A stretch of DNA of 64,000 nucleotides from positions 1 to 64,000 of the forward strand of contig NZ_AQXB01000002.1 in assembly GCF_000375365.1 (NCBI RefSeq), given 5' to 3'. Below the pieces are notes generated by a model. That model saw only the letters and a program-made list of their open reading frames with translations. It was not told the origin of the DNA and made no database searches. Both the position numbers and the translations under genes were made by a program. How positions within the stretch are numbered: position 1 is the stretch's first letter; the number at the start of each line of letters is the position of its first letter. The DNA is from Corynebacterium mastitidis DSM 44356 (GTDB taxonomy: Bacteria; Actinomycetota; Actinomycetes; Mycobacteriales; Mycobacteriaceae). Of the stretch, positions 1 to 64,000 are shown in pieces.

Positions 1-57
1 CGTCTGCTGTGCAGTGTCTGGCATGACACGCCCCCTGGTTTGGGTGGGGTTGTGGTT

Positions 58-179
58 GTGTTGGTGGTTGATGGTGGTGGGGAAACGCCCGGTCCCTTTT
101 CGAACCCGGTAGCTAAGCCCATTTCATGCTGATGGTACTGCACTCGTTGGGGTGTGGGAGAGTAGGTTGCCGCCAACAC
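58..179 (+). rRNA. rrf: 5S ribosomal RNA
   Basis: The conserved core of bacterial 5S rRNA is readable (gggaaacgcccggtccc, then cgaacccggtagctaag, ggtactgcactcg and gtgggagagtagg). The two ends pair as gtgttggt with gccaacac, which closes helix I and sets the ends to within a few bases. Bases 1-57 are 23S-5S spacer; the 23S gene would lie to the left, outside the window. This is therefore the 3' end of an rRNA operon read rightward. Confidence 0.95.
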
Positions 180-199
180 TAAAACTTCATCAAAAGGGT

Positions 200-243
200 G
201 GGGTAGGGAAACTCGTGATGGTTTCCCTACCCCCCTTTTTTTG
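200..243 (+). terminator. rRNA operon terminator
   Basis: A 13-base stem (ggggtagggaaac at 200-212, pairing with gtttccctacccc at 221-233) with an 8-base loop is followed by a run of T. It lies 20 bases past the 5S gene and is a textbook intrinsic terminator for the rRNA operon. Confidence 0.93.
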
Positions 244-312
244 TGTGTATAGGTGTGTGCGCGTGCCGGAGGCGCACACCAAGCAAGGGGCAGCAGGGAA
301 ACCCCAGCCCCG

Positions 313-1251
313 CTAAACCCGGAACACCCGCTCCTGCCCACTGAGCGGATCGGTAAAGGAAAGCTCCACGGCGCGCAGCCGTAGCGGTCGGTCGAAGTCC
401 TCCGGCCCGGGGTCCACCGCGGGGTACAGGGGGTCGCCCTCGATGGGAACGCCGGCCTGGGCCATGTGCACGCGCAGTTGATGGGTCTTTCCCGTGTGCG
501 GCCGCAGCACATACACCCCCCGGTCTCCCTGGGGCAGGGGGCGAATACTCAGCACGGTGGTGTGTGCGTTGGGCTCCCTGTCCGGCCATACCCTGGCCTG
601 GAGGTCGCCGGGCGTCTTGGTCATGTGGGAGGCCCACCGCAGCCCGGAGGTGGCGCAGAGGTGGGCCAGGTGGGCGTCGTAACGCGCCACGGCCTCGTAG
701 GTCTTGGCCACCCGCCGGGCGGCAAAGAGTTCCTGATAGGCCCCGCGTACCTCGGGGCGCTTGGTGAGCAGGAGCAGGCCGGAGGTGAGCCGGTCCAGGC
801 GGTGCGCAGGTGTGAGGTCGTTGTTGCCGGTGTTGCGGCGTAGCCGCACGGTGGCGGTCTCGGTGATGTGCTCGCCGCGTGGCATGGTGGCCAGGAACGG
901 GGGCTTGTCCACGACCAGTAGGGAGTCGTCCTCGTGGACGATTCTCACCTGGTGGGGCACCGGGGTTTCCGGGGCGGGGGTGCGGTAGAACCACACGTCA
1001 GCTCCGGGGCGGAGGACGTCCTCGGGGGCGAGGGGCGTGGCGTCGCGCAGCCGGACCTCGCCCTCGTCGAAGCGCCGCAGGATCGCCTGGGCGTCGTCCT
1101 GCGGGTGGCGGTGGCGCTGGGAGCCGATGAGGTGGCTGAGGAACTCGAGCGCCGTGAGGCGGGTGCCCTCGGGGACGCGGGCGCGGGAGGGGTTGAGCCC
1201 ATCCCGGATGGGGAGGGGCGGGGGTGTCCGGCGTCGTCGAATAGCAGCCAT
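313..1251 (-). CDS. RluA-family 23S rRNA/tRNA pseudouridine synthase
   Basis: A 312-residue enzyme expected to isomerise uridine to pseudouridine in rRNA or tRNA. The RluA signature HRLDRLTSGLLLL is present with its catalytic Asp. The C-terminal part has the usual GKTHQLRVHM segment, and an N-terminal stretch looks like a degenerate S4-type region. The open frame runs far upstream through the divergent stress-protein gene, so I cut it at the ATG at 1251. A TACAGT box (1258-1263) lies 6 bases before that ATG, as expected for a leaderless transcript. The exact target uridine cannot be read from the sequence. It is divergent from the universal stress protein gene. Confidence 0.88.
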   Translation of the reverse strand: MAAIRRRRTPPPLPIRDGLNPSRARVPEGTRLTALEFLSHLIGSQRHRHPQDDAQAILRRFDEGEVRLRDATPLAPEDVLRPGADVWFYRTPAPETPVPHQVRIVHEDDSLLVVDKPPFLATMPRGEHITETATVRLRRNTGNNDLTPAHRLDRLTSGLLLLTKRPEVRGAYQELFAARRVAKTYEAVARYDAHLAHLCATSGLRWASHMTKTPGDLQARVWPDREPNAHTTVLSIRPLPQGDRGVYVLRPHTGKTHQLRVHMAQAGVPIEGDPLYPAVDPGPEDFDRPLRLRAVELSFTDPLSGQERVFRV

Positions 1252-1311
1252 GAGGCCACTGTAGAGGGGTAGGATGAGGGGTGTTGAGTCCAGTTGAGGA
1301 AAGGGGACGCG

Positions 1312-2205
1312 ATGAGCGCTGAAGGAATCATCGTCGTTGCGGTTGATGGCTCGGAGGCCTCGAAGGTGGCGGTTCGGTGGGCCGCCAATACCGCCCAGAA
1401 ACGCGGCATACCGCTGCGGCTGGCGTCGAGCTACACCATGCCGCAGTATCTCTACGCGGAGGGCATGGTGCCCCCGCAGGAGCTTTTCGACGACCTCCAG
1501 AACGAGGCGATGGAGAAGATCGACGAGGCCCGCGGCATCGCCCACGAGGTCGCCCCGGAGATCAAGATCGGTCACACCATCGCGGAGGGCTCGCCCATCG
1601 ACATGCTCCTGGAGATGTCCAAGGACGTGACCATGATCGTGATGGGCTCGCGCGGCCTGGGCGGCCTCTCCGGCATGGTGATGGGGTCGGTCTCGGCGGC
1701 GGTGGTATCGCACGCCTCCTGCCCCGTGGTGGTCGTGCGCGCGGATAACCCGGTGGACGAGAACACCAAGTACGGCCCCGTGGTGATCGGCGTGGACGGC
1801 TCCGAGGTCTCCCAGCGGGCCACGGAGTACGCCTTCGCGGAGGCCGACGCCCGCGACGCCGAGCTGGTGGCGGTGCACACCTGGATGGACATGCAGGTGC
1901 AGGCCTCGCTGGCGGGCCTCTCCGCGGCGCAGCAGCAGTGGGAGGAGGTGGAGGCGGAGCAGCGCGAGCTGCTGGATTCCCGCCTGGCGCCCTTCATGGA
2001 GCGCTACCCGAACGTGGAGGTGAGCAAGGTCATCACCAGGGACCGCCCGGTGCGCGCGCTGGTGGACGCCGCGGAGAAGGCACAGCTCTTGGTGGTAGGC
2101 TCGCATGGACGCGGTGGTTTCAAGGGCATGCTCCTGGGTTCCACCTCGCGTGCTTTGTTGCAATCCGCGCCGTGCCCCATGATGGTCGTGCGGCCGGATA
2201 AGTAG
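1312..2205 (+). CDS. Universal stress protein, two UspA domains
   Basis: A 297-residue cytoplasmic protein made of two tandem UspA domains (about residues 5-145 and 155-297). Each domain begins with a VVAVDGSE or VIGVDGSE strand and carries an ATP-loop motif, GSRGLGG in the first and GSHGRGG in the second, so ATP binding is likely. The start is the ATG at 1312, preceded by gaggaaagg; an upstream TTG at 1294 lies before that ribosome site and was rejected. It is followed 17 bases later by a GlsB-type membrane protein gene. In C. glutamicum a uspA gene also sits near mcbR (known synteny, from memory). Confidence 0.92.
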   Translation: MSAEGIIVVAVDGSEASKVAVRWAANTAQKRGIPLRLASSYTMPQYLYAEGMVPPQELFDDLQNEAMEKIDEARGIAHEVAPEIKIGHTIAEGSPIDMLLEMSKDVTMIVMGSRGLGGLSGMVMGSVSAAVVSHASCPVVVVRADNPVDENTKYGPVVIGVDGSEVSQRATEYAFAEADARDAELVAVHTWMDMQVQASLAGLSAAQQQWEEVEAEQRELLDSRLAPFMERYPNVEVSKVITRDRPVRALVDAAEKAQLLVVGSHGRGGFKGMLLGSTSRALLQSAPCPMMVVRPDK

Positions 2206-2222
2206 ACATAAGGAGTGTCAAT

Positions 2223-2483
2223 ATGAGTCTGAGCTTGGGCTTTTTAGGCTGGATCATCATCGGTGGCCTGGCTGGCTGGATCGCCTCCAAGATCAAGGGC
2301 ACCGACGAGCAGCAGGGCCTGGTCCTGAACGTCCTGGTGGGCGTGGCCGGCGGCCTCATCGGCGGGTTCCTCCTGGACCTCATCGGCGTGGACGTGGCCG
2401 GGGGTGGGAAGATCTTCAGCTTCCTCACCTGCCTGCTGGGTTCGGTGATCCTGCTGACGATCGTGAACAAGATTCGTCGCTAG
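2223..2483 (+). CDS. GlsB/YeaQ/YmgE-family small membrane protein
   Basis: An 86-residue membrane protein with three hydrophobic segments (about residues 5-23, 35-55 and 63-82). It has the glycine-rich pattern of the transglycosylase-associated/GlsB family: GWIIIGGLAGWIASKIKG near the N terminus and GVAGGLIGGFLLD in the middle. Members are general stress or envelope-stress proteins of unknown activity. An aaggag ribosome site lies before the ATG. It probably shares a transcript with the stress protein upstream. Confidence 0.87.
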   Translation: MSLSLGFLGWIIIGGLAGWIASKIKGTDEQQGLVLNVLVGVAGGLIGGFLLDLIGVDVAGGGKIFSFLTCLLGSVILLTIVNKIRR

Positions 2484-2505
2484 CCCGGCAACCGGGCGGC
2501 ATCAT

Positions 2506-2552
2506 GCCCGGCCCCTCGTGTGGAAAGCAGCACAGGGGCCGGGCCTCGTTCG
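2506..2552 (+). terminator. Stem-loop after the usp-glsB pair
   Basis: An 11-base stem (gcccggcccct at 2506-2516, pairing with aggggccgggc at 2534-2544) is followed by ctcgtt. It lacks a long T run, so it is a weaker intrinsic terminator than others in this window. Confidence 0.6.
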
Positions 2553-2558
2553 TCTCAA

Positions 2559-2578
2559 CGGACAGATTTGTCTATTAT
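2559..2578 (+). promoter_or_regulatory. mcbR promoter with McbR-type operator
   Basis: CGGAC-agattt-GTCTA at 2559-2574 fits the known McbR consensus TAGAC-N6-GTCTA, with one half-site perfect and the other matching its GAC core. It touches a TATTAT -10 box at 2573-2578, about 45 bases before the mcbR start. Binding there would block RNA polymerase, so negative autoregulation is likely. Confidence 0.72.
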
Positions 2579-2624
2579 GTGGGGGTAAGCAACCCCCGTT
2601 GCCCGCAGGAAGGATAGGAGATTA

Positions 2625-3260
2625 GTGGCCACCACCAAGGGGCGAAAACCGGCGTCAGGTACCTCGCGGCGGCGCAGCCGTCCGAGCCCGAGGGAGCGGC
2701 TGCTGACCTCGGCGACCAACCTCTTTACCACGGAGGGCGTGCGGGTCATCGGCATCGATCGCATCCTGCGCGAGGCCGACGTGGCCAAGGCCTCCCTGTA
2801 CTCGCTCTTCGGCTCCAAGGACGCGCTCGTGGTGGCCTACGTGGAGCAGCTCGACGCCGAGTGGCGTAAGGCGTGGCGGCAGCGCACCCAGGAGATGACG
2901 GAACCGGACGCCAAGATCCTCGCCTTCTTTGACCAATACATTGAGCAGATGCCGGGGGAGAACTACCGGGGATCGCACTTTCTCAACGCCGTGTGCGAGT
3001 ACCCCAAGCCGGAGACGGAGGCGGAGCACAACATCATCCGCGCGGTGATGAAGCACCGCCGCTGGTGCCAGGACACCCTGACTCAGCTCCTCACGGAGCG
3101 CAACGGCTACCCCAGCGCCACCCAGGCCGGGCACCTGCTCATCTTCCTCGACGGCGGGGTGGCGGGCTCGCGGGTCTCGCGGACGGTCGAGCCCTTGGAG
3201 GCGGCCCGCACGCTGGCCCGCCAGATGCTGGCGGAACCCCCGGCGGATTACTCGATTTAG
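2625..3260 (+). CDS. mcbR: TetR-family regulator of methionine/cysteine genes, McbR
   Basis: A 211-residue TetR-type repressor. The N-terminal helix-turn-helix covers about residues 25-70 (ATNLFTTEGVRVIGIDRIL, then EADVAKASLYSLFGSKDAL), and the C-terminal domain ends in APPADYSI-like residues (EPPADYSI). As I remember it, the C. glutamicum McbR sequence is very close, especially the helix-turn-helix and the last eight residues. McbR represses methionine and cysteine biosynthesis and is released by S-adenosylhomocysteine (family knowledge). The GTG start at 2625 follows ggaaggataggag. An operator of the right form lies in its own promoter. It sits between stress genes and hrrSA, as in C. glutamicum. 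Confidence 0.86.
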   Translation: MATTKGRKPASGTSRRRSRPSPRERLLTSATNLFTTEGVRVIGIDRILREADVAKASLYSLFGSKDALVVAYVEQLDAEWRKAWRQRTQEMTEPDAKILAFFDQYIEQMPGENYRGSHFLNAVCEYPKPETEAEHNIIRAVMKHRRWCQDTLTQLLTERNGYPSATQAGHLLIFLDGGVAGSRVSRTVEPLEAARTLARQMLAEPPADYSI

Positions 3261-3310
3261 GGGCTGCGTTCGTTGTCTGGGCCGGGTTTGGGCCACTAGA
3301 CCGCACCGTC

Positions 3311-3345
3311 TGCTCCCCTGCCGTGCTCGGGCCCCAGGGGGAGCA
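3311..3345. terminator. Stem-loop between convergent genes
   Basis: An 8-base inverted repeat (tgctcccc at 3311-3318 with ggggagca at 3338-3345) lies between the convergent mcbR and yidC-type genes. There is no T run on either side, so termination is only inferred. Confidence 0.4.
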
Positions 3346-3374
3346 AGTTGTGAGGGACTCACTGGGTAGAACCC

Positions 3375-4655
3375 CTACTCCCCTCGGCGGTGCCGCCCCC
3401 CGCTGCCGCGCCGCTCCGTGGGCACCTCCACCCGCATGCGGCCCGCCCACTCGCGGTCGAGGGAGTGCCGCTCGTCGCGCTGCCCCGCGGGCGACGCGGC
3501 CGGGACGGCGCCCGCCGCCGTGGCCCCACCCGGGGCTGCCTGCCCGCCGCCCTTGGCGGCCCTCTTCGCGGCCTTGGCCTCGGCGATAATGCCGCGCCGG
3601 GTCTCCTTCTTCGCGCGGGCGATGTCCTTGCGGTGCTTTTTCTCCGAGGCGCGCTGCACGCGCCGCAGCTCGGCCTTCTCCACGGCGCGTTTCCGGTGTT
3701 CGGAGGAGCCCACGCCCTTGAGCCGCAGCGCCCAGATCTCCCGGCTCTGGGCGCGCTCGCGGTTCCGGATGGCGTGGTGCTCCTCGCGCTGCCGGTGGAA
3801 GTACGCGCGGTGATCGGCCTCCAGCGGAAGGCGGCGGCGCAGCAGGAGGTGGATGAGGGCGTTTTGGCTCAGCGTCCAGAGGTTGTTGCCAAACCAGTAG
3901 ACGATGATGGCCACGGGCAGGGGGCCGAGGAGCCCGGCGGTGACCAGCATGATGGGGATCCAGACGGCCAGCAGCAGGGTGACCTTGTAGATGTTGATCG
4001 CCAGGTCGGAGGCGTAGTTGAGGGACTGGCGGCTCCGGTGTAGGGAGAGCGCCATGTTGAGCACCGTAAAGACCACGGCCAGGAGGAGGAAGGGCAGGAT
4101 GAGCCCGGTGACCTCGGAGCGGGTGGTTCCCAGCTCGGCCAGGCGCTCCGCGGGCATGGCGCGGTAGGCGGGCAGCGGTACCCCGAGGAACGTGGTGTCG
4201 AGGAAGGAACTCACGTCCTGGGCGCTCAGGAAGCCGATGCGGTGGTGTTGCGCGTCGAGCCCCTCGGCGGGCCGGGCGATGCGCAGCAGGAGGCGGTAGA
4301 GGCCGATGAAGGCGGCGAGCTGGATCAGCGGGGGGATGCACCCGGCGGCGGGCTTGTACTGAAAGCGCTTGCGCAGTCGGCTGGTCAGGGCCATCTCCTC
4401 GAGCATGCCCCGGCGGTCGGTGCGCTCGGCGTAGGCGCGGCGCACGGCGTCGAGATGCGGGCGCATGAGCACGGATATGCGGGCCGCCCGGTACTGCATC
4501 CAGGCGAAGGGGGCGATGAGGGCGCGCACCGCCACGATGAGGCCCACGAGGCTCAAGAGCCAGGCGTGATGCTCGTTGATTCCCAGCAGAGAATGGAAGA
4601 ATAGGTGCCACATCTTCATGACCCCCGAGATGGGGAGGACAAAGAGGTTGAGCAC
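3375..4655 (-). CDS. YidC/Oxa1-type membrane protein insertase, second paralogue type
   Basis: A 426-residue inner-membrane protein of the YidC/Oxa1 family, which inserts proteins into the membrane. An N-terminal segment is followed by a cytoplasmic hairpin (about residues 60-100, RPHLDAVRRAYAERTDRRG), the family segment CIPPLIQLAAFIGLYRLL, and further membrane helices up to about residue 285, ending at VYWFGNNLWTLSQN. The last 140 residues form a long basic tail rich in K, R, A and E. The GTG start at 4655 follows aaagg. It is not next to rnpA-rpmH, so it is probably the extra paralogue rather than the essential copy. It is divergent from hrrS. Confidence 0.85.
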   Translation of the reverse strand: MLNLFVLPISGVMKMWHLFFHSLLGINEHHAWLLSLVGLIVAVRALIAPFAWMQYRAARISVLMRPHLDAVRRAYAERTDRRGMLEEMALTSRLRKRFQYKPAAGCIPPLIQLAAFIGLYRLLLRIARPAEGLDAQHHRIGFLSAQDVSSFLDTTFLGVPLPAYRAMPAERLAELGTTRSEVTGLILPFLLLAVVFTVLNMALSLHRSRQSLNYASDLAINIYKVTLLLAVWIPIMLVTAGLLGPLPVAIIVYWFGNNLWTLSQNALIHLLLRRRLPLEADHRAYFHRQREEHHAIRNRERAQSREIWALRLKGVGSSEHRKRAVEKAELRRVQRASEKKHRKDIARAKKETRRGIIAEAKAAKRAAKGGGQAAPGGATAAGAVPAASPAGQRDERHSLDREWAGRMRVEVPTERRGSGGRHRRGE

Positions 4656-4702
4656 GTCCGCCGCCTTTCTTTATGCCTTATGCGCCTCGCGGGGCACATG
4701 CC

Positions 4703-4735
4703 TTGACGCTGGGAAACTGCTGCTAAGCGTACCGT
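4703..4735 (+). promoter_or_regulatory. Likely leaderless promoter of the sensor kinase gene
   Basis: A TACCGT box at 4730-4735 ends 7 bases before the ATG at 4743, so the transcript would begin at or next to the start codon. A TTGACG element lies at 4703-4708, which gives a rather long spacer. Confidence 0.5.
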
Positions 4736-4742
4736 GTGGAGT

Positions 4743-5954
4743 ATGACAACGGTGGAACGCCCGGAGCGCCCGGGGGAAAATAGCCTGACCAATGGCGTTC
4801 ATGTATTGACCTCTGTACTGCTCATCGTCACGGTCAGCGCCTCGGTGCAGTTGGAGCTGCGGATGGCCGCCGTCAACGTGATTATCTGCGCGCTTTTTGC
4901 CTTTCTGTACTTCTTCGGCTCGGACCTGTGGGAGGGCTGGCCCCTGGTGGCGCGGCTGACGTGGCTGCTGGGCCTGTCCGGGCTGTGGGTGCTCATGCTG
5001 CCGCTGGCGGACGTCGGCGTGTACCTCCTGCTCTCCCTGTTCTTCCTGTATCTGAGGGTGCTGGACGATTATCGCGGCGTGGTGGCCGTGGTGGTGGCCA
5101 CGGTGATCTCCATCGGGGCGCAGATCCCCAAGGGGCTCACGGTGGGGGCGGTCATGGGGCCCACGGTCTCCGCCCTGGTGGTGGTGGCCATCTACTACGC
5201 GTTCCGCACGCTGTGGCAGGTGAGCGCGGAGCGCCAGGAGCTGATCGAGCAGCTCATGGACACCCGCACGCAGCTGGCCGCCTCGGAGCACGCGGCGGGC
5301 ATGGCGGCGGAGCGCCAGCGCATCGCGCACGAGATCCATGACACGGTGGCCCAGGGCCTGTCCAGCATTCAGATGCTCCTGCACGCCGCCGAGCGCGATC
5401 TGGGAAAGACCGGGCTGAGCGAGGAGGAGTCCGCGCCGGTGCGCACGCGGATCGACCAGGCGCGGCGGAGCGCCTCGGAGAACCTCGCGGAGGCGCGGGC
5501 CATGATCGCGGCCCTGCAGCCGGCGGGGCTGTCCTCCACCTCCCTGGAGGCGGCGCTGCGCCGGGTGGCCACGAGCTTCGGCGCGAGCGCGGACATGAGC
5601 ATCGAGGTGGACATCGAGGGGGAGGTGTACGACCTGCCGATGAGGGTGGAGGCGGTGCTCCTGCGCGTGGCTCAGGGTGCGGTGGGCAACGCGGTGAAGC
5701 ACTCCGGGGCGCAACGCGCCCGGATCACCGTGACCTATGGGCAGGGGGAGGTGCGCCTGGACGTGGTGGATAACGGGCGCGGCTTCGATCCCCAGGCGGT
5801 GGCGCAGCGCCCGGCGGGGCTGGGGCACGTGGGGCTGGACGCCATGCGACGCCGCGCCGAGGAGATAGGCGGGCGGCTCACGGTGGAGTCCTCCCCGGGC
5901 GCGGGAACGGCGATGTCGGCGGCTATTCCGGTGGAAAGCGGCATACTAGAATGA
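4743..5954 (+). CDS. hrrS: Sensor histidine kinase, HrrS/ChrS-like
   Basis: A 403-residue NarL-type sensor kinase. Five to six membrane helices (about residues 18-150) form the sensor, followed by a HisKA_3 dimerisation domain with RQRIAHEIHDTVAQGL (phospho-His near residue 198) and an HATPase domain with GNAVKHSGA and DNGRGFDP. In corynebacteria the close relatives HrrS and ChrS sense heme. The adjacent mcbR and the tight link to an HrrA-like regulator favour HrrS; ChrS normally sits by hrtBA, which is not seen here. I chose the ATG at 4743 because of the TACCGT box 7 bases before it; a GTG at 4734 overlaps that box. Confidence 0.82.
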   Translation: MTTVERPERPGENSLTNGVHVLTSVLLIVTVSASVQLELRMAAVNVIICALFAFLYFFGSDLWEGWPLVARLTWLLGLSGLWVLMLPLADVGVYLLLSLFFLYLRVLDDYRGVVAVVVATVISIGAQIPKGLTVGAVMGPTVSALVVVAIYYAFRTLWQVSAERQELIEQLMDTRTQLAASEHAAGMAAERQRIAHEIHDTVAQGLSSIQMLLHAAERDLGKTGLSEEESAPVRTRIDQARRSASENLAEARAMIAALQPAGLSSTSLEAALRRVATSFGASADMSIEVDIEGEVYDLPMRVEAVLLRVAQGAVGNAVKHSGAQRARITVTYGQGEVRLDVVDNGRGFDPQAVAQRPAGLGHVGLDAMRRRAEEIGGRLTVESSPGAGTAMSAAIPVESGILE

Positions 5955-5984
5955 AAACCCAGCGCGGAAGGGAATGAGGGATAG

Positions 5985-6635
5985 ATGGGACGCTCGACGA
6001 TTAGGGTTCTCCTTGCCGACGATCACCAAATCGTGCGCATGGGGCTGCGCGCCATCCTCGACGGCGCGGAGGACATCGAGGTGATCGGCGAGGTGGCCAC
6101 GGCGGACGCCGCCATTTCCGCAGCCTACGCCGGGGGAATAGACGTGATCCTCATGGACCTGCGCTTTGGCCCTGGGGTGGAGGGGGCCAAGGTCACCACG
6201 GGGGCGGAGGCCACGCGCGCGATCAAGCAGGCGATGGCCCGCCCGCCCAGGGTCTTGGTGGTGACCAATTACGATACCGACGCGGATATTCTCGGGGCGA
6301 TTGAGGCGGGCGCCGTGGGGTATTTGCTCAAGGACGCCCCGCCCGCGGAATTGCTGGCGGCGGTGCGGTCTGCGGCGGAGGGGGATTCCGCGCTTTCCCC
6401 CGTGGTGGCGGATCGCCTGATGACGCGCGTGCGCACCCCGCGCACCTCTTTGACGCCCCGCGAGTTGGAGGTATTGGGGCTGGTGGCGGACGGCTGTTCC
6501 AACCGGGAAATAGGGCAGCAGCTTATGCTTTCTGAGGCCACGGTGAAGTCCCACCTGGTGCACATTTACGACAAGCTCGGGGTACGTTCACGTACTTCTG
6601 CGGTGGCCTGCGCCCGGGAGCAGGGCGTTATTTAG
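5985..6635 (+). CDS. hrrA: LuxR/NarL-family response regulator, HrrA-like
   Basis: A 216-residue response regulator. The receiver domain has the acidic pair LADDHQ, the phospho-acceptor Asp in DVILMDLRF (near residue 54) and the conserved Lys in YLLKDAPP. A LuxR-type helix-turn-helix follows (TPRELEVLGLVADG, then SEATVKSHLVHIYDKL). Receivers with the RFGPGVEGAKVTTGAEAT insertion are typical of corynebacterial HrrA/ChrA, which control heme use and respiratory genes in response to heme. It lies 30 bases downstream of the kinase with a gaggga ribosome site, so the two form an operon. No heme-oxygenase or exporter gene is adjacent. Confidence 0.84.
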   Translation: MGRSTIRVLLADDHQIVRMGLRAILDGAEDIEVIGEVATADAAISAAYAGGIDVILMDLRFGPGVEGAKVTTGAEATRAIKQAMARPPRVLVVTNYDTDADILGAIEAGAVGYLLKDAPPAELLAAVRSAAEGDSALSPVVADRLMTRVRTPRTSLTPRELEVLGLVADGCSNREIGQQLMLSEATVKSHLVHIYDKLGVRSRTSAVACAREQGVI

Positions 6636-6642
6636 GGGAAAC

Positions 6643-6686
6643 AAAAGCCGGTTTTTGCCCCGGCGGGGTAAAAAACCGGCTTTTTG
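6643..6686. terminator. Bidirectional terminator between hrrA and lsr2
   Basis: A 14-base perfect stem (aaaagccggttttt at 6643-6656, pairing with aaaaaccggctttt at 6671-6684) has T runs on both strands. It should end both the rightward hrrA transcript and the leftward lsr2 transcript. Confidence 0.92.
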
Positions 6687-6695
6687 CGTAAAAAA

Positions 6696-7034
6696 TTAAC
6701 GGTGCGCCTGATTATAGGCCTCGATGACCTCGGAGGGGATCTTGCCGCGCAGGGCGATGTCCTTGCCCTGGTCAAGGGCCCACTGGCGGATCTCGCGGGC
6801 CTTGCTGTTGCGCGCCGCGCCGCTGTTGCGGCGCCCGCTGACCGGGGCGGCGTGCTTGCGCGCCACCGCGAGGTAGGGGCGGAACATCTCGCGGAACTTC
6901 TCGGCATTCTCGGCGGAAAGGTCGATGATGTAGTCCGTGCCGTCGAGGGCAAAGCGGACCACGTTCACCTCATGGGATTCCAGCGGAGTGCCGCTCAGAT
7001 CGTCAAAGTACTGGGTGATTTCCTTGCGTGCCAT
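6696..7034 (-). CDS. lsr2: Lsr2-type nucleoid-associated protein
   Basis: A 112-residue H-NS-like xenogeneic silencer. The N-terminal oligomerisation part contains FDDLSGTPL and VRFALDGTDYIIDLS. A flexible linker follows, then the C-terminal DNA-binding domain with the pattern KAREIRQWA...G..IALRGKIPSEVIEAY. The usual RGR AT-hook is LRGK here, so the minor-groove contact is slightly changed. Lsr2 binds AT-rich, often foreign DNA and represses it; the AT-richer block at 34.5-39.1 kb in this window is an obvious candidate target (inference). It lies tail-to-tail with hrrA. Confidence 0.93.
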   Translation of the reverse strand: MARKEITQYFDDLSGTPLESHEVNVVRFALDGTDYIIDLSAENAEKFREMFRPYLAVARKHAAPVSGRRNSGAARNSKAREIRQWALDQGKDIALRGKIPSEVIEAYNQAHR

Positions 7035-7210
7035 GGGATAACCCTTCTCGTGCTTGGCCAGAATAACCCAGAGTAGCTGCGCTCTTCCGGCCCATATTGT
7101 TCATGGTTGGTACTACTGTACATCGTATTGTGCGTAACTACTAGTTGCGAACCCAAGAACAAGAAGGAGTTATCTATCTACCCAGAAAGTACCGTGGTTA
7201 CCGTGCGGGA

Positions 7211-7846
7211 TTAGCGTTGTTTGATGCGTCCCTGAATTTCATTAGTCACCTGGTCAATATCGTGAGAGATGCTGGAGTGGGCGCGGCGGCGCTGCTCCTC
7301 CGTCATATATTCCGCGTTATCCACGGCGGCGGAAAGCTCTTCCAGCCGGTCCTCCACGTCGTGCACGAATCCAGAGGGCAAACCCGTACCTTCCAGGGAT
7401 TGCTTGATCCCGTGAATACGGGCCTTCAGGGGCGCGCCATAACCGGAGAACTGCGCCATCTGATCCGTGGTCACGCCGAGCTTCCGGGCGCGGGCGGAGT
7501 TCATCTGCTCGCGCAGCGCGGTAAGGCCCCGGTAGATCAGGGGCAGCGCGATGGGCGCGAGCAGCCGGGCGGCGCCCGTCCAGCGCTTGACGTTATCGGC
7601 GTTAAACTTCCCCGCCTGAATCTGCGCGAGCTTATTCTCCGCCATCTTGCGCTCGTGCTTGTGCTTGGCCTTCAGCCCCTTGTGCTCCGCCTTCAGCAGC
7701 CCCTTCTCCTGCTTGGCCAGGAGCTTCGCCTGGCGCTGCCGCGCCTTGGCCTGCGCCTTGACCTCGGCCTTGGCCTTCGTCTTGGCGGCCTTGATGTGTG
7801 CCTTGGAGCGGGCGCGCCGCTTGCTCAAGCTCTTCAGGATTCCCAT
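7211..7846 (-). CDS. DUF6474-type basic coiled-coil protein
   Basis: A 211-residue protein found in corynebacteria and relatives with no known function. Residues 1-75 are almost entirely Lys, Ala, Arg and Gln in a helical pattern (KAHIKAAKTKAKAEVKAQAK onwards), suggesting a long basic helix able to bind nucleic acid or acidic lipid. A short hydrophobic segment near residues 92-110 (ARLLAPIALPLIYRGL) could touch the membrane, and an acidic helical C-terminal region follows. The start at 7846 follows cggaag. Its neighbours are lsr2 and, divergently, the RecB-like nuclease. The family name is from memory. Confidence 0.75.
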   Translation of the reverse strand: MGILKSLSKRRARSKAHIKAAKTKAKAEVKAQAKARQRQAKLLAKQEKGLLKAEHKGLKAKHKHERKMAENKLAQIQAGKFNADNVKRWTGAARLLAPIALPLIYRGLTALREQMNSARARKLGVTTDQMAQFSGYGAPLKARIHGIKQSLEGTGLPSGFVHDVEDRLEELSAAVDNAEYMTEEQRRRAHSSISHDIDQVTNEIQGRIKQR

Positions 7847-7931
7847 TCTTCCGTGATCCTTCGCGGTCGTTGATGTTCACCTTTGCCGCCTCAACCTTAC
7901 CCGCGCGCATGCCCTATGCTCTTATTTCATT

Positions 7932-9452
7932 GTGGAACAACGGTCGCGGATAACCCCAGCCCCGGTACGAGTGCCGGACCTGCTGGGGTGTGGCTACAAG
8001 CAGGTGCAGCGGCGTCGCTTTCCCGCCACGCCGCCCACGGACGCCGCGCGGCACCGGCACCGGCGGCGCCTCGACGCCGTGGCGGCGGTCTTAGCCCTGC
8101 TGCCCACCGGCCCGGCCATCGGGGATGCTCGCGCGCGCCGCTTTTGCCGCCTCGCCGTGGACACCTCCGACGCGGACGCCGACCTCGATACCCTCGAGGC
8201 CCTGGCCAAGGGGGCCAACCTCGTGGAGGGAGCGGTGTTTACCGGTACCCACGAGGGGGTGCCCTGGGTGGCGGAGGTGGACCTGCTGGCCCTGCTGCCC
8301 GACGGCACCTACCTGCCGGTGGCGGTGAGCAATCACCGGGTGGGCCGCCCGCGCGCGGGCGCTCGGGCCGAGGTGATCCCCACCGCCCGCCTGGGCCTGG
8401 GCCAGCCGCACCCGGAGGAATACGCCCTCAAGCACCACTCCTCCGATAGCTTCCGCCTGGCGCTCGCCGCCCGCGCCCTGGCCGAGTACGGGCTCGGGGA
8501 CGGCCGCGCGGGGCTGATCGGGCAGGATCGGCGGCGGGTGTTCCTCCTTAACGCCGGGGTGTTCCAGAGCGCCGTGGACTCCGCCCTGGGGCGGCCCGAG
8601 CCCGCCGGGCCCCGGCGGCTCAAGGAGTGCGCGGACTGCCGCTTCTGGGCCCACTGCGAGCCGGAACTGCGCGCGGCCGACGACCTCAGCCTTTTCCTCC
8701 CCGGGGATCGGGGCGAGCGATTCCGGCGGCGCGGGATACACACGGTGACCGCCCTGGCGGACGCCGGGCTGGGCGAGGCCTCCGCGCTGGCGCGCGCCTG
8801 GCAGCGTGGCACGCCCGTGCTGCGGCGGCCCACCCTGGACGCCCCGCCGCGCGCGGACGTGGAGGTGGACATCGACGTGGAGGCCTACCTGGATCAGGGG
8901 GCCTACCTGTGGGGAACCTACGACGGCCGGGACTACCGCCCCTTCGCGACCTGGGAGGGGCTCGGCGGCGAGGCCGAGGCCCGCAACTTCGCGGCCCTGT
9001 GGCGGTGGCTCATGGACACGCGGCAGCGGGCCCGCGAGCGGGGCCTGACTTTCCGGGCCTACTGCTACGCCCGCCACGGGGAGAACCACTGGCTGCGCTC
9101 CTCCGCGCGGAGGCTTCCCGGTGGCCCCACGGAGCGGGAGGTGGAGGAGTTCCTGCGCGGCCCGGAATGGGTGGACGTCTTTGACTCGGTCAGGGCCTCG
9201 CTGGCGGGGCCCTTCGGCCTGGGCCTGAAGGTGGTGGCCCCGCAGGCGGGATTCCGCTGGCGCGACGAGGGCTTTGACGGCGAGGAGTCCGTGAACGCCT
9301 ACCGGGTGGCGGTGGGGCGGGACCCGGGGGACGCGGAGGCGGCGCGACGGCTGCTCCTGCGCTACAACGGCGACGATTGCCGCGCCACCGCCGCCGTGCG
9401 CGCCTGGCTGTGCGAGGGCGCGCCGGGCGCGCGGCCCCTGAGCGGCGCCTAG
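7932..9452 (+). CDS. TM0106-family RecB-like nuclease domain protein
   Basis: A 506-residue protein of the TM0106/Cas4-like RecB-nuclease group. An N-terminal PD-(D/E)XK-type region shows GVPWVAEVDLLAL and a later cysteine cluster (ECADCRFWAHC, about residues 235-246) as in Cas4-type Fe-S or zinc sites. The C-terminal half (from about residue 310) is an RNase H-like fold with VEVDIDVEAYLD, DYRPF and a final YNGDDCRAT. Full-length relatives are fused to helicases; this one stands alone. No cas genes or repeats are nearby, so a CRISPR role is not supported. The GTG start at 7932 is the only good choice. Its stop shares the bases CTAG with the stop of the convergent gene. Confidence 0.82.
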   Translation: MEQRSRITPAPVRVPDLLGCGYKQVQRRRFPATPPTDAARHRHRRRLDAVAAVLALLPTGPAIGDARARRFCRLAVDTSDADADLDTLEALAKGANLVEGAVFTGTHEGVPWVAEVDLLALLPDGTYLPVAVSNHRVGRPRAGARAEVIPTARLGLGQPHPEEYALKHHSSDSFRLALAARALAEYGLGDGRAGLIGQDRRRVFLLNAGVFQSAVDSALGRPEPAGPRRLKECADCRFWAHCEPELRAADDLSLFLPGDRGERFRRRGIHTVTALADAGLGEASALARAWQRGTPVLRRPTLDAPPRADVEVDIDVEAYLDQGAYLWGTYDGRDYRPFATWEGLGGEAEARNFAALWRWLMDTRQRARERGLTFRAYCYARHGENHWLRSSARRLPGGPTEREVEEFLRGPEWVDVFDSVRASLAGPFGLGLKVVAPQAGFRWRDEGFDGEESVNAYRVAVGRDPGDAEAARRLLLRYNGDDCRATAAVRAWLCEGAPGARPLSGA

Positions 9453-11107
9453 TCCTCCACGAGGACGTCGAAGTTCATGCCCCTGCTGTGGTGCCCGGCG
9501 ATGGTGCACCAGCCGGGAACATCGGCGGTGATGATCCCGGCGTCCACCGTCGCCTCCCGGCCCGGGGTGACCCGCCCGGACCTGGCCCCGTTGGTGAGCT
9601 TGAGGTCATGGGCCCGGGAGTCCTCGTTGCGCAGCTCGATGACGAGGCGATGGCCCCGGGGCACGGTCACGGTGGCGGGCTCAAAGGCCATGTCGCCCGC
9701 GCGCACGGAGACCCGCGTCTCGGGCCCGCTACCCGGCCCGGAGCCGGGAGCCGTCCCGCCGGGGCCCGCGAGGCCGCCGCAGAGGGCCGTGACCAGGGCG
9801 AGGAGAGACAGCCCCAGCGCCACCTGGCCGGTGCCGCCGCGGGCGTGCTGAACCTCCGGAACCTCCGGGGTCTCCGGGATCTCGGAGAGCGAGGCCGCCT
9901 GAGTGTGCCCGCCCACCTGGGCGCGCACGGCGCGAACCATCAGCGGGAGGAAGGCCGCCAGGCCCAGGACCGCGAGGGCGCTGGCCGCCACGCGCAGCCA
10001 CGAGTAATCCGCCAGCAACCACAGGGCGAGGCCGCCGTTGGTGAGGGTGACGCGCAGCATGCCGGCGCGGTACGTCTCCCGCAGCCCCCAGGCGGAACGC
10101 ACCCGCATGGTGACCGGAAGCAGGTAGCTCATCATGCCCACCAGCAGTTGTCCGCCAAAGCCCACGAGAAGGGCGGTGATGGGCGGGGCCGCGTGGGCGC
10201 CCTGGCGCAGCACGTCCACGCAGAACCAGACCAGGCACCCGAGCAGCCACGCCAGCGCCGCCGTCACGGACACCGAGCCGTAGGTGGCTGCCTTGGGACC
10301 CGCGCTCAGCGCGATCCGGAACCACGGGGCGCAGGCGAGCAGCCAGCCGACGGTGTAGAGCGCCAACCCGGCGAAGAGCACCCAGGGGTGGTCGAGCAGG
10401 GCGCCGGGGACCGCCGCGCACAGGCCGCAGAGGTGCAGCCCGAGCACGACCCAGGGATGCGCGCCCGGGGCGTCGCGGCGGGGCGGGCGGCCCCAGAGGG
10501 CCGGAAAGAGCACCGCGAGGGTGGCCGAGGCGGCCAGCCCGAGGAAGTCGCCGAGGTTGAGGATCAGGTGCGCCTGCATTAGGCGATCGTGCGTGGCCCC
10601 CTCCGGCGAGGAGGCCAGCAGCGCGCCGATGGCCGCGCCCACGGTCAGGCACAGCGCGGAGGCGACGTAGCCGAGCACGCAGGGAAGAAGCGGCGCGCCG
10701 CGCCGTCGCCGGGCCTGGGCGCACAGCGCCCAGGCGTGCCAGAGGAGCGCGGCCGCCACGATTCCCGCGCCGAGGTGCGTCACGGCGGTCACGGCGGCGA
10801 CCTGCCCGGCCAGGGTGCCCACGACGCCGAGGTTGAGCAGCGCTATGCGGCGTAGCTGCGGAGGCCGGGCGGCGTGGTCAAGGCGCTGATCGAGGAAGGA
10901 CTCGGTGAAGTGCTGGGACCACACCACGATGGAGTTTGTCACCGCCCCCAGAGTGAAGGTGTGAATGAGCACCCAGCGGTAGTCCGGGATGGCGCTGTGC
11001 GCCAGGCCCACCAGCACGAGGACGACGAGCCACACCGTCACGGGACGGCTCGCGCGGCGGTGCCACGAGCCGCTCTGCGCCCTCGGCGCTCTCGGTGAGA
11101 TCCCCAT
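9449..11107 (-). CDS. Polytopic membrane protein fused to a C-terminal cupredoxin domain
   Basis: A 552-residue membrane protein. About eleven to twelve hydrophobic helices fill residues 20-390 and include several membrane-facing His residues (HTFTLGA, HLGAGIV, HAWAL). After a Pro/Glu linker and one more helix, a single secreted-side cupredoxin domain covers about residues 450-552 with candidate blue-copper ligands His (SRAHDL), Cys and His (GWCTIAGHH) and Met (RGMNF). Actinobacterial nitrite-reductase-like copper proteins often carry such a membrane part plus two or more cupredoxin domains; here only one remains. The start at 11107 has a TAGCAT box 6 bases upstream and is probably leaderless. 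Substrate unknown. Confidence 0.78.
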   Translation of the reverse strand: MGISPRAPRAQSGSWHRRASRPVTVWLVVLVLVGLAHSAIPDYRWVLIHTFTLGAVTNSIVVWSQHFTESFLDQRLDHAARPPQLRRIALLNLGVVGTLAGQVAAVTAVTHLGAGIVAAALLWHAWALCAQARRRRGAPLLPCVLGYVASALCLTVGAAIGALLASSPEGATHDRLMQAHLILNLGDFLGLAASATLAVLFPALWGRPPRRDAPGAHPWVVLGLHLCGLCAAVPGALLDHPWVLFAGLALYTVGWLLACAPWFRIALSAGPKAATYGSVSVTAALAWLLGCLVWFCVDVLRQGAHAAPPITALLVGFGGQLLVGMMSYLLPVTMRVRSAWGLRETYRAGMLRVTLTNGGLALWLLADYSWLRVAASALAVLGLAAFLPLMVRAVRAQVGGHTQAASLSEIPETPEVPEVQHARGGTGQVALGLSLLALVTALCGGLAGPGGTAPGSGPGSGPETRVSVRAGDMAFEPATVTVPRGHRLVIELRNEDSRAHDLKLTNGARSGRVTPGREATVDAGIITADVPGWCTIAGHHSRGMNFDVLVED

Positions 11108-11176
11108 GGCTTCATGCTAGGACTCGGGGGTGGCGTGGGGGTGCGCAGCGGCGCGTGGTGAGGCATCATCGCACTC

Positions 11177-11782
11177 ATGAACGATATTCCCGCCCCGGAG
11201 CCCGAGCCCGCGTCCCCCTCGCCCTCGCTGCTGAGCCGCGATCACCTCGTCATGCAGCAGGTGACCGGCCTGATGAGCAACGACTTTGACATCCTCGATC
11301 CCCAGGAGAACCCGGTGGGCAGGGTGCTCACCTCCGGCTCCCTCATGGGGCGCATGATGATGGGCCACCGGAGCCTGACCGTCGCGGAGCCGGACGGCAC
11401 CCCGCTGGTCAACCTCACCGACACGGTGAACCTTCTGCGCGAGACGATGGAGCTTACCCGCCCGGACGGCGCCGCCCTGGCCCACCTGCGGCAGCGCTGG
11501 AGCTTCTTCCGCACCCGCGTGGACATGCACCTGGCGGACGGGCGCACGGTGGAACTCACCGGGAACCCCTGGGACTATGACTATCAGTTCGTGGTGGAGG
11601 GCGCGGAGGTCGCCCGCGTGACGCGCTCCTGGGGCGGCCTGGGGCGCGCCCTGCTCGGTCATTCCCGCTACAACCTGGTGTTCGCGCCGGGCGTTCCGCA
11701 GGAGGTGCACGCGGCGGTGCTGGGCGGGGTGGTGGCGCTCGACCTCATCCGGGCGAAGCGCAGGACGGCGATCGGCAGCTAA
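11177..11782 (+). CDS. LURP-one/scramblase-like domain protein
   Basis: A 201-residue soluble protein resembling the LURP-one-related (tubby-like, phospholipid-scramblase-like) family. The repeating strand patterns are FDILDPQENPVGRVL, SLTVAEPDGTPLVNL, WSFFRTRVDMHLADGR and YDYQFVVEGAEVARVTR, followed by a hydrophobic C-terminal helix (HAAVLGGVVALDLI). Function in bacteria is unknown. The first 25 residues are Pro, Ser and Glu-rich. It is divergent from the cupredoxin fusion gene and convergent with sodA. Confidence 0.72.
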   Translation: MNDIPAPEPEPASPSPSLLSRDHLVMQQVTGLMSNDFDILDPQENPVGRVLTSGSLMGRMMMGHRSLTVAEPDGTPLVNLTDTVNLLRETMELTRPDGAALAHLRQRWSFFRTRVDMHLADGRTVELTGNPWDYDYQFVVEGAEVARVTRSWGGLGRALLGHSRYNLVFAPGVPQEVHAAVLGGVVALDLIRAKRRTAIGS

Positions 11783-11792
11783 CAACGACCAC

Positions 11793-11830
11793 GCGCCGCC
11801 CTCCCGCGGGCGCGGGGTGGGCGGCGCTGT
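11793..11830. terminator. Stem-loop between LURP-one gene and sodA
   Basis: A 9-base GC stem (gcgccgccc at 11793-11801 with gggcggcgc at 11819-11827) lies between the two convergent genes. A short T-rich stretch follows on the plus strand (tgtgtttgtg), so rightward termination is plausible. Confidence 0.6.
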
Positions 11831-11874
11831 GTTTGTGCGGTCCGTGCGGACCGTGCGGCTGTGCGCGCGGGGAG

Positions 11875-12477
11875 TTACTTCTGCGCGGCGGCGAAGCGGG
11901 CGGCCACGTCCTCCCAGTTAAAGACGTTCCACACGGCCTTGACGTAGTCCGGCTTCACGTTCTTGTACTGGAGGTAGAAGGCGTGCTCCCACATGTCCAG
12001 CATGAGCAGCGGGGTGAGGTTCGCGGAGACGTTGCCCTGCTGGTCGGTGAGCTGCTCCACGACCAGGCGGCCCGCGATGTGGTCGTAACCCAGCACGGCC
12101 CAGCCGGAGCCGTGCAGGCCCAGGGCGGCGGAGGAGAAGTGATCCTTGAACTTCTCGAAGGAGCCAAAGTCCCGGTCGATGGCCTCGGCCAGCTCGCCGG
12201 TGGGCTCGCCGCCGCCGTTGGGGGAGAGGTTCTTCCAGAAGATGGAGTGGTTGGTGTGGCCGCCCAGGTTGAAGGCCAGGTTCTTGGACAGCGCGCGGAT
12301 CTGATCCGGGTTGGTGCCCTCCTCGCGGGCCTTCTCCAGGGCCTCCAGGGCGGCGTTGGCGCCGGCCACGTAGGTGGCGTGGTGCTTGGAGTGGTGCAGC
12401 TCCATGATCTCCGCGGAGATGTGGGGCTCCAGGGCGTCGTAAGCGTAATCAAGCTCGGGAAGCTCGTAGACAGCCAT
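11875..12477 (-). CDS. sodA: Superoxide dismutase, Fe/Mn type
   Basis: A 200-residue cytoplasmic enzyme that dismutates superoxide to peroxide and oxygen. The metal ligands are visible: His in [10 protein letters not shown], His in [10 protein letters not shown], and Asp plus His in LDMWEHAFY. The [13 protein letters not shown] and LHGSGWAVL segments are typical of the Fe/Mn family. Metal choice cannot be settled by eye, but corynebacterial relatives are Mn enzymes. The ATG at 12477 follows aaagga. It is divergent from msrA, so two oxidative-defence genes share one upstream region of about 200 bases. Confidence 0.95.
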
Positions 12478-12678
12478 GAGATGTAAGTCCTTTCGTCTAA
12501 ATGCCTAAATGCACTGTAGCTGCGCGCGCGGCGCGTGCCACCCCATGATAGGAACTTTCCGCACATCCGCAATGTTTTTGTTCGCTCAAGCAATGGTTCG
12601 GGCGCACGCGGGGCGGGAATGCGCCGAGCGCGCCTATCGTTGGGGCTGACAACGGCGACGCGAAAGAGAGGCACGCGC

Positions 12679-13332
12679 ATGGGCTGGCTGATAGGCGGCA
12701 CCCCCGAATTGCTCGAACCCGGCGAGGCCCTGCCCGGCCGCGCCACCCCGATCCTGGCGGACCCGCCGCCGCACGCGGTGCTGGGAACGCCGCTGACCGG
12801 CCCCTGGCGCGCGGGGCAGCGCAGCGTGCTCGTGGGTATCGGCTGCTACTGGGGCGCGGAGAAGATGTACTGGGGGCTTCCCGGGGTGGAGTCCACGTCG
12901 GTGGGCTTTGCCGGCGGCGTGACCCCCAACCCCACCTACCGGGAGGTGTGCACCGGGCGCACCAACCACGCCGAGGTGGTGCAGGTGGTCTTTGATCCTG
13001 AGCGGGTGACCCTGGAGGAGATCGTGGCGGCGGCGCTGGAGGCGCACGACCCCACCCAGGGATACCGCCAGGGCAACGACGTGGGAACCCAGTATCGCTC
13101 CGCCTTTTACACCGAGACCCCCGAGGAGGCGGAGCGGGTGCGCGAGGTCGTGCGCGGCTACGGCGCCCGGCTTGCCGACGCCGGGTTCGGCCCCGTGACC
13201 ACCGAGGTGTCCGCGCTCGCGCAGACCCCGGCCGGGGCGTACTACCTGGCCGAGGAGGAGCACCAGCAGTACCTGCACAAGGTGCCCGGCGGCTACTGCC
13301 CGCACCACGGGACGGGCATCGCCTGCGGGTGA
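12679..13332 (+). CDS. msrA: Peptide methionine sulfoxide reductase A
   Basis: A 217-residue enzyme that reduces methionine-S-sulfoxide. The catalytic motif is GCYWGAEKMYW (Cys near residue 56), the substrate pocket shows VGFAGGVTPNPTYREVCTG, and the C-terminal resolving Cys residues are in YCPHHGTGIACG. About 45 extra N-terminal residues precede the usual core, as in other corynebacterial MsrA. The ATG at 12679 follows gagagg. It is divergent from sodA. Confidence 0.95.
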   Translation: MGWLIGGTPELLEPGEALPGRATPILADPPPHAVLGTPLTGPWRAGQRSVLVGIGCYWGAEKMYWGLPGVESTSVGFAGGVTPNPTYREVCTGRTNHAEVVQVVFDPERVTLEEIVAAALEAHDPTQGYRQGNDVGTQYRSAFYTETPEEAERVREVVRGYGARLADAGFGPVTTEVSALAQTPAGAYYLAEEEHQQYLHKVPGGYCPHHGTGIACG

Positions 13333-13367
13333 GCGGCGCGCCGGGGAGACGCGCGACACAAAAGCGG

Positions 13368-14392
<1,025 letters not shown>

Positions 14393-14449
14393 GCTCCTCT
14401 CGCCGCCGCTCACCCAGCGCGCCGGGGCGCGGCGGCGTAACCTGTGGGC

Positions 14450-15157
14450 GTGAAAATCATCGCGCACCGCGGCTACTCCTCCCGTTACCCGGAATCCACG
14501 GAGATCGCCTACGCAAAGGCCTTCGAGCTTCCCATCCACGGGGTGGAATGCGATATTCGCCTGACCAGGGACGGGGAGGTGGTGTGCATCCACGATCCCA
14601 TCCTGGATCGGGTGTCCAACGGCAGCGGCAGGGTCTCCGTGCGCACCCTCGAGGAGCTGGGGCGCCTGGACTTCGGCACCGAGGAGCACCCGCAGCGGGT
14701 GCTCACCCTGAACCGGCTCCTGGAGATGGCTAAGGGGTGCGATCACCACCTCTACATCGAGACGAAGCACCCCCTGCGCTACGGGCGCATGCTGGAGGAA
14801 CAACTGGTGCGCGCGCTGACCTACCACGGGATGCTGCGCGACCCGCGCGTGCACGTGATCAGCTTCGCCGGGGCGTCGATAAGCAGAATGCACGCCCTGG
14901 CCCCGCAGGTGGACAGGATCTACCTGCGGCGCTCCTGGCACAGGCTGCTGCACCCCTGCGACCCCACGGTGGGAGCGCCCACCGGCCTGGGGATGTCCAT
15001 CGAGAGGGCCCGCCAGCACCCGGGTCTCGTGGGCGCGCGCGGCCTGCCCACCTACGTCTGGACGGTGGACGAGCCGGGGGACATGGAGTGGGCGCGGGAT
15101 CACGGGGTGGACATGCTGGCCACCAATAAGCCGGAACTGGCATTGACGTATCTTTGA
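14450..15157 (+). CDS. glpQ: Glycerophosphodiester phosphodiesterase
   Basis: A 235-residue GDPD-family enzyme that splits glycerophosphodiesters to glycerol-3-phosphate and an alcohol. Key residues are in IIAHRGYSSRYPEST (catalytic His and metal Glu), ECDIRLTRDGEVVCIHD (metal Glu/Asp and second catalytic His) and IETKHP. No signal peptide is seen, so it is cytoplasmic. I chose GTG 14450 because TAACCT lies 6 bases upstream (leaderless) and the protein then begins MKIIAHRG; GTG 14444 is the alternative. The product could feed the GlpD enzyme encoded at 30.3 kb. Confidence 0.9.
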   Translation: MKIIAHRGYSSRYPESTEIAYAKAFELPIHGVECDIRLTRDGEVVCIHDPILDRVSNGSGRVSVRTLEELGRLDFGTEEHPQRVLTLNRLLEMAKGCDHHLYIETKHPLRYGRMLEEQLVRALTYHGMLRDPRVHVISFAGASISRMHALAPQVDRIYLRRSWHRLLHPCDPTVGAPTGLGMSIERARQHPGLVGARGLPTYVWTVDEPGDMEWARDHGVDMLATNKPELALTYL

Positions 15158-15161
15158 GGGC

Positions 15162-16082
15162 ATGGCCAAGAAAAATAAGAAGAACGACGACCTGCCCGAG
15201 GGAATGAGCCGCCGCCAGGCCAAGCTCGCCAAGCGCGCCGCCGAGCGCGCGGCCCTGGAGAAGGACCCCCGCCCCTACACCGGCTTCGCCGCAGAGGCGG
15301 ACCTGGTGGCCCTCCAGGAGTTCGTGCCCTCGGCCACCGCCGCCGTGAAGGTCGCCGGTGCCACCCGCCCCGTGCGCCTGGTGACCGTGCTGCCCGGCGC
15401 CGCCGCGGCCCTCGTGCGCGAGGAGAAGCACGGCGGCGAGGCCCTCGTGGCGCTCCAGGTGCAGGCCCGCTCCCACAACCCGGGCCGCGACCTCGCCTAC
15501 GCTCTGAGCTGGGCGGCCACCGCCGGTCCCGGCGAGACCCTGATGTCCACCGCCGCCGACGGCACCCAGCCCGCCCTGAGCGAGGTGCTCGACCCCGAGG
15601 CGGAGCTGGACATCGAGGAGCACCAGGACTTCTCCTGGTGGATCCCCGAGACCATGACCGGCGACGCCACCACCATGCGCGGCCTCCAGGCCGCCAACGA
15701 GGCCATCGTGCCCTCCCACCGCGTGAACGCCGAGGTGCCCGGGGCCGTGTGGTGGGTGCACCCCGGCGGGGACAAGGCGCACATCCGCTGGGTGCGCACC
15801 GAGGACAACGAGGAGCGCCTGCTCGCCGCCCTGGCGCGCATCGCCGCGCGCGGCGAGCTGGACCTGGGCGAGGGCAGCCGCTTCGCCGGGACCTTCCGCA
15901 CCCACGGCCTGGTGGTCCCGGTCTTTGACCTTGACCCCCAGCGCGGGCACGAGACCTACGCGGAGGACCTGGCGGCCCTCAACAAGGCCATCGAGGCCGA
16001 GGTGGCCAACGAGGCGCAGCTCAACGCCGAGGAGCGCAAGCAGCTACAGAACATCAAGTCCCGCCAGGTGACGATCCGCTAG
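15162..16082 (+). CDS. DUF5926 family protein
   Basis: A 306-residue soluble protein of an actinobacteria-specific family with no known activity (DUF5926, named from memory). It opens with a very basic stretch ([20 protein letters not shown]) and continues with an acidic, Ala-rich body containing [22 protein letters not shown] near residues 37-60. The end is basic again ([17 protein letters not shown]). It begins 4 bases after the phosphodiesterase stop, so it is probably co-transcribed. Confidence 0.78.
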
Positions 16083-16097
16083 GAGAAGGGGGCGAGC

Positions 16098-16373
16098 ATG
16101 CGGCGAGGAGTGGAAACGATCCGCGACGGGTGCGTGATCGCCTGCTGCCTCGCGGGCCTCGCCCTGTTGGGCGCGCTGGCCGGGGCCGCGAACAACGTGT
16201 ACGTGGCGCACCGGCACGCGCAGACGATGGACGCCGCCGTGGCCGGGCCCGAGCTGGCCGCCAAGGCGGAGCGGGCCTGGGAGTTCATGCAGGCGGCGGG
16301 GTGCTGCGCGGTGCTCCTCGCGGCGCTGGTGGCGGGAGTGATCGCGCTGAACCGGGTCGTGGCGCGGGGGTGA
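16098..16373 (+). CDS. Small membrane protein, unknown
   Basis: A 91-residue protein with two hydrophobic helices (about residues 10-32 and 67-86) joined by a polar stretch; one cysteine pair lies in each helix (ACCL, GCCA). I do not recognise a family. The ribosome site aggagaaggggg overlaps the stop codon of the DUF5926 gene, so the two are translationally linked. Confidence 0.6.
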   Translation: MRRGVETIRDGCVIACCLAGLALLGALAGAANNVYVAHRHAQTMDAAVAGPELAAKAERAWEFMQAAGCCAVLLAALVAGVIALNRVVARG

Positions 16374-16482
16374 TCGGTGCGCATGGGTGAGGCGCGGGCC
16401 GGGGTTGTGGAATAAGGAGGTTATCCACAGGGGCGAGGGCGCGGGGCGGCGGCGGAGCCCGGGGCGAGCCATAGTGAGGGGC

Positions 16483-16836
16483 ATGAGTGCTGCGCTGTGG
16501 TTGTGCCGGGTGGATGGGGAGGCGGTGATCCGTCTCCTGCAGGTGGTTATCGCCGGGGTGGGCCTGGTGATCGCGCAGCGGGGGCTGCGGAACACGGTGC
16601 GGGGCCTGGTGCAGAAGGCCGAGAGCGATAATCGCGCCGAGTGGTGGAAACGGTACACCTGGGCGATGGAAAAGATATACGATGAGCGGGAAGAGGTGAC
16701 GTCCACGGGGTGGGAGCTTCTCGGGTTTCTCAGTCAGAGCCCCTTGGCCACGGACACCGAGGTGGAAATTATCAATCGATTGGTCATGCGACGCTCTGGT
16801 ACACGGAATCTGAGGAGGGATGATACCGATGTCTGA
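16483..16836 (+). CDS. Hypothetical membrane-anchored protein
   Basis: A 117-residue protein with one N-terminal hydrophobic helix (about residues 17-33, LLQVVIAGVGLVIAQ) followed by a charged, helical soluble part with WWKRYTWAMEKIYDERE. I do not recognise the family; the layout resembles small single-helix anchors seen in phage-like or mobile modules, but nothing else supports that. I chose the ATG at 16483 (gaggggc upstream) over the longer frame opening at 16387. It overlaps the next gene by 8 bases. Confidence 0.55.
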   Translation: MSAALWLCRVDGEAVIRLLQVVIAGVGLVIAQRGLRNTVRGLVQKAESDNRAEWWKRYTWAMEKIYDEREEVTSTGWELLGFLSQSPLATDTEVEIINRLVMRRSGTRNLRRDDTDV

Positions 16837-17056
16837 ATCCTACTTTTGGGAGGGAGAGACCCCGCTTGTGGCGGCGTCGAGGGCCCGCGCGACCATCAAG
16901 ATTCGGCACCGCCTGGGGAAGTTCCTGCCGCGTTGGTATTACGAGATCGCCGGGCAGCCCGTGCCGCCGGAGGTGATAGAGGCGGAGGAGAAGGGCATTC
17001 CCGTGGAGGAGATAGACGCCGTACCGCCGCGGCCGGAGCTTATAGACTGGATCTGA
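16829..17056 (+). CDS. Hypothetical small soluble protein
   Basis: A 75-residue acidic protein ending in a run of Glu and Pro-rich residues (VPPEVIEAEEKGIPVEEID, then PPRPELIDWI). No family is recognised. The ATG at 16829 sits about 10 bases after gaggaggg; an ATG at 16820 is too close to that site. It overlaps the genes on both sides (8 bases and 1 base), which implies a tightly coupled three-gene unit from 16483 to 17364. Confidence 0.55.
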   Translation: MSESYFWEGETPLVAASRARATIKIRHRLGKFLPRWYYEIAGQPVPPEVIEAEEKGIPVEEIDAVPPRPELIDWI

Positions 17057-17364
17057 TGATAGGCATAGCGGCGAGTCTGGAAATGAACGGCAGAAATCCG
17101 ATGCTGCCCATGTGGTACGACCTGGTCTGGACCGGGGTGATGGTGGTGTCCTTTGCGGTCTTCATCGCGCTGGTGGTGGACATTGTCAGGCTGCCCGCCT
17201 CCGTGACGGAGACCGTGGCCTTGATCCTGCTGGTGCTGCTGGCCCCGGTGGTGGGGTGGGTGGTCTATTTTGTGCTGCGGCCCAGGATCACGGCGCGGCG
17301 GAAAGCCCAGGGGGACTGCGTGCAGGAAAAACCGCGCGCGGGTGGGCGCGGCTCTTTGTCATAG
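17056..17364 (+). CDS. Small two-helix membrane protein, PLDc_N-like
   Basis: A 102-residue membrane protein with two hydrophobic helices (about residues 22-44 and 52-74) and a basic tail (RPRITARRKAQ). The pattern of a Val/Leu-rich helix, then APVVGWVVYFVLRPR, resembles the PLDc_N (phospholipase-D nuclease N-terminal) two-helix module found in many short actinobacterial proteins. Its start overlaps the previous stop (TGATG), so it is translationally coupled. Confidence 0.58.
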   Translation: MIGIAASLEMNGRNPMLPMWYDLVWTGVMVVSFAVFIALVVDIVRLPASVTETVALILLVLLAPVVGWVVYFVLRPRITARRKAQGDCVQEKPRAGGRGSLS

Positions 17365-17449
17365 CCGCGAGGCCTCACCCCGTACCACGGCTGGGCTCTT
17401 CGCTGCCCTAGAGGCCCTGGAGGTCGTGGTGCGCTGAGAGCGGGTGGGA

Positions 17450-17794
17450 TCAGGGCGAGAAGAATTGCCCCTGGAAGCTTCCCGTGAGTTCCGGCCCCTC
17501 CGGATACTCCCCGGCGAGGATGATGAGGCCGGGGTATTCCATGCCCAGGAAGTTTTTCCGTGGCTGGGGGAGAATGAGGGCGGAGTGCCGTCCCTTGGCG
17601 TGGGCTAGTCGCCAGTCATTGGCCTCGATAACGGAGGCGGCTCCCTCCAGGGCGAAAGATTCCCGCTGATAGTGCTTCTCCCCATCGAAGAGTACCTCCG
17701 CCCAGAAGAATACGTAGTAGGTGGGGTTGATGTCCTCCGGCGGGTAGACGTTGTGGCGGACGATAATTTTTCTACATTCATGAGATACGGGCAC
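17450..17794 (-). CDS. Hypothetical protein
   Basis: A 114-residue soluble protein with alternating strands (RKIIVRHNVYPPED, TYYVFFWAEVLFDGEK, GLIILAGEYPEG). No family is recognised. The GTG at 17794 has aagga only just upstream, which is too close, so the true start is uncertain; the frame stays open to 17890. It lies downstream of lcpB on the same strand and is convergent with the small gene cluster to its left. Confidence 0.5.
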   Translation of the reverse strand: MPVSHECRKIIVRHNVYPPEDINPTYYVFFWAEVLFDGEKHYQRESFALEGAASVIEANDWRLAHAKGRHSALILPQPRKNFLGMEYPGLIILAGEYPEGPELTGSFQGQFFSP

Positions 17795-17852
17795 ATCCTT
17801 CTCGGTGGGGGGACAAGAAAAGGGGGCGGAACTGGGCCGGAGGGCCTCGGCC

Positions 17853-19244
17853 CTACCGCAGGGAGGCCCACAGCTCCTCGGCTGCGGCATCGTCCCAGAG
17901 CACCACGTTGCCCACGTCGTAGTCCGCGAAGCCCGCGTAGGGCACGGTCACGGTCTCCACGCCCGAGCGCATGGCGAGGGCCACCCGGGCGAGGTTCCAC
18001 ACGTGGTCGGAGGAGCCCACGGTGAAGGAGGAGGCGGTGTCCGAGATCAGGGGGATCATGCGGAAGGGGTTGAGCAGGGTGCCCGCGCTGGTGGTCTGGT
18101 TGAGCAGCCCGGAGAAGAACTCCCGCTGACGCTGCACGCGGTCGAGGTCGCCGCCCGCGGTGGCGCGGGTGCGCACGTATCCCAGGGCGGTGGGGCCGTT
18201 GACCTTCTGGCACCCGGCCTGGATGGAGAGCTGGGCCAGGGGGTCGTCGATGGGCTCCTCCGGGCAGACCTCCACCCCGCCCACGGAGTCCACCACGTTG
18301 GCCAGCCCTCCCATGCCGATCTCCGCGTAGTGGTTGATGCGCAGCCCGGTGGCCTGCTCCACCGTCTCGGTCAAAAGCTGCGGCCCGCCGTAGGTGAAGG
18401 CGGCGTTGAGCTTGTCCATGCCGTAGCCGGGCACGGAGACGTAGGAGTCGCGGGGCAGGGAGACCAGGGTGGCCTTGCCGCCACGGGGGATGTGCAGCAG
18501 CATCACGGTGTCGGTGCGACCCACGCCGATGTCCCCGCCGGTGCCCAGGCGCTCCACGTCCTCCTCGGTGAGGCCCTGGCGCGAGTCCGAGCCCACCAGC
18601 AGCCAGTTGGTGCCCGAGGTCTTGGCCACCTGCTGCTCCGGCAGGGCCTCCACCCGGGTGAGCTTGGCGTCGGACCAGAGGGTGAGCACGATGGTGAGCA
18701 CGAGGAGGATCGCCAGCGGCCACCCCACGCAGCCGAGGCACCCCATCCGGGGAAGCCGCCTGGCGCCCCGGCCGCCGCCGTGACTACCGCGACCGTTCCG
18801 ACCCCCGCCGCGCCCGCCCCGATCCGGGCGGGCAGGCGCGGGCTGCGCGGCCCGGGGGATCGGGGGGCGGCGCGGGGGGCGCCAGTCCTCTCCCCACGCC
18901 CCTCGGCTCTCCGCCGCGGCGGGCACCGGGGGAACGTACTGGCGGGTGCCGCCCACGGGGGACGCCCCGCGCGGGGGCACCTGACGGGGGGCGGGCGCCT
19001 GGCGGGTTGGCGGCACCTCCCGGCGGGGCGGAACGCGGCGGCCGCGCGGCGGGTCCTGGGGAGCCCCGGAGCCGGTGCCCGAGCGGCGGCGCACGGGGCG
19101 GCCGTAGCGGTCGGTCAGCGGGGTGCCGTCGGCGCGCAGCACGTAGTCACCCCGGGGACCGGGCCGCGCCCCGGGGCCGCGGCCGTGCTCGCGCCCGCCG
19201 TATCCGCGATTCCGGCGATGCTCGTCATAACCCCTGGAATCCAT
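17853..19244 (-). CDS. lcpB: LytR-CpsA-Psr family glycan-peptidoglycan ligase
   Basis: A 463-residue membrane-anchored LCP protein. The first 150 residues are a disordered cytoplasmic region rich in Gly, Pro and Arg. One membrane helix follows (GWPLAILLVLTIVLTL), then the LCP domain with LLVGSDSRQG, GRTDTVMLLHI, SLPRDSYVSVPGYG, LNAAF and YVRTRATAGGDLDRVQRQREF. LCP enzymes attach arabinogalactan to peptidoglycan at the cell surface. By synteny with ldhA, pheA and farR it corresponds to lcpB of C. glutamicum (from memory). The start at 19244 has TAGTGT 7 bases upstream (leaderless); an ATG at 19253 is possible. Confidence 0.88.
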   Translation of the reverse strand: MDSRGYDEHRRNRGYGGREHGRGPGARPGPRGDYVLRADGTPLTDRYGRPVRRRSGTGSGAPQDPPRGRRVPPRREVPPTRQAPAPRQVPPRGASPVGGTRQYVPPVPAAAESRGAWGEDWRPPRRPPIPRAAQPAPARPDRGGRGGGRNGRGSHGGGRGARRLPRMGCLGCVGWPLAILLVLTIVLTLWSDAKLTRVEALPEQQVAKTSGTNWLLVGSDSRQGLTEEDVERLGTGGDIGVGRTDTVMLLHIPRGGKATLVSLPRDSYVSVPGYGMDKLNAAFTYGGPQLLTETVEQATGLRINHYAEIGMGGLANVVDSVGGVEVCPEEPIDDPLAQLSIQAGCQKVNGPTALGYVRTRATAGGDLDRVQRQREFFSGLLNQTTSAGTLLNPFRMIPLISDTASSFTVGSSDHVWNLARVALAMRSGVETVTVPYAGFADYDVGNVVLWDDAAAEELWASLR

Positions 19245-19259
19245 GGGTACCACACTAGA

Positions 19260-19982
19260 TCACAAGCCCAGCCAGCCGAGCCTGCCGCCGAGGAGGGCGT
19301 AGCCAACAAAGGCCACGGCGTCGATGAGAAAGTGCCCGATCACCAGCGGCCATACCCGCCCCGTGCGGCGGAAGAACCGGCAGAAAACCAGCCCCATGAG
19401 GGCGTTGCCCGCCCCCGCGCTGAGCCCCTGATACAGGTGGTACGACCCCCGCAGCAGCGCCGAGGCCCCCGCCACCGCCCACCAGGGCCACCCGAGCTGG
19501 CGCAGCCGGGTGCACAGCCACCACACCACCACCAGCTCCTCCCCGAAGGCGGTGGCGGCCGCCGCCACCAGCAGCATGAGCAGGCTCAGCGGGCCGCTCG
19601 ACGACGCCGGGACGACCTCCCTGCTCAGGCCCGCGTGCAGCGCCGCCGCGTAGAGCGCCAGCCCCGGAAGGCCGATGACGGCGGCCAGGAGCGCGCCCCG
19701 GAGCGGGTCGCGCCGGGCGTAGCCGAGGGGGTGGACGCCATCCCGGGCGAGCAGGAACAGGGCCAGCCCGCCCCAGGAGAAGAGCACGGCGGCGGAACAC
19801 GCCTGGAGGCCCAGGGCGAGCCAGGGGTGCGCGGACTGCGGCGCGTTGAGGGCCACCTGTTGCTCGGAGAGCGCGGTGCCGGAGGCGAGGGCGTCGAGAA
19901 GCCGCAGCGCGGCGCGCACCCCGGCGGTGCCGAAGGTCAGCGCTAGCACGAGGACGATCTCAGCGCGCAGGCGCGACCTCAT
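19260..19982 (-). CDS. CPBP (Rce1/CAAX-type) intramembrane protease homologue
   Basis: A 240-residue protein with seven or eight hydrophobic helices. The abortive-infection/CPBP motifs are present in order: GEELVVV (paired Glu), RGSYHLYQG (Arg and His) and HFLIDAV (His). Members are glutamate-type intramembrane endopeptidases, but the bacterial substrates are mostly unknown. The ATG at 19982 follows gggagg and overlaps the end of the amidase gene by 23 bases, so the amidase, this gene and perhaps lcpB are read together leftward. Confidence 0.87.
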   Translation of the reverse strand: MRSRLRAEIVLVLALTFGTAGVRAALRLLDALASGTALSEQQVALNAPQSAHPWLALGLQACSAAVLFSWGGLALFLLARDGVHPLGYARRDPLRGALLAAVIGLPGLALYAAALHAGLSREVVPASSSGPLSLLMLLVAAAATAFGEELVVVWWLCTRLRQLGWPWWAVAGASALLRGSYHLYQGLSAGAGNALMGLVFCRFFRRTGRVWPLVIGHFLIDAVAFVGYALLGGRLGWLGL

Positions 19983-21186
19983 CGCACACCTCCCGCGCCA
20001 GGGCCAGCAGCGCGGAGGGTGGGACCGTTATGGCCCCCAGGTGCACCGAGGCCCCGTCGCCCCCGCAGGGCACGCTCACCGCCGCCTGCCCGTTCATGTT
20101 GAACCAGGAGGCCCAGGGGGTCCAGCGGGTCTGCTCCCAGAAGTCCTCCTGCGGGGGCAGGGCGGAGAAGTGCCCGATGCGCGGCGGGTCCCACGCCAGC
20201 GTGGGGCTGAGCACCACGTCCGCGTCCGCCAGGGCGGGCATGGTGGCCTGGACGCGCTCGGCGCGGCGCACCTCCTCCGGGCCCAGCGCCGCTCCCCGCT
20301 CGCGCAGATGATTGACCATGGCGCTGCCCAGGGCGGCCTCGGGGACGCGCGCCGCCCGCGCGGTGAAGATGGTGCGAAAGGCCGCAAAGACCTCGGGTGC
20401 CGCCGCCGGGGCGGGGACCGGGAACACGGCGTGGCCCGCGCGGGAGAGCAGCCGGGCGGCGTGCTCGGCGGCCGCGCCCCAGCGCTCGGCCACCTCCGTG
20501 CGGGCAAAGAGCGGCTCGGTGAGCAGCCCCACCCGCAGGCGCGGGGTGTGCTCCGGCAGCGCCACGCCGTGCAGCGCCGCGCTCAGCCCCACGCTGCGGG
20601 TGATAAACCCCTGGGTGGCGAGTATCCCGCCGAGGGAATCGTGCGGGGGCTTATAGCCCACCACGCCGCAGGCCGCCGCGGGAATGCGGATGGAGCCGCC
20701 GCCGTCGGAGGCGTGGGCGGCGTCCACGAGGCCGCGCGCCACCGCCACGGCCGCCCCGCCGGAGGAGCCGCCGGGGGTGCGCCCCGGCCACCGGGGGTTG
20801 TCCACGGCGGGCAGGCCCACGGGCTCCAGGTAGGCCGTCATGCCCAGCTCCGAGGTGGCGGTCTTGCCGGGCACCACCGCGCCGCGCTCCAGGAGGTCCC
20901 GCACGAAGGGCTCCGTGCGGGTGGCCAGGCGCGTGCGGGCGCGCGAGCCGAAGGAGGTGGGCAGCCCGGCGACGTCGTAGAGGTCCTTGACCGGGATCAC
21001 CATGCCGTGCAGGGGGCGGGCGCACAGGCAGGAGGCCCGCTCCAGCGCCCTGGCGCGGGCGCGGGCCCGCTCCACGCACAGGTGGGCAAAGCCGTGCTCG
21101 GAGGCGTCGAGGCCGGAGACGGCCCGGGCGAAGCGCTCCACGGCCTCCACCGGGGAGCGCCCTGAGGGATCGGGGGCGTAGGGCAT
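19960..21186 (-). CDS. Amidase, signature family
   Basis: A 408-residue enzyme of the amidase-signature family, which hydrolyses amide bonds of small molecules. The Ser-cisSer-Lys triad is visible: PVKDLYDVAG (Lys), TPGGSSGGAA (cis-Ser) and DGGGSIRIPAA (nucleophile Ser). The usual length is 450-500, so it is slightly short in the C-terminal part. It is not next to gatB or gatA partners and is more likely a free amidase. I chose ATG 21186: a TATCCT box ends 7 bases before it, fitting a leaderless start; ATG 21192 is too close to that box. Confidence 0.88.
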   Translation of the reverse strand: MPYAPDPSGRSPVEAVERFARAVSGLDASEHGFAHLCVERARARARALERASCLCARPLHGMVIPVKDLYDVAGLPTSFGSRARTRLATRTEPFVRDLLERGAVVPGKTATSELGMTAYLEPVGLPAVDNPRWPGRTPGGSSGGAAVAVARGLVDAAHASDGGGSIRIPAAACGVVGYKPPHDSLGGILATQGFITRSVGLSAALHGVALPEHTPRLRVGLLTEPLFARTEVAERWGAAAEHAARLLSRAGHAVFPVPAPAAAPEVFAAFRTIFTARAARVPEAALGSAMVNHLRERGAALGPEEVRRAERVQATMPALADADVVLSPTLAWDPPRIGHFSALPPQEDFWEQTRWTPWASWFNMNGQAAVSVPCGGDGASVHLGAITVPPSALLALAREVCDEVAPAR

Positions 21187-21192
21187 GCCCAT

Positions 21193-21211
21193 CAGGATAG
21201 GCTGGGTTCCC
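21193..21211. promoter_or_regulatory. Overlapping divergent leaderless promoters, amidase and pheA
   Basis: Only 25 bases separate the two divergent starts. On the plus strand TAGGCT (21198-21203) lies 8 bases before the pheA ATG. On the minus strand TATCCT (complement of 21194-21199) lies 7 bases before the amidase ATG. The two -10 boxes overlap, so only one polymerase could bind at a time. Confidence 0.6.
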
Positions 21212-22135
21212 ATGAGCATCACCGTGGCGTACCTGGGCCCCGCCGGCACCTTCACCGAGGCGGCCCTCTGGCAGCTCGTCCGGGAGGGCGCCTTTGGCGA
21301 CCCCGCCCCGCGGATCGAGCCCCTGCCCGTCACCAGCCCCGCCGAGGCCGTGGACGCGGTGAGCCAGGGCCGGGCCCGCTACGCCTGCCTGGCCATCGAG
21401 AACTCCGTGGATGGCCCCGTCACCCAGGCCTTCGACGCCCTGCGGCGCGCCAGCGTGCAGATCTACCGGGAGACGGACCTCCACATCGCGTTTAGCCTCA
21501 TGGTCCGCCCCGGCACCGACCTCGCGCGGGTGCGCACCCTGGCCACGCACCCCGTGGCGCACCAGCAGATACGCGGCTGGTTGTCCCTGAACCTCCCGCA
21601 GGCGGAGTTCGTGGCGGCCGCCTCCAACGCCGCCGCCGCCCGCGCCGTGGCCGACGGCGAGGCCGACGCCGCCGCTGCCCCCGCGCGCGCCGCCGAGATC
21701 TGGGGCCTGGAGATCGCGGCCTCGAAGATCGCGGACGTGCCCGGGGCCCGCACCCGCTTCGTCCTGGTGGGCCCGCGCGGCGTGCCCACCCCGCGCACCG
21801 GGCGCGACCGCACCTCCGTGGTGTTCACCCTGCCCAACCAGCCGGGCACGCTCGCCGCCGCCCTGGGCGAGTTCTCCCGCCGGGGGGTGGACATGAGCCG
21901 CATCGAGTCCCGCCCCACCCGGGACGCGCTGGGTGCCTATCACTTCTACGTGGACCTCGTGGGGCACATCGACGACACCCCCGTGGCCGAGGCCCTGCGC
22001 GACCTCTGGCTGCGCGCGGAGACCCTTACCTTCCTGGGCTCCTGGCCCAACGGTTCCGTCGCCGCCGAGCCCGGCCCCCGCCCCGCCACCCTCGACTGGG
22101 TCGCCGCCGCCCGCACCGGAAAGGACCTGCCATGA
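21212..22135 (+). CDS. pheA: Prephenate dehydratase
   Basis: A 307-residue enzyme converting prephenate to phenylpyruvate in phenylalanine synthesis. The catalytic domain opens with VAYLGPAGTFTEAAL and contains CLAIENSVDGPV and the TRFVLVG motif that includes the key Thr-Arg-Phe. A C-terminal ACT domain (about residues 205-280, with LPNQPGTLAAALGEF and IESRPTRDALGAYHFYVDL) provides phenylalanine feedback control. There is no chorismate mutase part. It overlaps the next gene as ATGA. Confidence 0.95.
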   Translation: MSITVAYLGPAGTFTEAALWQLVREGAFGDPAPRIEPLPVTSPAEAVDAVSQGRARYACLAIENSVDGPVTQAFDALRRASVQIYRETDLHIAFSLMVRPGTDLARVRTLATHPVAHQQIRGWLSLNLPQAEFVAAASNAAAARAVADGEADAAAAPARAAEIWGLEIAASKIADVPGARTRFVLVGPRGVPTPRTGRDRTSVVFTLPNQPGTLAAALGEFSRRGVDMSRIESRPTRDALGAYHFYVDLVGHIDDTPVAEALRDLWLRAETLTFLGSWPNGSVAAEPGPRPATLDWVAAARTGKDLP

Positions 22136-22794
22136 CCTCCCACCTGATCCTGCTCCGCCACGGACGCACCTACAGCAACGCCTCCCGGCTCCTCGACACC
22201 CGCCCGCCGGGCGCCGAGCTGACCGAGATCGGCAGGGCGCAGGCCCGGGAGGCGGGGCGCGAGCTGGCCGCGCGGCCGGGACCGATCCGCGAGGTGGTGA
22301 CCTCCGTGGCGCTGCGCGCCCAGCAGACGGCGATGATCGCGGCCGCCGCCTACGAGGAGGCCCGGGGCCTGGCCCCCGGCTCCCTGCCGGTGACCGTGCG
22401 CGCCGGGCTGCACGAGGCCTTCGTGGGCGAGATGGAGATGCGCGGCGACGACGCCGCCCACCGCGCCTACCAGCGGGCCTTCCACGGGTGGTTGCGCGGG
22501 GAGGAGGCGGCCCGCATACCGGGCGGCGAGGGCTACCGCGACATCCTCGGCAGGTTCCGGCCGGTGCTGGAGGAGATCGCGGACTCCCTGCGCGCCACCC
22601 CGGAGGCGGGCGACGTGGTGGTGGTCAGCCACGGCGGGGCCATCCGCACCGTGGCCACCCACGCCGCCTCCGTGGACCCGGAGGCCGCCTTTGAGGCCTA
22701 CCTGGCCAACTGCCGGTACGTGGAGCTAGACGCCGCCGGGCGGGAGTTCGGGGCGTGGGCCGTGGCGCGCTGGGACACGCTGCGCGATGCCTAG
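22132..22794 (+). CDS. Histidine phosphatase family protein
   Basis: A 220-residue phosphoglycerate-mutase-like phosphatase. The catalytic RHG is in LILLRHGRTYSNASR, the second Arg is in SVALRAQQTA, the Glu is in HEAFVGEME and the final His is in VVVSHGGAIRT. Substrate cannot be read from the sequence. Its start overlaps the pheA stop (ATGA) and its end overlaps gtrA by 8 bases, so the three genes form one translationally coupled unit. The same order is known from other corynebacteria (from memory). Confidence 0.9.
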   Translation: MTSHLILLRHGRTYSNASRLLDTRPPGAELTEIGRAQAREAGRELAARPGPIREVVTSVALRAQQTAMIAAAAYEEARGLAPGSLPVTVRAGLHEAFVGEMEMRGDDAAHRAYQRAFHGWLRGEEAARIPGGEGYRDILGRFRPVLEEIADSLRATPEAGDVVVVSHGGAIRTVATHAASVDPEAAFEAYLANCRYVELDAAGREFGAWAVARWDTLRDA

Positions 22795-23200
22795 CGCCAG
22801 CCTGTGGCGGTTCATCGCCGTGGGGATCGTCGGCGCCTGCTGCGACTACGGCTCCCGCATGCTGCTGTTCTGGGCGGGGGTGGGCGGGGTACCCTCGCGC
22901 GCCGGGAGCTTCCTCGTGGGCAGCACGGTGGCCTACCTGCTCAACAGCGCGGTGACCTTTTCCGGCAGGCGGGATACCGGGGAGGTGGCGCGCGCGGGCG
23001 TGGCCTACGGGGCGAGCTTTGCCACGGCGGTGGCGGTGGACGCGCTGTGCCGGGCCTACGCGTACTCGGGGCCGTGGCACGTCACGGCGGCCTGGGTGGC
23101 CTCCCAGGCCTGCGCCACGGCGCTGAACTACTGGTTGCAGTCCCGGTGGGTGTTCCGGGGCGGCGGTGATACCCGGGCGCGGCGACGCCCTGGCCTGTAG
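22787..23200 (+). CDS. GtrA-family membrane protein
   Basis: A 137-residue protein with four hydrophobic helices typical of GtrA: WRFIAVGIVGACCDYGSR, then GSTVAYLLNSAVTFSG, then a third helix and finally ALNYWLQSRWVFRG. GtrA proteins are thought to move polyprenyl-phosphate-linked sugars across the membrane or help transfer them in cell-wall glycan assembly. It is the last gene of the pheA unit. Confidence 0.9.
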   Translation: MPSASLWRFIAVGIVGACCDYGSRMLLFWAGVGGVPSRAGSFLVGSTVAYLLNSAVTFSGRRDTGEVARAGVAYGASFATAVAVDALCRAYAYSGPWHVTAAWVASQACATALNYWLQSRWVFRGGGDTRARRRPGL

Positions 23201-23213
23201 CCTCCTAGGCCTC

Positions 23214-23561
23214 CTACCCCCACCCCAGGCGGTGCAGCTGCTCCTCGCTCATGCCAAAGTAGTGGCCCACCTCGTGCATGACGGTGACGTACACCTGCTC
23301 CTCCAGGTCCTCCTCGGAGGTGCAGTAGTCCATCAGCGCGCCCCGGTAGAGCGTGATGGTGTCCGGCAGGTGCCCGGTGTGGGTGAACTGGCGGCGGGTC
23401 AGGGAGACCCCCTCGTAGAGCCCGAGGGTCTGGGAGCTGCCCTCCCGGTAATCGCGCACGAGGATCACCACGTTGCCCATGCGGTCCGCGAACTCGTCCG
23501 GGATGCGCGCCAGGGCGGAGTCCACCAGCTCGTCGAAGCGCTCGTCGCTGACGTCGATCAC
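23214..23561 (-). CDS. Zincin-like metallopeptidase family protein
   Basis: A 115-residue protein of the small minimal-gluzincin group common in actinobacteria. The metal-binding motif is VMHEVGHYFGMSEEQLHRLGW, with HExxH in HEVGH; FDELVDSALARIPDEF begins the protein, as in relatives. The GTG start at 23561 overlaps the stop of the septum-formation gene (GTGA), so it is translated together with it. Confidence 0.9.
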   Translation of the reverse strand: MIDVSDERFDELVDSALARIPDEFADRMGNVVILVRDYREGSSQTLGLYEGVSLTRRQFTHTGHLPDTITLYRGALMDYCTSEEDLEEQVYVTVMHEVGHYFGMSEEQLHRLGWG

Positions 23562-24649
23562 TGCGGGGTTCCCTCGGCGGCGGGCGCGGCGGCGGGAGCC
23601 CCCGCGGCCGGGTTGGTGGCCGGGTCGGAGCCAGGGGCGGGGGCCGGGTTGGCGGCCTCCGGCCTCTCCTCGGGGGCGGGCGGCGCGCCGTTGATCGTGA
23701 ACTCCCCGGTGGCGCTGCCGCGCAGGGAGTTGAACCCGCTCTCCCCGTGGGCGCTGATCAGCGAGCAGTTGACGCTGTGGGAGCCGCCGATCCAGGACTC
23801 CGAGGGGATGCTGCCCCAGTAGATCTGGAGGGTGGTCTTTTCCAGGTTCTCCGGGCCGCCCAGGTAGTCCTCTGCGGCCTTGGTGCACACCTCCCGGAGG
23901 TGCTTGTCCTGATCCTCCACGCTGGGCACCCCCTCGGGGAAGGTCTCGAGCAGGTTGACCACGGAGGTGGTCTCGAGCTGGTGGTCCTCGCCGCAGTCCA
24001 CCACGCCCAGGGAGTTGGAGGCGTTGACGGACACGCACTGGCCCGGCTGCGTCACGCGGGCCTGGTCCTGGCTGCCCACGGTGCCGTGGGTGACCTCGGG
24101 GGTGCCGGCGGCGTCGGTGGATTGCAGGCCGCAGAGCATGGTGCGGTCGCCCGCCGCCCAGGCCTCGGCGGGCGGAAGGATGGAGGCGATGGAGTAGCGC
24201 CCGGAGGGGTCGAAGCGCCCGTCCAGGTAGCGCAGGGTGGGGTTGTAGCACAGCTCGGAGCGCAGTTGGGCCTGGCGGGTGAGGTCCGGCGGCGCGGCGG
24301 CGTCCCCGAACTCGGAGGAGGGGTAGGTGCCCAGGTCCTGGCGGGCGGAGACCTCGAAGCGGTGGTCGCCCTCGCAGGGGGCCTGGGCGAAGTTGCTCAC
24401 GGAGCCGTCCTCGGCCACGTCCCAGCTCAGGCAGCTTCCCGCTCCGGCGTCGGTGAAGGGGGCGGCCTCCTTCTTCTTGGTCTTGCCGTGTTCCTCGGTG
24501 GTGGCGGGTCCGCTGTCCGCCGCGGGGGCGGGGTTATCCTCGCGCTGCGCGGCGTAGCCGAAGGAGGTCAGGCACACGGCGGAGGCCAGCGCGCCGACGA
24601 GTCCGGTGCGCACGGCGAGGGAGGTACGCCAGGTCTTAGTAAGGCTCAT
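23558..24649 (-). CDS. Septum formation family secreted protein
   Basis: A 363-residue exported protein. A signal or anchor helix lies at residues 10-35 (VRTGLVGALASAVCLTSFGYAA). Two cysteine-containing repeats follow, each built round a GSCLSWDV/GQCVSVNA start and a CEGDHRFEVSA/CGEDHQLETTS middle, the pattern of the Septum_form domain. The last 50 residues are Pro/Ala-rich. The family is named from a link to septation in actinobacteria; the mechanism is unknown. The ATG at 24649 lies near a TACAGT box 11 bases upstream. Confidence 0.85.
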   Translation of the reverse strand: MSLTKTWRTSLAVRTGLVGALASAVCLTSFGYAAQREDNPAPAADSGPATTEEHGKTKKKEAAPFTDAGAGSCLSWDVAEDGSVSNFAQAPCEGDHRFEVSARQDLGTYPSSEFGDAAAPPDLTRQAQLRSELCYNPTLRYLDGRFDPSGRYSIASILPPAEAWAAGDRTMLCGLQSTDAAGTPEVTHGTVGSQDQARVTQPGQCVSVNASNSLGVVDCGEDHQLETTSVVNLLETFPEGVPSVEDQDKHLREVCTKAAEDYLGGPENLEKTTLQIYWGSIPSESWIGGSHSVNCSLISAHGESGFNSLRGSATGEFTINGAPPAPEERPEAANPAPAPGSDPATNPAAGAPAAAPAAEGTPQ

Positions 24650-24654
24650 AACAG

Positions 24655-25413
24655 TCACCCACTGTAATCGTCTCGGGCGCGGGACACGCGCGCCCGCATC
24701 CGGTAGCGGTCCGTACGGTACACCGAGGAGCAGTATTCCACCCGGGCCTCCCCGGCCCGGGACTGCCGCTCGATGCTCAGCAGGGCGGTCTTGGGCGGGA
24801 CGTCGAGCAGCGCGGCCGCGCCGGGGGTGGCGCCCACGGCGGTGATGGTCTGGGTGGCGTCGGTGATGCGCAGCCCGTAGCGCTGCTCCAGGATGGTGTA
24901 CACCGAGTGGTAGACCTCGGTTTCCAGCAGGTCGGGGGCCAGCCCGGCGTGGTACCAGGCGTCGTCGATGGCGTAGGGCTCGTCGTTGCCCAGGCGCAGG
25001 CGGCGCAGGCGGATGTGCGGCTGGTGTTCGGGGGTGCCGAACCAGCGCGCGACCTCCGGCGGCGGGGTGCCGCGCTCGGCCAGCAGGATGCGGGACGACG
25101 CCGCCACGCGCTGCGCCCGCATCTCCGAGGAAAAGGAGGCGAGGTGGGGGCGCGAGACCAGCGGGCTGGGGGCCACGAAGGTGCCCTTGCCGCGCTCGCG
25201 GCGCAGCCTGCCCGCCGCCACGAGGTCGCCCAGTGCGCGCCGCACGGTGATGCGGGATACCCCGTAGGCCTGCTCGATGTCGCGCTCGCTGGGGAGCATG
25301 TCTCCGGGGGCGAGTTCCGTGGCGCAGTAGTGTTCGAGGATCTCCCGCAACTGGGTGTGCTTGGGGGAGTCTCCGCCGCGCACCTCGCCGGGGGGCAGCG
25401 CTGGACGTGACAT
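24655..25413 (-). CDS. farR: GntR/HutC-family regulator, FarR-like
   Basis: A 252-residue repressor. A winged helix-turn-helix of GntR type covers about residues 18-80 ([21 protein letters not shown], then [13 protein letters not shown]) and a UTRA ligand-binding domain follows. Its place divergent from serS matches farR of C. glutamicum (cg3202 beside serS, from memory), a regulator linked to amino-acid biosynthesis. The ATG at 25413 has TACACT exactly 7 bases upstream on the minus strand, so the message is probably leaderless. Confidence 0.83.
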
Positions 25414-25465
25414 GGCACTGAGTGTACGTGCTGAGGGGGCGGCCGTTGCCGGTAGGCTGGTGCCT
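25414..25465. promoter_or_regulatory. Divergent leaderless promoters, farR and serS
   Basis: On the minus strand TACACT (complement of 25421-25426) lies 7 bases before the farR ATG. On the plus strand TAGGCT (25453-25458) lies 7 bases before the serS GTG. Both starts are thus set by their -10 boxes within a 52-base gap. Confidence 0.65.
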
Positions 25466-26722
25466 GTGATTGATCTGAAATTCCTCCGCGATAATCCCGA
25501 TGTTGTCCGCGCCTCGCAGGTCACGCGCGGGGACGATCCCGCGCTCGTCGATGCGCTCCTGGAGGCCGACGAGGCCCGTCGCCAGGCGATTAAGGCGGCC
25601 GACGAGCTGCGCGCTGAGCAGAAGGCCTTTGGCAAGAAGATCGGCCAGGCCAGCCCCGAGGAGCGCCCCGCGCTGCTGGAGGGCTCCAACGAGCTCAAGG
25701 AGCGGGTCAAGGCCGCCGAGGAGGCGCAGAAGGCCGCCGAGGAGCGCGTGCAGGCCGCGCAGATGCGCCTGGGCAACGTGGTGGAGGGCGCCCCTGCCGG
25801 GGGCGAGGATGACTACGTGGTGCTCGAGCACGTGGGGCAGCCCCGGGAGTTCGACTTCGAGCCCAAGGACCACCTGGACCTGGGGGAGTCCCTGGGGCTG
25901 ATCGACATGAAGCGGGGCACCAAGGTTTCCGGCTCCCGCTTTTACTACCTCACCGGCGACGGCGCCCTGCTGCAGCTCGGCATGCTCACCCTGGCGGCGC
26001 AGAAGGCGCGCGACGCCGGCTTCCAGGTGATGATCCCGCCGGTGCTGGTGCGCCCGGAGATCATGAACGGCACCGGCTTTTTGGGCGAGCACTCCGACGA
26101 GATCTATTACCTGGAGCGCGACGACCTCTACCTGGTGGGCACCTCCGAGGTGGCGCTGGCGGGCTACCATGCGGACGAGATCATCGACCTTTCCCGGGGG
26201 CCGGTGAAGTACGCCGGGTGGTCCTCCTGCTTCCGCCGCGAGGCGGGCTCCTACGGCAAGGACACGCGCGGCATCCTGCGCGTGCACCAGTTCGACAAGC
26301 TGGAGATGTTTGTGTACTGCAAGCCGGAGGAGGCCGCCGCGCAGCACCAGGCGCTGCTGAACATGGAGCGCGAGATGCTCTCCGCCGTGGAGGTGCCCTA
26401 CCGCATCATCGACGTCGCGGGCGGCGACCTCGGCTCCTCGGCGGCCCGGAAGTTCGACACGGAGGCCTGGGTGCCCACGCAGCGGACGTACCGGGAGCTG
26501 ACCTCCACCTCCAACTGCACCACGTTCCAGGCGCGCCGCCTCTCCACCCGGTACCGGGACGAGAACGGCAAGCCGCAGGTGGCGGCCACGCTCAACGGCA
26601 CGCTGGCCACCACGCGCTGGCTGGTGGCCATCCTGGAGAACAACCAGCGTGCGGACGGCTCCGTGGTGGTGCCGGAGGCGCTGCGCCCCTTCGTGGGCAA
26701 GGAGATCCTGGAGCCGCGCTAG
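25466..26722 (+). CDS. serS: Seryl-tRNA synthetase
   Basis: A 418-residue class II aminoacyl-tRNA synthetase that charges tRNA-Ser. The N-terminal antiparallel coiled coil (about residues 25-105, rich in E, K and A) binds the tRNA long arm. The catalytic core has [15 protein letters not shown] (motif 1), [28 protein letters not shown] (motif 2 region) and [16 protein letters not shown] (motif 3). The start is GTG 25466, giving [11 protein letters not shown]; longer frames upstream overlap farR and are wrong. A 15-base terminator stem follows. Confidence 0.97.
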
Positions 26723-26782
26723 CGGCCCCGGCGGCGCGGCTGGTCCCGCCCGGGAGGCCATTAAGGTACAGAGAAGTTCCCC

Positions 26783-26822
26783 AATAAATCCCCACCGTAT
26801 TGCCGGTGGGGATTTATTTTTT
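26783..26822 (+). terminator. serS terminator
   Basis: A 15-base perfect stem (aataaatccccaccg at 26783-26797 with cggtggggatttatt at 26804-26818) with a 6-base loop is followed by TTTT. It is a strong intrinsic terminator. Confidence 0.93.
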
Positions 26823-27008
26823 ACCATAAACAAATATATGTTCTAATACACCCGAATAGGGGTAGGCAAAGGGGGCTTACCAGGACTTTCTAAAGGTCGC
26901 CTCGCGGGCGTCGTTTATGAGTGGAGGGGACGTCGTTATGCTTGTCCTGAATGCCGGACGAGTAGTTGTGCGTCACAGGCTGTACGTCAGAGAAGAAAGA
27001 GGAAACTC
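26823..27008. other. Upstream region of the lipase-like gene
   Basis: An AT-richer gap of 186 bases. I see an agaggaa ribosome site just before the next gene and no clear -10/-35 pair or binding motif; a gtcgttatgcttg stretch near 26930 could hold a weak -10. Confidence 0.4.
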
Positions 27009-28130
27009 ATGATCTCCCAGCGCAGTACGTCCCTCCGCGTTGTTGCCGCAGGCTCGGCTCTGGGCCTCGCCCTGGCGGGCCTGACCCCGGCTGCCGCCGT
27101 GGAGCCCCAGCAGGCACCCGCCAACCCGGCCGTGGCCGCCCCGCAGGCCGCCGTGAACGAGGGGTTCTTCACCAGCACCGACGGCAAGGGCACCCAGGTG
27201 TACTGGAAGTCCCAGACCGTGCCCAACGCCAAGGGCAACGTGATCGTGGTGCACGGCGCCGCCGAGCACTCCGGCCGCTACGACTACGTGGCGGACCGCC
27301 TGCTGGCCGACGGCTACAACGTGTACCGCCTGGACCACCGCGGGCACGGCAAGACCGCCGAGGCGGGCAACTCCGTGGTGCGCGGGCACATCGACGACTT
27401 CCACTACCTCGTGGACGACGTCCACACGCTGACCCAGCAGGCCAAGGCGGAGAACCCCAACGTCAAGACCTTCATGCTCGGGCACTCGATGGGCGCCCTG
27501 GCCGCGCAGTTCTACGGCATCAAGTACCCCGGCGACGTGGCGGGCATCGTGACCAACGGCGGCGGCGCTCCCATCAACCTCTCCGGGCGCAACGAGGCCG
27601 GCCCCGTGGTCACCCCGGAGGAGATCACGCAGAAGCAGCGCGAGCTGGACCCCACCCTCTCCGAGCGGCTGCCGCTGACGCAGCTCACCACCTTCAACAC
27701 CATGCTGGCCCAGCAGGTGCTGCCGGGCCGCGCGGACGTGCACGTGCCCTCGCTGCCGCTGTCCGATCAGATCCAGGTGCCCAACGCCTTCACCGACGGC
27801 GTGGCCTCCGACCCGGAGGTCTCCGCGCAGTACCAGAACGATCCCCTGGTGAACCAGAAGCTCAGCCTGGGCATGGTGCAGCAGATGGCGTTCGCGGGCT
27901 TCTACGACGGCGTGAACGCGGACCTCTTTAACACCCCCACCCTGATCATGCACGGCACCAAGGACGGCCTGGTTCCCAGCTACTTCGCGCAGGACTGGTA
28001 CAACGGCATCTCCTCCCCGGACAAGGAGATCGTGTACTGGGAGGGCCAGATGCACGAGGTGTTCAACGAGCCCGCCAAGGGTCAGGCGATGGACAAGGTT
28101 ATCGACTGGCTTAACGCACATAACGCCTAA
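27009..28130 (+). CDS. Secreted alpha/beta hydrolase, monoacylglycerol-lipase-like
   Basis: A 373-residue exported hydrolase. The signal peptide (about residues 1-30) ends near PAAAVEP. The alpha/beta fold is marked by VIVVHGAAEHSGRYDYVA (oxyanion region), the nucleophile elbow LGHSMGAL (Ser near residue 160), a late Asp in LIMHGTKDGLVPS and the His in GQMHEVFNEP. This serine-hydrolase group acts on monoacylglycerols or related lipids; here the signal peptide points to action outside the membrane. It precedes an acyltransferase fusion and the glycerol genes, so lipid-to-glycerol use is a fair inference. Confidence 0.87.
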   Translation: MISQRSTSLRVVAAGSALGLALAGLTPAAAVEPQQAPANPAVAAPQAAVNEGFFTSTDGKGTQVYWKSQTVPNAKGNVIVVHGAAEHSGRYDYVADRLLADGYNVYRLDHRGHGKTAEAGNSVVRGHIDDFHYLVDDVHTLTQQAKAENPNVKTFMLGHSMGALAAQFYGIKYPGDVAGIVTNGGGAPINLSGRNEAGPVVTPEEITQKQRELDPTLSERLPLTQLTTFNTMLAQQVLPGRADVHVPSLPLSDQIQVPNAFTDGVASDPEVSAQYQNDPLVNQKLSLGMVQQMAFAGFYDGVNADLFNTPTLIMHGTKDGLVPSYFAQDWYNGISSPDKEIVYWEGQMHEVFNEPAKGQAMDKVIDWLNAHNA

Positions 28131-28226
28131 ACCGGCGGCAACCGGGCCGCGTTCGGGCCGAAAAACCCCGCACACGCGGCGGAAATGACGCGCCCCGCGC
28201 ACGCGGGCTGAACTATACTCCACAGC

Positions 28227-30134
28227 ATGGTGCTGCGGGATATGGTTTATCGGGGAATTGTGCGCGTGGGGCGCGTGGTCATCGCCCTCCAGGGCTTGCA
28301 GATGCACGTGGAGGGCCAGGAGCGCATCCCGCGCAAGGGGGGCGCGGTGCTGGTGATGAACCATACCGGCTACATGGACTTTGTCCTCGGGGGCTTCCCG
28401 CCCTATCGGCGCGGCCGCCTGGTGCGCTACATGACCAAGGCCGCGATCTTTGACAAGCCGGGGGTGGGGGCCCTCATGCGGGTCATGGGCCACATCCCCG
28501 TGGATCGCATCGACGGCGCGGCGTCCTTCGAGGAGGCGGTGCGCAAGGCCGCCGAGGGGCAGATCGTGGGCATCTTCCCCGAGGCCACGATCTCCCGCAG
28601 CTTCGAGATCAAGAACCTGCGCACGGGTGCCGTGCGCATCGCGCAGGCGGCGGGGGTGCCGGTGATCCCGATGGTGTGCTTTGGCTCGCAGCGGCTGTGG
28701 ACCAAGGGCGGGAAGAAGAACCTGGGGCGCAGCCGCGCCCCCATCTACCTCTCTCTCCTGGAGCCGTGGGTGCCGGAGGGCTCCCCGGAGGTGGACACGG
28801 AGCGGCTGCGCGCGCAGATGCAGGCGGGCCTGGGGGAGGTCTGGGCCCGGTACCGGCGCGACTACGGTGAGTTCCCGGCCGGGGAGTTCTGGGTTCCGGC
28901 CCGCTTTGGCGGCGGGGCGCCCTCCCTGGAGGAGGCGCAGCGCGAGGACAGCGCGGTGGAAAAGGAGCGCTACCGCGTGCGCAAGCTCAACGAGGACCTC
29001 GCCGGGCTGAGCGAGAAGATCAAGGAGGTCAGCCGCAACCTGGTGGCGGGGGCCTACGAGGCGTACGACTCCGCCCAGGGCAGGCTGGCCCAGGCGCAGG
29101 AGGCGCAGCGGGAGCAGAAGGAGAAGGCGCGGGACGAGGAGCGCACCGCGATGATGGTGTGGCTCAAGAACAACATGGACGAGCTGGCCACCGAGGTCTC
29201 CCAGGGGGCCAAGGAGGGAAGGGAGCGCATCGCGGCCTCCATGGAGCAGGCGAAGAACAACGCGGCCATGCTCTATTCGCAGCTCTCCAGCAGCGGCTGG
29301 GAGCGCTACGAGGGCTCGCGCCTGGACGAGGCGCTCACTCGCCTGGCGGCCCAGTCCAAGCAGATCGTGAGCAAGCTGCCCCACCGGCTCGGCTCGCAGT
29401 TTAACGGGATCCCCGCGGCCATCGTGTGCAACATCGAGGGATCGCTGCTGGGCACGGACGGCGCGGTGCACGAGCGCGACGCCGCGGCCCTGCGCCGCGC
29501 CGCGAGCGAGGGTGCCAGCGTGGTGCTGACCACCGAGTTTGGCCCCGAGGAGTGGCGGCGCGCCGCCGAGGAGGTGGGGGTGCGCACGGTCGGGGTGTGC
29601 TATGACGGCGCGGTGGTGCTGGGCGAGGACGGCGAGGTGCTCAGCCGGAGCTTCTTTGACGGGGAGGCCGTCGAATCCGTGGAGCGCACGGTGCGTGCCC
29701 TGGGCGCGGAGGTGTCGTTTGGGTGGCGCACGGACTCCGATAGTGAGGAATATCATAGGGTGATGGGCGTGGTGAAGGTGCCGGGGGAGCGGCTCGGAAA
29801 AACCGCCTCTCACCTGGCGAAAGACCTCAAGGGGGTGGCGGAGGTGGTACTCACCCCGCGCCGGGGCTTCCATCTCCTTCCGGCGGGATCAAACAAAGGT
29901 CTAGGCGTTTTTCGGGCCCTCGACGCCCTGCACATCACCCCCGAACAGGCGGTGGCCTTCGGGGCGGTTCCCTCGGACATTCCGGTGCTGGAGGCGGTGG
30001 GCAAGGCCGTGGCGATGGCCGACGCCCCCTCTGAGGTGCTGAAAAAGGCGAGCAGCGCCACGGCGGTGAGCGACGAGGCCGGCGTGGCCGAGGTATTGAC
30101 CCCCCTTCTGGACGCGGCCGCCGAGGGGGAGTGA
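28227..30134 (+). CDS. PlsC-type acyltransferase fused to a coiled coil and degenerate HAD domain
   Basis: A 635-residue fusion. Residues 15-230 form a 1-acylglycerol-phosphate acyltransferase domain with the NHTGYMD motif (HX4D, His 46 and Asp 51) and FPEAT in place of FPEGT. Residues 245-375 are a charged coiled-coil stretch (KLNEDLAGLSEKIKEVSRN and on). From about residue 390 a Cof-type HAD fold follows, but motif I is CNIEGSLLG instead of DxDGTxx, and the last motif is FGAVPSDIPVL instead of GDxxND, so phosphatase activity is probably lost. The ATG at 28227 has TATACT 7 bases upstream (leaderless). Corynebacterial relatives are often separate acyltransferase and HAD genes. Confidence 0.82.
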   Translation: MVLRDMVYRGIVRVGRVVIALQGLQMHVEGQERIPRKGGAVLVMNHTGYMDFVLGGFPPYRRGRLVRYMTKAAIFDKPGVGALMRVMGHIPVDRIDGAASFEEAVRKAAEGQIVGIFPEATISRSFEIKNLRTGAVRIAQAAGVPVIPMVCFGSQRLWTKGGKKNLGRSRAPIYLSLLEPWVPEGSPEVDTERLRAQMQAGLGEVWARYRRDYGEFPAGEFWVPARFGGGAPSLEEAQREDSAVEKERYRVRKLNEDLAGLSEKIKEVSRNLVAGAYEAYDSAQGRLAQAQEAQREQKEKARDEERTAMMVWLKNNMDELATEVSQGAKEGRERIAASMEQAKNNAAMLYSQLSSSGWERYEGSRLDEALTRLAAQSKQIVSKLPHRLGSQFNGIPAAIVCNIEGSLLGTDGAVHERDAAALRRAASEGASVVLTTEFGPEEWRRAAEEVGVRTVGVCYDGAVVLGEDGEVLSRSFFDGEAVESVERTVRALGAEVSFGWRTDSDSEEYHRVMGVVKVPGERLGKTASHLAKDLKGVAEVVLTPRRGFHLLPAGSNKGLGVFRALDALHITPEQAVAFGAVPSDIPVLEAVGKAVAMADAPSEVLKKASSATAVSDEAGVAEVLTPLLDAAAEGE

Positions 30135-30179
30135 TCGGGGAACTAGACACCCCCGAAAAACTCACGTGTATCGCAGGTC

Positions 30180-30216
30180 AAAGCCGTGATGTGGACATTT
30201 TTACCGGGGCTTTTTT
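30180..30216 (+). terminator. Possible terminator before glpD
   Basis: aaagcc (30180-30185) can pair with ggcttt (30208-30213) across a 22-base loop, followed by more T. The stem is short, so this is only a weak candidate end for the acyltransferase transcript. Confidence 0.4.
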
Positions 30217-30227
30217 GCGCACCTTTT

Positions 30228-30286
30228 TGATACTGTGAACCCGTATCACGAGCGAGAACACATGGCCTTAAGGCCATCCGCATACT
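30228..30286 (+). promoter_or_regulatory. glpD promoter region with two inverted repeats
   Basis: Two inverted repeats stand before the glycerol genes: TGATAC-N9-GTATCA (30228-30248) and the perfect 16-base palindrome ATGGCCTTAAGGCCAT (30262-30277). A CATACT -10 box follows at 30281-30286, so the second palindrome fills the spacer between -35 and -10 and is well placed for a repressor. A near-GlxR motif (TGTGA...TCACG) has a 7-base instead of 6-base gap. Confidence 0.55.
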
Positions 30287-30317
30287 GTGAAAAGAGAGGG
30301 TTAGGTAGCTACTACTA

Positions 30318-32048
30318 ATGGCTTCCACAAGCAAACAAACTTTCAATCCCGAGTCCTATGAGAAGGCGTGGAAGCGCTTCGGGGACGAGGAGTTCGACGT
30401 CGTGATCATCGGCGGCGGCTCGGTGGGCGCGGGCGCCGCCGTGGACGCGGCGACCCGCGGCCTCAAGGTCGCCGTGGTAGAGACCCGCGACTTTGCCGCC
30501 GGCACCTCCTCGCGCTCCTCCAAGATGTTCCACGGCGGCCTGCGCTACCTGGCGATGTTTGACTTCCGCCTCGTGGCGGAGTCGCTGCGCGAGCGCGAGC
30601 TGAACATGTCCACCCTGGCCCCGCACCTGGTCAAGCCGCTGCGCTTCATCTTCCCGCTCACCCACCGCATGTGGGAGCGCGTGATGATGTTCGGTGGCTT
30701 CACCCTGTACGACCTCATGGGCGGTGCCAAGACCGTGCCCATGCAGAAGCACCTCACCCGCAAGAGCGTGCTCAAGCGCAACCCCGGCCTGCGCGAGGAC
30801 GCCGTGGTGGGCGGCGTGCGCTACTACGACACCCAGGTGGACGACGCCCGCCACACCATGATGGTGCTGCGCACCGCCGCCGAGTACGGCGCCGTGGTGC
30901 GTCCCTCCACCCAGGTCACCGGCCTGGACAAGGTCAACGGCCGCGTGGTCTCCGCCCGCCTGCGGGACACGGACACCGGCGCGGAGACCACCATCCGAGG
31001 CTCCGTGTTCATCAACGCCACCGGCGTGTGGAACGACGAGATCGAGAAGATGGCGGGCACCAAGGGCAAGTTCTCCGTGCACGCCTCCAAGGGCGTGCAC
31101 ATCGTGGTGCCCAAGGACGTGCTGGAGGCGGATTCCGCCCTGACCTTCGTGACCGAGAAGTCCGTGCTCTTCGTCATGCCGTGGGGCGACTACTGGATCA
31201 TCGGCACCACGGACACCGACTGGGCCAAGACGCTGAGCAAGCCGGACCCGGCCCCCACCCGCGCGGACATCGACTACATCCTCACCGAGGTGAACAAGCG
31301 CGTGCGCCGCCCCATCGTCCACTCGGACATCGTGGGCGTGTACTCCGGGCTGCGCCCGCTCCTGGAGGGCAGCTCCGACTCCACCACCAACCTCTCGCGC
31401 AACCACGCCGTGGCGCGCAACGTGCCGGGCCTGGTCTCCGTGGCCGGCGGCAAGTACACCACGTACCGCGTGATCGGCAAGGACGCCGTGGACCTGGCGC
31501 TCCAGGACGTGCCCAAGAAGGTCTCCGAGTCCATCACGGACCAGACCCCGATCCTGGGCGCGGACGGCTACCACGCCCTGTCCAACCAGGTGCCCGCCCT
31601 GGCCGCGCGCCACGGGCTGACGGAGAAGCAGATCGAGCATCTGCTGGGCCGCTACGGCTCCCTCTACGAGGAGGTGCTCGCGCCCGCCGCCGAGGACAAG
31701 GACCTGCTGTCCCCCCTCCCGGCCGCCGAGGGCTACCTCAAGGCCGAGGCGCTCTACGCCGTGACCCATGAGGGCGCGCTGCACCTGGAGGACGTGCTCG
31801 GGCGCCGCCTGCGCGTGTCCATGGAGTACGCGCACCGCGGCCTCGACTCTGCGGAGGCCGTGGCGGACCTCATCGCCCCCGTCCTGGGCTGGGACGAGGC
31901 GGCCAAGAAGAAGGAGATCGAGACCTTCCGCGGCCGGATCGAGGCGGAGCTCGCCGCAGAGAAGGCGCTCACGGATGAGGACGCGAACACGATCGTCACC
32001 GAGGCCGCCGATTCCCGACATTCCATTGATACCTCCGTGGAGGACTGA
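30318..32048 (+). CDS. glpD: Aerobic glycerol-3-phosphate dehydrogenase
   Basis: A 576-residue FAD enzyme that oxidises glycerol-3-phosphate to dihydroxyacetone phosphate and passes electrons to menaquinone at the membrane face. The FAD-binding motif is VVIIGGGSVGAGAAVDAATRG (residues 27-47), followed by ARDFAAGTSSRSSKMFHGGLRY-type residues (ETRDFAAGTSSRSSK). The C-terminal DAO_C part covers about residues 400-545. It heads the cluster glpD-glpF-glpK and overlaps glpF as TGATG, so the two are translationally coupled. Confidence 0.95.
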   Translation: MASTSKQTFNPESYEKAWKRFGDEEFDVVIIGGGSVGAGAAVDAATRGLKVAVVETRDFAAGTSSRSSKMFHGGLRYLAMFDFRLVAESLRERELNMSTLAPHLVKPLRFIFPLTHRMWERVMMFGGFTLYDLMGGAKTVPMQKHLTRKSVLKRNPGLREDAVVGGVRYYDTQVDDARHTMMVLRTAAEYGAVVRPSTQVTGLDKVNGRVVSARLRDTDTGAETTIRGSVFINATGVWNDEIEKMAGTKGKFSVHASKGVHIVVPKDVLEADSALTFVTEKSVLFVMPWGDYWIIGTTDTDWAKTLSKPDPAPTRADIDYILTEVNKRVRRPIVHSDIVGVYSGLRPLLEGSSDSTTNLSRNHAVARNVPGLVSVAGGKYTTYRVIGKDAVDLALQDVPKKVSESITDQTPILGADGYHALSNQVPALAARHGLTEKQIEHLLGRYGSLYEEVLAPAAEDKDLLSPLPAAEGYLKAEALYAVTHEGALHLEDVLGRRLRVSMEYAHRGLDSAEAVADLIAPVLGWDEAAKKKEIETFRGRIEAELAAEKALTDEDANTIVTEAADSRHSIDTSVED

Positions 32049-32785
32049 TGCTTACTGCTACTGATGCTTTCTTGTGGGAGTTCCTCGGAACGACCCTGCT
32101 GTTGCTCCTGGGCAACGGCGTGTGCGCGGTGAACGCGCTGCGCACCTCCGGCGGCAAGGGCGCCGGCTGGATCCTTATCGCCTTCGGCTGGGGCATGGCC
32201 GTGTACGTGGGTGCCAGCGTGGCTGACGTCTCCGGCGGCCACCTCAACCCGGCCGTCACCGTCATGCTCGCCCTCAAGGGCGCCGTGGCGTGGTCCCTCG
32301 TCCCGGCCTACGTGGCCGGGCAGCTCCTCGGCGCCATCTTCGGCGCCGTGCTGGCCTGGGCGGCCTTCAAGCAGCTCTTCGACGCCAACAACGTTGACGA
32401 GCGCGGCAACGTCACCGGGGCCAACAAGGACACCGGCGGGATCTTCTTCACCGGCCCGGCGGAGCCGAACAACGCGTGGAACACCGTCACCGAGTTCATT
32501 GCCACCTCGGTGCTGCTGATCTTCATCGCCTTCGGCCCCACCGGCGGCGAGCTCGGCCCGCTGACCTACTTCGGCGTGGCCTTCGTGATCGTGGCCATCG
32601 GCATGTCCCTGGGTACCCCCACGGGCTACGCGCTGAACCCGGTGCGCGACTTCGGCCCCCGCCTGGCCTACGCCTTCCTGCTGCCCATCCCCGGCAAGGG
32701 GAACCCCAACTGGGGCTACGCCTGGGTGCCCGTGGTGGGCCCCATGCTGGCTGCGGTGGCGGTGGGTCTGCTGGCCGCGCTGTAG
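32048..32785 (+). CDS. glpF: Glycerol uptake facilitator, aquaglyceroporin
   Basis: A 245-residue MIP-family channel with six membrane helices. The first pore motif is HLNPAVT (Asn near residue 67); the second is LNPVRDFGPR, that is NPV instead of NPA but followed by Arg-Asp as in glycerol channels. The GlpF-type Asp after the second motif supports glycerol rather than water transport. It is coupled to glpD by a 1-base overlap and lies 116 bases before glpK. Confidence 0.93.
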   Translation: MLTATDAFLWEFLGTTLLLLLGNGVCAVNALRTSGGKGAGWILIAFGWGMAVYVGASVADVSGGHLNPAVTVMLALKGAVAWSLVPAYVAGQLLGAIFGAVLAWAAFKQLFDANNVDERGNVTGANKDTGGIFFTGPAEPNNAWNTVTEFIATSVLLIFIAFGPTGGELGPLTYFGVAFVIVAIGMSLGTPTGYALNPVRDFGPRLAYAFLLPIPGKGNPNWGYAWVPVVGPMLAAVAVGLLAAL

Positions 32786-32839
32786 AGCGGCTAAGGTGAT
32801 GAGGGAGACCTACGGCGGAAAGCGCAGTAGCAGTAACCC

Positions 32840-32856
32840 GGCCCCCACCGGGGGCC
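32840..32856 (+). other. Stem-loop between glpF and glpK
   Basis: ggcccccaccgggggcc forms a compact 7-base GC stem in the 116-base gap. It has no T run and may stabilise or partly end the glpDF message rather than terminate it. Confidence 0.5.
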
Positions 32857-32901
32857 TACCCGTACAGCACTACGGATAGAAATAACGGAGCAACTGAACC
32901 A

Positions 32902-34434
32902 ATGAGCCAGAACAAGTACGTTGCGGCCATCGACCAGGGCACGACTTCGACGCGCTGCATTCTCTTCGACCACGACGGCAACCAGGTTGCCTCGGGGCAG
33001 TTCGAGCACGAGCAGATCTTCCCCCAAAAGGGGTGGGTGGAGCACGACCCCGTGGAGATCTGGGACAACACCCGCCGCGCCGTGGGCAGCGCCCTCGCGG
33101 ACAGCGACGTGGCGAGCCACGACATCACCGCCGTGGGCATCACCAACCAGCGCGAGACCACCGTGGTGTGGGACAAGAACACCGGCGAGCCGGTGTACAA
33201 CGCCATCGTGTGGCAGGACACCCGCACCAGCGAGCTGTGCGCGGAGCTCTCCGGCGAGGAGGGCCCCGACCGCTGGCGCAAGACCACCGGCCTGCGCATC
33301 AACTCCTACCCCTCCGGGCCCAAGATCAAGTGGATCCTGGACAACGTGGAGGGCGCCCGCGAGCGCGCCGAGGCCGGGGACCTCCTCTTCGGCACCATCG
33401 ACACCTGGCTGCTGTGGAACCTCACCGGCGGCGCCGAGGGCGACGAGGGCGAGCCCGCCGTCCACGCCACGGACGTGACCAACGCCTCCCGCACCCTGCT
33501 CATGGACCTGGAGACCCTCCAGTGGGACCCCGAGCTGTGCAAGGCCATGGACATCCCCATGTCCATGCTTCCCGAGATCCGTCCCTCCCTGGGCGACTTC
33601 CGCAAGATCCGCGCCCGCGGCTCCCTGCCGGGCGTGCCCATCCGCGCCGTCCTCGGCGACCAGCAGGCCGCCATGTTCGGCCAGGGCTGCTTCCGCCCCG
33701 GCGACGCCAAGAACACCTACGGCACCGGGCTGTTCCTGCTCCTCAACACGGGCACCACGCCCAAGTGGAGCGATAACGGCCTGATCACCACCGTGTGCTT
33801 CCAGATCGAGGGCGAGCGCCCCGTGTACGCCCTGGAAGGGTCCGTCTCCATGGGCGGCTCCCTGGTGCAGTGGCTGCGCGACAACCTCCAGATCATCCCC
33901 AACTCCGGGCAGATCGAAAACCTCGCCCGCGAGGTGCCGGACAACGGCGGCGTGTACATCGTCCCCGCCTTCTCCGGGCTCTTCGCCCCGCACTGGCGGC
34001 CCGACGCCCGCGGCGTCATCGTGGGCCTGACCCGCTTTGCCAACCGCAAGCACCTGGCCCGCGCCGTGCTGGAGGCCACCGCCTACCAGACCCGCGAGGT
34101 GGCCGACGCCATGGTGGCGGACTCCGGCGTGGAGATCACCGATCTGCGCGTGGACGGCGGCATGACCATGAACGAGCTGCTCATGCAGTTCCAGGCGGAC
34201 ATCCTGGGCACGAACGTGGTGCGCCCGAAGAACATCGAGACCACCGCGACCGGCGCCGCCCTGGCGGCCGGCATCTCCGTGGGCTACTGGGACAGCCTCG
34301 ACGTGCTGCGCCAGGACAAGGACTCCACCACCGTGTGGAAGCCCAAGATGGAGCAGGAGCAGGTGGACACCCTCTACGCCGAGTGGCAGCGCGCCGTGAA
34401 GCGCTCCCTGAACTGGGAGTACGACGCGGACTAG
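32902..34434 (+). CDS. glpK: Glycerol kinase
   Basis: A 510-residue FGGY-family kinase that phosphorylates glycerol with ATP. It opens with [21 protein letters not shown] (phosphate-1 motif). Substrate-contact residues lie in [13 protein letters not shown] and [12 protein letters not shown], and the second signature [26 protein letters not shown] is in the C-terminal half, with [17 protein letters not shown] near the end. The full family length is present. With glpF and glpD it completes uptake and entry of glycerol into glycolysis. Confidence 0.96.
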
Positions 34435-34448
34435 GGTTTTGCCCTCTT

Positions 34449-34490
34449 GAAAGTGCCGCCGAGCGAGGGGAGCCTCGGAGGCACTTTTCT
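34449..34490. terminator. Terminator between glpK and the Rv3651-like gene
   Basis: An outer stem aaagtgcc/ggcacttt (34450-34457 with 34480-34487) and an inner stem ccgag/ctcgg (34459-34463 with 34474-34478) are followed by TTCT. On the minus strand the same stem is followed by TTTC, so it may serve both convergent genes. Confidence 0.85.
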
Positions 34491-35316
34491 ATCGGGGGAT
34501 GGTAGCGAGCACGATGCCCGGCGCCGCCGGGAGTAGTGTGTGCTCGGCGGGAAGCTCGGGGAGGGGGCCAAACCCGTGGAGCATGGCCTCCGGCAACTCT
34601 GGCCGCTGCGCGGAAAGCCAGGCGAGGACGCGGCGGGAGGAGGCGTCGATGAAAGCGGGTGCGCACCCCTGTGCCTGAGCGGTGTGGTCGAGCACGCTGC
34701 GGGCAACGGTGTCCGCGTCGTCGGGAGCAGTTTTCTCGGGTAACGTGACAGAAACGCCTACCACCCGGGTCCCCTCAAAAGTTTTAATGCACCGCATCGT
34801 ATATTTGTGGACGAATCCGTGCGCGTCAAGGTATTCCCCCGTGCATCGTGAGCCGGGCTGCGCCGTACGAATCTGTTGGGCCAAGCACAGAACATCGGCT
34901 GGACGGGAGAGCTGGGATAACCAGTCGGTAAGAGTTTGTCGCGGGGTAAAGGGGTTTTTCTCCTGGGTGACCGTGGTGGGGATGATGGGATCGGTGAGGT
35001 CCCATTCCCATGCCTGCGTTTCAGGCTCCCGGGGGAGGCTATCGGTAGGGTCACCGACCCACATCAGTACGCCATGAACGTGGCGGGCAACTCCGAGAAC
35101 GGGGAAGGCTATTGCCAAGCGAGGCCCCGCAAGATCCACAAGTACCTGAGATTGCTTGAGATTATTGAGCACAGTCTCCACAAGGCGCACCACAGTGGTG
35201 CGCACGGAACCGCGAAACTCGTTGGATAGCGGGCGCCATTGCTTCGAGCGATTCCCAATACGCAGCACCGCAGGGGACTTCCCCACGGTGTCTACCAGAA
35301 ACCAACCCTCAGCCAT
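34489..35316 (-). CDS. Rv3651-like (DUF5593-type) protein
   Basis: A 275-residue soluble protein. The N terminus, AEGWFLVDTVGKSPAVLRIG with a later RSKQWRPL, resembles the start of mycobacterial Rv3651-like proteins as I remember them; that family has PAS/GAF-like domains and no proven function. A ligand-sensing role is therefore possible but unproven. I chose ATG 35316 because gaggaaaa lies 6-7 bases before it; an ATG at 35334 is upstream of that site. It overlaps the monooxygenase stop by 8 bases, so the two are co-translated. Confidence 0.65.
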   Translation of the reverse strand: MAEGWFLVDTVGKSPAVLRIGNRSKQWRPLSNEFRGSVRTTVVRLVETVLNNLKQSQVLVDLAGPRLAIAFPVLGVARHVHGVLMWVGDPTDSLPREPETQAWEWDLTDPIIPTTVTQEKNPFTPRQTLTDWLSQLSRPADVLCLAQQIRTAQPGSRCTGEYLDAHGFVHKYTMRCIKTFEGTRVVGVSVTLPEKTAPDDADTVARSVLDHTAQAQGCAPAFIDASSRRVLAWLSAQRPELPEAMLHGFGPLPELPAEHTLLPAAPGIVLATIPR

Positions 35317-36811
35317 GCAGCTTTTCCTCGGCATTGACGTTCAATGAAAAGCACGTACGCAGGCAGGATAGCATGGCTGCTTCCTCATCGACGCCGCCTG
35401 CCCAAGCAACGTATCCGTCCGGGCGAACCACAATGACGTCGGGAAAATCCTCAGGAAGGCCGCTACTAACGGCAACAGCATCGGTGAACGGAGGGACTGA
35501 GAGCTTCCCCAGGGCATCAGGAGAAGCAATGAGAAGAAACTTTCCTCGTTGCAAGAGCCTACCGATGCTGGTGATCTCTCCGGATACCGCGACCTCCAGG
35601 TCGGGCATGAACGTTCCATCAAGTGCTGGGTAGCGTTCCAATCCCACGCTGTACTGAGTAGAAACTCCATTGATCCGGTCGGCCAGCCAATCGTGTGTCT
35701 CCTCGGAGCAAAGAAGCTCGGCTATAAAGTTCCGGAGAGGGTCATAGATGGGCGCAGGATTCATCATCAGAGATTGCAGCCGGGTGTTATTGATCAACCA
35801 TTGCCCCGCTGGCTCACGCTCTTGGCCGTATGTGTCGAGCAAATCCTCATCGGCCGCGCCGCTGAGAACGGCGCTGATTTTCCAACCCAAGTTGATAGCG
35901 TCAAGGATTCCCGTGTTGAGACCCTGGCCACCAAGAGGATAGTGAATATGAGCGGCATCGCCGGCAAGGAAGAGTCGGCGATCGCGATAGCGCTGGGCGA
36001 TCCGGCTGTAGTCGCTAAACCGATTGAGGTAGTGCGGAGACTCAAGCTCTACGGGGCTACCGACTACGCGCTCAACTGCGGCGGAGAATTCCTCGGGGGT
36101 GACGGGGGCCTTACGATCCGACGCCGGACCATCGAACTCAAAGACGATGAGCCTGCTCTCCCCATAGGGGTTGTAGTTAAGGAGGCTCCATCCCCGCGGA
36201 GTGTGTGACCATCCATTAGGTATCTGATCGGGCTGCGGGAGGGTGACCAAACCAAGCATGGCCCGCATGGTGGGAGCATGTTCCTGAAAGAAGAAATCCC
36301 CTGATCGCCGGACTATGCTCTGCCCACCGTCTGCGCCGATGACATAGTCCGCACTAACCTCATGGATCTTCCCCTCGGCATCGACGGACCGGACGGATAC
36401 CCCCGCCTCATTCTGTGAGACATCGGTGACGCAGTGCCCTCGTAGCAGGTGGGCTCCGCAGCCCTCTGCGTGGCGGGTAATCGCACGCTTCAAGTCTGCT
36501 TGGGCTATACCCAGCATGACGGGCCCGTCAATCGTCCGTGAGCGGAGCCGTAACCACGGGTATCCCGCGAACTGGAACGGCTCGATTGTGTTCGCTAAGT
36601 GATCGTTCGTGCGGCGTGGAGAAGCGACTATCCCGCGCCTAATAAGAGCAGATATGGCTCGTGCATGGTAGGTACCGGCCTTCGGATATTCGCTGACCGT
36701 ATGACGCTTTTCTAGGACCACGGAAGAGATACTGTGCAGTGCAAGCTCGTTAGCGATCAACATCCCTACAGGGCCGCCGCCGACGATCACTACATCGTAA
36801 TGATGATTCAT
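35309..36811 (-). CDS. FAD-dependent aromatic monooxygenase, PHBH/polyketide-hydroxylase type
   Basis: A 500-residue flavoprotein hydroxylase. The FAD GxGxxG motif is VVIVGGGPVGMLIANELAL (near residue 8), the DG motif is YVIGADGGQSIVRR (near 160) and the GD motif is LFLAGDAAHIHYPLGGQGLN (near 285), followed by GILDAINLGWKISAVL. The C-terminal thioredoxin-like part of this class covers about residues 395-500. Relatives hydroxylate aromatic polyketides or inactivate tetracyclines and rifamycins; the substrate here is unknown. It lies 79 bases after an efflux-pump gene on the same strand, and its base composition is more AT-rich than its neighbours. Confidence 0.87.
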   Translation of the reverse strand: MNHHYDVVIVGGGPVGMLIANELALHSISSVVLEKRHTVSEYPKAGTYHARAISALIRRGIVASPRRTNDHLANTIEPFQFAGYPWLRLRSRTIDGPVMLGIAQADLKRAITRHAEGCGAHLLRGHCVTDVSQNEAGVSVRSVDAEGKIHEVSADYVIGADGGQSIVRRSGDFFFQEHAPTMRAMLGLVTLPQPDQIPNGWSHTPRGWSLLNYNPYGESRLIVFEFDGPASDRKAPVTPEEFSAAVERVVGSPVELESPHYLNRFSDYSRIAQRYRDRRLFLAGDAAHIHYPLGGQGLNTGILDAINLGWKISAVLSGAADEDLLDTYGQEREPAGQWLINNTRLQSLMMNPAPIYDPLRNFIAELLCSEETHDWLADRINGVSTQYSVGLERYPALDGTFMPDLEVAVSGEITSIGRLLQRGKFLLIASPDALGKLSVPPFTDAVAVSSGLPEDFPDVIVVRPDGYVAWAGGVDEEAAMLSCLRTCFSLNVNAEEKLHG

Positions 36812-36890
36812 GATGGCATGATCCTTTCTAGGTGGAGGCGTGAGAGTCTACGAAGTCTTACTCTTCGTTCATCTCGAAAAATTATTTCCA

Positions 36891-38423
36891 TTAAGGTGTG
36901 GTTGATCCACTATCGCTATGGGTGGACTCCGCGTTTGATCTCCGTAGTAGTGCGGTGACCATGACTGATAAAGCTATAGTTAGTGTGAATATGGACCATA
37001 GGAGTGAGCTAAACCCTTCCAGCAGCGTTGTTTTTAGAAGGTGTGATGAAACCCCCGGTGTGTCTATACCGGATATTTCCCCGGTAGTAACAGCATTTAA
37101 TATCGCTTCCTTTTCCTCTTGACTGAAGCTGCTGAGAAGGTATTCCTGGACTCTTAGCCCGATGATCGTGTTTAGTATGCCGCCGAATATTGCAACCGCT
37201 ATCGCCTCGCTTCCTAGCCGGACGGTGGAGACGAGGCCTGATGCCATTCCCGACTTTTCCTCGGGTACCGATCCGATAGCTTGGCTATCGACGAGGCCCA
37301 CGCCTAGTCCGAACCCGAGCCCGATCATTAGGAAGGAGATCACTAAGGAGGGTGGGTGTGGGGTCAAGCCCTGGAAGGTGAGCAGAGCGGAACCGATCGA
37401 AAAGAAGGAGATGCTGCCGCCGAGGATCGTCCAAGAGGGGATGCCACGGTCGTGAAGTTTTCCGGCGATGAGTGGACCGAAGATAACGGGGGCGGTCATG
37501 ATGAGCATGGTCATTCCCAGTGCTCCTGGCGATAGCTCCCATGCTCCGGTGAGAAGAATGGGGTAGTAGGTGAGCAGAGTGACAAATCCTATTGCGCCTG
37601 CCGTCGGGACGAGGAGAAGCCCGAGGAGCTGTGGTGATCTGAGAAGGCCGAAATCAAGAAGGGGATGCTGGACGCGCCGCTCAATCTGGAGGAATCCAAT
37701 AAACAGAATGATGCCGAGGAGGAGGGTGGTGAGGGTTCTAGGGGTAGACCATCCCCAAGCGTTGCCTTGAGATATCCCGGTGATGGTGAGGGTAATGGAG
37801 GATGTAAAAATAAGCGCCCCCACGTAGTCTATCTTGGTTGCGGTGGGGTTTGGGGCGTCTTTAACGCGAGAGTAAAGGATTAGAGCTATTGATAGGCTCA
37901 TCGCTGCCGCGCTAAACCAAAATATTCCAGACCATCCCGTCACAGCGATTGTCAGCGATGAGACGGTGGGGCCAAAACCCAGGCCCACTCCGGCGGCTGT
38001 GCCAAATAGGGAAAAGGCGCGTGCTGAGGCCTTTCCTGAAAAAGTGATAGCCAACAGCGCTCCCGAACAGGAGAATACGATAGCGGCACCTACTCCCGCT
38101 AGGGCGCGGGCGACATCGAGGAACATGAGGTTTGGTGCTACTGCACTGAGCGCTGCCGAGAGGGTGAAGATGAACGACCCGACAATGAGTCCGCGCGTTC
38201 GTCCAAAATGATCGGCGAGGGAGCCTGCTACCAGGCTGAACACTGCGAAGGTGAGGTTAAAGGCATTGACCACCCACTGTAGTTGAGTTGGTTGTGCTCC
38301 CAATTCTGAGGCTATATGGGGAAGAGTCACTCCGGTTCCGGATACGCCCATCGGTACGATGGTGACGCTGAGGAGGATGGCGGTGAGAAGAATATTTGGT
38401 TTTTCTTGAAGTTTATTGTCCAT
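36891..38423 (-). CDS. DHA2-family MFS drug efflux transporter (14 helices)
   Basis: A 510-residue proton-coupled exporter of the EmrB/QacA group. It has about fourteen hydrophobic segments. Motif A appears as GSLADHFGRTRGLIVG (about residues 67-82) and the motif C-type glycine/proline run is GTAAGVGLGFGPTVS (about 141-155). Drug:proton antiporters of this group expel lipophilic cations or antibiotics. It is the first gene of a three-gene unit with the monooxygenase and the Rv3651-like protein. Low GC compared with the flanks suggests horizontal gain. Confidence 0.9.
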   Translation of the reverse strand: MDNKLQEKPNILLTAILLSVTIVPMGVSGTGVTLPHIASELGAQPTQLQWVVNAFNLTFAVFSLVAGSLADHFGRTRGLIVGSFIFTLSAALSAVAPNLMFLDVARALAGVGAAIVFSCSGALLAITFSGKASARAFSLFGTAAGVGLGFGPTVSSLTIAVTGWSGIFWFSAAAMSLSIALILYSRVKDAPNPTATKIDYVGALIFTSSITLTITGISQGNAWGWSTPRTLTTLLLGIILFIGFLQIERRVQHPLLDFGLLRSPQLLGLLLVPTAGAIGFVTLLTYYPILLTGAWELSPGALGMTMLIMTAPVIFGPLIAGKLHDRGIPSWTILGGSISFFSIGSALLTFQGLTPHPPSLVISFLMIGLGFGLGVGLVDSQAIGSVPEEKSGMASGLVSTVRLGSEAIAVAIFGGILNTIIGLRVQEYLLSSFSQEEKEAILNAVTTGEISGIDTPGVSSHLLKTTLLEGFSSLLWSIFTLTIALSVMVTALLRRSNAESTHSDSGSTTP

Positions 38424-38442
38424 AATTTAACCTGGTATTCCC

Positions 38443-38525
38443 ATTTTGAAAATCGGTGACCGATCCTGTGCATACTTCCGGAGTGGGCCGGGGATTTTGG
38501 AAATCGGTTTGTTAGTTCCCATAGT
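38443..38525. promoter_or_regulatory. Control region upstream of the efflux pump gene
   Basis: Two near-identical 15-base copies, attttgaaaatcggt (38443-38457) and attttggaaatcggt (38494-38508), are spaced 51 bases apart, close to five helical turns. The first copy ends in the perfect palindrome ATCGGT-g-ACCGAT (38452-38464), about 30 bases before the pump ATG. The second copy overlaps a rightward -35 (TTGGAA, 38497-38502) that is 17 bases from CATAGT (38520-38525). This looks like a divergent, regulator-bound promoter region. Confidence 0.6.
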
Positions 38526-38558
38526 GTTTGCGTGCTAGCGCCTGGGGGAAAAGGGGAA

Positions 38559-38699
38559 ATGATGATAAAAGACATCGGCGCGACGGTTGGTGGGGAATCT
38601 GAGATGCGTGTGCTCGCGCGGTGTGAGTGTGGGAAGAGCTGGGTTGAATCCAGGTGCAAGAATCATGGTGGCCCCTTGGTGTACCTCTGTTCGAACTGA
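38559..38699 (+). CDS. Candidate small Cys-rich protein
   Basis: A 46-residue frame beginning MMIKDIGATVGG with four cysteines in the arrangement RCECGKSW...RCKNHGG...YLCSN, which could bind zinc. It has a good upstream aagggg, and a plausible promoter (TTGGAA, 17 bases, CATAGT) lies 33 bases before it, divergent from the efflux pump. No family is recognised and it may be the start of a decayed gene. Confidence 0.35.
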   Translation: MMIKDIGATVGGESEMRVLARCECGKSWVESRCKNHGGPLVYLCSN

Positions 38700-39134
38700 A
38701 AGACGCCCGCTCTGGCGATGGCCGGAGTGGCGTAGATGAGGTCTGGGCTTGTGGGCAAGGGGCCTACGAAGCAACTCTCTATCTGATGATCACATGATGG
38801 GCAGGTTTGCTCTTTTTTGCAAGCGATGTGGCCGGTAGGTCCTGATGGTGTGAGCGGTTGCGTTGAAAAAGTAGAGTTCAGGAGGCATTTCGGGTATGCA
38901 AGGTGTGATATTTCACATTCCGCTGTGAGCGGGTGATGTCGTCCGTGCATCGGCGGCGCGTCTCTGGCGTCCTGTGATCCCTCTGTTCCCTGTGTTTGGG
39001 TGGGACTGCCCCGATGGTTCGTCACTTGTTACAAGACCATTACCTTTTGTTTTGTGCATACATTCTTTTTTTGGTCGCAGTAGCCTTTGTTGCGGCCACC
39101 GTGGCAGCGGCGAGGGATGGTGCCGAAACCCGGT
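38700..39134. other. Gene-free stretch after the accessory block
   Basis: About 430 bases in which no convincing gene is seen on either strand. It is AT-richer than the flanks. A leftward frame with a CPSCDH cysteine pair exists (38663-39025) but has no ribosome site or known domain. It may be remnant DNA from the exchange that brought in the efflux block. Confidence 0.45.
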
Positions 39135-39147
39135 TACAATCAACTCC

Positions 39148-39981
39148 GTGACCACCCCACCACCCCTGCTCATCGTCAGCGACATCGACGGCACGCTCAT
39201 CACCTCCGAGGAGCGGGTACCGGAGCGCCTGCGGGCGGTGCTGGGGAGGGCCGTCGAGAAGCGGTGCGCCGTGGCGCTGGCTACGGGCAGGCCGCACCGC
39301 TGGCTCTTTCCGGTGCTGGAGCAGCTTCCCGTGCGCCCGGTGTGCGCCACGGCCAACGGCGCGGTGCTCTACGACCCCGCGGAGGACGCCATCCTGCGCG
39401 TCCGCGCCCTCGCTCCGGACACCATGCGCGACGTGGTGGCGCGTGCCCGCGCGGCGTTGGGGGAGCGCGGGGAGCCGCTGAGCGTGGCGGCGGAGCGCTG
39501 CGGGGCGTCCGCCTTTGACTCGGAGGAGGAGCTGTTCGTGGTGAGCCCGCGCTACGTGCACACCTGGGAGGCGCAGGGCTACGCCGTGCGCTCGGAGGAC
39601 GAGGTGATAGCGGAGCCCGCCGTGAAGCTGCTGTTGCGCAACGAGCGTATGACCTCCGCGCAGATGTATGAGGCGATCGCCCCGGCCCTGGATCCTCGGG
39701 TGGCGCATCTGACCTACTCCATGCCGGAGGGATTGCTGGAGGTGGCGGCGCCGGGGGTGACCAAGCAGGTGGCGGTGGCCGACCTGGCGCGCCGTCATGG
39801 CGTGCCCCGGGAGCGGGTGGTGTGCTTTGGGGACATGCCCAACGACGTGGAGATGCTGCGCTGGGCCGGGCTGGGCGTGGCGATGGGCAACGCGGCCCCG
39901 GAGGTGAAGCGCGCGGCGGATCGGGTGACGGGCACGAACGACGAGTGCGGGGTGGCGCAGGTGCTGGAGGAGTGGTTTTAG
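39148..39981 (+). CDS. HAD-superfamily Cof-type phosphatase
   Basis: A 277-residue hydrolase with intact HAD motifs: SDIDGTLITSEERVP (nucleophile Asp), LATGRPHRWL (motif II), the Lys in APGVTKQVAVADLARRHG, and CFGDMPNDVEMLRWAG (metal site). Cof-type enzymes dephosphorylate sugar phosphates or cofactors; the substrate is unknown. The GTG at 39148 has TACAAT 7 bases upstream, so a leaderless start is likely, and upstream frames are ignored. By gene order it may correspond to the HAD gene that follows an acyltransferase gene in C. glutamicum. Confidence 0.9.
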   Translation: MTTPPPLLIVSDIDGTLITSEERVPERLRAVLGRAVEKRCAVALATGRPHRWLFPVLEQLPVRPVCATANGAVLYDPAEDAILRVRALAPDTMRDVVARARAALGERGEPLSVAAERCGASAFDSEEELFVVSPRYVHTWEAQGYAVRSEDEVIAEPAVKLLLRNERMTSAQMYEAIAPALDPRVAHLTYSMPEGLLEVAAPGVTKQVAVADLARRHGVPRERVVCFGDMPNDVEMLRWAGLGVAMGNAAPEVKRAADRVTGTNDECGVAQVLEEWF

Positions 39982-40037
39982 GGAGCGCGCCGTGTTTGCG
40001 TCCGCTGAACAACCCCCGTAGACGGGAGGAGTTGGTG

Positions 40038-42284
40038 ATGAAGAAAGCGGTGCCTGTGGCCGGGGCCGCGAGGCCGGGCTCGTCGTTCTCGTGGCTTCCC
40101 GGTCCCGAGGGGGCGCGGTCGGTGAGGGCTCGCGCGGGGCGCGTCGGGCAGGGGCTTGGAGGGCTGGGGCGTCGCGCCCGCGCTTCCCGGTTCTCCTTGG
40201 TGGTGCTTTTCCTCGCCGTCTCGATCCTTGGGCTTGCCAGCGCCGGGCTGGGTGCGATGCACGCCGCGTATTCCGGCATCGAGGGGCGCGACGCCGCCCG
40301 CTCCCCGGTTTCCGCCGCCGAGGGGGAGTCGGCCGCCTTCCTGTACCGCGAGGTGCATGACTCGATGGTGGGCACCCCGCTGGATGCCTCCGTGGTGTAT
40401 CTGTGGCCCCTGGTGGAGGACGCTCCCCTGCCGCCCGGCGTGGCGCAGTGGCCCGCCCCGGGGGAGGCGGTGCTTTCTCCCGCCTTGCGGGAGATGGCCG
40501 CCGAGGAGGGATTGGATTCCAGGTATGGCCGGGTGGCGGGCACCATCGGGCCGGAGGGGTTGGCTACGGGCGGCGAGCCCCTGGCCTACGTGGTGCCCCG
40601 CGAGATGCCGGGGGAGGTCCGGGAGAACTTTATGACCGCCAGCGTGGGCTACGGGGCCGGGGGCCGGGGAACGGGGGAGGTCGTGGAGATGGCACCCTTC
40701 CCGCTGGCGGCCTCGGCCTACGTTCTCACCGTGGGCGTTTCCGCCGTGATCCTCGGGGTCATCGCGGTGGCGCAGGGCCGCGAGGGCAGGCAGCGGCAGA
40801 ACATGCTGCTCTTCACCCTGGGCTACACCTGGCGGGAGCGCCTGCGGTGGATGGCGGCACAGGTGCGGCTGCCCCTGCTCGGGGCGGTAGCGCTTTCCGG
40901 GACGGTGGTGGCTCTTGCGGGAACATGCGGCCTGCGCCTGCCGGGCATGAACACGGGGGTCTCCGCCGGGGATCTGCGGGCGGGGCTGCCGGTGATCCTC
41001 GGGGCGATGCTGCTTGCCTGGCTGGCCTTCCTGGTCTATTACTTCCGCACCTGCCTGGTGGTGCCCAGAAACCTCGCGGCTAACAGGCCGCGCGCCCGGG
41101 AGCAGGAGTTCAGCCCCCGCCGTGCGCTGGTGTGCCTCCTGGCGGCCCCGGCGGCGGTCGGCGTGCTCGTGGCGGTGCAGCGCACGGGGTCGGAGCTGCT
41201 CTTCTTTGTGTACCTCGCCGCGCTGTTGGTGGTGGTGTTCACCCTCTTCGACCTGGTGGGATACCTCATGCTGCGGGTCTCCGCCGCGCTGCGGAGGTGG
41301 GGAGGGCGTCGGCGCAGCCCCGCGGCCATCGTGGGCGCCGCGGGCATCGTGCACCGCATCCGCCCCGTGGCGGTGCTGGGCGTGAGCGTGGCCGCCTGCC
41401 TGCTCGTGGGAACGCAGGTGCAGGGCTTCCTGGTCTCCTGGGCGGAGGGCTCCCGGGTGGCGCGGGTGGCGCACGAGGAGTTCCGGGACTCCGTGGTGGA
41501 GATCTCTCCCCAGATGGGTTTCTACGCGGGGTCGGAGGCGCTGCTCCCGGAGCTTGCCCGGCAGGCCCCCGGGGCCACTATCATGCTCACCCAGACCGCC
41601 TGCGGGGAGAGCGGGTGCGTGCCGCGCTCCGCGCTGTTCGAGCGGGGCGACGCCCCCGTGGAGCGGGCGTACCTCCGCTATCTCTTCGGGCCGCAGGAGC
41701 CGCAGCAGGCGAGGCTCGAAGATCTGCTGGCCGATCAGGATCGGGGAGAGGTGCTGATCTCCGTGGTGTACCCGGAGGGCCGGGCCGCGGACCTCCGCGG
41801 GGTCAAGGAGACCGTGGCCCGCGAGACCGTGCCCATGTGGCGAACCTGGAGCCCCGCCACCTCGGACTACTACGGCGCGAGCATGGGGGCGCGCCAGGCC
41901 GCCTGGGTGGGGTACTTCGGCCTCATCGCATTAGGCGTCATGCTCTGCGGCATCCTCGTCGTTCTCCTCTCGGACGTGACCGCCACCATGAGGCGCATGG
42001 GCCCGCTGGTGGTGCTCTCGGACTCCGGGGGCGTGCTCCGGGGCGTGGCGCTGGTGCGCCTGGGCGTCCCGGTGCTCCTGGGCTTTGCCGTGGGCGGAGG
42101 CATGGCGCTCATGCTTTCCTCGGCCCTGGCGCTGTCCTTTGGCTCCTCCCTCTCCTACGCCCTGCCCTTCCTCCTGCTGCGCGCGGTGGTGGTGGGCCTG
42201 GGGCTGGCGGTGGCCGCCGCCGTGTCCTTCTACCGCGCGCGAACGATCATGAAGGGTTGGAAGGTGGGAACATGGGTGTCCTAA
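40038..42284 (+). CDS. FtsX-type ABC transporter permease with large external domain
   Basis: A 748-residue permease. A Pro/Gly-rich N-terminal region is followed by a membrane helix (about residues 52-80), an external domain of about 155 residues, a block of helices with FtsX-type pattern (about 235-450), a second external domain (about 470-620, with a TACGESGCVPRS cysteine pair) and a final three-helix FtsX block. The ATG at 40038 follows gggaggag. It overlaps its ATPase gene by 13 bases. Such pairs export lipids, lipoproteins or peptides, or work as antimicrobial-peptide sensors; no kinase pair is adjacent. Confidence 0.85.
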   Translation: MKKAVPVAGAARPGSSFSWLPGPEGARSVRARAGRVGQGLGGLGRRARASRFSLVVLFLAVSILGLASAGLGAMHAAYSGIEGRDAARSPVSAAEGESAAFLYREVHDSMVGTPLDASVVYLWPLVEDAPLPPGVAQWPAPGEAVLSPALREMAAEEGLDSRYGRVAGTIGPEGLATGGEPLAYVVPREMPGEVRENFMTASVGYGAGGRGTGEVVEMAPFPLAASAYVLTVGVSAVILGVIAVAQGREGRQRQNMLLFTLGYTWRERLRWMAAQVRLPLLGAVALSGTVVALAGTCGLRLPGMNTGVSAGDLRAGLPVILGAMLLAWLAFLVYYFRTCLVVPRNLAANRPRAREQEFSPRRALVCLLAAPAAVGVLVAVQRTGSELLFFVYLAALLVVVFTLFDLVGYLMLRVSAALRRWGGRRRSPAAIVGAAGIVHRIRPVAVLGVSVAACLLVGTQVQGFLVSWAEGSRVARVAHEEFRDSVVEISPQMGFYAGSEALLPELARQAPGATIMLTQTACGESGCVPRSALFERGDAPVERAYLRYLFGPQEPQQARLEDLLADQDRGEVLISVVYPEGRAADLRGVKETVARETVPMWRTWSPATSDYYGASMGARQAAWVGYFGLIALGVMLCGILVVLLSDVTATMRRMGPLVVLSDSGGVLRGVALVRLGVPVLLGFAVGGGMALMLSSALALSFGSSLSYALPFLLLRAVVVGLGLAVAAAVSFYRARTIMKGWKVGTWVS

Positions 42285-42922
42285 AAATCTCAGGGCTGCG
42301 TGCCGACGTCCCGGGGCGCACCCTTTTCTCGGGCCTGGACGTGGAGGTCCGGGCCGGGGAGGCGTTGGCCGTGGTGGGCCCCTCCGGAGTGGGCAAGTCC
42401 ACGCTGCTCAACCAGGTGCTGGGCCTGGCCCCCGCCCCGGTGGGCGCGATCGAGGTGACCGGTAGGCGCATGAACGGCGTGCCCCGCGCCCAGGCCGCCG
42501 CGGTGCGCCGCGAGGCCATCGGCGTGATCTTCCAGGACGGGGAACTGCTCCCCGAACTCTCCGCGCGGGACAACGTGGCGGTGGCGCAGATGATGATGGA
42601 TGGCGCGGGCGCGGAGCCTGGGCGCGCCGGGCGGCTCCTGGCCATGCTGGGGGTGCCGCCGGAGACCCTGGCCCGGGACCTCTCCGGCGGGGAGCGGCAG
42701 CGCACCGCCATCGCGAGGGCCCTAGTGACCGACCCCGCCGTGATCCTCGCGGACGAGCCCACCGGGGCGCTGGACACGCTCACCCGGGACGAGGTGGCGG
42801 ATCAGCTCTTCTCCCTGGTGCACGAGCAGGGCAAGGGCATGCTCGTGGTCACGCACGACGAGACCATCGCGCGCCGGGCGGACCGTGTGCTCAACCTGGC
42901 GGACTACGCGCCGGGTCGCTGA
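42272..42922 (+). CDS. ABC transporter ATP-binding protein
   Basis: A 216-residue ATPase of the MacB/LolD type. Walker A is VVGPSGVGKSTLLNQ, the Q-loop is IFQDGELLPELS, the signature is DLSGGERQRTAIARAL, Walker B is VILADEPTGALD and the switch His is in VVTHDETIARRADRVLNL. It partners the FtsX-type permease upstream, whose last codons overlap its start. The gene unit ends here, and the toxin-antitoxin island begins about 100 bases later. Confidence 0.92.
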   Translation: MGVLKISGLRADVPGRTLFSGLDVEVRAGEALAVVGPSGVGKSTLLNQVLGLAPAPVGAIEVTGRRMNGVPRAQAAAVRREAIGVIFQDGELLPELSARDNVAVAQMMMDGAGAEPGRAGRLLAMLGVPPETLARDLSGGERQRTAIARALVTDPAVILADEPTGALDTLTRDEVADQLFSLVHEQGKGMLVVTHDETIARRADRVLNLADYAPGR

Positions 42923-43026
42923 GGGGGTGGGGCTGGGCTCCCTCCTTCCCGCGCCGATGACGATGTGGGTATGGTTTTAAAGGGAGCGCCATGATGGGGG
43001 TGGTGTGAGGATCGGGGGTATGACTC

Positions 43027-43266
43027 ATGCGGATATTGGATTCGGCCCTGCGGCACGGGATTCGGCCCGCCGAGATAGTGAGGGCCCTCGCGTTGTCGGT
43101 GTACAGTGGGCGGATACGGGATGACCCTCCCAAGTACCTTGTGATCGGTTTCGACTCCGCTCGGCGCTTGTTGGAGATCGTTTATGTAACGAACGCCGCC
43201 GGTGACATAACCGTTATTCACGCGATGAAATTACGCAAGAAGTATTATTCTTTGTTGAGGGGTTGA
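43027..43266 (+). CDS. Candidate type II toxin, BrnT/DUF4258-like
   Basis: A 79-residue protein with LRHGIRPAEIVRALA, YLVIGFDSARRLLEIVYV and TVIHAMKLRKKYYSLL. The alternating pattern of a helix followed by strands ending in a basic His-Ala-Met-Arg-type segment resembles small RelE-superfamily toxins (BrnT or DUF4258). Their known action is RNA cleavage. The partner gene follows 5 bases later. The family call is by pattern only. Confidence 0.6.
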   Translation: MRILDSALRHGIRPAEIVRALALSVYSGRIRDDPPKYLVIGFDSARRLLEIVYVTNAAGDITVIHAMKLRKKYYSLLRG

Positions 43267-43271
43267 AGATT

Positions 43272-43523
43272 ATGCTGGCGGAAAAGTCCGTGGAGATAGT
43301 CGATCGCGTCGAGGGAATGACCGACGCCGAGGTGGCCCGGTTGGTGGCCGAGGCTGAGGCCGGTTATCCCCTCGAGTCCCTGGCCGAGGGGGCACGGGGG
43401 CCGGCTGCGGCTTTGCTCGATCTGCCGGAGGACGTACGCGGGGAGATCATCCGGGTATGCCTGGAAAGCGGCGCCTCTCCTCGGCATGTGATCGCGCAGA
43501 TTCTTGCGGAGCGCTCCTCTTAG
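43272..43523 (+). CDS. Candidate antitoxin partner of the 43.0 kb toxin
   Basis: An 83-residue acidic helical protein (VDRVEGMTDAEVARLVAEAE, then LPEDVRGEIIRVCLESGASP). It follows the toxin-like gene directly, has an acidic charge opposite to its partner, and so fits an antitoxin. A TTG at 43263 overlaps the previous stop; the ATG at 43272 is preferred. Its last codons and stop (gctcctcttag) lie inside a repeat that is duplicated at 44732. Confidence 0.5.
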   Translation: MLAEKSVEIVDRVEGMTDAEVARLVAEAEAGYPLESLAEGARGPAAALLDLPEDVRGEIIRVCLESGASPRHVIAQILAERSS

Positions 43524-43650
43524 GACACCGCCGAGACAATAGAGCGGGTCCGCTCGTGGATCGGGGAAGATGGGAGGCCTAGAGGTCAGCCGCGCCCGCC
43601 TGCTGCGTCTCCCCGGAGGCGTCGGTGGCCTGCCGGAAGGGTGCCGGTGG
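43513..43650. repeat. Direct repeat, left copy, from the amidase 3' end
   Basis: A 138-base imperfect copy of 44732-44888. Both begin gctcctcttaggacaccgcc and end ggtgccggtgg-like or gacgccggtgg-like. The left copy has lost about 11 bases of the terminator stem and about 10 bases of coding sequence. The two copies bracket the second toxin-antitoxin pair and point to insertion or unequal recombination. Confidence 0.85.
43579..43650 (-). pseudogene. Duplicated C-terminal fragment of the peptidoglycan amidase gene
   Basis: Read leftward, this fragment encodes DASGETQQAGAADL and a stop, against DASGEAQQAGAANL and a stop in the intact gene ending at 44809. It has no start and is cut off by unrelated sequence, so it is a non-functional remnant. 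Confidence 0.8.
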
Positions 43651-43788
43651 ACGAGCCTCGCGGTGATGTCCTGTGGCTTTGCCATATCAAGGCGGCACCG
43701 CAGGTACGTATCGGTTGACGCGGACGGCCGTTTGTGCAGATAAACGTAGGGTTGATCGCGGGGGTTATGCAGTGTAATCATTGTTTAC

Positions 43789-44076
43789 ATGACGACGAGT
43801 GAGACTCCCTCCCAGCGGTTCGGCGCCGCGCTTGCGGTGCGGCTTCCTGATGATTTGCGTGCGCGGGTGGACGTGTTGGCTGCTGCGGGGCGGCGTTCTC
43901 GTAGCGATGTTCTCCGAGAGGCGCTAGAGCGCGAGATCGATCAGCTTGAGTGGGAGCACCGGGTGGTTGAGACCGCAGCGGATATTCGTTCAGGGCGTGA
44001 GTCCACGGTGTCGCTGGCGGAATTGAATGCGCAGTTGGGTGATCCTGGTGAGCCGGACGTGGATGATCTGCATTGA
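43789..44076 (+). CDS. Ribbon-helix-helix antitoxin
   Basis: A 95-residue protein with a ribbon-helix-helix DNA-binding start (LAVRLPDDLRARVDVLAAAG, then RSRSDVLREALEREI) and an acidic C-terminal part that would wrap the toxin (SLAELNAQLGDPGEPDVDDLH). It is the antitoxin of the following RelE-like gene, overlapping it by 4 bases, and probably represses its own promoter. The whole pair lies between the two copies of the 138/157-base repeat. Confidence 0.88.
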   Translation: MTTSETPSQRFGAALAVRLPDDLRARVDVLAAAGRRSRSDVLREALEREIDQLEWEHRVVETAADIRSGRESTVSLAELNAQLGDPGEPDVDDLH

Positions 44077-44339
44077 GGTGGAGCGTTGAACTCTCCCGGG
44101 ATGCAGCACGGGTATTGCGCAAACTCGACCCGCAGACCTCGCGGAGAATCCGTCGCGCGCTAAAGGCGATTGAGTCCCTGGAGGATCCGCGTGCGCGAGG
44201 AAAAGCACTCACGGGGCGGTTAGCGGGGTTATGGCGGTACCGCGTCGGGGATTATCGGCTGGTGTGCGATCTCGTGGATTCTCGTTTGGTGGTCGTGGTC
44301 ATCGAGGTCGGGCATCGCAGCCATGTTTATGACTACTAA
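44073..44339 (+). CDS. RelE/ParE-family toxin
   Basis: An 88-residue basic protein with the RelE fold pattern: SVELSRDAARVLRKLDPQTSRRIRRAL (two helices), LTGRLAGLWRYRVGDYRLVCDL (central strands with the conserved WRYRVGDYR) and VVVIEVGHRSHVYDY (final strand and H-x-x-x-Y tail). RelE toxins cut mRNA on the ribosome. The TTG start at 44073 overlaps the antitoxin stop (TTGA), which couples translation; no other in-frame start fits. Confidence 0.9.
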   Translation: MRWSVELSRDAARVLRKLDPQTSRRIRRALKAIESLEDPRARGKALTGRLAGLWRYRVGDYRLVCDLVDSRLVVVVIEVGHRSHVYDY

Positions 44340-44365
44340 GGTGTGCTTCCACTGGGGAAGAAGTG

Positions 44366-44554
44366 ATGAAACGGATCTATGATGACGCGGAGCTAGAAGC
44401 GATGGCTGCTGATTTTGAGGGTGGTCTGAGCGAGAAGCAGTTATCCGGCGCGGTGTGGACTGAGGGGCCGATGGTGTGGCTTCTGGACGTGATGGGCGAC
44501 GATTGGGAGGCGTTCGCGCAGAGGGCACGGGAGGAAAATTATGGCTGCGGCTGA
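44366..44554 (+). CDS. Small acidic hypothetical protein
   Basis: A 62-residue acidic protein (MKRIYDDAELEAMAADFEGG, then VWLLDVMGDDWEAF). It follows the RelE toxin by 26 bases and could be part of the same transcript. A GTG at 44363 is the alternative start. No family is recognised. Confidence 0.5.
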   Translation: MKRIYDDAELEAMAADFEGGLSEKQLSGAVWTEGPMVWLLDVMGDDWEAFAQRAREENYGCG

Positions 44555-44586
44555 TCTCGTGCGTAAAACGGCGCGGCGCTGCTCTT

Positions 44587-44742
44587 ATGGAGAGCACACT
44601 GCCGCGTAGCAGAACCGGGGGCTTCGAGGAGCTGTTGCAGGTGGCGCTCGCGCTGTGTTCTCGAGCTTATGCTCTTCCTACGGCGGGGTGTGCCGCTGAC
44701 GTTGTCGAGGAAGTGCGCGGCAGCGAGATTTGCTCCTCTTAG
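44587..44742 (+). CDS. Short unassigned frame before the right repeat
   Basis: A 51-residue frame (MESTLPRSRTGGFEELLQV, ending GSEICSS). Its last codons share gctcctcttag with the end of the 43272 antitoxin gene because both lie in the repeat. It may be a remnant of a former toxin-antitoxin gene rather than a working gene. Confidence 0.25.
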   Translation: MESTLPRSRTGGFEELLQVALALCSRAYALPTAGCAADVVEEVRGSEICSS

Positions 44743-44888
44743 GACACCGCCGAGATAAGAAAACGGGCCCCGAGGGGCCCGCTCGTGGATCGGGGAAGAT
44801 GGTGAGGTCTAGAGGTTAGCCGCGCCCGCCTGCTGCGCCTCCCCGGAGGCGTCGGCCTCCTGCTGGGTTGCCGGAAGGACGCCGGTGG
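44732..44888. repeat. Direct repeat, right copy, containing the intact amidase 3' end
   Basis: A 157-base copy holding the terminator and last codons of the intact peptidoglycan amidase gene; it pairs with 43513-43650. About 75-80 percent of bases agree by eye apart from two gaps. This is probably the ancestral copy because the gene reads through it. Confidence 0.85.
44753..44781 (-). terminator. Terminator of the peptidoglycan amidase gene
   Basis: On the minus strand, CGGGCCC-cucg-GGGCCCG (44764-44781) is followed by TTTTCTTATC. It is a strong leftward intrinsic terminator. The left repeat copy has lost most of this stem. Confidence 0.85.
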
Positions 44889-46551
44889 CCTGGCCCTGAG
44901 CGCCCGTTCCCGCCGCGCCGGGCTCCGCTACCGTGGGCTCGGAGGCCTCCGCACCGGCACCGACCGTGGCGCTCTCGGTGTTGCCTGAGGTTGCGCTCTC
45001 CGGGGCCGTGGAGGAGGTCGCGGGCTCGGTAGCGGTCGAGGCCGGGGCCGTGGAGCTGGCCGGGGCCGAGCTGGTCTCCGTCTCCTCGCCGCTCAGCTTG
45101 TCCGCCAGGGAGTCGTAGGTTTCCTTGGCGATCTCGCGGATCGTGTCCATCTGCGCGTAGCCAGCGTCGCCCGGGCAGGTAGTCAGGCCGACGTCGCGGT
45201 GCGCGAAGATGTTGGGCAGCGTGACCTCGGTGCCATAGGCGTACTTGGTGTAGGAGGTGCCCTCGGAGTAGTGGATGTCCTCCCCAGTGGGGTCGAACCC
45301 GGCCAGGGCGGCGCGCCACCCGGCGAGCCTGCCCACGGCCTCCAGCGTTGCCTGCGGGGGAGTGACGGTCTCGTAGTTGCCCATCATGGAGATTCCCCAG
45401 GTGTTCTGGTTGAAGCCTCCGGCGTGAGCGCCCTGCACCGCCTCGTTGAGGCCGCCGTAGCGCCCCTCGTAGATCGTGCCGAACTTGTCCACCAGGGCGT
45501 TGTAGCCGATGTCGCACCAGCCGAGGGTCTGGGCGTGGTACTGGTAGATGCCGCGCACCACGCCGGGGGCCTGGGCCTGGGTGTAGTTGTTGGACCCGGC
45601 GGTGTGGTGGATGGTCAGGGCGGACACCTGATCGTCCACGGTGGGGTCCTGGCAGCGGATGGACTCGTCGGCGCCCCAGCCCGCGCGGGAGACCACCTCG
45701 GGCATGCCGTAGCTGTCGGATTCGGCGGCGAGCTGGGTGCCGCCGTCCTGGGCGTTGCCGTCGATGAACACGGCCTCGATGTCGTCGGCGTCGGAGACCT
45801 CGGCCACGGGCTTGATGTCCCCGTAGTTGGTGGGCAGCGGCACCCCGCCGCCCTTGGGTGCGGTCTGGCCGTTCTGTCCGGTCGGCTCGGGGGCGGCGGG
45901 CGCCGGGGCTTCCTGGGTGTCCGCGGGCGCGGCGGAGGGGGCCTCGGGCTGGGTCGGTTGTTCGGGAGCGGGAGCCTCGGGCTGCGCGGCCTGGGGAGCC
46001 TGCCTCGCCGGGGTAGTCTCCGGTGCGGCCTCCGGGGCGTTGGCCCCGGCGTTCTCCGCCTCGGGGCCTTGGTTCTCTCCGAGCACGTCCACGCCGGAGA
46101 CGGACACCTGCACGCGATTGGTGGGCTCCACGTAGATCAGCTCGGTGCCGGTGGTGCCGCTGGGGGAGGTCTCGTCCAGCGGCTCGGCGTTGTACCAGGG
46201 GCCCCAGGAGCCGTCGGCGGCCTGGGCGCGCACGAAGGCCGCGATGTCGCGCGTGCCGTTCCAGGTGAGCGCGAACATGGAGAACTGCTCGTCGCGACTG
46301 AACTCCTTGACGGTGCGGGCGGCCTCGCCCTCGCCCTGGGTGGCGATGGCGGGGTCGTCCACCACGACGTTGCTGCCGCTGGCGAAGGAGGCGGTGGCCT
46401 CGGAGGCCGCCACGGGGGTGGCGCCGGCGACGTCGGTGGGGATGATTCCGGTGCCCACGCCCAGGGTGGCGGTGGCCACGAGCGCGGCGCTTAGGACGGC
46501 GGCGAGGACGGGCTTGCGCGGGGGCGCGATGAGGCGGCGTCGTTGCGGCAC
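44809..46551 (-). CDS. Secreted N-acetylmuramoyl-L-alanine amidase, PGRP domain
   Basis: A 580-residue exported peptidoglycan hydrolase. A signal peptide (RKPVLAAVLSAALVATATL) precedes a small N-terminal domain (about residues 70-140, DGSWGPWYNAEPLDE), a Pro/Ala/Glu linker, and the PGRP/amidase_2 domain (about 285-450). Zinc-site residues are in LTIHHTAGSNNY, IFAHRDV and TTCPGDAG; the RYGGLNEAVQGAHAGG segment is typical. A Ser/Thr/Ala tail follows. I prefer GTG 46551 with gaggag upstream, since a TACGAT box (complement of 46604-46609) makes the ATGs at 46602-46614 unlikely to be transcribed; start uncertain. Confidence 0.85.
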   Translation of the reverse strand: MPQRRRLIAPPRKPVLAAVLSAALVATATLGVGTGIIPTDVAGATPVAASEATASFASGSNVVVDDPAIATQGEGEAARTVKEFSRDEQFSMFALTWNGTRDIAAFVRAQAADGSWGPWYNAEPLDETSPSGTTGTELIYVEPTNRVQVSVSGVDVLGENQGPEAENAGANAPEAAPETTPARQAPQAAQPEAPAPEQPTQPEAPSAAPADTQEAPAPAAPEPTGQNGQTAPKGGGVPLPTNYGDIKPVAEVSDADDIEAVFIDGNAQDGGTQLAAESDSYGMPEVVSRAGWGADESIRCQDPTVDDQVSALTIHHTAGSNNYTQAQAPGVVRGIYQYHAQTLGWCDIGYNALVDKFGTIYEGRYGGLNEAVQGAHAGGFNQNTWGISMMGNYETVTPPQATLEAVGRLAGWRAALAGFDPTGEDIHYSEGTSYTKYAYGTEVTLPNIFAHRDVGLTTCPGDAGYAQMDTIREIAKETYDSLADKLSGEETETSSAPASSTAPASTATEPATSSTAPESATSGNTESATVGAGAEASEPTVAEPGAAGTGAQGQATGVLPATQQEADASGEAQQAGAANL

Positions 46552-46734
46552 GGTGGTTGTTCTCCTCAGCGTGTTGCGTGTGGGCGAGGTATAGATGTCC
46601 ATCATCGTAAACAACTGAGGCTAAAGAAGCCAGTGTGTAGCTTGTTTTAGTTGTTGCTGGATGGTATTTGTGCGTTTCATGTGAAGGCGGATGCCGTACC
46701 CGATCCCGTGCCTGAGTGCCGTACCCTGGTTGCA

Positions 46735-48530
<1,796 letters not shown>

Positions 48531-48558
48531 GGGGGTGCGTTTCCGTGCGGTTGTGGGG

Positions 48559-48594
48559 TTGACGAATCGTGGTAAGAGACTTTACTCTCTTACC
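48559..48594 (+). promoter_or_regulatory. Promoter with inverted repeat before a possible small RNA
   Basis: TTGACG (48559-48564), a 16-base spacer and TTTACT (48581-48586) form a reasonable promoter in the glf 3' gap. The inverted repeat GGTAAGAG/CTCTTACC (48571-48578 and 48587-48594) straddles the -10 box and could be an operator or an RNA hairpin. Confidence 0.45.
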
Positions 48595-48669
48595 TAGAGA
48601 AGGTAAGGACAAGGTCCCTTGCCATGAGACTGGGAAGGTCCGCTAGACGAATGCGCTAGCGGGCTTTTT
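48593..48669 (+). ncRNA. Candidate small RNA between glf and the Abi gene
   Basis: A transcript of about 77 bases from the promoter above would fold as one hairpin (GGTAAGG/CCTTGCC, near 48602-48622) and a terminator (CCGCTAG/CTAGCGG then five T). No coding frame fits it. Alternatively the region is only the glf terminator. Nothing in it matches an RNA family I know. Confidence 0.35.
48640..48669 (+). terminator. Terminator after glf or the small RNA
   Basis: A 7-base stem (ccgctag at 48640-48646 with ctagcgg at 48656-48662) is followed by gcttttt. It is a clear rightward intrinsic terminator facing the convergent Abi gene. Confidence 0.8.
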
Positions 48670-48676
48670 CTCTATA

Positions 48677-49186
48677 CTAGGGGCGCTTGCGTAGAACGCT
48701 TCTTACCGTACTTGTTCCGCTGAGCCATTCCCGTACATGCGGATTGATGCTTTCCACGAGGTCAAAAGCCTCGTTTGTGCGGTCGTGGACGTTGGTATTA
48801 AGCAGGCTATCCATGTGGGACACGCGATTCCGTAATTCGTGCAGGTGGAAGACTCTCCAAAAAGTACGTGCCCCATCGTGGTCTTGTGTGTAGGGGAAGG
48901 CCTGGTGGATCGCCTCATCCCATAGCCTTATCCGGTTTCTATTTCCTTCTCTTTGGGGGTTGGCTTCGGGGAGGTGGTCCTTCCACAGGCCGAACATTGT
49001 GTGGGCAAGAACGTCATCGTGGGTAATACGCTCGCCGTAGCGGGGATGGTTGGAGCTGCGTCTCTCTGCGGCTTTGCGTGCTCGGCGTAGCGCTTCCTCC
49101 CTTTTCCTGGAGGTGAGCGAGCGAAGAGGGGCGGCGGGAGGCTCAAGCAGCCAGCTCCTTTCTTGGCCGTATTGAGCGCTGTTCAT
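48677..49186 (-). CDS. Abi-like (HEPN) protein, C-terminal part
   Basis: A 169-residue frame matching the C-terminal two thirds of Abi_2/AbiD-F-type proteins: HDDVLAHTMFGLWKDHLPEA, RIRLWDEAIHQAFP and HLHELRNRVSHMDSLLN. The RNRVSH motif is the RX4H signature of HEPN RNases, which shut down phage-infected cells. Its ATG at 49186 overlaps the stop of the N-terminal frame as ATGA. In relatives both parts form one protein, so this is either a frameshift or a coupled two-part gene. Confidence 0.72.
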   Translation of the reverse strand: MNSAQYGQERSWLLEPPAAPLRSLTSRKREEALRRARKAAERRSSNHPRYGERITHDDVLAHTMFGLWKDHLPEANPQREGNRNRIRLWDEAIHQAFPYTQDHDGARTFWRVFHLHELRNRVSHMDSLLNTNVHDRTNEAFDLVESINPHVREWLSGTSTVRSVLRKRP

Positions 49187-49380
49187 TGTTGGAGGGTGTT
49201 GTCGATTGCGTTCCGGAGTATAACCTCCGTGGGTCCAAGGACCGCTTGCACTGCTGTGGACAGCTCGATGCTCCAGCGGTAGAGCCTGAGTGCGTGCTTC
49301 TTGTTTCCACCCGCTTCTACCAAATATGGTTGTAGTCGCGCTTCTCCCAGTGCCTTGATGATAGTGTCGCGTTGATCCAT
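49183..49380 (-). CDS. Abi-like protein, N-terminal part
   Basis: A 65-residue frame with the Abi N-terminal pattern: EARLQPYLVEAG, HALRLYRWSIELSTAVQAVLG and EVILRNAIDNTLQQ. It stops at TGA just where the C-terminal frame begins, in a different frame. A CAAAAT box 7 bases before the ATG at 49380 suggests a leaderless start; the upstream ATG at 49398 is less likely. Confidence 0.65.
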   Translation of the reverse strand: MDQRDTIIKALGEARLQPYLVEAGGNKKHALRLYRWSIELSTAVQAVLGPTEVILRNAIDNTLQQ

Positions 49381-49398
49381 GAGTGTAATTTTGCACAT

Positions 49399-49742
49399 TC
49401 GAGGGGGTTCTTGGGTGGATTTTAAGGCGTGTGGGCTAGGTTTCCGCGGCTAGGTCCGCAGGGACCCCTCTACGTTAACCATTTGTTTACCTACTGTTAG
49501 GGATGGCGCCGGAAAGGCGTCACTCCCGGTGTCGGTCGAGGCTCCTTGTGGGGGCGCTCCACCTTTCATGGGGTGTGACGATCCTCTCTTTTCTTCCGTG
49601 CGGGGTGCGCGGGGTAGGTAAAACATGGCCTTGAGCTGCCCCTTTCCTCTCGCGCACCATCGCCGCGCCCCTTCCTCCTGGGCGGAAAAAACCGTTTGAA
49701 CCTCCCATTATTTGAAGCGCCTTGCGTTGGTCGGGCGGTGAC
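49399..49742. other. Gene-free region upstream of Abi
   Basis: About 340 bases with no convincing gene on either strand. It contains GTTAAC and GTTTAC elements (near 49483 and 49493) similar to those before the next gene, and a CGCGG/CCGC hairpin near 49445. No other structure was recognised. Confidence 0.45.
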
Positions 49743-49765
49743 GCTAAGGTTAACGAACAGTTAAC
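49743..49765 (+). promoter_or_regulatory. Promoter with paired GTTAAC sites
   Basis: A TAAGGT -10 box (49743-49748) is followed at once by GTTAAC-gaaca-GTTAAC (49749-49765). Each hexamer is itself a palindrome, and they lie over the expected transcription start, so a dimeric regulator is plausible. Confidence 0.4.
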
Positions 49766-49800
49766 AGAGCAAGTCTCCGACGTGAACGAAGGAAAGGATC

Positions 49801-50028
49801 GTGAGCGCCATGACCAAGATTGATCGCCTCTGGAGCGTGCGGATGGACCTTCACGCCCGATTCGGCGCGGAACTGCCCATTGGCCTGATTGACGCCATCC
49901 TCGACGGGGTGGCCCGCCGCTGGGAGTCCAGCCCGGCCTTCTTCCGCACCGTGCTCATCGAGCGCGAGGCCGTAGAGGAGCTGGAGCACCGCCTGCACGG
50001 TGGCATGACGAGTTCCCTCGCCGCCTAG
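49801..50028 (+). CDS. Small three-helix protein, unknown
   Basis: A 75-residue protein with SVRMDLHARFGAELPIGLIDAIL, SPAFFRTVLIEREAVEELEHRL patterns that resemble the three-helix-bundle dimerisation domain found in short actinobacterial proteins (from memory). The GTG at 49801 follows aaggaaagg at a good distance, unlike the ATG at 49810. It lies between Abi and glfT2 and has its own promoter and terminator. Confidence 0.6.
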   Translation: MSAMTKIDRLWSVRMDLHARFGAELPIGLIDAILDGVARRWESSPAFFRTVLIEREAVEELEHRLHGGMTSSLAA

Positions 50029-50045
50029 TGCGCATAGCGCCCGGG

Positions 50046-50080
50046 AAAAGGCCCTGACCGGTAAGGTTGGGGCCTTTTCT
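50046..50080 (+). terminator. Terminator after the three-helix protein gene
   Basis: A 9-base stem (aaaaggccc at 50046-50054 with gggcctttt at 50070-50078) is followed by ct. It isolates this gene from the glfT2 unit. Confidence 0.88.
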
Positions 50081-50218
50081 CATGCGCGGGCTTAGCCGTG
50101 GGCCCCTGCGCGCGCCCGGTGTGCGCCGCGATCGCAGGGAGGCCGCCGCGACGTGGGCTGCCTCACCCTACCGTGTTCCCTCCCCGCCGGGCTGGGTAAC
50201 CAATTAATCTAGAGGGGC

Positions 50219-50224
50219 GATAAT
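50219..50224 (+). promoter_or_regulatory. -10 box of the glfT2-ubiA unit
   Basis: GATAAT at 50219-50224 lies about 45 bases before the glfT2 GTG, with aagggaagg between. No clear -35 was found. It would serve the PAP2 and ubiA genes as well, since they overlap glfT2. Confidence 0.5.
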
Positions 50225-50268
50225 AGCCCAAAGAAGAACGGCCACAAGGGAAGGCAAAGACCAGTACC

Positions 50269-52242
50269 GTGAGTGCAACTACCCAACCGACGCCCTCGGC
50301 GCAGCAGACGGCGGCCGTGGAGCAGCTACAGCGCCTGCTCATGCCCAAGCGCGGGGAGCCTGCCGACGTGCGCAGCCTCTACTACATGGAAACCCAGAGC
50401 GCGCAGGAGCGCATCACCTGCCCGGACCGCCTGAACGTGGAGATCCCGGCGGGCGCGGAGCTGAGCTTTGAGACGTACTTTAACGCCTTCCCGGCCAGCT
50501 ACTGGCGCCGCTGGTCGCAGCTCGACTCCGTGGTGCTGCGCGTGGAGGTCACCGGCAGCGCCCGCATCGACGTCTACCGCTCCCGCTTCGACGGCGGGCG
50601 CATCGCGGTGGAGGCCGCGCAGGTGAGCGACGACGCCGTGGAGTTCCGGCTCTCCCTGGCCCCCTTCGAGGACGGCGGCTGGTACTGGTTCGACGTCACG
50701 GCGGAGTCGGCGGTGACGGTGGCCGGGGGCTGGTACGCCCCGCAGGCGCCCGGCCCGCAGACCATGCCGGACGGCACCCAGGTGGGGCCTTTCGACAAGT
50801 CCGTCACGGTGGGCATTCCCACCTTTAACCGCCCCAAGGACGCGGTGGCGGCCCTGGAGGCTCTGGCGTCCGACCCGGAGGTGGACGCGATCATCGACGC
50901 CGTGCTCATGCCGGATCAGGGCAACCAGCACCCGGCGGATGAGCCCGGCTACAGGGGCGTGACCGAGCACTTCGGGGAGCGCTTCTTCGAGTTCCGCCAG
51001 GGCAACCTGGGCGGCTCCGGCGGATACTCCCGCATCATGTACGAGGCGCTGGGGGATGCCACCCCGAGCAGCCCCTACATCCTGTACATGGATGATGACA
51101 TCGCCATTGAGCCGGACGCCATCCTGCGCGCCGTGCAGGTGGCGCGCTACGCCGCGCGCCCGATCTTCGTGGGTGGGCAGATGCTCAATCTCCTGCAGCG
51201 CTCCGAGCTGCGCACCATGGGCGAGGTGGTCAACCACGCGGACTTCATGTGGTCGCCCGCCCCCAACGTGCACTACGATCACGACTTTGCCCAGCACCCC
51301 ATGAACGACCTGGGCAGGCACGGCGATCCCCTGGGCACCGTGACCTCCCGCGACATCCATCGCCGCATCGACGTGGACTACAACGGCTGGTGGATGTGCC
51401 TGTTCCCCACGGTGGTGGCGGAGAAGATCGGGCAGCCCCTGCCGCTGTTCATCAAGTGGGATGACACGGAGTACTCCCTGCGCGCCAAGGAGGCGGGCTT
51501 CCCCACGGCCACCTGGCCGGGCGTGGCCATCTGGCACATGTCCTGGGCGGACAAGGACGACGCGATCGATTGGCAGGCGTACTTCCACCTGCGCAACCGC
51601 CTGATCGTGGCCGCCATGTACCACCGGGGGGACGTCAAGGGCATCATCAAGTCCCTGCGCAAGTCCACCTTCAAGCACGCCATGTGCCTGGAGTACTCCA
51701 CCATGGCCATCCAGATCGAGGCCCTCAAGGACTTCCTGGCGGGCCCGGACCGCCTCTTCGAGATCCTGGAGAGCTCGCTGCCCAGGATCAACGCGATGCG
51801 TAAGCAGTACCCGGACGCCCAGGTGGTGCCCTCGGCGGCGTCGCTGCCGGACCCCTCGGGCCTGCCGGGCGGGGTGCCCATCCACGACATCGGCGGCCGC
51901 CTGGCCCCGGTGAAAAAGCTGCGCTGGCTGGCCAAGAGCCTGGCGCACTCCGCGCGCCCCGCGCAGGCCGAGCACCACGAGGTGCCGCAGGCCAACCTGT
52001 CCCGGCACGAGGCCCGGTGGTTCTCGCTCTCGCGCCTGGACAGCGCCACGGTTACCACCGCAGACGGCAAGGGCGTGACGTTCCGCAAGCGCGACCGCGA
52101 GCAGGCCAAGGAGCTGCTGCGCGAGACGCTGCGCCTGCACAAGGAGCTGGCCGAGCGCTTCGAGGGGCTGCGCGGGGAGTACCGCGCGGCGCTGCCCAGG
52201 CTGGTGAGCCGCGAGGCGTGGGGAGAGGTCTTTGATGCGTAA
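50269..52242 (+). CDS. glfT2: Bifunctional galactofuranosyltransferase GlfT2
   Basis: A 657-residue GT2 enzyme that polymerises the galactan chain from UDP-galactofuranose with alternating beta-1,5 and beta-1,6 links at the inner membrane face. An N-terminal beta-sandwich domain (about residues 20-180) precedes the catalytic domain, which opens with VTVGIPTFNRPKDAV. The metal-binding DDD is in LYMDDDIAIEPDAI (near residue 275), the catalytic WDD is in IKWDDTEYSLRAKEAG (near 396) and the metal His is in IWHMSW. A helical C-terminal domain follows. It overlaps the PAP2 gene by 8 bases. Confidence 0.95.
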   Translation: MSATTQPTPSAQQTAAVEQLQRLLMPKRGEPADVRSLYYMETQSAQERITCPDRLNVEIPAGAELSFETYFNAFPASYWRRWSQLDSVVLRVEVTGSARIDVYRSRFDGGRIAVEAAQVSDDAVEFRLSLAPFEDGGWYWFDVTAESAVTVAGGWYAPQAPGPQTMPDGTQVGPFDKSVTVGIPTFNRPKDAVAALEALASDPEVDAIIDAVLMPDQGNQHPADEPGYRGVTEHFGERFFEFRQGNLGGSGGYSRIMYEALGDATPSSPYILYMDDDIAIEPDAILRAVQVARYAARPIFVGGQMLNLLQRSELRTMGEVVNHADFMWSPAPNVHYDHDFAQHPMNDLGRHGDPLGTVTSRDIHRRIDVDYNGWWMCLFPTVVAEKIGQPLPLFIKWDDTEYSLRAKEAGFPTATWPGVAIWHMSWADKDDAIDWQAYFHLRNRLIVAAMYHRGDVKGIIKSLRKSTFKHAMCLEYSTMAIQIEALKDFLAGPDRLFEILESSLPRINAMRKQYPDAQVVPSAASLPDPSGLPGGVPIHDIGGRLAPVKKLRWLAKSLAHSARPAQAEHHEVPQANLSRHEARWFSLSRLDSATVTTADGKGVTFRKRDREQAKELLRETLRLHKELAERFEGLRGEYRAALPRLVSREAWGEVFDA

Positions 52243-52750
52243 CGAGGCGGACGTATTGGTGGCGCTGCAGTCCGCGGCCGCGGATCGGCCCGGGGTGCTT
52301 CCCGCCGCGCGGGCGCTCAGCGCCTTCGGCGAGCACGCGCTGGGGTGGATGGGCCTGGCCGCCGCGGGCGCGGCCCTGGACTCCGGGCGCCGCGCGCGGT
52401 GGCTGGGGGTGGGGGCCTCGGCGCTGGCGAGCCACGCGGCGTCGATAGCCATCAAGCGGGTGGTGCGCCGCAGGCGGCCCCACGACCCGAGGATTCGCGT
52501 GGGCGTGTCCACCCCCTCCCAGCTGAGCTTCCCCTCCTCGCACGCTACCTCCACCACGGCCGCGGCGGTGGCGGCGGCGGAGGTGACGCGGCGGCGCGGC
52601 CCGCTGCTCATTGTGCCGGTGATGATGCTCTCGCGTATGGTGCTGGGGGTCCATTACCCCACGGACGTGCTGGCGGGGACGGCGCTCGGCGCGGCCACCG
52701 CCAAGTTGGTGATGTCGAGGGTAGCGAGGAAGGAAAGGCGCACCGCGTGA
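52235..52750 (+). CDS. PAP2-type phosphatase, Rv3807c-like
   Basis: A 171-residue membrane phosphatase. The PAP2 signature is present: KRVVRRRRP (motif 1), PSQLSFPSSHATSTTAAAV (motif 2 with catalytic His) and SRMVLGVHYPTDVLAGTAL (motif 3 with catalytic His). From its place between glfT2 and ubiA it corresponds to mycobacterial Rv3807c, proposed to remove the 5-phosphate from decaprenylphosphoryl-phosphoribose. It is coupled to glfT2 (8-base overlap) and ubiA (GTGA overlap). Confidence 0.9.
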   Translation: MRNEADVLVALQSAAADRPGVLPAARALSAFGEHALGWMGLAAAGAALDSGRRARWLGVGASALASHAASIAIKRVVRRRRPHDPRIRVGVSTPSQLSFPSSHATSTTAAAVAAAEVTRRRGPLLIVPVMMLSRMVLGVHYPTDVLAGTALGAATAKLVMSRVARKERRTA

Positions 52751-53730
52751 CGGAGCAGAACACGGGCATTTTTGGCTCGGAACCGCATACCGAGGGCATT
52801 GATAACACGAGGAAGCGCAAGCCGCCGAAGAATCTCCTCGACGGCATGATGAAGGCGCTGCGGCCCAAGCAGTGGGTCAAGAACGTCCTGGTGGTGGCGG
52901 CCCCCGCCGCCGCCGGGGCGGACGCGCTGCTCAACCAGCGCACGCTCGTGGACGTCGCCTTGGCGTTTATCGTGTTCTGCCTCGCGGCGTCCTCGATCTA
53001 CCTCATCAACGACGCCCGCGACGTGGAGGCGGACCGCCAGCATCCCACCAAGCGCTTCCGGCCCATCGCGGCGGGCGTGCTGCCGGTGTCCGTGGCGTAC
53101 GCGATGGCGGTGGCGCTCATCGCGGCGGCGGTGGGTGTTTCCTTCCTGGCCTCCTCCGGCTACGGGCTGGCCGTGGTGGTGGCGGTGTACATCGCCCTGC
53201 AGCTTGGGTATTGCTTCGGCTGGAAGCACCAGCCGGTGATCGACATCGCCCTGGTCTCCTCCGGCTTCATGCTGCGCGCGATGGCGGGCGGCGTGGCTGC
53301 GGGCATCGCGCTGTCCCAGTGGTTCCTGCTGGTCGCGGCGTTCGGCTCGCTGTTCATGGCGGCGGGCAAGCGCTACTCGGAGCTGCTGCTCGCGGAGCGC
53401 ACGGGCGCCAAGATCCGCAAGTCCCTGCGCGGCTATACCCCCACCTACCTGCGCTTCGTGTGGACGCTCGCGGCCACGTCCGTGGTGATGAGCTACGCGC
53501 TGTGGGGCTTCGAGATGTCCAGCAGCGTGGAGGCCGCCTCGGGCGTGTGGTACCAGATCTCCATGGTGCCCTTCGCCATCGCGATCCTGCGCTACGCCGC
53601 GGACGTGGATAGCGGCGACGGCGGCGCCCCCGACGAGCTGGCGCTGTCCGACCGCGTGCTGCAGGCGCTGGCGGGGCTGTGGATCCTGTGCATAGTGCTT
53701 GCGGTGTACGTGATGCCCGCTTTCGTCTAG
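52747..53730 (+). CDS. ubiA: Decaprenyl-phosphate phosphoribosyltransferase
   Basis: A 327-residue UbiA-superfamily membrane enzyme that joins phosphoribosyl pyrophosphate to decaprenyl phosphate, the first step to the arabinose donor DPA. The two Asp-rich motifs are NDARDVEADRQHP (first, near residue 92) and a second loop with GYTPTYLRF; PKQWVKNVLVVAAP precedes the first helix. Nine hydrophobic segments are seen. The GTG start at 52747 overlaps the PAP2 stop. In related genomes aftB follows; here the next gene is a mycolyltransferase. Confidence 0.94.
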   Translation: MTEQNTGIFGSEPHTEGIDNTRKRKPPKNLLDGMMKALRPKQWVKNVLVVAAPAAAGADALLNQRTLVDVALAFIVFCLAASSIYLINDARDVEADRQHPTKRFRPIAAGVLPVSVAYAMAVALIAAAVGVSFLASSGYGLAVVVAVYIALQLGYCFGWKHQPVIDIALVSSGFMLRAMAGGVAAGIALSQWFLLVAAFGSLFMAAGKRYSELLLAERTGAKIRKSLRGYTPTYLRFVWTLAATSVVMSYALWGFEMSSSVEAASGVWYQISMVPFAIAILRYAADVDSGDGGAPDELALSDRVLQALAGLWILCIVLAVYVMPAFV

Positions 53731-53801
53731 CCTTATGAGGGCATAAAGGCGCTGTGGCCTCAATGATTTTTTCTTGTGTAACGGCGCCGTGATCTTTGGC
53801 G

Positions 53802-53876
53802 ATGAACAAAAAGAACACGTGGTGCGCCAAGCGGGCGCGCCTCTCCCGCGAGGGGAAGATCAACGAGAGGTTTTGA
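53802..53876 (+). CDS. Possible 24-residue leader peptide
   Basis: ATG at 53802 opens a 24-codon frame (MNKKNTWCAKRARLSREGKI onward) that stops 3 bases before the mycolyltransferase ATG. It is very basic and could couple translation into that gene, because its stop codon and the next start are 6 bases apart. It may also be a chance frame in the leader. Confidence 0.25.
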   Translation: MNKKNTWCAKRARLSREGKINERF

Positions 53877-53879
53877 GCT

Positions 53880-54902
53880 ATGAACTCTAGCTTGCGCTCC
53901 ACGCCGCGCGCCCTGGTGGCCCTGCTCGCGGCCCTGCTCACCGCCGTGGCCGGGGTGGCCGTGGGGGCCGGTGAGGCGCACGCCGCCAACCGCGACGAGC
54001 TGCGCCCCGACGCCACCGGCACCTGCGAGTGGGACCCCCACGGCCACTGGGTGCAGCGCTGCGACGTGTGGTCGCCCTCCATGGGGCGCAACATCGCGGT
54101 GCAGATCCAGCCCGCCGGGCGCGGCGGCGATGCCGGCCTCTACTTCCTGGACGGCCTGCGCGCCACGGAGGAGACCAACGGCTGGATGAACGTCCCCAAC
54201 GCCCCGGCGGTGTTCGAGAACGACAACATCACCCTGGTGATGCCCGTGGGCGGCCCCGGCTCCTTCTACGCGGACTGGGCCGCGCCCGCCAAGTTCGACG
54301 TCACGGACCCGGTGAACTACCAGTGGGAGACGTTCCTCTCCAAGGAGCTGCCGCCGTACCTCCAGCAGCACTTCGGGGTCTCGCCCGCGAACAACTCCGT
54401 GCTGGGCATCTCCATGGGCGCCACCGGGGCGATGAACCTGGCGGCCAACCACCCGGAGCAGTTCCGTCAGGTGTTCTCCCTGTCCGGCTACCTCACCAAC
54501 ACGCTGCCGGGCGCGCAGACGCTGATGCGCGTGGCGCTGCTGGACGCGGGCGGCTTCAACCTCAACGCCATGTACGGCTCCGTGATCAGCCCCCGCCGCT
54601 TTGCCAACGACCCGCTGCTGAACATGGACGGGCTGCGCGGCACGGATGTGTACCTGGCGGCGGCGTCGGGTCTGCCCGCGCCCGCGGACCTCCAGCTTCC
54701 CATCCAGGACATCATCGCGGGCTCCCCGCTGGAGACGCTCTCGCGCGGCTCGAGCCAGATCTGGGCTGGCAAGGCCAGGATGAGCGGCATCAGCGTGACG
54801 GAGAACTACCCCATGCTGGGCCTGCACAACTGGAACCTGTGGGTGGACCAGCTCAATAACCACGTGCGCCCCCGGGTGCTCGAGGTGATGGGCGCGGCCT
54901 AG
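53880..54902 (+). CDS. cmt: Mycolyltransferase, antigen 85 family (first of tandem pair)
   Basis: A 340-residue exported esterase-type enzyme that moves corynomycolate onto trehalose or arabinogalactan. A signal peptide (about residues 1-35) ends at EAHAAN. The fold is marked by RCDVWSPSMGRNIAVQI, LYFLDGLRA, GGPGSFYADW, the nucleophile motif GISMGATGAMNLA (Ser near residue 178) and the His region MLGLHNWNLWVDQL. It is very similar to the next gene, so the pair arose by duplication. The start at 53880 follows gagagg. Confidence 0.92.
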   Translation: MNSSLRSTPRALVALLAALLTAVAGVAVGAGEAHAANRDELRPDATGTCEWDPHGHWVQRCDVWSPSMGRNIAVQIQPAGRGGDAGLYFLDGLRATEETNGWMNVPNAPAVFENDNITLVMPVGGPGSFYADWAAPAKFDVTDPVNYQWETFLSKELPPYLQQHFGVSPANNSVLGISMGATGAMNLAANHPEQFRQVFSLSGYLTNTLPGAQTLMRVALLDAGGFNLNAMYGSVISPRRFANDPLLNMDGLRGTDVYLAAASGLPAPADLQLPIQDIIAGSPLETLSRGSSQIWAGKARMSGISVTENYPMLGLHNWNLWVDQLNNHVRPRVLEVMGAA

Positions 54903-54911
54903 CCTCCGCGA

Positions 54912-54977
54912 TCCCGCCGGTTCCGGCGGGAGGAGGGCCGGCGCCGGGTGTGTGCGTAAACTCCCGGCGCCGGCCCT
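54912..54977 (+). terminator. Two tandem GC hairpins after the first mycolyltransferase gene
   Basis: tcccgcc/ggcgggA (54912-54931) is followed by a 15-base perfect stem (agggccggcgccggg at 54934-54948 with cccggcgccggccct at 54963-54977). The T run is poor, but the stems are very strong. Confidence 0.65.
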
Positions 54978-55011
54978 ATGTGTTCTACAATGGATGTAAC
55001 CGTCACCCGTG

Positions 55012-55049
55012 TGGTTCATGTGAACCATGTGAAAATTGTGTTATATACT
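55012..55049 (+). promoter_or_regulatory. Promoter and palindromic operator of the second mycolyltransferase gene
   Basis: The perfect palindrome TGGTTCA-tg-TGAACCA (55012-55027) overlaps a TGAACC -35 element (55021-55026), which is 17 bases from a TATACT -10 box (55044-55049). A regulator bound there would block this promoter. I do not recognise the motif. Confidence 0.65.
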
Positions 55050-55156
55050 TTCGGATAATGCGTCGCACGAACGCCTCCCGCCGGGATTCGGCCCGGGGGA
55101 GCGGGGCGCCCGGGCCGCCGCCGTGCGGATGGTTGAGCTTTAAGGAAGAAGAAATA

Positions 55157-56209
55157 ATGCGCAGTGCACACGCCGGGGCATGGTCCCGCAGGGAGTACCG
55201 AATGGACCGAGTGGTGGCCGCCGTCATGGTGGCCGTGGTCACCGCCGTGACGATGATGGTGGCGGGGCCCGCGAGCCCGGCGCACGCGGGCAACCGCGAC
55301 TGGCTGCGCCCCGATTCCACCGGCACCTGCGAGTGGGACCCCGCGCTGTACTGGATCCAGCGCTGCGACGTGTGGTCGCCCTCCATGAACCAGCACGTGG
55401 CCGTGCAGATCCGCCCCGCCACCCAGGGCGGCAACGGCAGCCTGTACCTCCTGGACGGCCTGCTCACCGAGAACATCAATAGCTGGACGGTGAACTCCAA
55501 CGTCCGGGAGGTCTTTAACGGGGACGACGTCACGCTGGTGATGCCCACCGGCGGGCGCGGCTCCTTCTACGCGGACTGGGAGGCCCCGGCCAGCCTGCTG
55601 CCCACCCCGGCCGCCCCCATGGTCAACCCGGACTACCGCTATGAGACGTTCCTGACCAAGGAGCTGCCGCCGTACCTCGAGGCGAACTTCGGGGTCTCGC
55701 GCAGCAACAACTCCATCATGGGCATCTCCATGGGCGCCACCGGCGCGATGAACCTGGCGGCAAAGCACCCGGATCAGTTCAAGCAGGTGCTCTCCCTGTC
55801 CGGCTACCTCACCCTCACGGTGCCGGGCGCCTACACGCTCATGGGCCTGGTGCTGCTCAGTTCCGGCGGGTTTAACATCAACAACCTCTACGGCTCCATC
55901 ATGAGCCCCAAGCGCGCGGAGAACGATCCCTACATGAACATGGGCGGGCTGCGTAACTCCGACGTCGTGGTGGTGGCGGGCAGCGGCTTCCCCCGCGCCG
56001 ATGACCCCAAGGACCCGCAGAGCCTGATCGTGGGCGGCGCCCTCGAGCAGGTCTCCCGCGTGTCCACGCAGATGTGGGGCGCCAAGGCGCGCGCCGAGGG
56101 GCTGGTGGACACCGAGGTCTACCCGGAGTTCGGCGTGCACAACTGGCCGATCTGGAACGAGGCGGTGCGCCAGAACCACGATCGGATCCTGCGGGCCCTG
56201 GGGGCCTAG
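55157..56209 (+). CDS. cmt: Mycolyltransferase, antigen 85 family (second of tandem pair)
   Basis: A 350-residue exported mycolyltransferase. A long signal peptide of 44 residues ends at SPAHAGN. The same landmarks as in the previous gene are present: RCDVWSPSMNQHVAVQI, GGRGSFYADW, GISMGATGAMNLA (Ser near residue 193) and GVHNWPIWNEAV. The ATG at 55157 follows aaggaag. Its own regulated promoter separates it from the first copy, so the two paralogues may be used under different conditions. Confidence 0.92.
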   Translation: MRSAHAGAWSRREYRMDRVVAAVMVAVVTAVTMMVAGPASPAHAGNRDWLRPDSTGTCEWDPALYWIQRCDVWSPSMNQHVAVQIRPATQGGNGSLYLLDGLLTENINSWTVNSNVREVFNGDDVTLVMPTGGRGSFYADWEAPASLLPTPAAPMVNPDYRYETFLTKELPPYLEANFGVSRSNNSIMGISMGATGAMNLAAKHPDQFKQVLSLSGYLTLTVPGAYTLMGLVLLSSGGFNINNLYGSIMSPKRAENDPYMNMGGLRNSDVVVVAGSGFPRADDPKDPQSLIVGGALEQVSRVSTQMWGAKARAEGLVDTEVYPEFGVHNWPIWNEAVRQNHDRILRALGA

Positions 56210-56311
56210 CGGGTCCGGCGCCGTGATGGCGCGGGGACGGGGAGCGCGCGTGCGCGCCCTTGTCCCCGTTATTTCTTTGTGTCCGCGCGGAGTGTCCCCC
56301 GCGAAAAGTCT

Positions 56312-56338
56312 CAAGTTCAACTTAAACTTGACTAGACT
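56312..56338 (+). promoter_or_regulatory. cop1 promoter with inverted repeat
   Basis: CAAGTT-N7-AACTTG (56312-56330) lies directly before a TAGACT -10 box (56333-56338), about 75 bases upstream of the cop1 ATG. No good -35 is visible, which suggests an activator- or repressor-bound site. Confidence 0.5.
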
Positions 56339-56414
56339 GTGCGTAGGCGGAGCGACGGGAGAGGGGAACTCCCGCCGCTCGGCGGAAACCATAAAAAGTA
56401 AAGGACAAGGACAC

Positions 56415-58346
56415 ATGCGCGACACCGCATCCCGTGCGCCGCGGCGCTCCTTCAGGATCGCCGCTACGACGATCCCTACCGCCGTGGCTCTTGCCCTCGG
56501 CGGCATTGCCCCGGCGGGAGCCCTGCCCTCCCTCCCCATCAGCGTCTCGGACTACATCAGGCCCGGCGACTCCCACCAGCCCGAGCCCACCCGCACCGAC
56601 ACCCCGCAGATCCAGGGGCTGCCGGAGGGCGTGAGCGTGGACCGCGTGGAGTGGCTGAGCAGCCGCCGCGTGGCCGTGTACATCAACTCCCCCTCCATGC
56701 CGCAGAGCCCGGTGCAGGTGCAGATCCTCCTGGCGCGGGACTGGCACTCCCAGCCCGACCGCACCTTCCCGGAGGTGTGGGCGCTGGACGGCATGCGCGC
56801 CCGCGACGACGAGAACGGCTGGACCAGCGCCACCAACCTGGAGCAGTTCTACTCGGACAAGAACGTCAACGTGATCCTGCCCGTGGGCGGGGAGTCCTCC
56901 TTCTACTCGGACTGGCTGGAGGAGGACAACGGCAAGAACTACCGCTGGGAGAGCTTCCTGATCAACGAGCTGATCCCGGTGCTGGACAAGGGCTTCCGCT
57001 CCAACGGGAAGCGCGCCGTCACCGGCATCTCGATGGGCGCCACGGCCGCCGTGAACCTGGCCGCCCACAACCCCGGGCTCTTTAGCATGGTGGGCTCCTT
57101 CTCCGGCTACCTGGACACCACCACCCCGGGCATGCCCGCGGCGATCAGCGCCGCGATGTCGGACGCGGGCGGGTACAGCGCCACCAAGATGTGGGGCGCC
57201 TACGGCTCCGAGGGGTGGAAGAACCACGACCCCAAGCGCGGGCTCGACGCCCTCAAGGGCACCCCGGTGTACGTCTCGGCGGGCTCTGGGCGCGAGGAGA
57301 ACGGCAAGGTGACCGTGCCGGAGCCCACCGCCCGCATGACGGGCATGGGCCTGGAGGCCGTCTCCCGCATGACCACCCAGACCTTTGTGAACCACGCCAA
57401 GAAGGCGGGCGTGGACGTCACCGCGCGCTTCCGCGACGCGGGCATCCACTCCTGGTACTACTGGCAGTTCGAGATGACGCAGGCCTGGCCCATGATCGCG
57501 GACGCCCTGGGCGTGCAGGACGGCGACCGGGGCGCGGAGTGCGCCCCGGTGGGCGCCATCGCGGAGGCCACCGCCTCCGGGGCCATCGGTACCTGCGTGA
57601 ACAACGAGTACGACGTTGCCGACGGCGCGGGCAAGGCGCAGGACTTCCAGGGCGGAACCGCCTACTGGTCCGAGGCCACCGGCGCCCAGGTGCTCTTCGG
57701 TCGGATCAACGCCCGCTACGCGGAGCTGGGCGGCCCGGCGTCGTGGCTGGGCTTCCCGCGCAGCACGGAGCTGAGCTCCCCGGACGGCAAGGGCAAGTAC
57801 GTGCTGTTTGAAAACGGCGCGATCTATTGGTCCGAGGCCACCGGCGCCTTCCCCGTGAGCGGCCCGGTGATGGACGCCTGGGGCGGGGCCAACTACGAGA
57901 CGGGCGAGCTGGGCTACCCGGTGGCGGACGCCGTGCGCTCCGGGGACTCCCAGGTGCAGCAGTTCCAGAACGGCGTGATCGTGAGCACCGGCGAGGGCAA
58001 GGACGCCAAGGCGTTCCGCCTGAGCGGGCCCATCGGGCAGAAGTACGCGGAGCTGGGCGCGGCCACCTCGTGGCTGGGCATGCCCACCTCCAACGTGATC
58101 CGCATCCCGGGCGGGACGCTGCAGCAGTTCGAGCAGGGCAACATCTACCACTCCGAGGCCTCCGGCGCGCACGCCATCCGCTACGGCGCCATCTTCGACG
58201 CCTGGGGCGAGGACAAGTGGGAGCAGGGGGCCTTCGGCTGGCCCACCGCGGACCAGGCGGAGATCCCGGCGGGCGGCGAGTACGTGCAGTTCCAGCACGG
58301 CAAGATCAGCCAGGTCAACGGCAAGATCGAGAAGGAGCGCTCATAA
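56415..58346 (+). CDS. cop1: PS1/Cop1-type mycolyltransferase with LGFP repeats
   Basis: A 643-residue exported mycolyltransferase that esterifies arabinogalactan or trehalose with corynomycolate. A signal peptide (residues 1-40) precedes the antigen-85-type esterase domain (about 60-355) with GGESSFYSDW, GISMGATAAVNLA (Ser near residue 206) and GIHSWYYWQFEM. About five LGFP repeats follow from residue 400 (for example PASWLGFPRSTE, TSWLGMPTSN, GAFGWPTADQ), which anchor the protein to the wall. This is the PS1/Cop1 architecture of corynebacteria. It overlaps the next gene by 1 base. Confidence 0.94.
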   Translation: MRDTASRAPRRSFRIAATTIPTAVALALGGIAPAGALPSLPISVSDYIRPGDSHQPEPTRTDTPQIQGLPEGVSVDRVEWLSSRRVAVYINSPSMPQSPVQVQILLARDWHSQPDRTFPEVWALDGMRARDDENGWTSATNLEQFYSDKNVNVILPVGGESSFYSDWLEEDNGKNYRWESFLINELIPVLDKGFRSNGKRAVTGISMGATAAVNLAAHNPGLFSMVGSFSGYLDTTTPGMPAAISAAMSDAGGYSATKMWGAYGSEGWKNHDPKRGLDALKGTPVYVSAGSGREENGKVTVPEPTARMTGMGLEAVSRMTTQTFVNHAKKAGVDVTARFRDAGIHSWYYWQFEMTQAWPMIADALGVQDGDRGAECAPVGAIAEATASGAIGTCVNNEYDVADGAGKAQDFQGGTAYWSEATGAQVLFGRINARYAELGGPASWLGFPRSTELSSPDGKGKYVLFENGAIYWSEATGAFPVSGPVMDAWGGANYETGELGYPVADAVRSGDSQVQQFQNGVIVSTGEGKDAKAFRLSGPIGQKYAELGAATSWLGMPTSNVIRIPGGTLQQFEQGNIYHSEASGAHAIRYGAIFDAWGEDKWEQGAFGWPTADQAEIPAGGEYVQFQHGKISQVNGKIEKERS

Positions 58347-58897
58347 TGAGGCACCGCGGAGTAGCCCTGGCCGGGCTGGTCCTGGCCGCGGGCGCGGGCC
58401 TGGCGGCCTGCGGCGGCACCACCGTGGAGGGCGAGGGCGGAGACACCACCGTGGCCCCGCTGACGCGCAGCCAGTCCGCCACGGCCTCGTCCGGCTCTGA
58501 ATCCAGCACGGAGTCCAGCGCGGAGCCCAGCGCCTCGGGCTCGGCCGACGCCTCGAGGGGCGAGAGCGAGAGCGCCAAGCCGGGCCGCACCCAGGCCCCC
58601 GCGCAGGATCGCGGGGCCCGCGAGATCGAGTCCCTGCCCGAGCCGCAGGGGGCCACCACCCCGGAGGAGCGGGAGTACCTGGACCTGGTGGGCAAGGGCG
58701 GGGTGGACACCGGCAAGGTCTCCGACCAGCTCATCGCGGCCGCGCAGTCCGTGTGCACGGCCTCCACGGAGGGCGGCGAGGGTGACGCCACGGCGCAGGC
58801 CATCGGCGGCCAGCTCGTGGAGCAGGGCTATACGGACATGGACGCCGCCAAGGTGGCGGAGCTGATCGAGTCCTCCGCCCGCGAGGCCTACTGCTAA
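58346..58897 (+). CDS. Lipoprotein with DUF732-like domain
   Basis: A 183-residue exported lipoprotein. The signal peptide ends in a lipobox LAAC near residue 22. A Ser/Glu/Ala-rich linker is followed by a C-terminal domain (about residues 105-183) with GGVDTGKVSDQLIAAAQSVC and a final SAREAYC, the spacing of Cys residues typical of the mycobacterial DUF732 family. It lies at the same place as C. glutamicum cg3181, between cop1 and the cutinase-like gene. Its function is unknown, though it shares the transcript with cop1. Confidence 0.82.
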   Translation: MRHRGVALAGLVLAAGAGLAACGGTTVEGEGGDTTVAPLTRSQSATASSGSESSTESSAEPSASGSADASRGESESAKPGRTQAPAQDRGAREIESLPEPQGATTPEEREYLDLVGKGGVDTGKVSDQLIAAAQSVCTASTEGGEGDATAQAIGGQLVEQGYTDMDAAKVAELIESSAREAYC

Positions 58898-58924
58898 CCC
58901 AGCGCGGGCGCGTATCCTGGCAGA

Positions 58925-59845
58925 ATGCGCAAGGTATTGACGGTTCTCGCGGCGCTGGCCGTGGTGGTGGCGATCGTGGCGGGCGCGGCCAACTGGGCGC
59001 TGCACCGCGGCGGCCCCGGCGAGCAGCCGCCCGCCGCCCTCGCGCCGTCGGTAGAGCAGCCCGCCTGGTGCCCCGAGGTGGAGGTCATCGCCGCGCCCGG
59101 CACCTGGGAGTCCGGGCCGCAGGACGATCCCATCCACCCGCACGCCACGCCCCTTTCCTTCCTGCGCACCGTGACCGTCCCGTTGCAGGAGCGCTACCCG
59201 GAGGACCGGGTGAAGGTGTGGACGCTGCCGTACGCCGCGCAGTTCCGCAACATCAACGCCCCGGGCGAGATGAGCTATGACGACTCCCGCAACCAGGGCA
59301 TCGACCGCGTGCGCGCGGAGATGCGGGAGACGCACGGGCAGTGCCCCGCCACGGACTTTGTGCTCACCGGCTTTTCCCAGGGGGCCGTCATCATGGGGGA
59401 TCTGGCGGAGGAGCTGGGCGGCCCGCAGCCCTTCGTGCCCGCCGAGCGGGTGCGCGGCATCGCCCTGGTGGCCGACGGCCGCCGCGTGCCCGAGCAGGGC
59501 GTGGCCGTGGGCAACCCGGTGAGCGGGGTGGGCGCGGAGGTGGCGCTGCAGCCGCTGAACGCCGTGGTGCAGCCCATCGTCCCCGGGGCCACCATGCGCG
59601 GCCCCCGCGAGGGCTTCGGGGCGCTCAACGACCGGGTGTACCAGGTGTGCGCCCCGGACGATCACATCTGCGACGCCCCGCGCGACGTGGCCAACGCGCT
59701 GGGCCGGGCGCGGGACATGATCGCGGCCGGGGGAGTGCACGCCCAGTACGGCACCAACCCCAACGTGTTCCCCGGCACCACCACCGATCGGTGGCTGGTG
59801 GACTGGGCCGTGGGGCTGATCGAGGGCGCCGCCCCCGCCCCTTAG
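58925..59845 (+). CDS. Cutinase-like serine esterase, Rv3802c-type
   Basis: A 306-residue membrane-anchored or exported esterase. An N-terminal helix (residues 4-26) is followed by a cutinase fold with PEVEVIAAPGTWESG, the nucleophile motif TGFSQGAVIMGD (Ser near residue 151), and a late Asp/His region CAPDDHICDAPRD. Mycobacterial Rv3802c, in the same neighbourhood, is an essential envelope lipase/thioesterase linked to mycolate synthesis. TATCCT lies 6 bases before the ATG at 58925, so it can be transcribed separately. Confidence 0.88.
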   Translation: MRKVLTVLAALAVVVAIVAGAANWALHRGGPGEQPPAALAPSVEQPAWCPEVEVIAAPGTWESGPQDDPIHPHATPLSFLRTVTVPLQERYPEDRVKVWTLPYAAQFRNINAPGEMSYDDSRNQGIDRVRAEMRETHGQCPATDFVLTGFSQGAVIMGDLAEELGGPQPFVPAERVRGIALVADGRRVPEQGVAVGNPVSGVGAEVALQPLNAVVQPIVPGATMRGPREGFGALNDRVYQVCAPDDHICDAPRDVANALGRARDMIAAGGVHAQYGTNPNVFPGTTTDRWLVDWAVGLIEGAAPAP

Positions 59846-59928
59846 TATTTCCCGCAAAAGTATTGGGTGCGGTAGATTCCTTAACTGGCATGGCGCACCC
59901 CGCCCGACACGCGACAGTAAGGAGAATC

Positions 59929-61764
59929 ATGGACCTCAACGCGGCCCTCGCGGCGTTCTTCAACGAGAAGGGCGAGATCACCATCGATCCCCGCCTCACC
60001 CTCCCCGGACTCTCCGAGGTGCTCTACCAGAAGGAGCTGGCCGCGGGCGGGGGAGAGCGCCGCGCCCTGCGTTACTGGGACTACCAGGGCACGGGCGGCC
60101 CCGTGGACTACACGCGCAACCAGGTCAATACCCGGATCAAGGCCGTGGCGGCCCGCCTGCAGCAGGTGGCGCAGCCGGGGCAGCGCGTGGCCCTGCTCAT
60201 GGGCAACGCCCCGGAGTACCTCTTCGGCTTCCTGGGCACCCTGTACGCGGGCATGATCCCCGTGCCGCTCTACGACCCCCGCGAGCCGGGCCACGACGCC
60301 CACCTGCGCGCGGTGTTCCACGACTCCAACCCCGGGATCGTGTTGACCAACAAGGTCTCCGCCCCCGCGGTGCGCGCCTACTTCGCGGACCTGCCCGGCA
60401 CCGAGCGCCCCCGGATCGTGGCCATCGACGCCCTCCCGGACGCCGTGGCCGCCTCCTGGACCAACCCCCTGGACAAGCCCGAGGCCCAGGAGTACCTGAA
60501 GCAGCAGCAGGTGGCCCCGCTGGACCTCCCGGCCTTCCTGCAGTACACCTCCGGCTCCACCCGCACCCCGGCGGGCGTGATGCTCACGCACCGCTCGGTG
60601 CTCACCAACACCCTGCAGATCTTCGCCGCCGGCCACCTCAAAATGCCCATGCGCCTGGTGCTGTGGATCCCGCTGCACCACGACATGGGCATCATCCTGG
60701 CCACCTTCGCCCTCATCCTGGGCTTCGAGACGGAGCTGATGGGCCCGCGCGACTTCATCCAGCAGCCCTCCCGCTGGGTGGAGCAGCTCAGCAAGCGCGG
60801 CCCCGAGGACGACCTCGCGGTGTACACGGCGGCCCCGAACTTCGCCCTCGACCTGGCGGTGCGCTACGGCAACCCCGGGGAGGGGACCGACCTCTCCGGC
60901 GTGGACGGCATCGTCCTCGGCTCCGAGCCCATCACCAAGCGCTCCCTGACGGCCTTCTACGAGGCCTTCGCCCCCCACGGGCTGCGCCGCTCCAGCCTGC
61001 GCCCCTCCTACGGCCTGGCGGAGGCCTCCCTGCTGGTGACCACCCCGCAGACCGAGGAGCGCCCCGTGGTGGCCTACTTCGACCGCGAGGCCCTGACCCA
61101 GAGGCGGGCCGAGAAGGTGGAGGCGGATCACCCGGCGGCCGTGGCGCTGCTCTCCAACGGGCAGGCCGTCTCCCCCCAGCGCCTCGCGGTGGTGGACCCC
61201 GAGACGCGCCGGGAGGTGCCGGACGGCACCGTGGGAGAGCTGTGGAACCACGGCGCTAACCTCGCCGCCGGATACCTCAACCGCCCCGAGGAGACGCGCG
61301 ATACCTTCGCCAACACCCTGGCCGGGAGGCTGGAGCGGGGCTCGCGCGCCGAGGGTGCCCCGGACGAGGGCTGGCTGGCCACCGGCGACCTGGGCGCGAT
61401 CATCGACGGCGAGGTGTACATCACCGGCCGCCTCAAGGACCTCATCGTGATCGCCGGGCGCAACCACTACCCGCAGGACATCGAGTACACCGTGAGCCAC
61501 GCCACCGGGCAGGTCGAGCCCACCGCCATCGCGGCGTTCTCCGTGCCGGGCGAGGACGTGGAGCGGCTGGTGATCCTGGCCGAGCGCGCCGAGGAGGCCG
61601 CGCCCGAGGCGGACGCCGAGGCGGCGGAGGCGATCCGCGCGGCGGTGAGCGCCGCCCACGGCGTGACGCCCACGGAAGTAAAAATTATGAAGGCGGGCAG
61701 CATCGCCAGGACGTCGAGCGCCAAGATCGCCCGCCGCGTGGCGCGCCGGAACTACCTGGCCTGA
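59929..61764 (+). CDS. fadD32: Fatty-acyl-AMP ligase FadD32-type
   Basis: A 611-residue enzyme that activates the meromycolic (here corynomycolic) fatty acid as acyl-AMP and loads it onto Pks13. The ATP-binding loop is QYTSGSTRTPAGVMLTH (near residue 205), the adenylate region is LRPSYGLAEASLLV and the hinge is LATGDLGAIIDGEVYITGRLKDLIVIAGRN. The long frame upstream is not coding; the ATG at 59929 follows aaggag. It lies just before pks13, as in all mycolate producers. Confidence 0.95.
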   Translation: MDLNAALAAFFNEKGEITIDPRLTLPGLSEVLYQKELAAGGGERRALRYWDYQGTGGPVDYTRNQVNTRIKAVAARLQQVAQPGQRVALLMGNAPEYLFGFLGTLYAGMIPVPLYDPREPGHDAHLRAVFHDSNPGIVLTNKVSAPAVRAYFADLPGTERPRIVAIDALPDAVAASWTNPLDKPEAQEYLKQQQVAPLDLPAFLQYTSGSTRTPAGVMLTHRSVLTNTLQIFAAGHLKMPMRLVLWIPLHHDMGIILATFALILGFETELMGPRDFIQQPSRWVEQLSKRGPEDDLAVYTAAPNFALDLAVRYGNPGEGTDLSGVDGIVLGSEPITKRSLTAFYEAFAPHGLRRSSLRPSYGLAEASLLVTTPQTEERPVVAYFDREALTQRRAEKVEADHPAAVALLSNGQAVSPQRLAVVDPETRREVPDGTVGELWNHGANLAAGYLNRPEETRDTFANTLAGRLERGSRAEGAPDEGWLATGDLGAIIDGEVYITGRLKDLIVIAGRNHYPQDIEYTVSHATGQVEPTAIAAFSVPGEDVERLVILAERAEEAAPEADAEAAEAIRAAVSAAHGVTPTEVKIMKAGSIARTSSAKIARRVARRNYLA

Positions 61765-61879
61765 CCGGCGACGTTCGTCTATCGCGGTCGCGCGGTGGGG
61801 TGCGGTGCGAGTACCCTACGGGGACGGCGATAGTAGCTATTTCTTTTCACCGATGACGCACTGTAGGGAGAAACCTCGC

Positions 61880-64000
61880 ATGGCAGACAGCCCCAATGCC
61901 TCCACCACGATGACGGCCGCCCAGCTCAGGCAGTGGCTGCGTGAGTGGGTGGCGGGAGCCACCGAGGTCCCGGTGGAGGAGGTCACCGACGACCGCCCGC
62001 TGGAAAACCTGGGCCTCTCCTCCCGCGACGCGGTGCTGCTGTCCGGGGAGCTGGAAAACCTCCTGGGCCGCAAGCTGGACGCCACCGTGGTGTACGAGCA
62101 CCCCACCATCGGGGAGCTGGCCACCCACCTGCTGAGCGCCCGGCCCGGCACGCGGGCCGATCAGCGGCCGGTCCAGGCCGCGGCCCCCAGCTCCGCGCCC
62201 GAGGACCACGACATCGCGGTGGTGGGCATGGCCGCGCGCTTCCCCGGTGCGGAGGGCCTCGACGAGCTGTGGAGCCTCCTGGTCGAGGGGCGCGACGGCA
62301 CCACCGCCCAGCCCCCCGAGGGACGCTGGGCGGAATACCAGGGCGACCCCGTGGCCCGCGCCAAGATGGCGGAGCAGAACCTCGCGGGCGGCTACCTGAG
62401 CGACATCTCCTCCTTCGACGCGGAGTTCTTTGGTCTCTCCCCCCTGGAGGCGGCGAACATGGACCCGCAGCAGCGGATCATGCTGGAGCTGTCCTGGGAG
62501 GCGCTGGAGCACGCCGGGCTGCCCGCCAACGAGCTGCGCGGCACCCCCGTGGGCGTGTTCTACGGCTCCTCCAACAACGACTACGGCATGCTGATCGCCG
62601 CCGACCCACAGGCCGCCCACCCGTACGCGCTCACGGGCACCTCGAGCGCCGTGATTCCCAACCGCGTCTCCTACGCCCTGGACTTCCGGGGCCCCTCGGT
62701 GGCGGTGGACACCGCCTGCTCCTCCTCCCTGGTGGCGGTGCACCACGCCATTCGCGCGCTGCGCGCCGGGGACGCCACCGTGGCGCTGGCGGGCGGTGTG
62801 AACATCATTGCCTCGCCCTACGTGTCCACCTCCTTCGGGGAGCTGGGGGTGATTAGCCCCAGCGGGCACATCCACGCCTTCTCCGACGACGCGGACGGCT
62901 TTGTCCGCGCCGACGGCGCCGGGGTGTTCGTGCTCAAGCGCGTGGCGGACGCCGTGGCGCACGGGGACACCATCCTGGCGGTGCTGCGCGGCTCCGCGAT
63001 CAACTCCGACGGACACTCCAACGGCCTGACCGCCCCCAACCCCGAGGCCCAGGTGGACGTGCTGCGGCGCGCCTACGCGGACGCCGGGGTGGACCCGCGC
63101 GACGTGGACTACGTGGAGGCCCACGGCACCGGCACGGTGCTGGGCGATCCCATCGAGGCCACCGCCCTGGGCGAGGTGCTCGGCGCCGGACGCGACGCCG
63201 CCAGGCCCACCCTGCTGGGCTCCGCCAAGTCCAACTTCGGGCACTCCGAGTCCGCGGCGGGCTCCGCCGGGCTGGCCAAGGTGATCCTGGGCATGACCCA
63301 CGACGTGCTCCCGCCCTCGATCCACTACGCGGGACCCAACCGCTACATCGACTTTGACGCCGAGCGCCTCGAGGTGGTGGAGGATCCCCGCGAGTGGCCG
63401 GAGTACTCCGGGCGCAAGATCGCGGGCGTGTCCGGCTTTGGCTTCGGCGGCACCAACGCGCACGTGGTGGTCAGCGACTACGACCCGGCGGACTACCCCG
63501 GCCTAAACGGCGGGGTGGAGGCGCTCCTGGACGACCCGGAGGACCCCACGGTGCTGCTGCCGGTCTCCGGGCACCTGCCCTCGCGGCGTCGGGCGCAGGC
63601 CGCCGCGCTGGCGGGCTACCTGGAGGGTAAGGAGGACTCCGCGCTGCCCGCCCTGGCGCGCACCCTGGCCGCGCGCAACCACGGGCGCTCCCGCGCCGTG
63701 GTGCAGGCGGCGTCCGTGGCGGAGGCCGTGGCGCGCCTGGGGCGCGTGGCCGAGGGCAAGAAGGCCACGGGCATCGCCGTGGCGGATTCACCGGCGGTCG
63801 CCGGGCCGGTGTTCGTGTACTCCGGCTTTGGCTCCCAGCACCGCAAGATGGCCAAGGACCTCGTGGCGATCTCCCCGGCGTTCCGCGACCGCCTGGAGGA
63901 GCTGGACTCCCTGGTGCAGTACGAGTCCGGGTGGTCCATGCTCGCCCTGATCCTGGACGACGCGCAGACGTACAACACGGAGACCGCGCAGGTCACCATC
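61880..64000 (+). CDS. pks13: Mycolate polyketide synthase Pks13 (5' part, runs off the window)
   Basis: The first 707 codons of the condensase that joins two fatty acids into mycolate. An N-terminal acyl carrier domain (about residues 10-90) has the phosphopantetheine site NLGLSSRDAV. The ketosynthase covers about residues 115-535 with the catalytic Cys in VDTACSSSLVAVH (near 278) and the two His residues in VEAHGTGT and KSNFGHSESAAG. The acyltransferase domain opens near residue 645 (VYSGFGSQHRKMAKDLV) and is cut by the window end. The ATG at 61880 follows gtagggag. The later ACP and thioesterase domains are outside. Confidence 0.95.
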   Translation, partial: MADSPNASTTMTAAQLRQWLREWVAGATEVPVEEVTDDRPLENLGLSSRDAVLLSGELENLLGRKLDATVVYEHPTIGELATHLLSARPGTRADQRPVQAAAPSSAPEDHDIAVVGMAARFPGAEGLDELWSLLVEGRDGTTAQPPEGRWAEYQGDPVARAKMAEQNLAGGYLSDISSFDAEFFGLSPLEAANMDPQQRIMLELSWEALEHAGLPANELRGTPVGVFYGSSNNDYGMLIAADPQAAHPYALTGTSSAVIPNRVSYALDFRGPSVAVDTACSSSLVAVHHAIRALRAGDATVALAGGVNIIASPYVSTSFGELGVISPSGHIHAFSDDADGFVRADGAGVFVLKRVADAVAHGDTILAVLRGSAINSDGHSNGLTAPNPEAQVDVLRRAYADAGVDPRDVDYVEAHGTGTVLGDPIEATALGEVLGAGRDAARPTLLGSAKSNFGHSESAAGSAGLAKVILGMTHDVLPPSIHYAGPNRYIDFDAERLEVVEDPREWPEYSGRKIAGVSGFGFGGTNAHVVVSDYDPADYPGLNGGVEALLDDPEDPTVLLPVSGHLPSRRRAQAAALAGYLEGKEDSALPALARTLAARNHGRSRAVVQAASVAEAVARLGRVAEGKKATGIAVADSPAVAGPVFVYSGFGSQHRKMAKDLVAISPAFRDRLEELDSLVQYESGWSMLALILDDAQTYNTETAQVTI

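Follow-up and report, generated by a model that had tools for sequence, protein, structure and literature searches.

In the 64,000-nucleotide stretch of Corynebacterium mastitidis DSM 44356 analysed here (the window), three genes for a transporter, an FAD-dependent monooxygenase and an Rv3651-like protein are placed between a glycerol kinase gene and a HAD-family gene. The question raised by this locus is what these three genes do together, and whether they constitute a whole unit or a part of one. The window genome (G000 in our set) comprises 2.37 Mb in 39 contigs and is 99.98% complete.

Gene content and composition of the three-gene block

The three genes are arranged on the minus strand in the order of an MFS pump (36891..38423; 510 aa; PF07690, MFS_1, 142 bits), a FAD-dependent monooxygenase of the PHBH-type family (35309..36811; 500 aa; PF01494, FAD_binding_3, 236 bits; PF21274, Rng_hyd_C, 40 bits) and a short form of the Rv3651-like protein (34489..35334; 281 aa; PF18007, Rv3651-like_N, 82 bits). 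All three ORFs are intact. The pump and monooxygenase genes are separated by 79 bp, and the monooxygenase and Rv3651-like genes overlap by 26 bp, in agreement with the original prediction that these genes form one block. The families named in that prediction were recovered by Pfam, in which the monooxygenase and the Rv3651-like protein exceeded the cut-offs of 22 bits for FAD_binding_3 and 25 bits for PF18007, respectively, and the pump passed the MFS_1 model. The DHA2 label of the pump, however, holds only as a best match, because the DHA2 drug efflux model TIGR00711, its best NCBIfam row, gave 123 bits against a cut-off of 230. The hydropathy profile of the pump contained too much noise to separate 12 from 14 helices. 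The FAD motifs are present in the monooxygenase, and G11/G13/G16, D161-G162 and G284-D285 are invariant in all 10 aligned sequences, including that of the window. The GC content of the trio is 54-62% with GC3 of 0.58-0.70, as compared with 69% and 0.98 for the adjoining glpK, and this GC and codon check confirmed the foreign, AT-richer composition that had been claimed.

The solved structures closest to the monooxygenase were 4k5r and 3fmw (both entered as 'Oxygenase', and which we take to be the Baeyer-Villiger enzyme MtmOIV), 4k2x (polyketide oxygenase/hydroxylase) and, as the fourth, 5vqb (rifampin monooxygenase). Because 4k5r and 3fmw are the nearest, neither aromatic hydroxylation nor Baeyer-Villiger oxidation could be assigned to this enzyme from its sequence. 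Two more specific assignments were not supported: the rifampin monooxygenase model NF033145 gave 296 bits against a cut-off of 800, and the pump scored below every cut-off among the 25 NCBIfam matches listed. A scan for promoters and terminators gave signals no better than chance, and the structure prediction of P0001 from its single sequence had a mean pLDDT of 37, which is too low for use.

The block lies between the gene at 32902..34434 (plus strand), presumably the glycerol kinase gene glpK, whose proteins are 97-98% identical in the sister species, and a HAD-IIB hydrolase gene (39148..39981, plus strand; PF08282, TIGR01484), which has a match at 1e-60 in 195 of the 201 Corynebacterium genomes. 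The comparison by blastn of the window with locus L084 of the relative G129 aligned positions 30000-34434 with 6071-10505 and 39135-39977 with 10564-11406, and the entire insertion relative to this empty site therefore spans 34435..39134. All four relatives that were fetched, chosen by HAD-IIB similarity (G129, G083, G198 and G048), have glpK followed by the HAD-IIB gene within about 100 bp, and AfsA, the Rv3651-like protein and the monooxygenase (at 1e-50) all lack a match in them. The inserted position, with glpK on one side and a core HAD gene on the other, was also part of the original prediction and was thus borne out, and the empty sites suggest that this site was originally without the cluster. 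No clear target-site repeat was present in the repeat list of the window.

A larger operon occupies this site in the sister species

At the same site, the sister species G063 (locus L011) and Corynebacterium oculi (G064; L012) have six genes on one strand, in the order of AfsA, HAD phosphatase (230 aa), MFS pump, P450 (395 aa), FAD monooxygenase and Rv3651-like protein. AfsA is the first enzyme in the synthesis of butyrolactone, butenolide and furan autoregulators. A second MFS gene is located divergently on the other side of AfsA in both loci. The pump gene of C. oculi contains an in-frame stop and a later frameshift, its Rv3651-like gene is split over two frames, and the second MFS gene is frame-split in both sister species; this damage could be either true decay or draft errors.

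An AfsA-family synthase, by which an autoregulator cluster is recognised, was therefore found at this site in both sister species and was absent from the window. No match to AfsA (PF03756) was obtained in the window genome, and for this reason the window copy appears to be at most a remnant of an AfsA cluster and not a working member. In principle, AfsA could sit in an unassembled gap between the contigs of this nearly complete assembly. No P450 of the operon type was found in the window genome either; its sole PF00067 match belongs to another protein, encoded elsewhere in a frame of 1082 residues. Among the tailoring and export genes, the window keeps the monooxygenase and the pump, and the HAD phosphatase and the P450 are missing from the site.

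Probable traces of the missing genes

Several short stretches of the window resemble parts of the missing genes. Directly before the monooxygenase start, 36812..36831 (minus strand) is probably the scar of the 3' end of a lost P450 gene, on the ground of its nucleotide likeness to L011: up to and including the monooxygenase ATG, the 23 nt of the window are CTAGAAAGGATCATGCCATCATG and those of L011 are CTAGAAAGGGTCAGAAGATCATG, in which TAG is the P450 stop. The likeness is poorer for L012 and L078 than for L011, and this scar of about 20 nt is weak alone, as is the following trace of AfsA. A 43-codon ORF occupies the AfsA position (38535..38666, minus strand), and its first 21 or so codons are a probable AfsA stub, with TLTPREHTH in the window, TLVPREKVH in L011 and L012, and TLVPREHVH in L078. 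With the register fixed at the start codon, the stub shares 6 of 23 residues with L012, a value equalled by 141 of 20000 shuffles. This short match was equalled by 7 of 2000 shuffles when limited to the first 30 residues of AfsA, and by 241 of 2000, which is not significant, when the whole AfsA was open to the match.

Two longer stretches were also detected. A 65-bp conserved region from upstream of AfsA is retained at 38735..38799 (minus strand), is 83% identical to the L011 sequence (E value, 6e-13) and 82% to that of L012 (8e-12), and still lies above the pump gene in the window. On the plus strand, 38999..39151 is a probable 3' remnant of the second MFS gene, corresponding to its last 50 codons and the stop, because the DNA match that covers the HAD-IIB gene extends to window positions 38997 and 38996 against L011 and L012, respectively. 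Read by eye, the sequence is GGTAPMVRHLLQDHYLLF... in the window and GGTAPMIRHALEDHYAVF... in L011/L012. A tblastn search with the more distant L078 gene gave no match in the window at 1e-3.

Divergence of the window copy from the sister species

The flanks and the trio differ in their distances among the three species. For seven flanking genes, dS was 0.23-0.55 (window and L011), 0.24-0.62 (window and L012) and 0.24-0.51 (L011 and L012). In the trio, L011 and L012 differ by a dS of 0.27-0.39, but the window differs from L011 by 1.9-2.4 and from L012 by 1.8-2.3, with pS of 0.68-0.72, that is, at saturation. Because the flanks are close and the trio is saturated, the window trio is best read as a divergent allele at the shared insertion site. 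The case for a separate allele is weaker than these numbers look, because dS can be raised by the shift in GC3 (0.58-0.70 in the window, 0.44-0.51 in the L011 counterparts) and because fragments stood in for the L012 pump and Rv3651-like genes in the comparison. In a tree of 10 monooxygenase sequences, the window joined L011 and L012 (100/100), and L011 paired with L012 (100/99). The dS of the trio rejects a simple vertical deletion from the sister-species copy. One site thus appears to be occupied by related but anciently separated versions, and both import by recombination through the flanks and two acquisitions fit this origin.

Related clusters within and beyond Corynebacterium

The genes are sparsely distributed in the genus. 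Of the 201 genomes, that of the window among them, three have the Rv3651-like protein, four the Rv3651-like_N family and six, at E values up to 1e-50, the monooxygenase; AfsA was found in four, and the window genome is not among them. The trio and AfsA are accessory genes in the genus, and clusters of the AfsA type are rare in it. Two other Corynebacterium genomes, G168 and G076, have in common a 4,801-bp stretch, 99.2% identical, that belongs to a related cluster of the AfsA type. In G076 this stretch starts within the HAD gene, adjoining an IS240-type transposase gene, and no match to AfsA was obtained in that genome; it is a second case of synthase loss, in which the monooxygenase, pump and P450 are kept. 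A plasmid origin of the cluster was unsupported as far as tested, since P0001 had no match in 72,556 plasmid records and the 153 records matched by the AfsA query were all below 60% identity.

In the wider family, 89 of 301 genomes have AfsA and 146 have Rv3651-like_N. The six query proteins were searched, at 1e-6 or 1e-5, against 24 regions with AfsA, each no longer than 20 kb. These regions are a non-random choice: four come from the genus genomes with AfsA, 15 were selected for variety or because their AfsA resembles the corynebacterial one, and five were selected for closeness of AfsA and Rv3651-like_N. AfsA, HAD, P450, monooxygenase and pump were matched together in 13 regions, and all six proteins in eight. 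The six are in identical order in five regions, namely L011, L012, L078 and L079 (the latter two from one genus) and L080 (from another), the identities in L078-L080 being 46-65%, and in rearranged order in L063, L064 and L082. The window proteins were closer to those of the sister species than to those of L078-L080: the Rv3651-like protein was 73% identical to that of G063 and 46-48% to the latter, the monooxygenase 78% (both sister species) and 60-61%, and the pump 61-66% and 57-59%. Other regions had fewer of the genes. L069, with matches of 26-32% identity, is short of the P450 alone. In L081, AfsA is accompanied by an Rv3651-like gene and by none of the remaining four, and in L071 and L073 by weak matches to the monooxygenase and the pump (27-33%). 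AfsA was the sole match in six of the 24. In the AfsA region of G200 (L029) none of the six queries matched at 1e-6, its AfsA being recognised by the family model alone, and the Rv3651-like region of G029 had no AfsA match. With such mixed gene content, the six-gene cluster is therefore one type among several AfsA clusters.

Receptor genes and the Rv3651-like protein

Classical autoregulator systems use a TetR-family receptor of the ArpA/ScbR type. The model of this receptor, NF041196 (cut-off, 150 bits), was applied to 10 genomes and 14 controls. The best scores were 48 bits in G000, 48 in G063, 49 in G064, 46 in G129, 50 in G168, 58 in G275, 61 in G313, 87 in G364, 148 in G451 and 203 in G336, so that the cut-off was passed in one of the 10 genomes (G336), nearly reached in G451, and passed in none of the controls. 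By this model, no ScbR/ArpA-type receptor above the cut-off was found in the window genome, both sister species and three relatives with the same gene order. Weaker TetR matches were obtained in all 10 genomes and in 13 of the 14 controls. The L063 cluster region includes a TetR gene, so that a TetR-family receptor of some other type is possible.

Rv3651-like genes are located near AfsA more often than chance gives. Counted by eye, and out of 63 genomes that have both, the two are within about 8 kb in at least seven genomes outside the genus (G275, G313, G364, G336, G391, G222 and G451, from three genera). The chance expectation was 0.44 pairs within 10 kb, and the resulting Poisson P of about 5e-7 is too small because the seven genomes are related. 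On the basis of this neighbourhood and of the lack of an NF041196 receptor, the Rv3651-like protein may be regarded as a candidate partner of the signal, and nothing more. A profile of nine Rv3651-like relatives matched residues 6-261 of PDB 4q6u with an E value of 9.5e-16. This entry, titled 'Uncharacterized protein', is presumably Rv3651 itself; it exceeds the short cluster forms by about 70-80 residues, as do the long cluster forms. We know of no function for 4q6u or for the Rv3651-like proteins of the clusters, and our literature search found no paper in which Rv3651 and a PAS domain occur together. A wider proposal, which we consider speculative and unlikely, is that the Mycobacteriaceae have an AfsA hormone system that works without an ArpA/ScbR receptor and with an Rv3651-like ligand-binding partner, that the Rv3651 family derives from or shares a hormone-sensing fold, and that the window species is a non-producer that keeps the half for oxidation, export and sensing.

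Interpretation of the three-gene block

The window genome has no match to AfsA and no P450 of the operon type and keeps likely scars of the missing genes, and for these reasons the trio is very probably the truncated remainder of a horizontally acquired cluster for biosynthesis and export of an autoregulator-type molecule. All eight fetched loci outside the window that match the three trio proteins also match AfsA, the HAD phosphatase and the P450, and thus the complete unit resembles such a cluster, of which the window copy would be a truncated form. By analogy with SrrX/SrrP/SrrO and MmfL/MmfP/MmfH, AfsA in the complete form would join a C3 unit to a beta-keto-acyl thioester by condensation, the product would lose its phosphate to the HAD phosphatase, and oxidation by the P450 and the FAD monooxygenase would follow. 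The pump may then export the oxidised product, with the Rv3651-like protein putatively at the sensing end. De novo synthesis of the molecule is presumably beyond the remnant. The gene content of the six-gene operon fits autoregulator chemistry, from which the product is predicted. The intact ORFs count against a remnant to the extent that a dead one need not have preserved all three.

This intactness also bears on the idea that the trio is a retained module, by which a strain without its own autoregulator still oxidises, exports and senses those of its neighbours. This special case of the remnant reading is possible but rather doubtful. The window ORFs are whole, whereas the pump and the Rv3651-like gene of C. 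oculi are broken, and the region upstream of AfsA is preserved above the pump; a recent remnant, however, would also have intact ORFs, and selection since the deletions is beyond measurement because dS to both relatives is saturated. The original prediction of a self-contained cassette for detoxification or self-protection against an aromatic compound, read here as an antibiotic that the monooxygenase inactivates, the pump expels and the Rv3651-like protein senses, has become improbable. The relatives 4k5r, 3fmw, 4k2x and 5vqb of the monooxygenase and the retention of the trio after the synthase had gone speak for it, but the scores are far under the listed cut-offs for rifampin monooxygenase and resistance pumps. 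The gene-neighbourhood check proposed with it did find the trio elsewhere, in all eight fetched loci together with matches to AfsA, HAD and P450. Some remaining part of the pump or the monooxygenase in resistance is possible. It is least probable of all that the trio is ancestral and that the sister species gained AfsA, HAD and P450 later, as might be argued from the divergent allele and the weakness of some scars: the scars in the window, taken together, and the identical six-gene order in two other genera make loss in the window appear far likelier than gain in the sisters.

Comparison with known systems

Signalling of the gamma-butyrolactone type is best known from Streptomyces. The compact six-gene AfsA operon is common to several genera of the Mycobacteriaceae and also present in 2.4-Mb Corynebacterium genomes, including that of C. 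oculi, and would bring signalling of the hormone type into small genomes. The operon would be a defined unit for product discovery by expression, and the Rv3651-like family gains a testable biochemical context. The loss of the synthase twice, in the window and, beside an IS240-type transposase, in G076, resembles a turnover of producers and non-producers.

The closest parallels are found in two pathways. In Streptomyces rochei, the SRB butenolide pathway (SrrX, SrrP and SrrO) includes an AfsA-type synthase, a phosphatase and a butenolide-oxidising P450 (PMC12301235), and the operon described here has a like set, the phosphatase and P450 being likened by description. It differs by the addition of the FAD monooxygenase, the pump and the Rv3651-like protein, and in the window by the lack of a synthase. 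The methylenomycin furan/AHFA pathway (MmfL, MmfP, MmfH and Ahfa homologues) combines a synthase of the AfsA type with a phosphatase and, as proposed, a flavin-dependent monooxygenase (PMC7037778), to which the synthase, phosphatase and flavin enzyme of the operon correspond, the last again by description. The ahfa cluster encodes TetR-type regulators, whereas the six genes here include none. In the related genus Rhodococcus, the gblA-gblR-gblE gamma-butyrolactone cluster combines an AfsA homologue with a TetR receptor and, often, with an epimerase; its authors saw no further conserved neighbours, and the words 'P450' and 'monooxygenase' are absent from the main text (PMC5735094). Fourteen butyrolactone clusters are tabulated for the genome set of PMC8549736; the text consulted names no hosts for them, so that some Corynebacterium AfsA clusters may already be among the fourteen. 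Among titles and the openings of abstracts, with supplements and subscription papers outside the scope, we found no published description of the six-gene operon. The kind of cluster is known, and its six-gene architecture, its occurrence in small Corynebacterium genomes and its Rv3651-like partner are apparently new.

AfsA-type clusters in Corynebacterium and other genera

Two Corynebacterium genomes, G076 and G168, have in common a 4,801-bp stretch of an AfsA-type cluster with 99.2% identity (L013 6231-11031 and L014 6853-11653, respectively). The G076 copy is interrupted within the HAD gene, and an IS240-type transposase gene adjoins the stretch in this genome. The common stretch is read as a recent transfer, and G076 as a second loss of the AfsA synthase.

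The Rv3651-like gene and glpK are at most 58 bp apart in C. oculi and in the window, but about 1 kb apart in the sister species G063 (L011 10861-11888). Small ORFs were seen by eye in this longer gap, and the start of one of them looked signal-peptide-like. In G391, AfsA adjoins an Rv3651-like gene (L081 8511-10824); the HAD, pump, P450 and monooxygenase proteins were unmatched when 20 kb of this locus was searched with the operon proteins.

The sole P450 match in the window genome (contig C2 102079-103425) is located within an open frame of 1082 residues, and this length, the only basis for the reading, suggests a P450-reductase fusion.

Five-gene AfsA clusters were also observed in genera other than Corynebacterium (L065, L066 and L067). 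HTH_20 matches near the cluster in L065 and L067 were weak and below the cut-off. A family-5 solute-binding protein gene adjoins the cluster in all three loci, and an oligopeptide-type ABC ATPase gene is located near that of L067.
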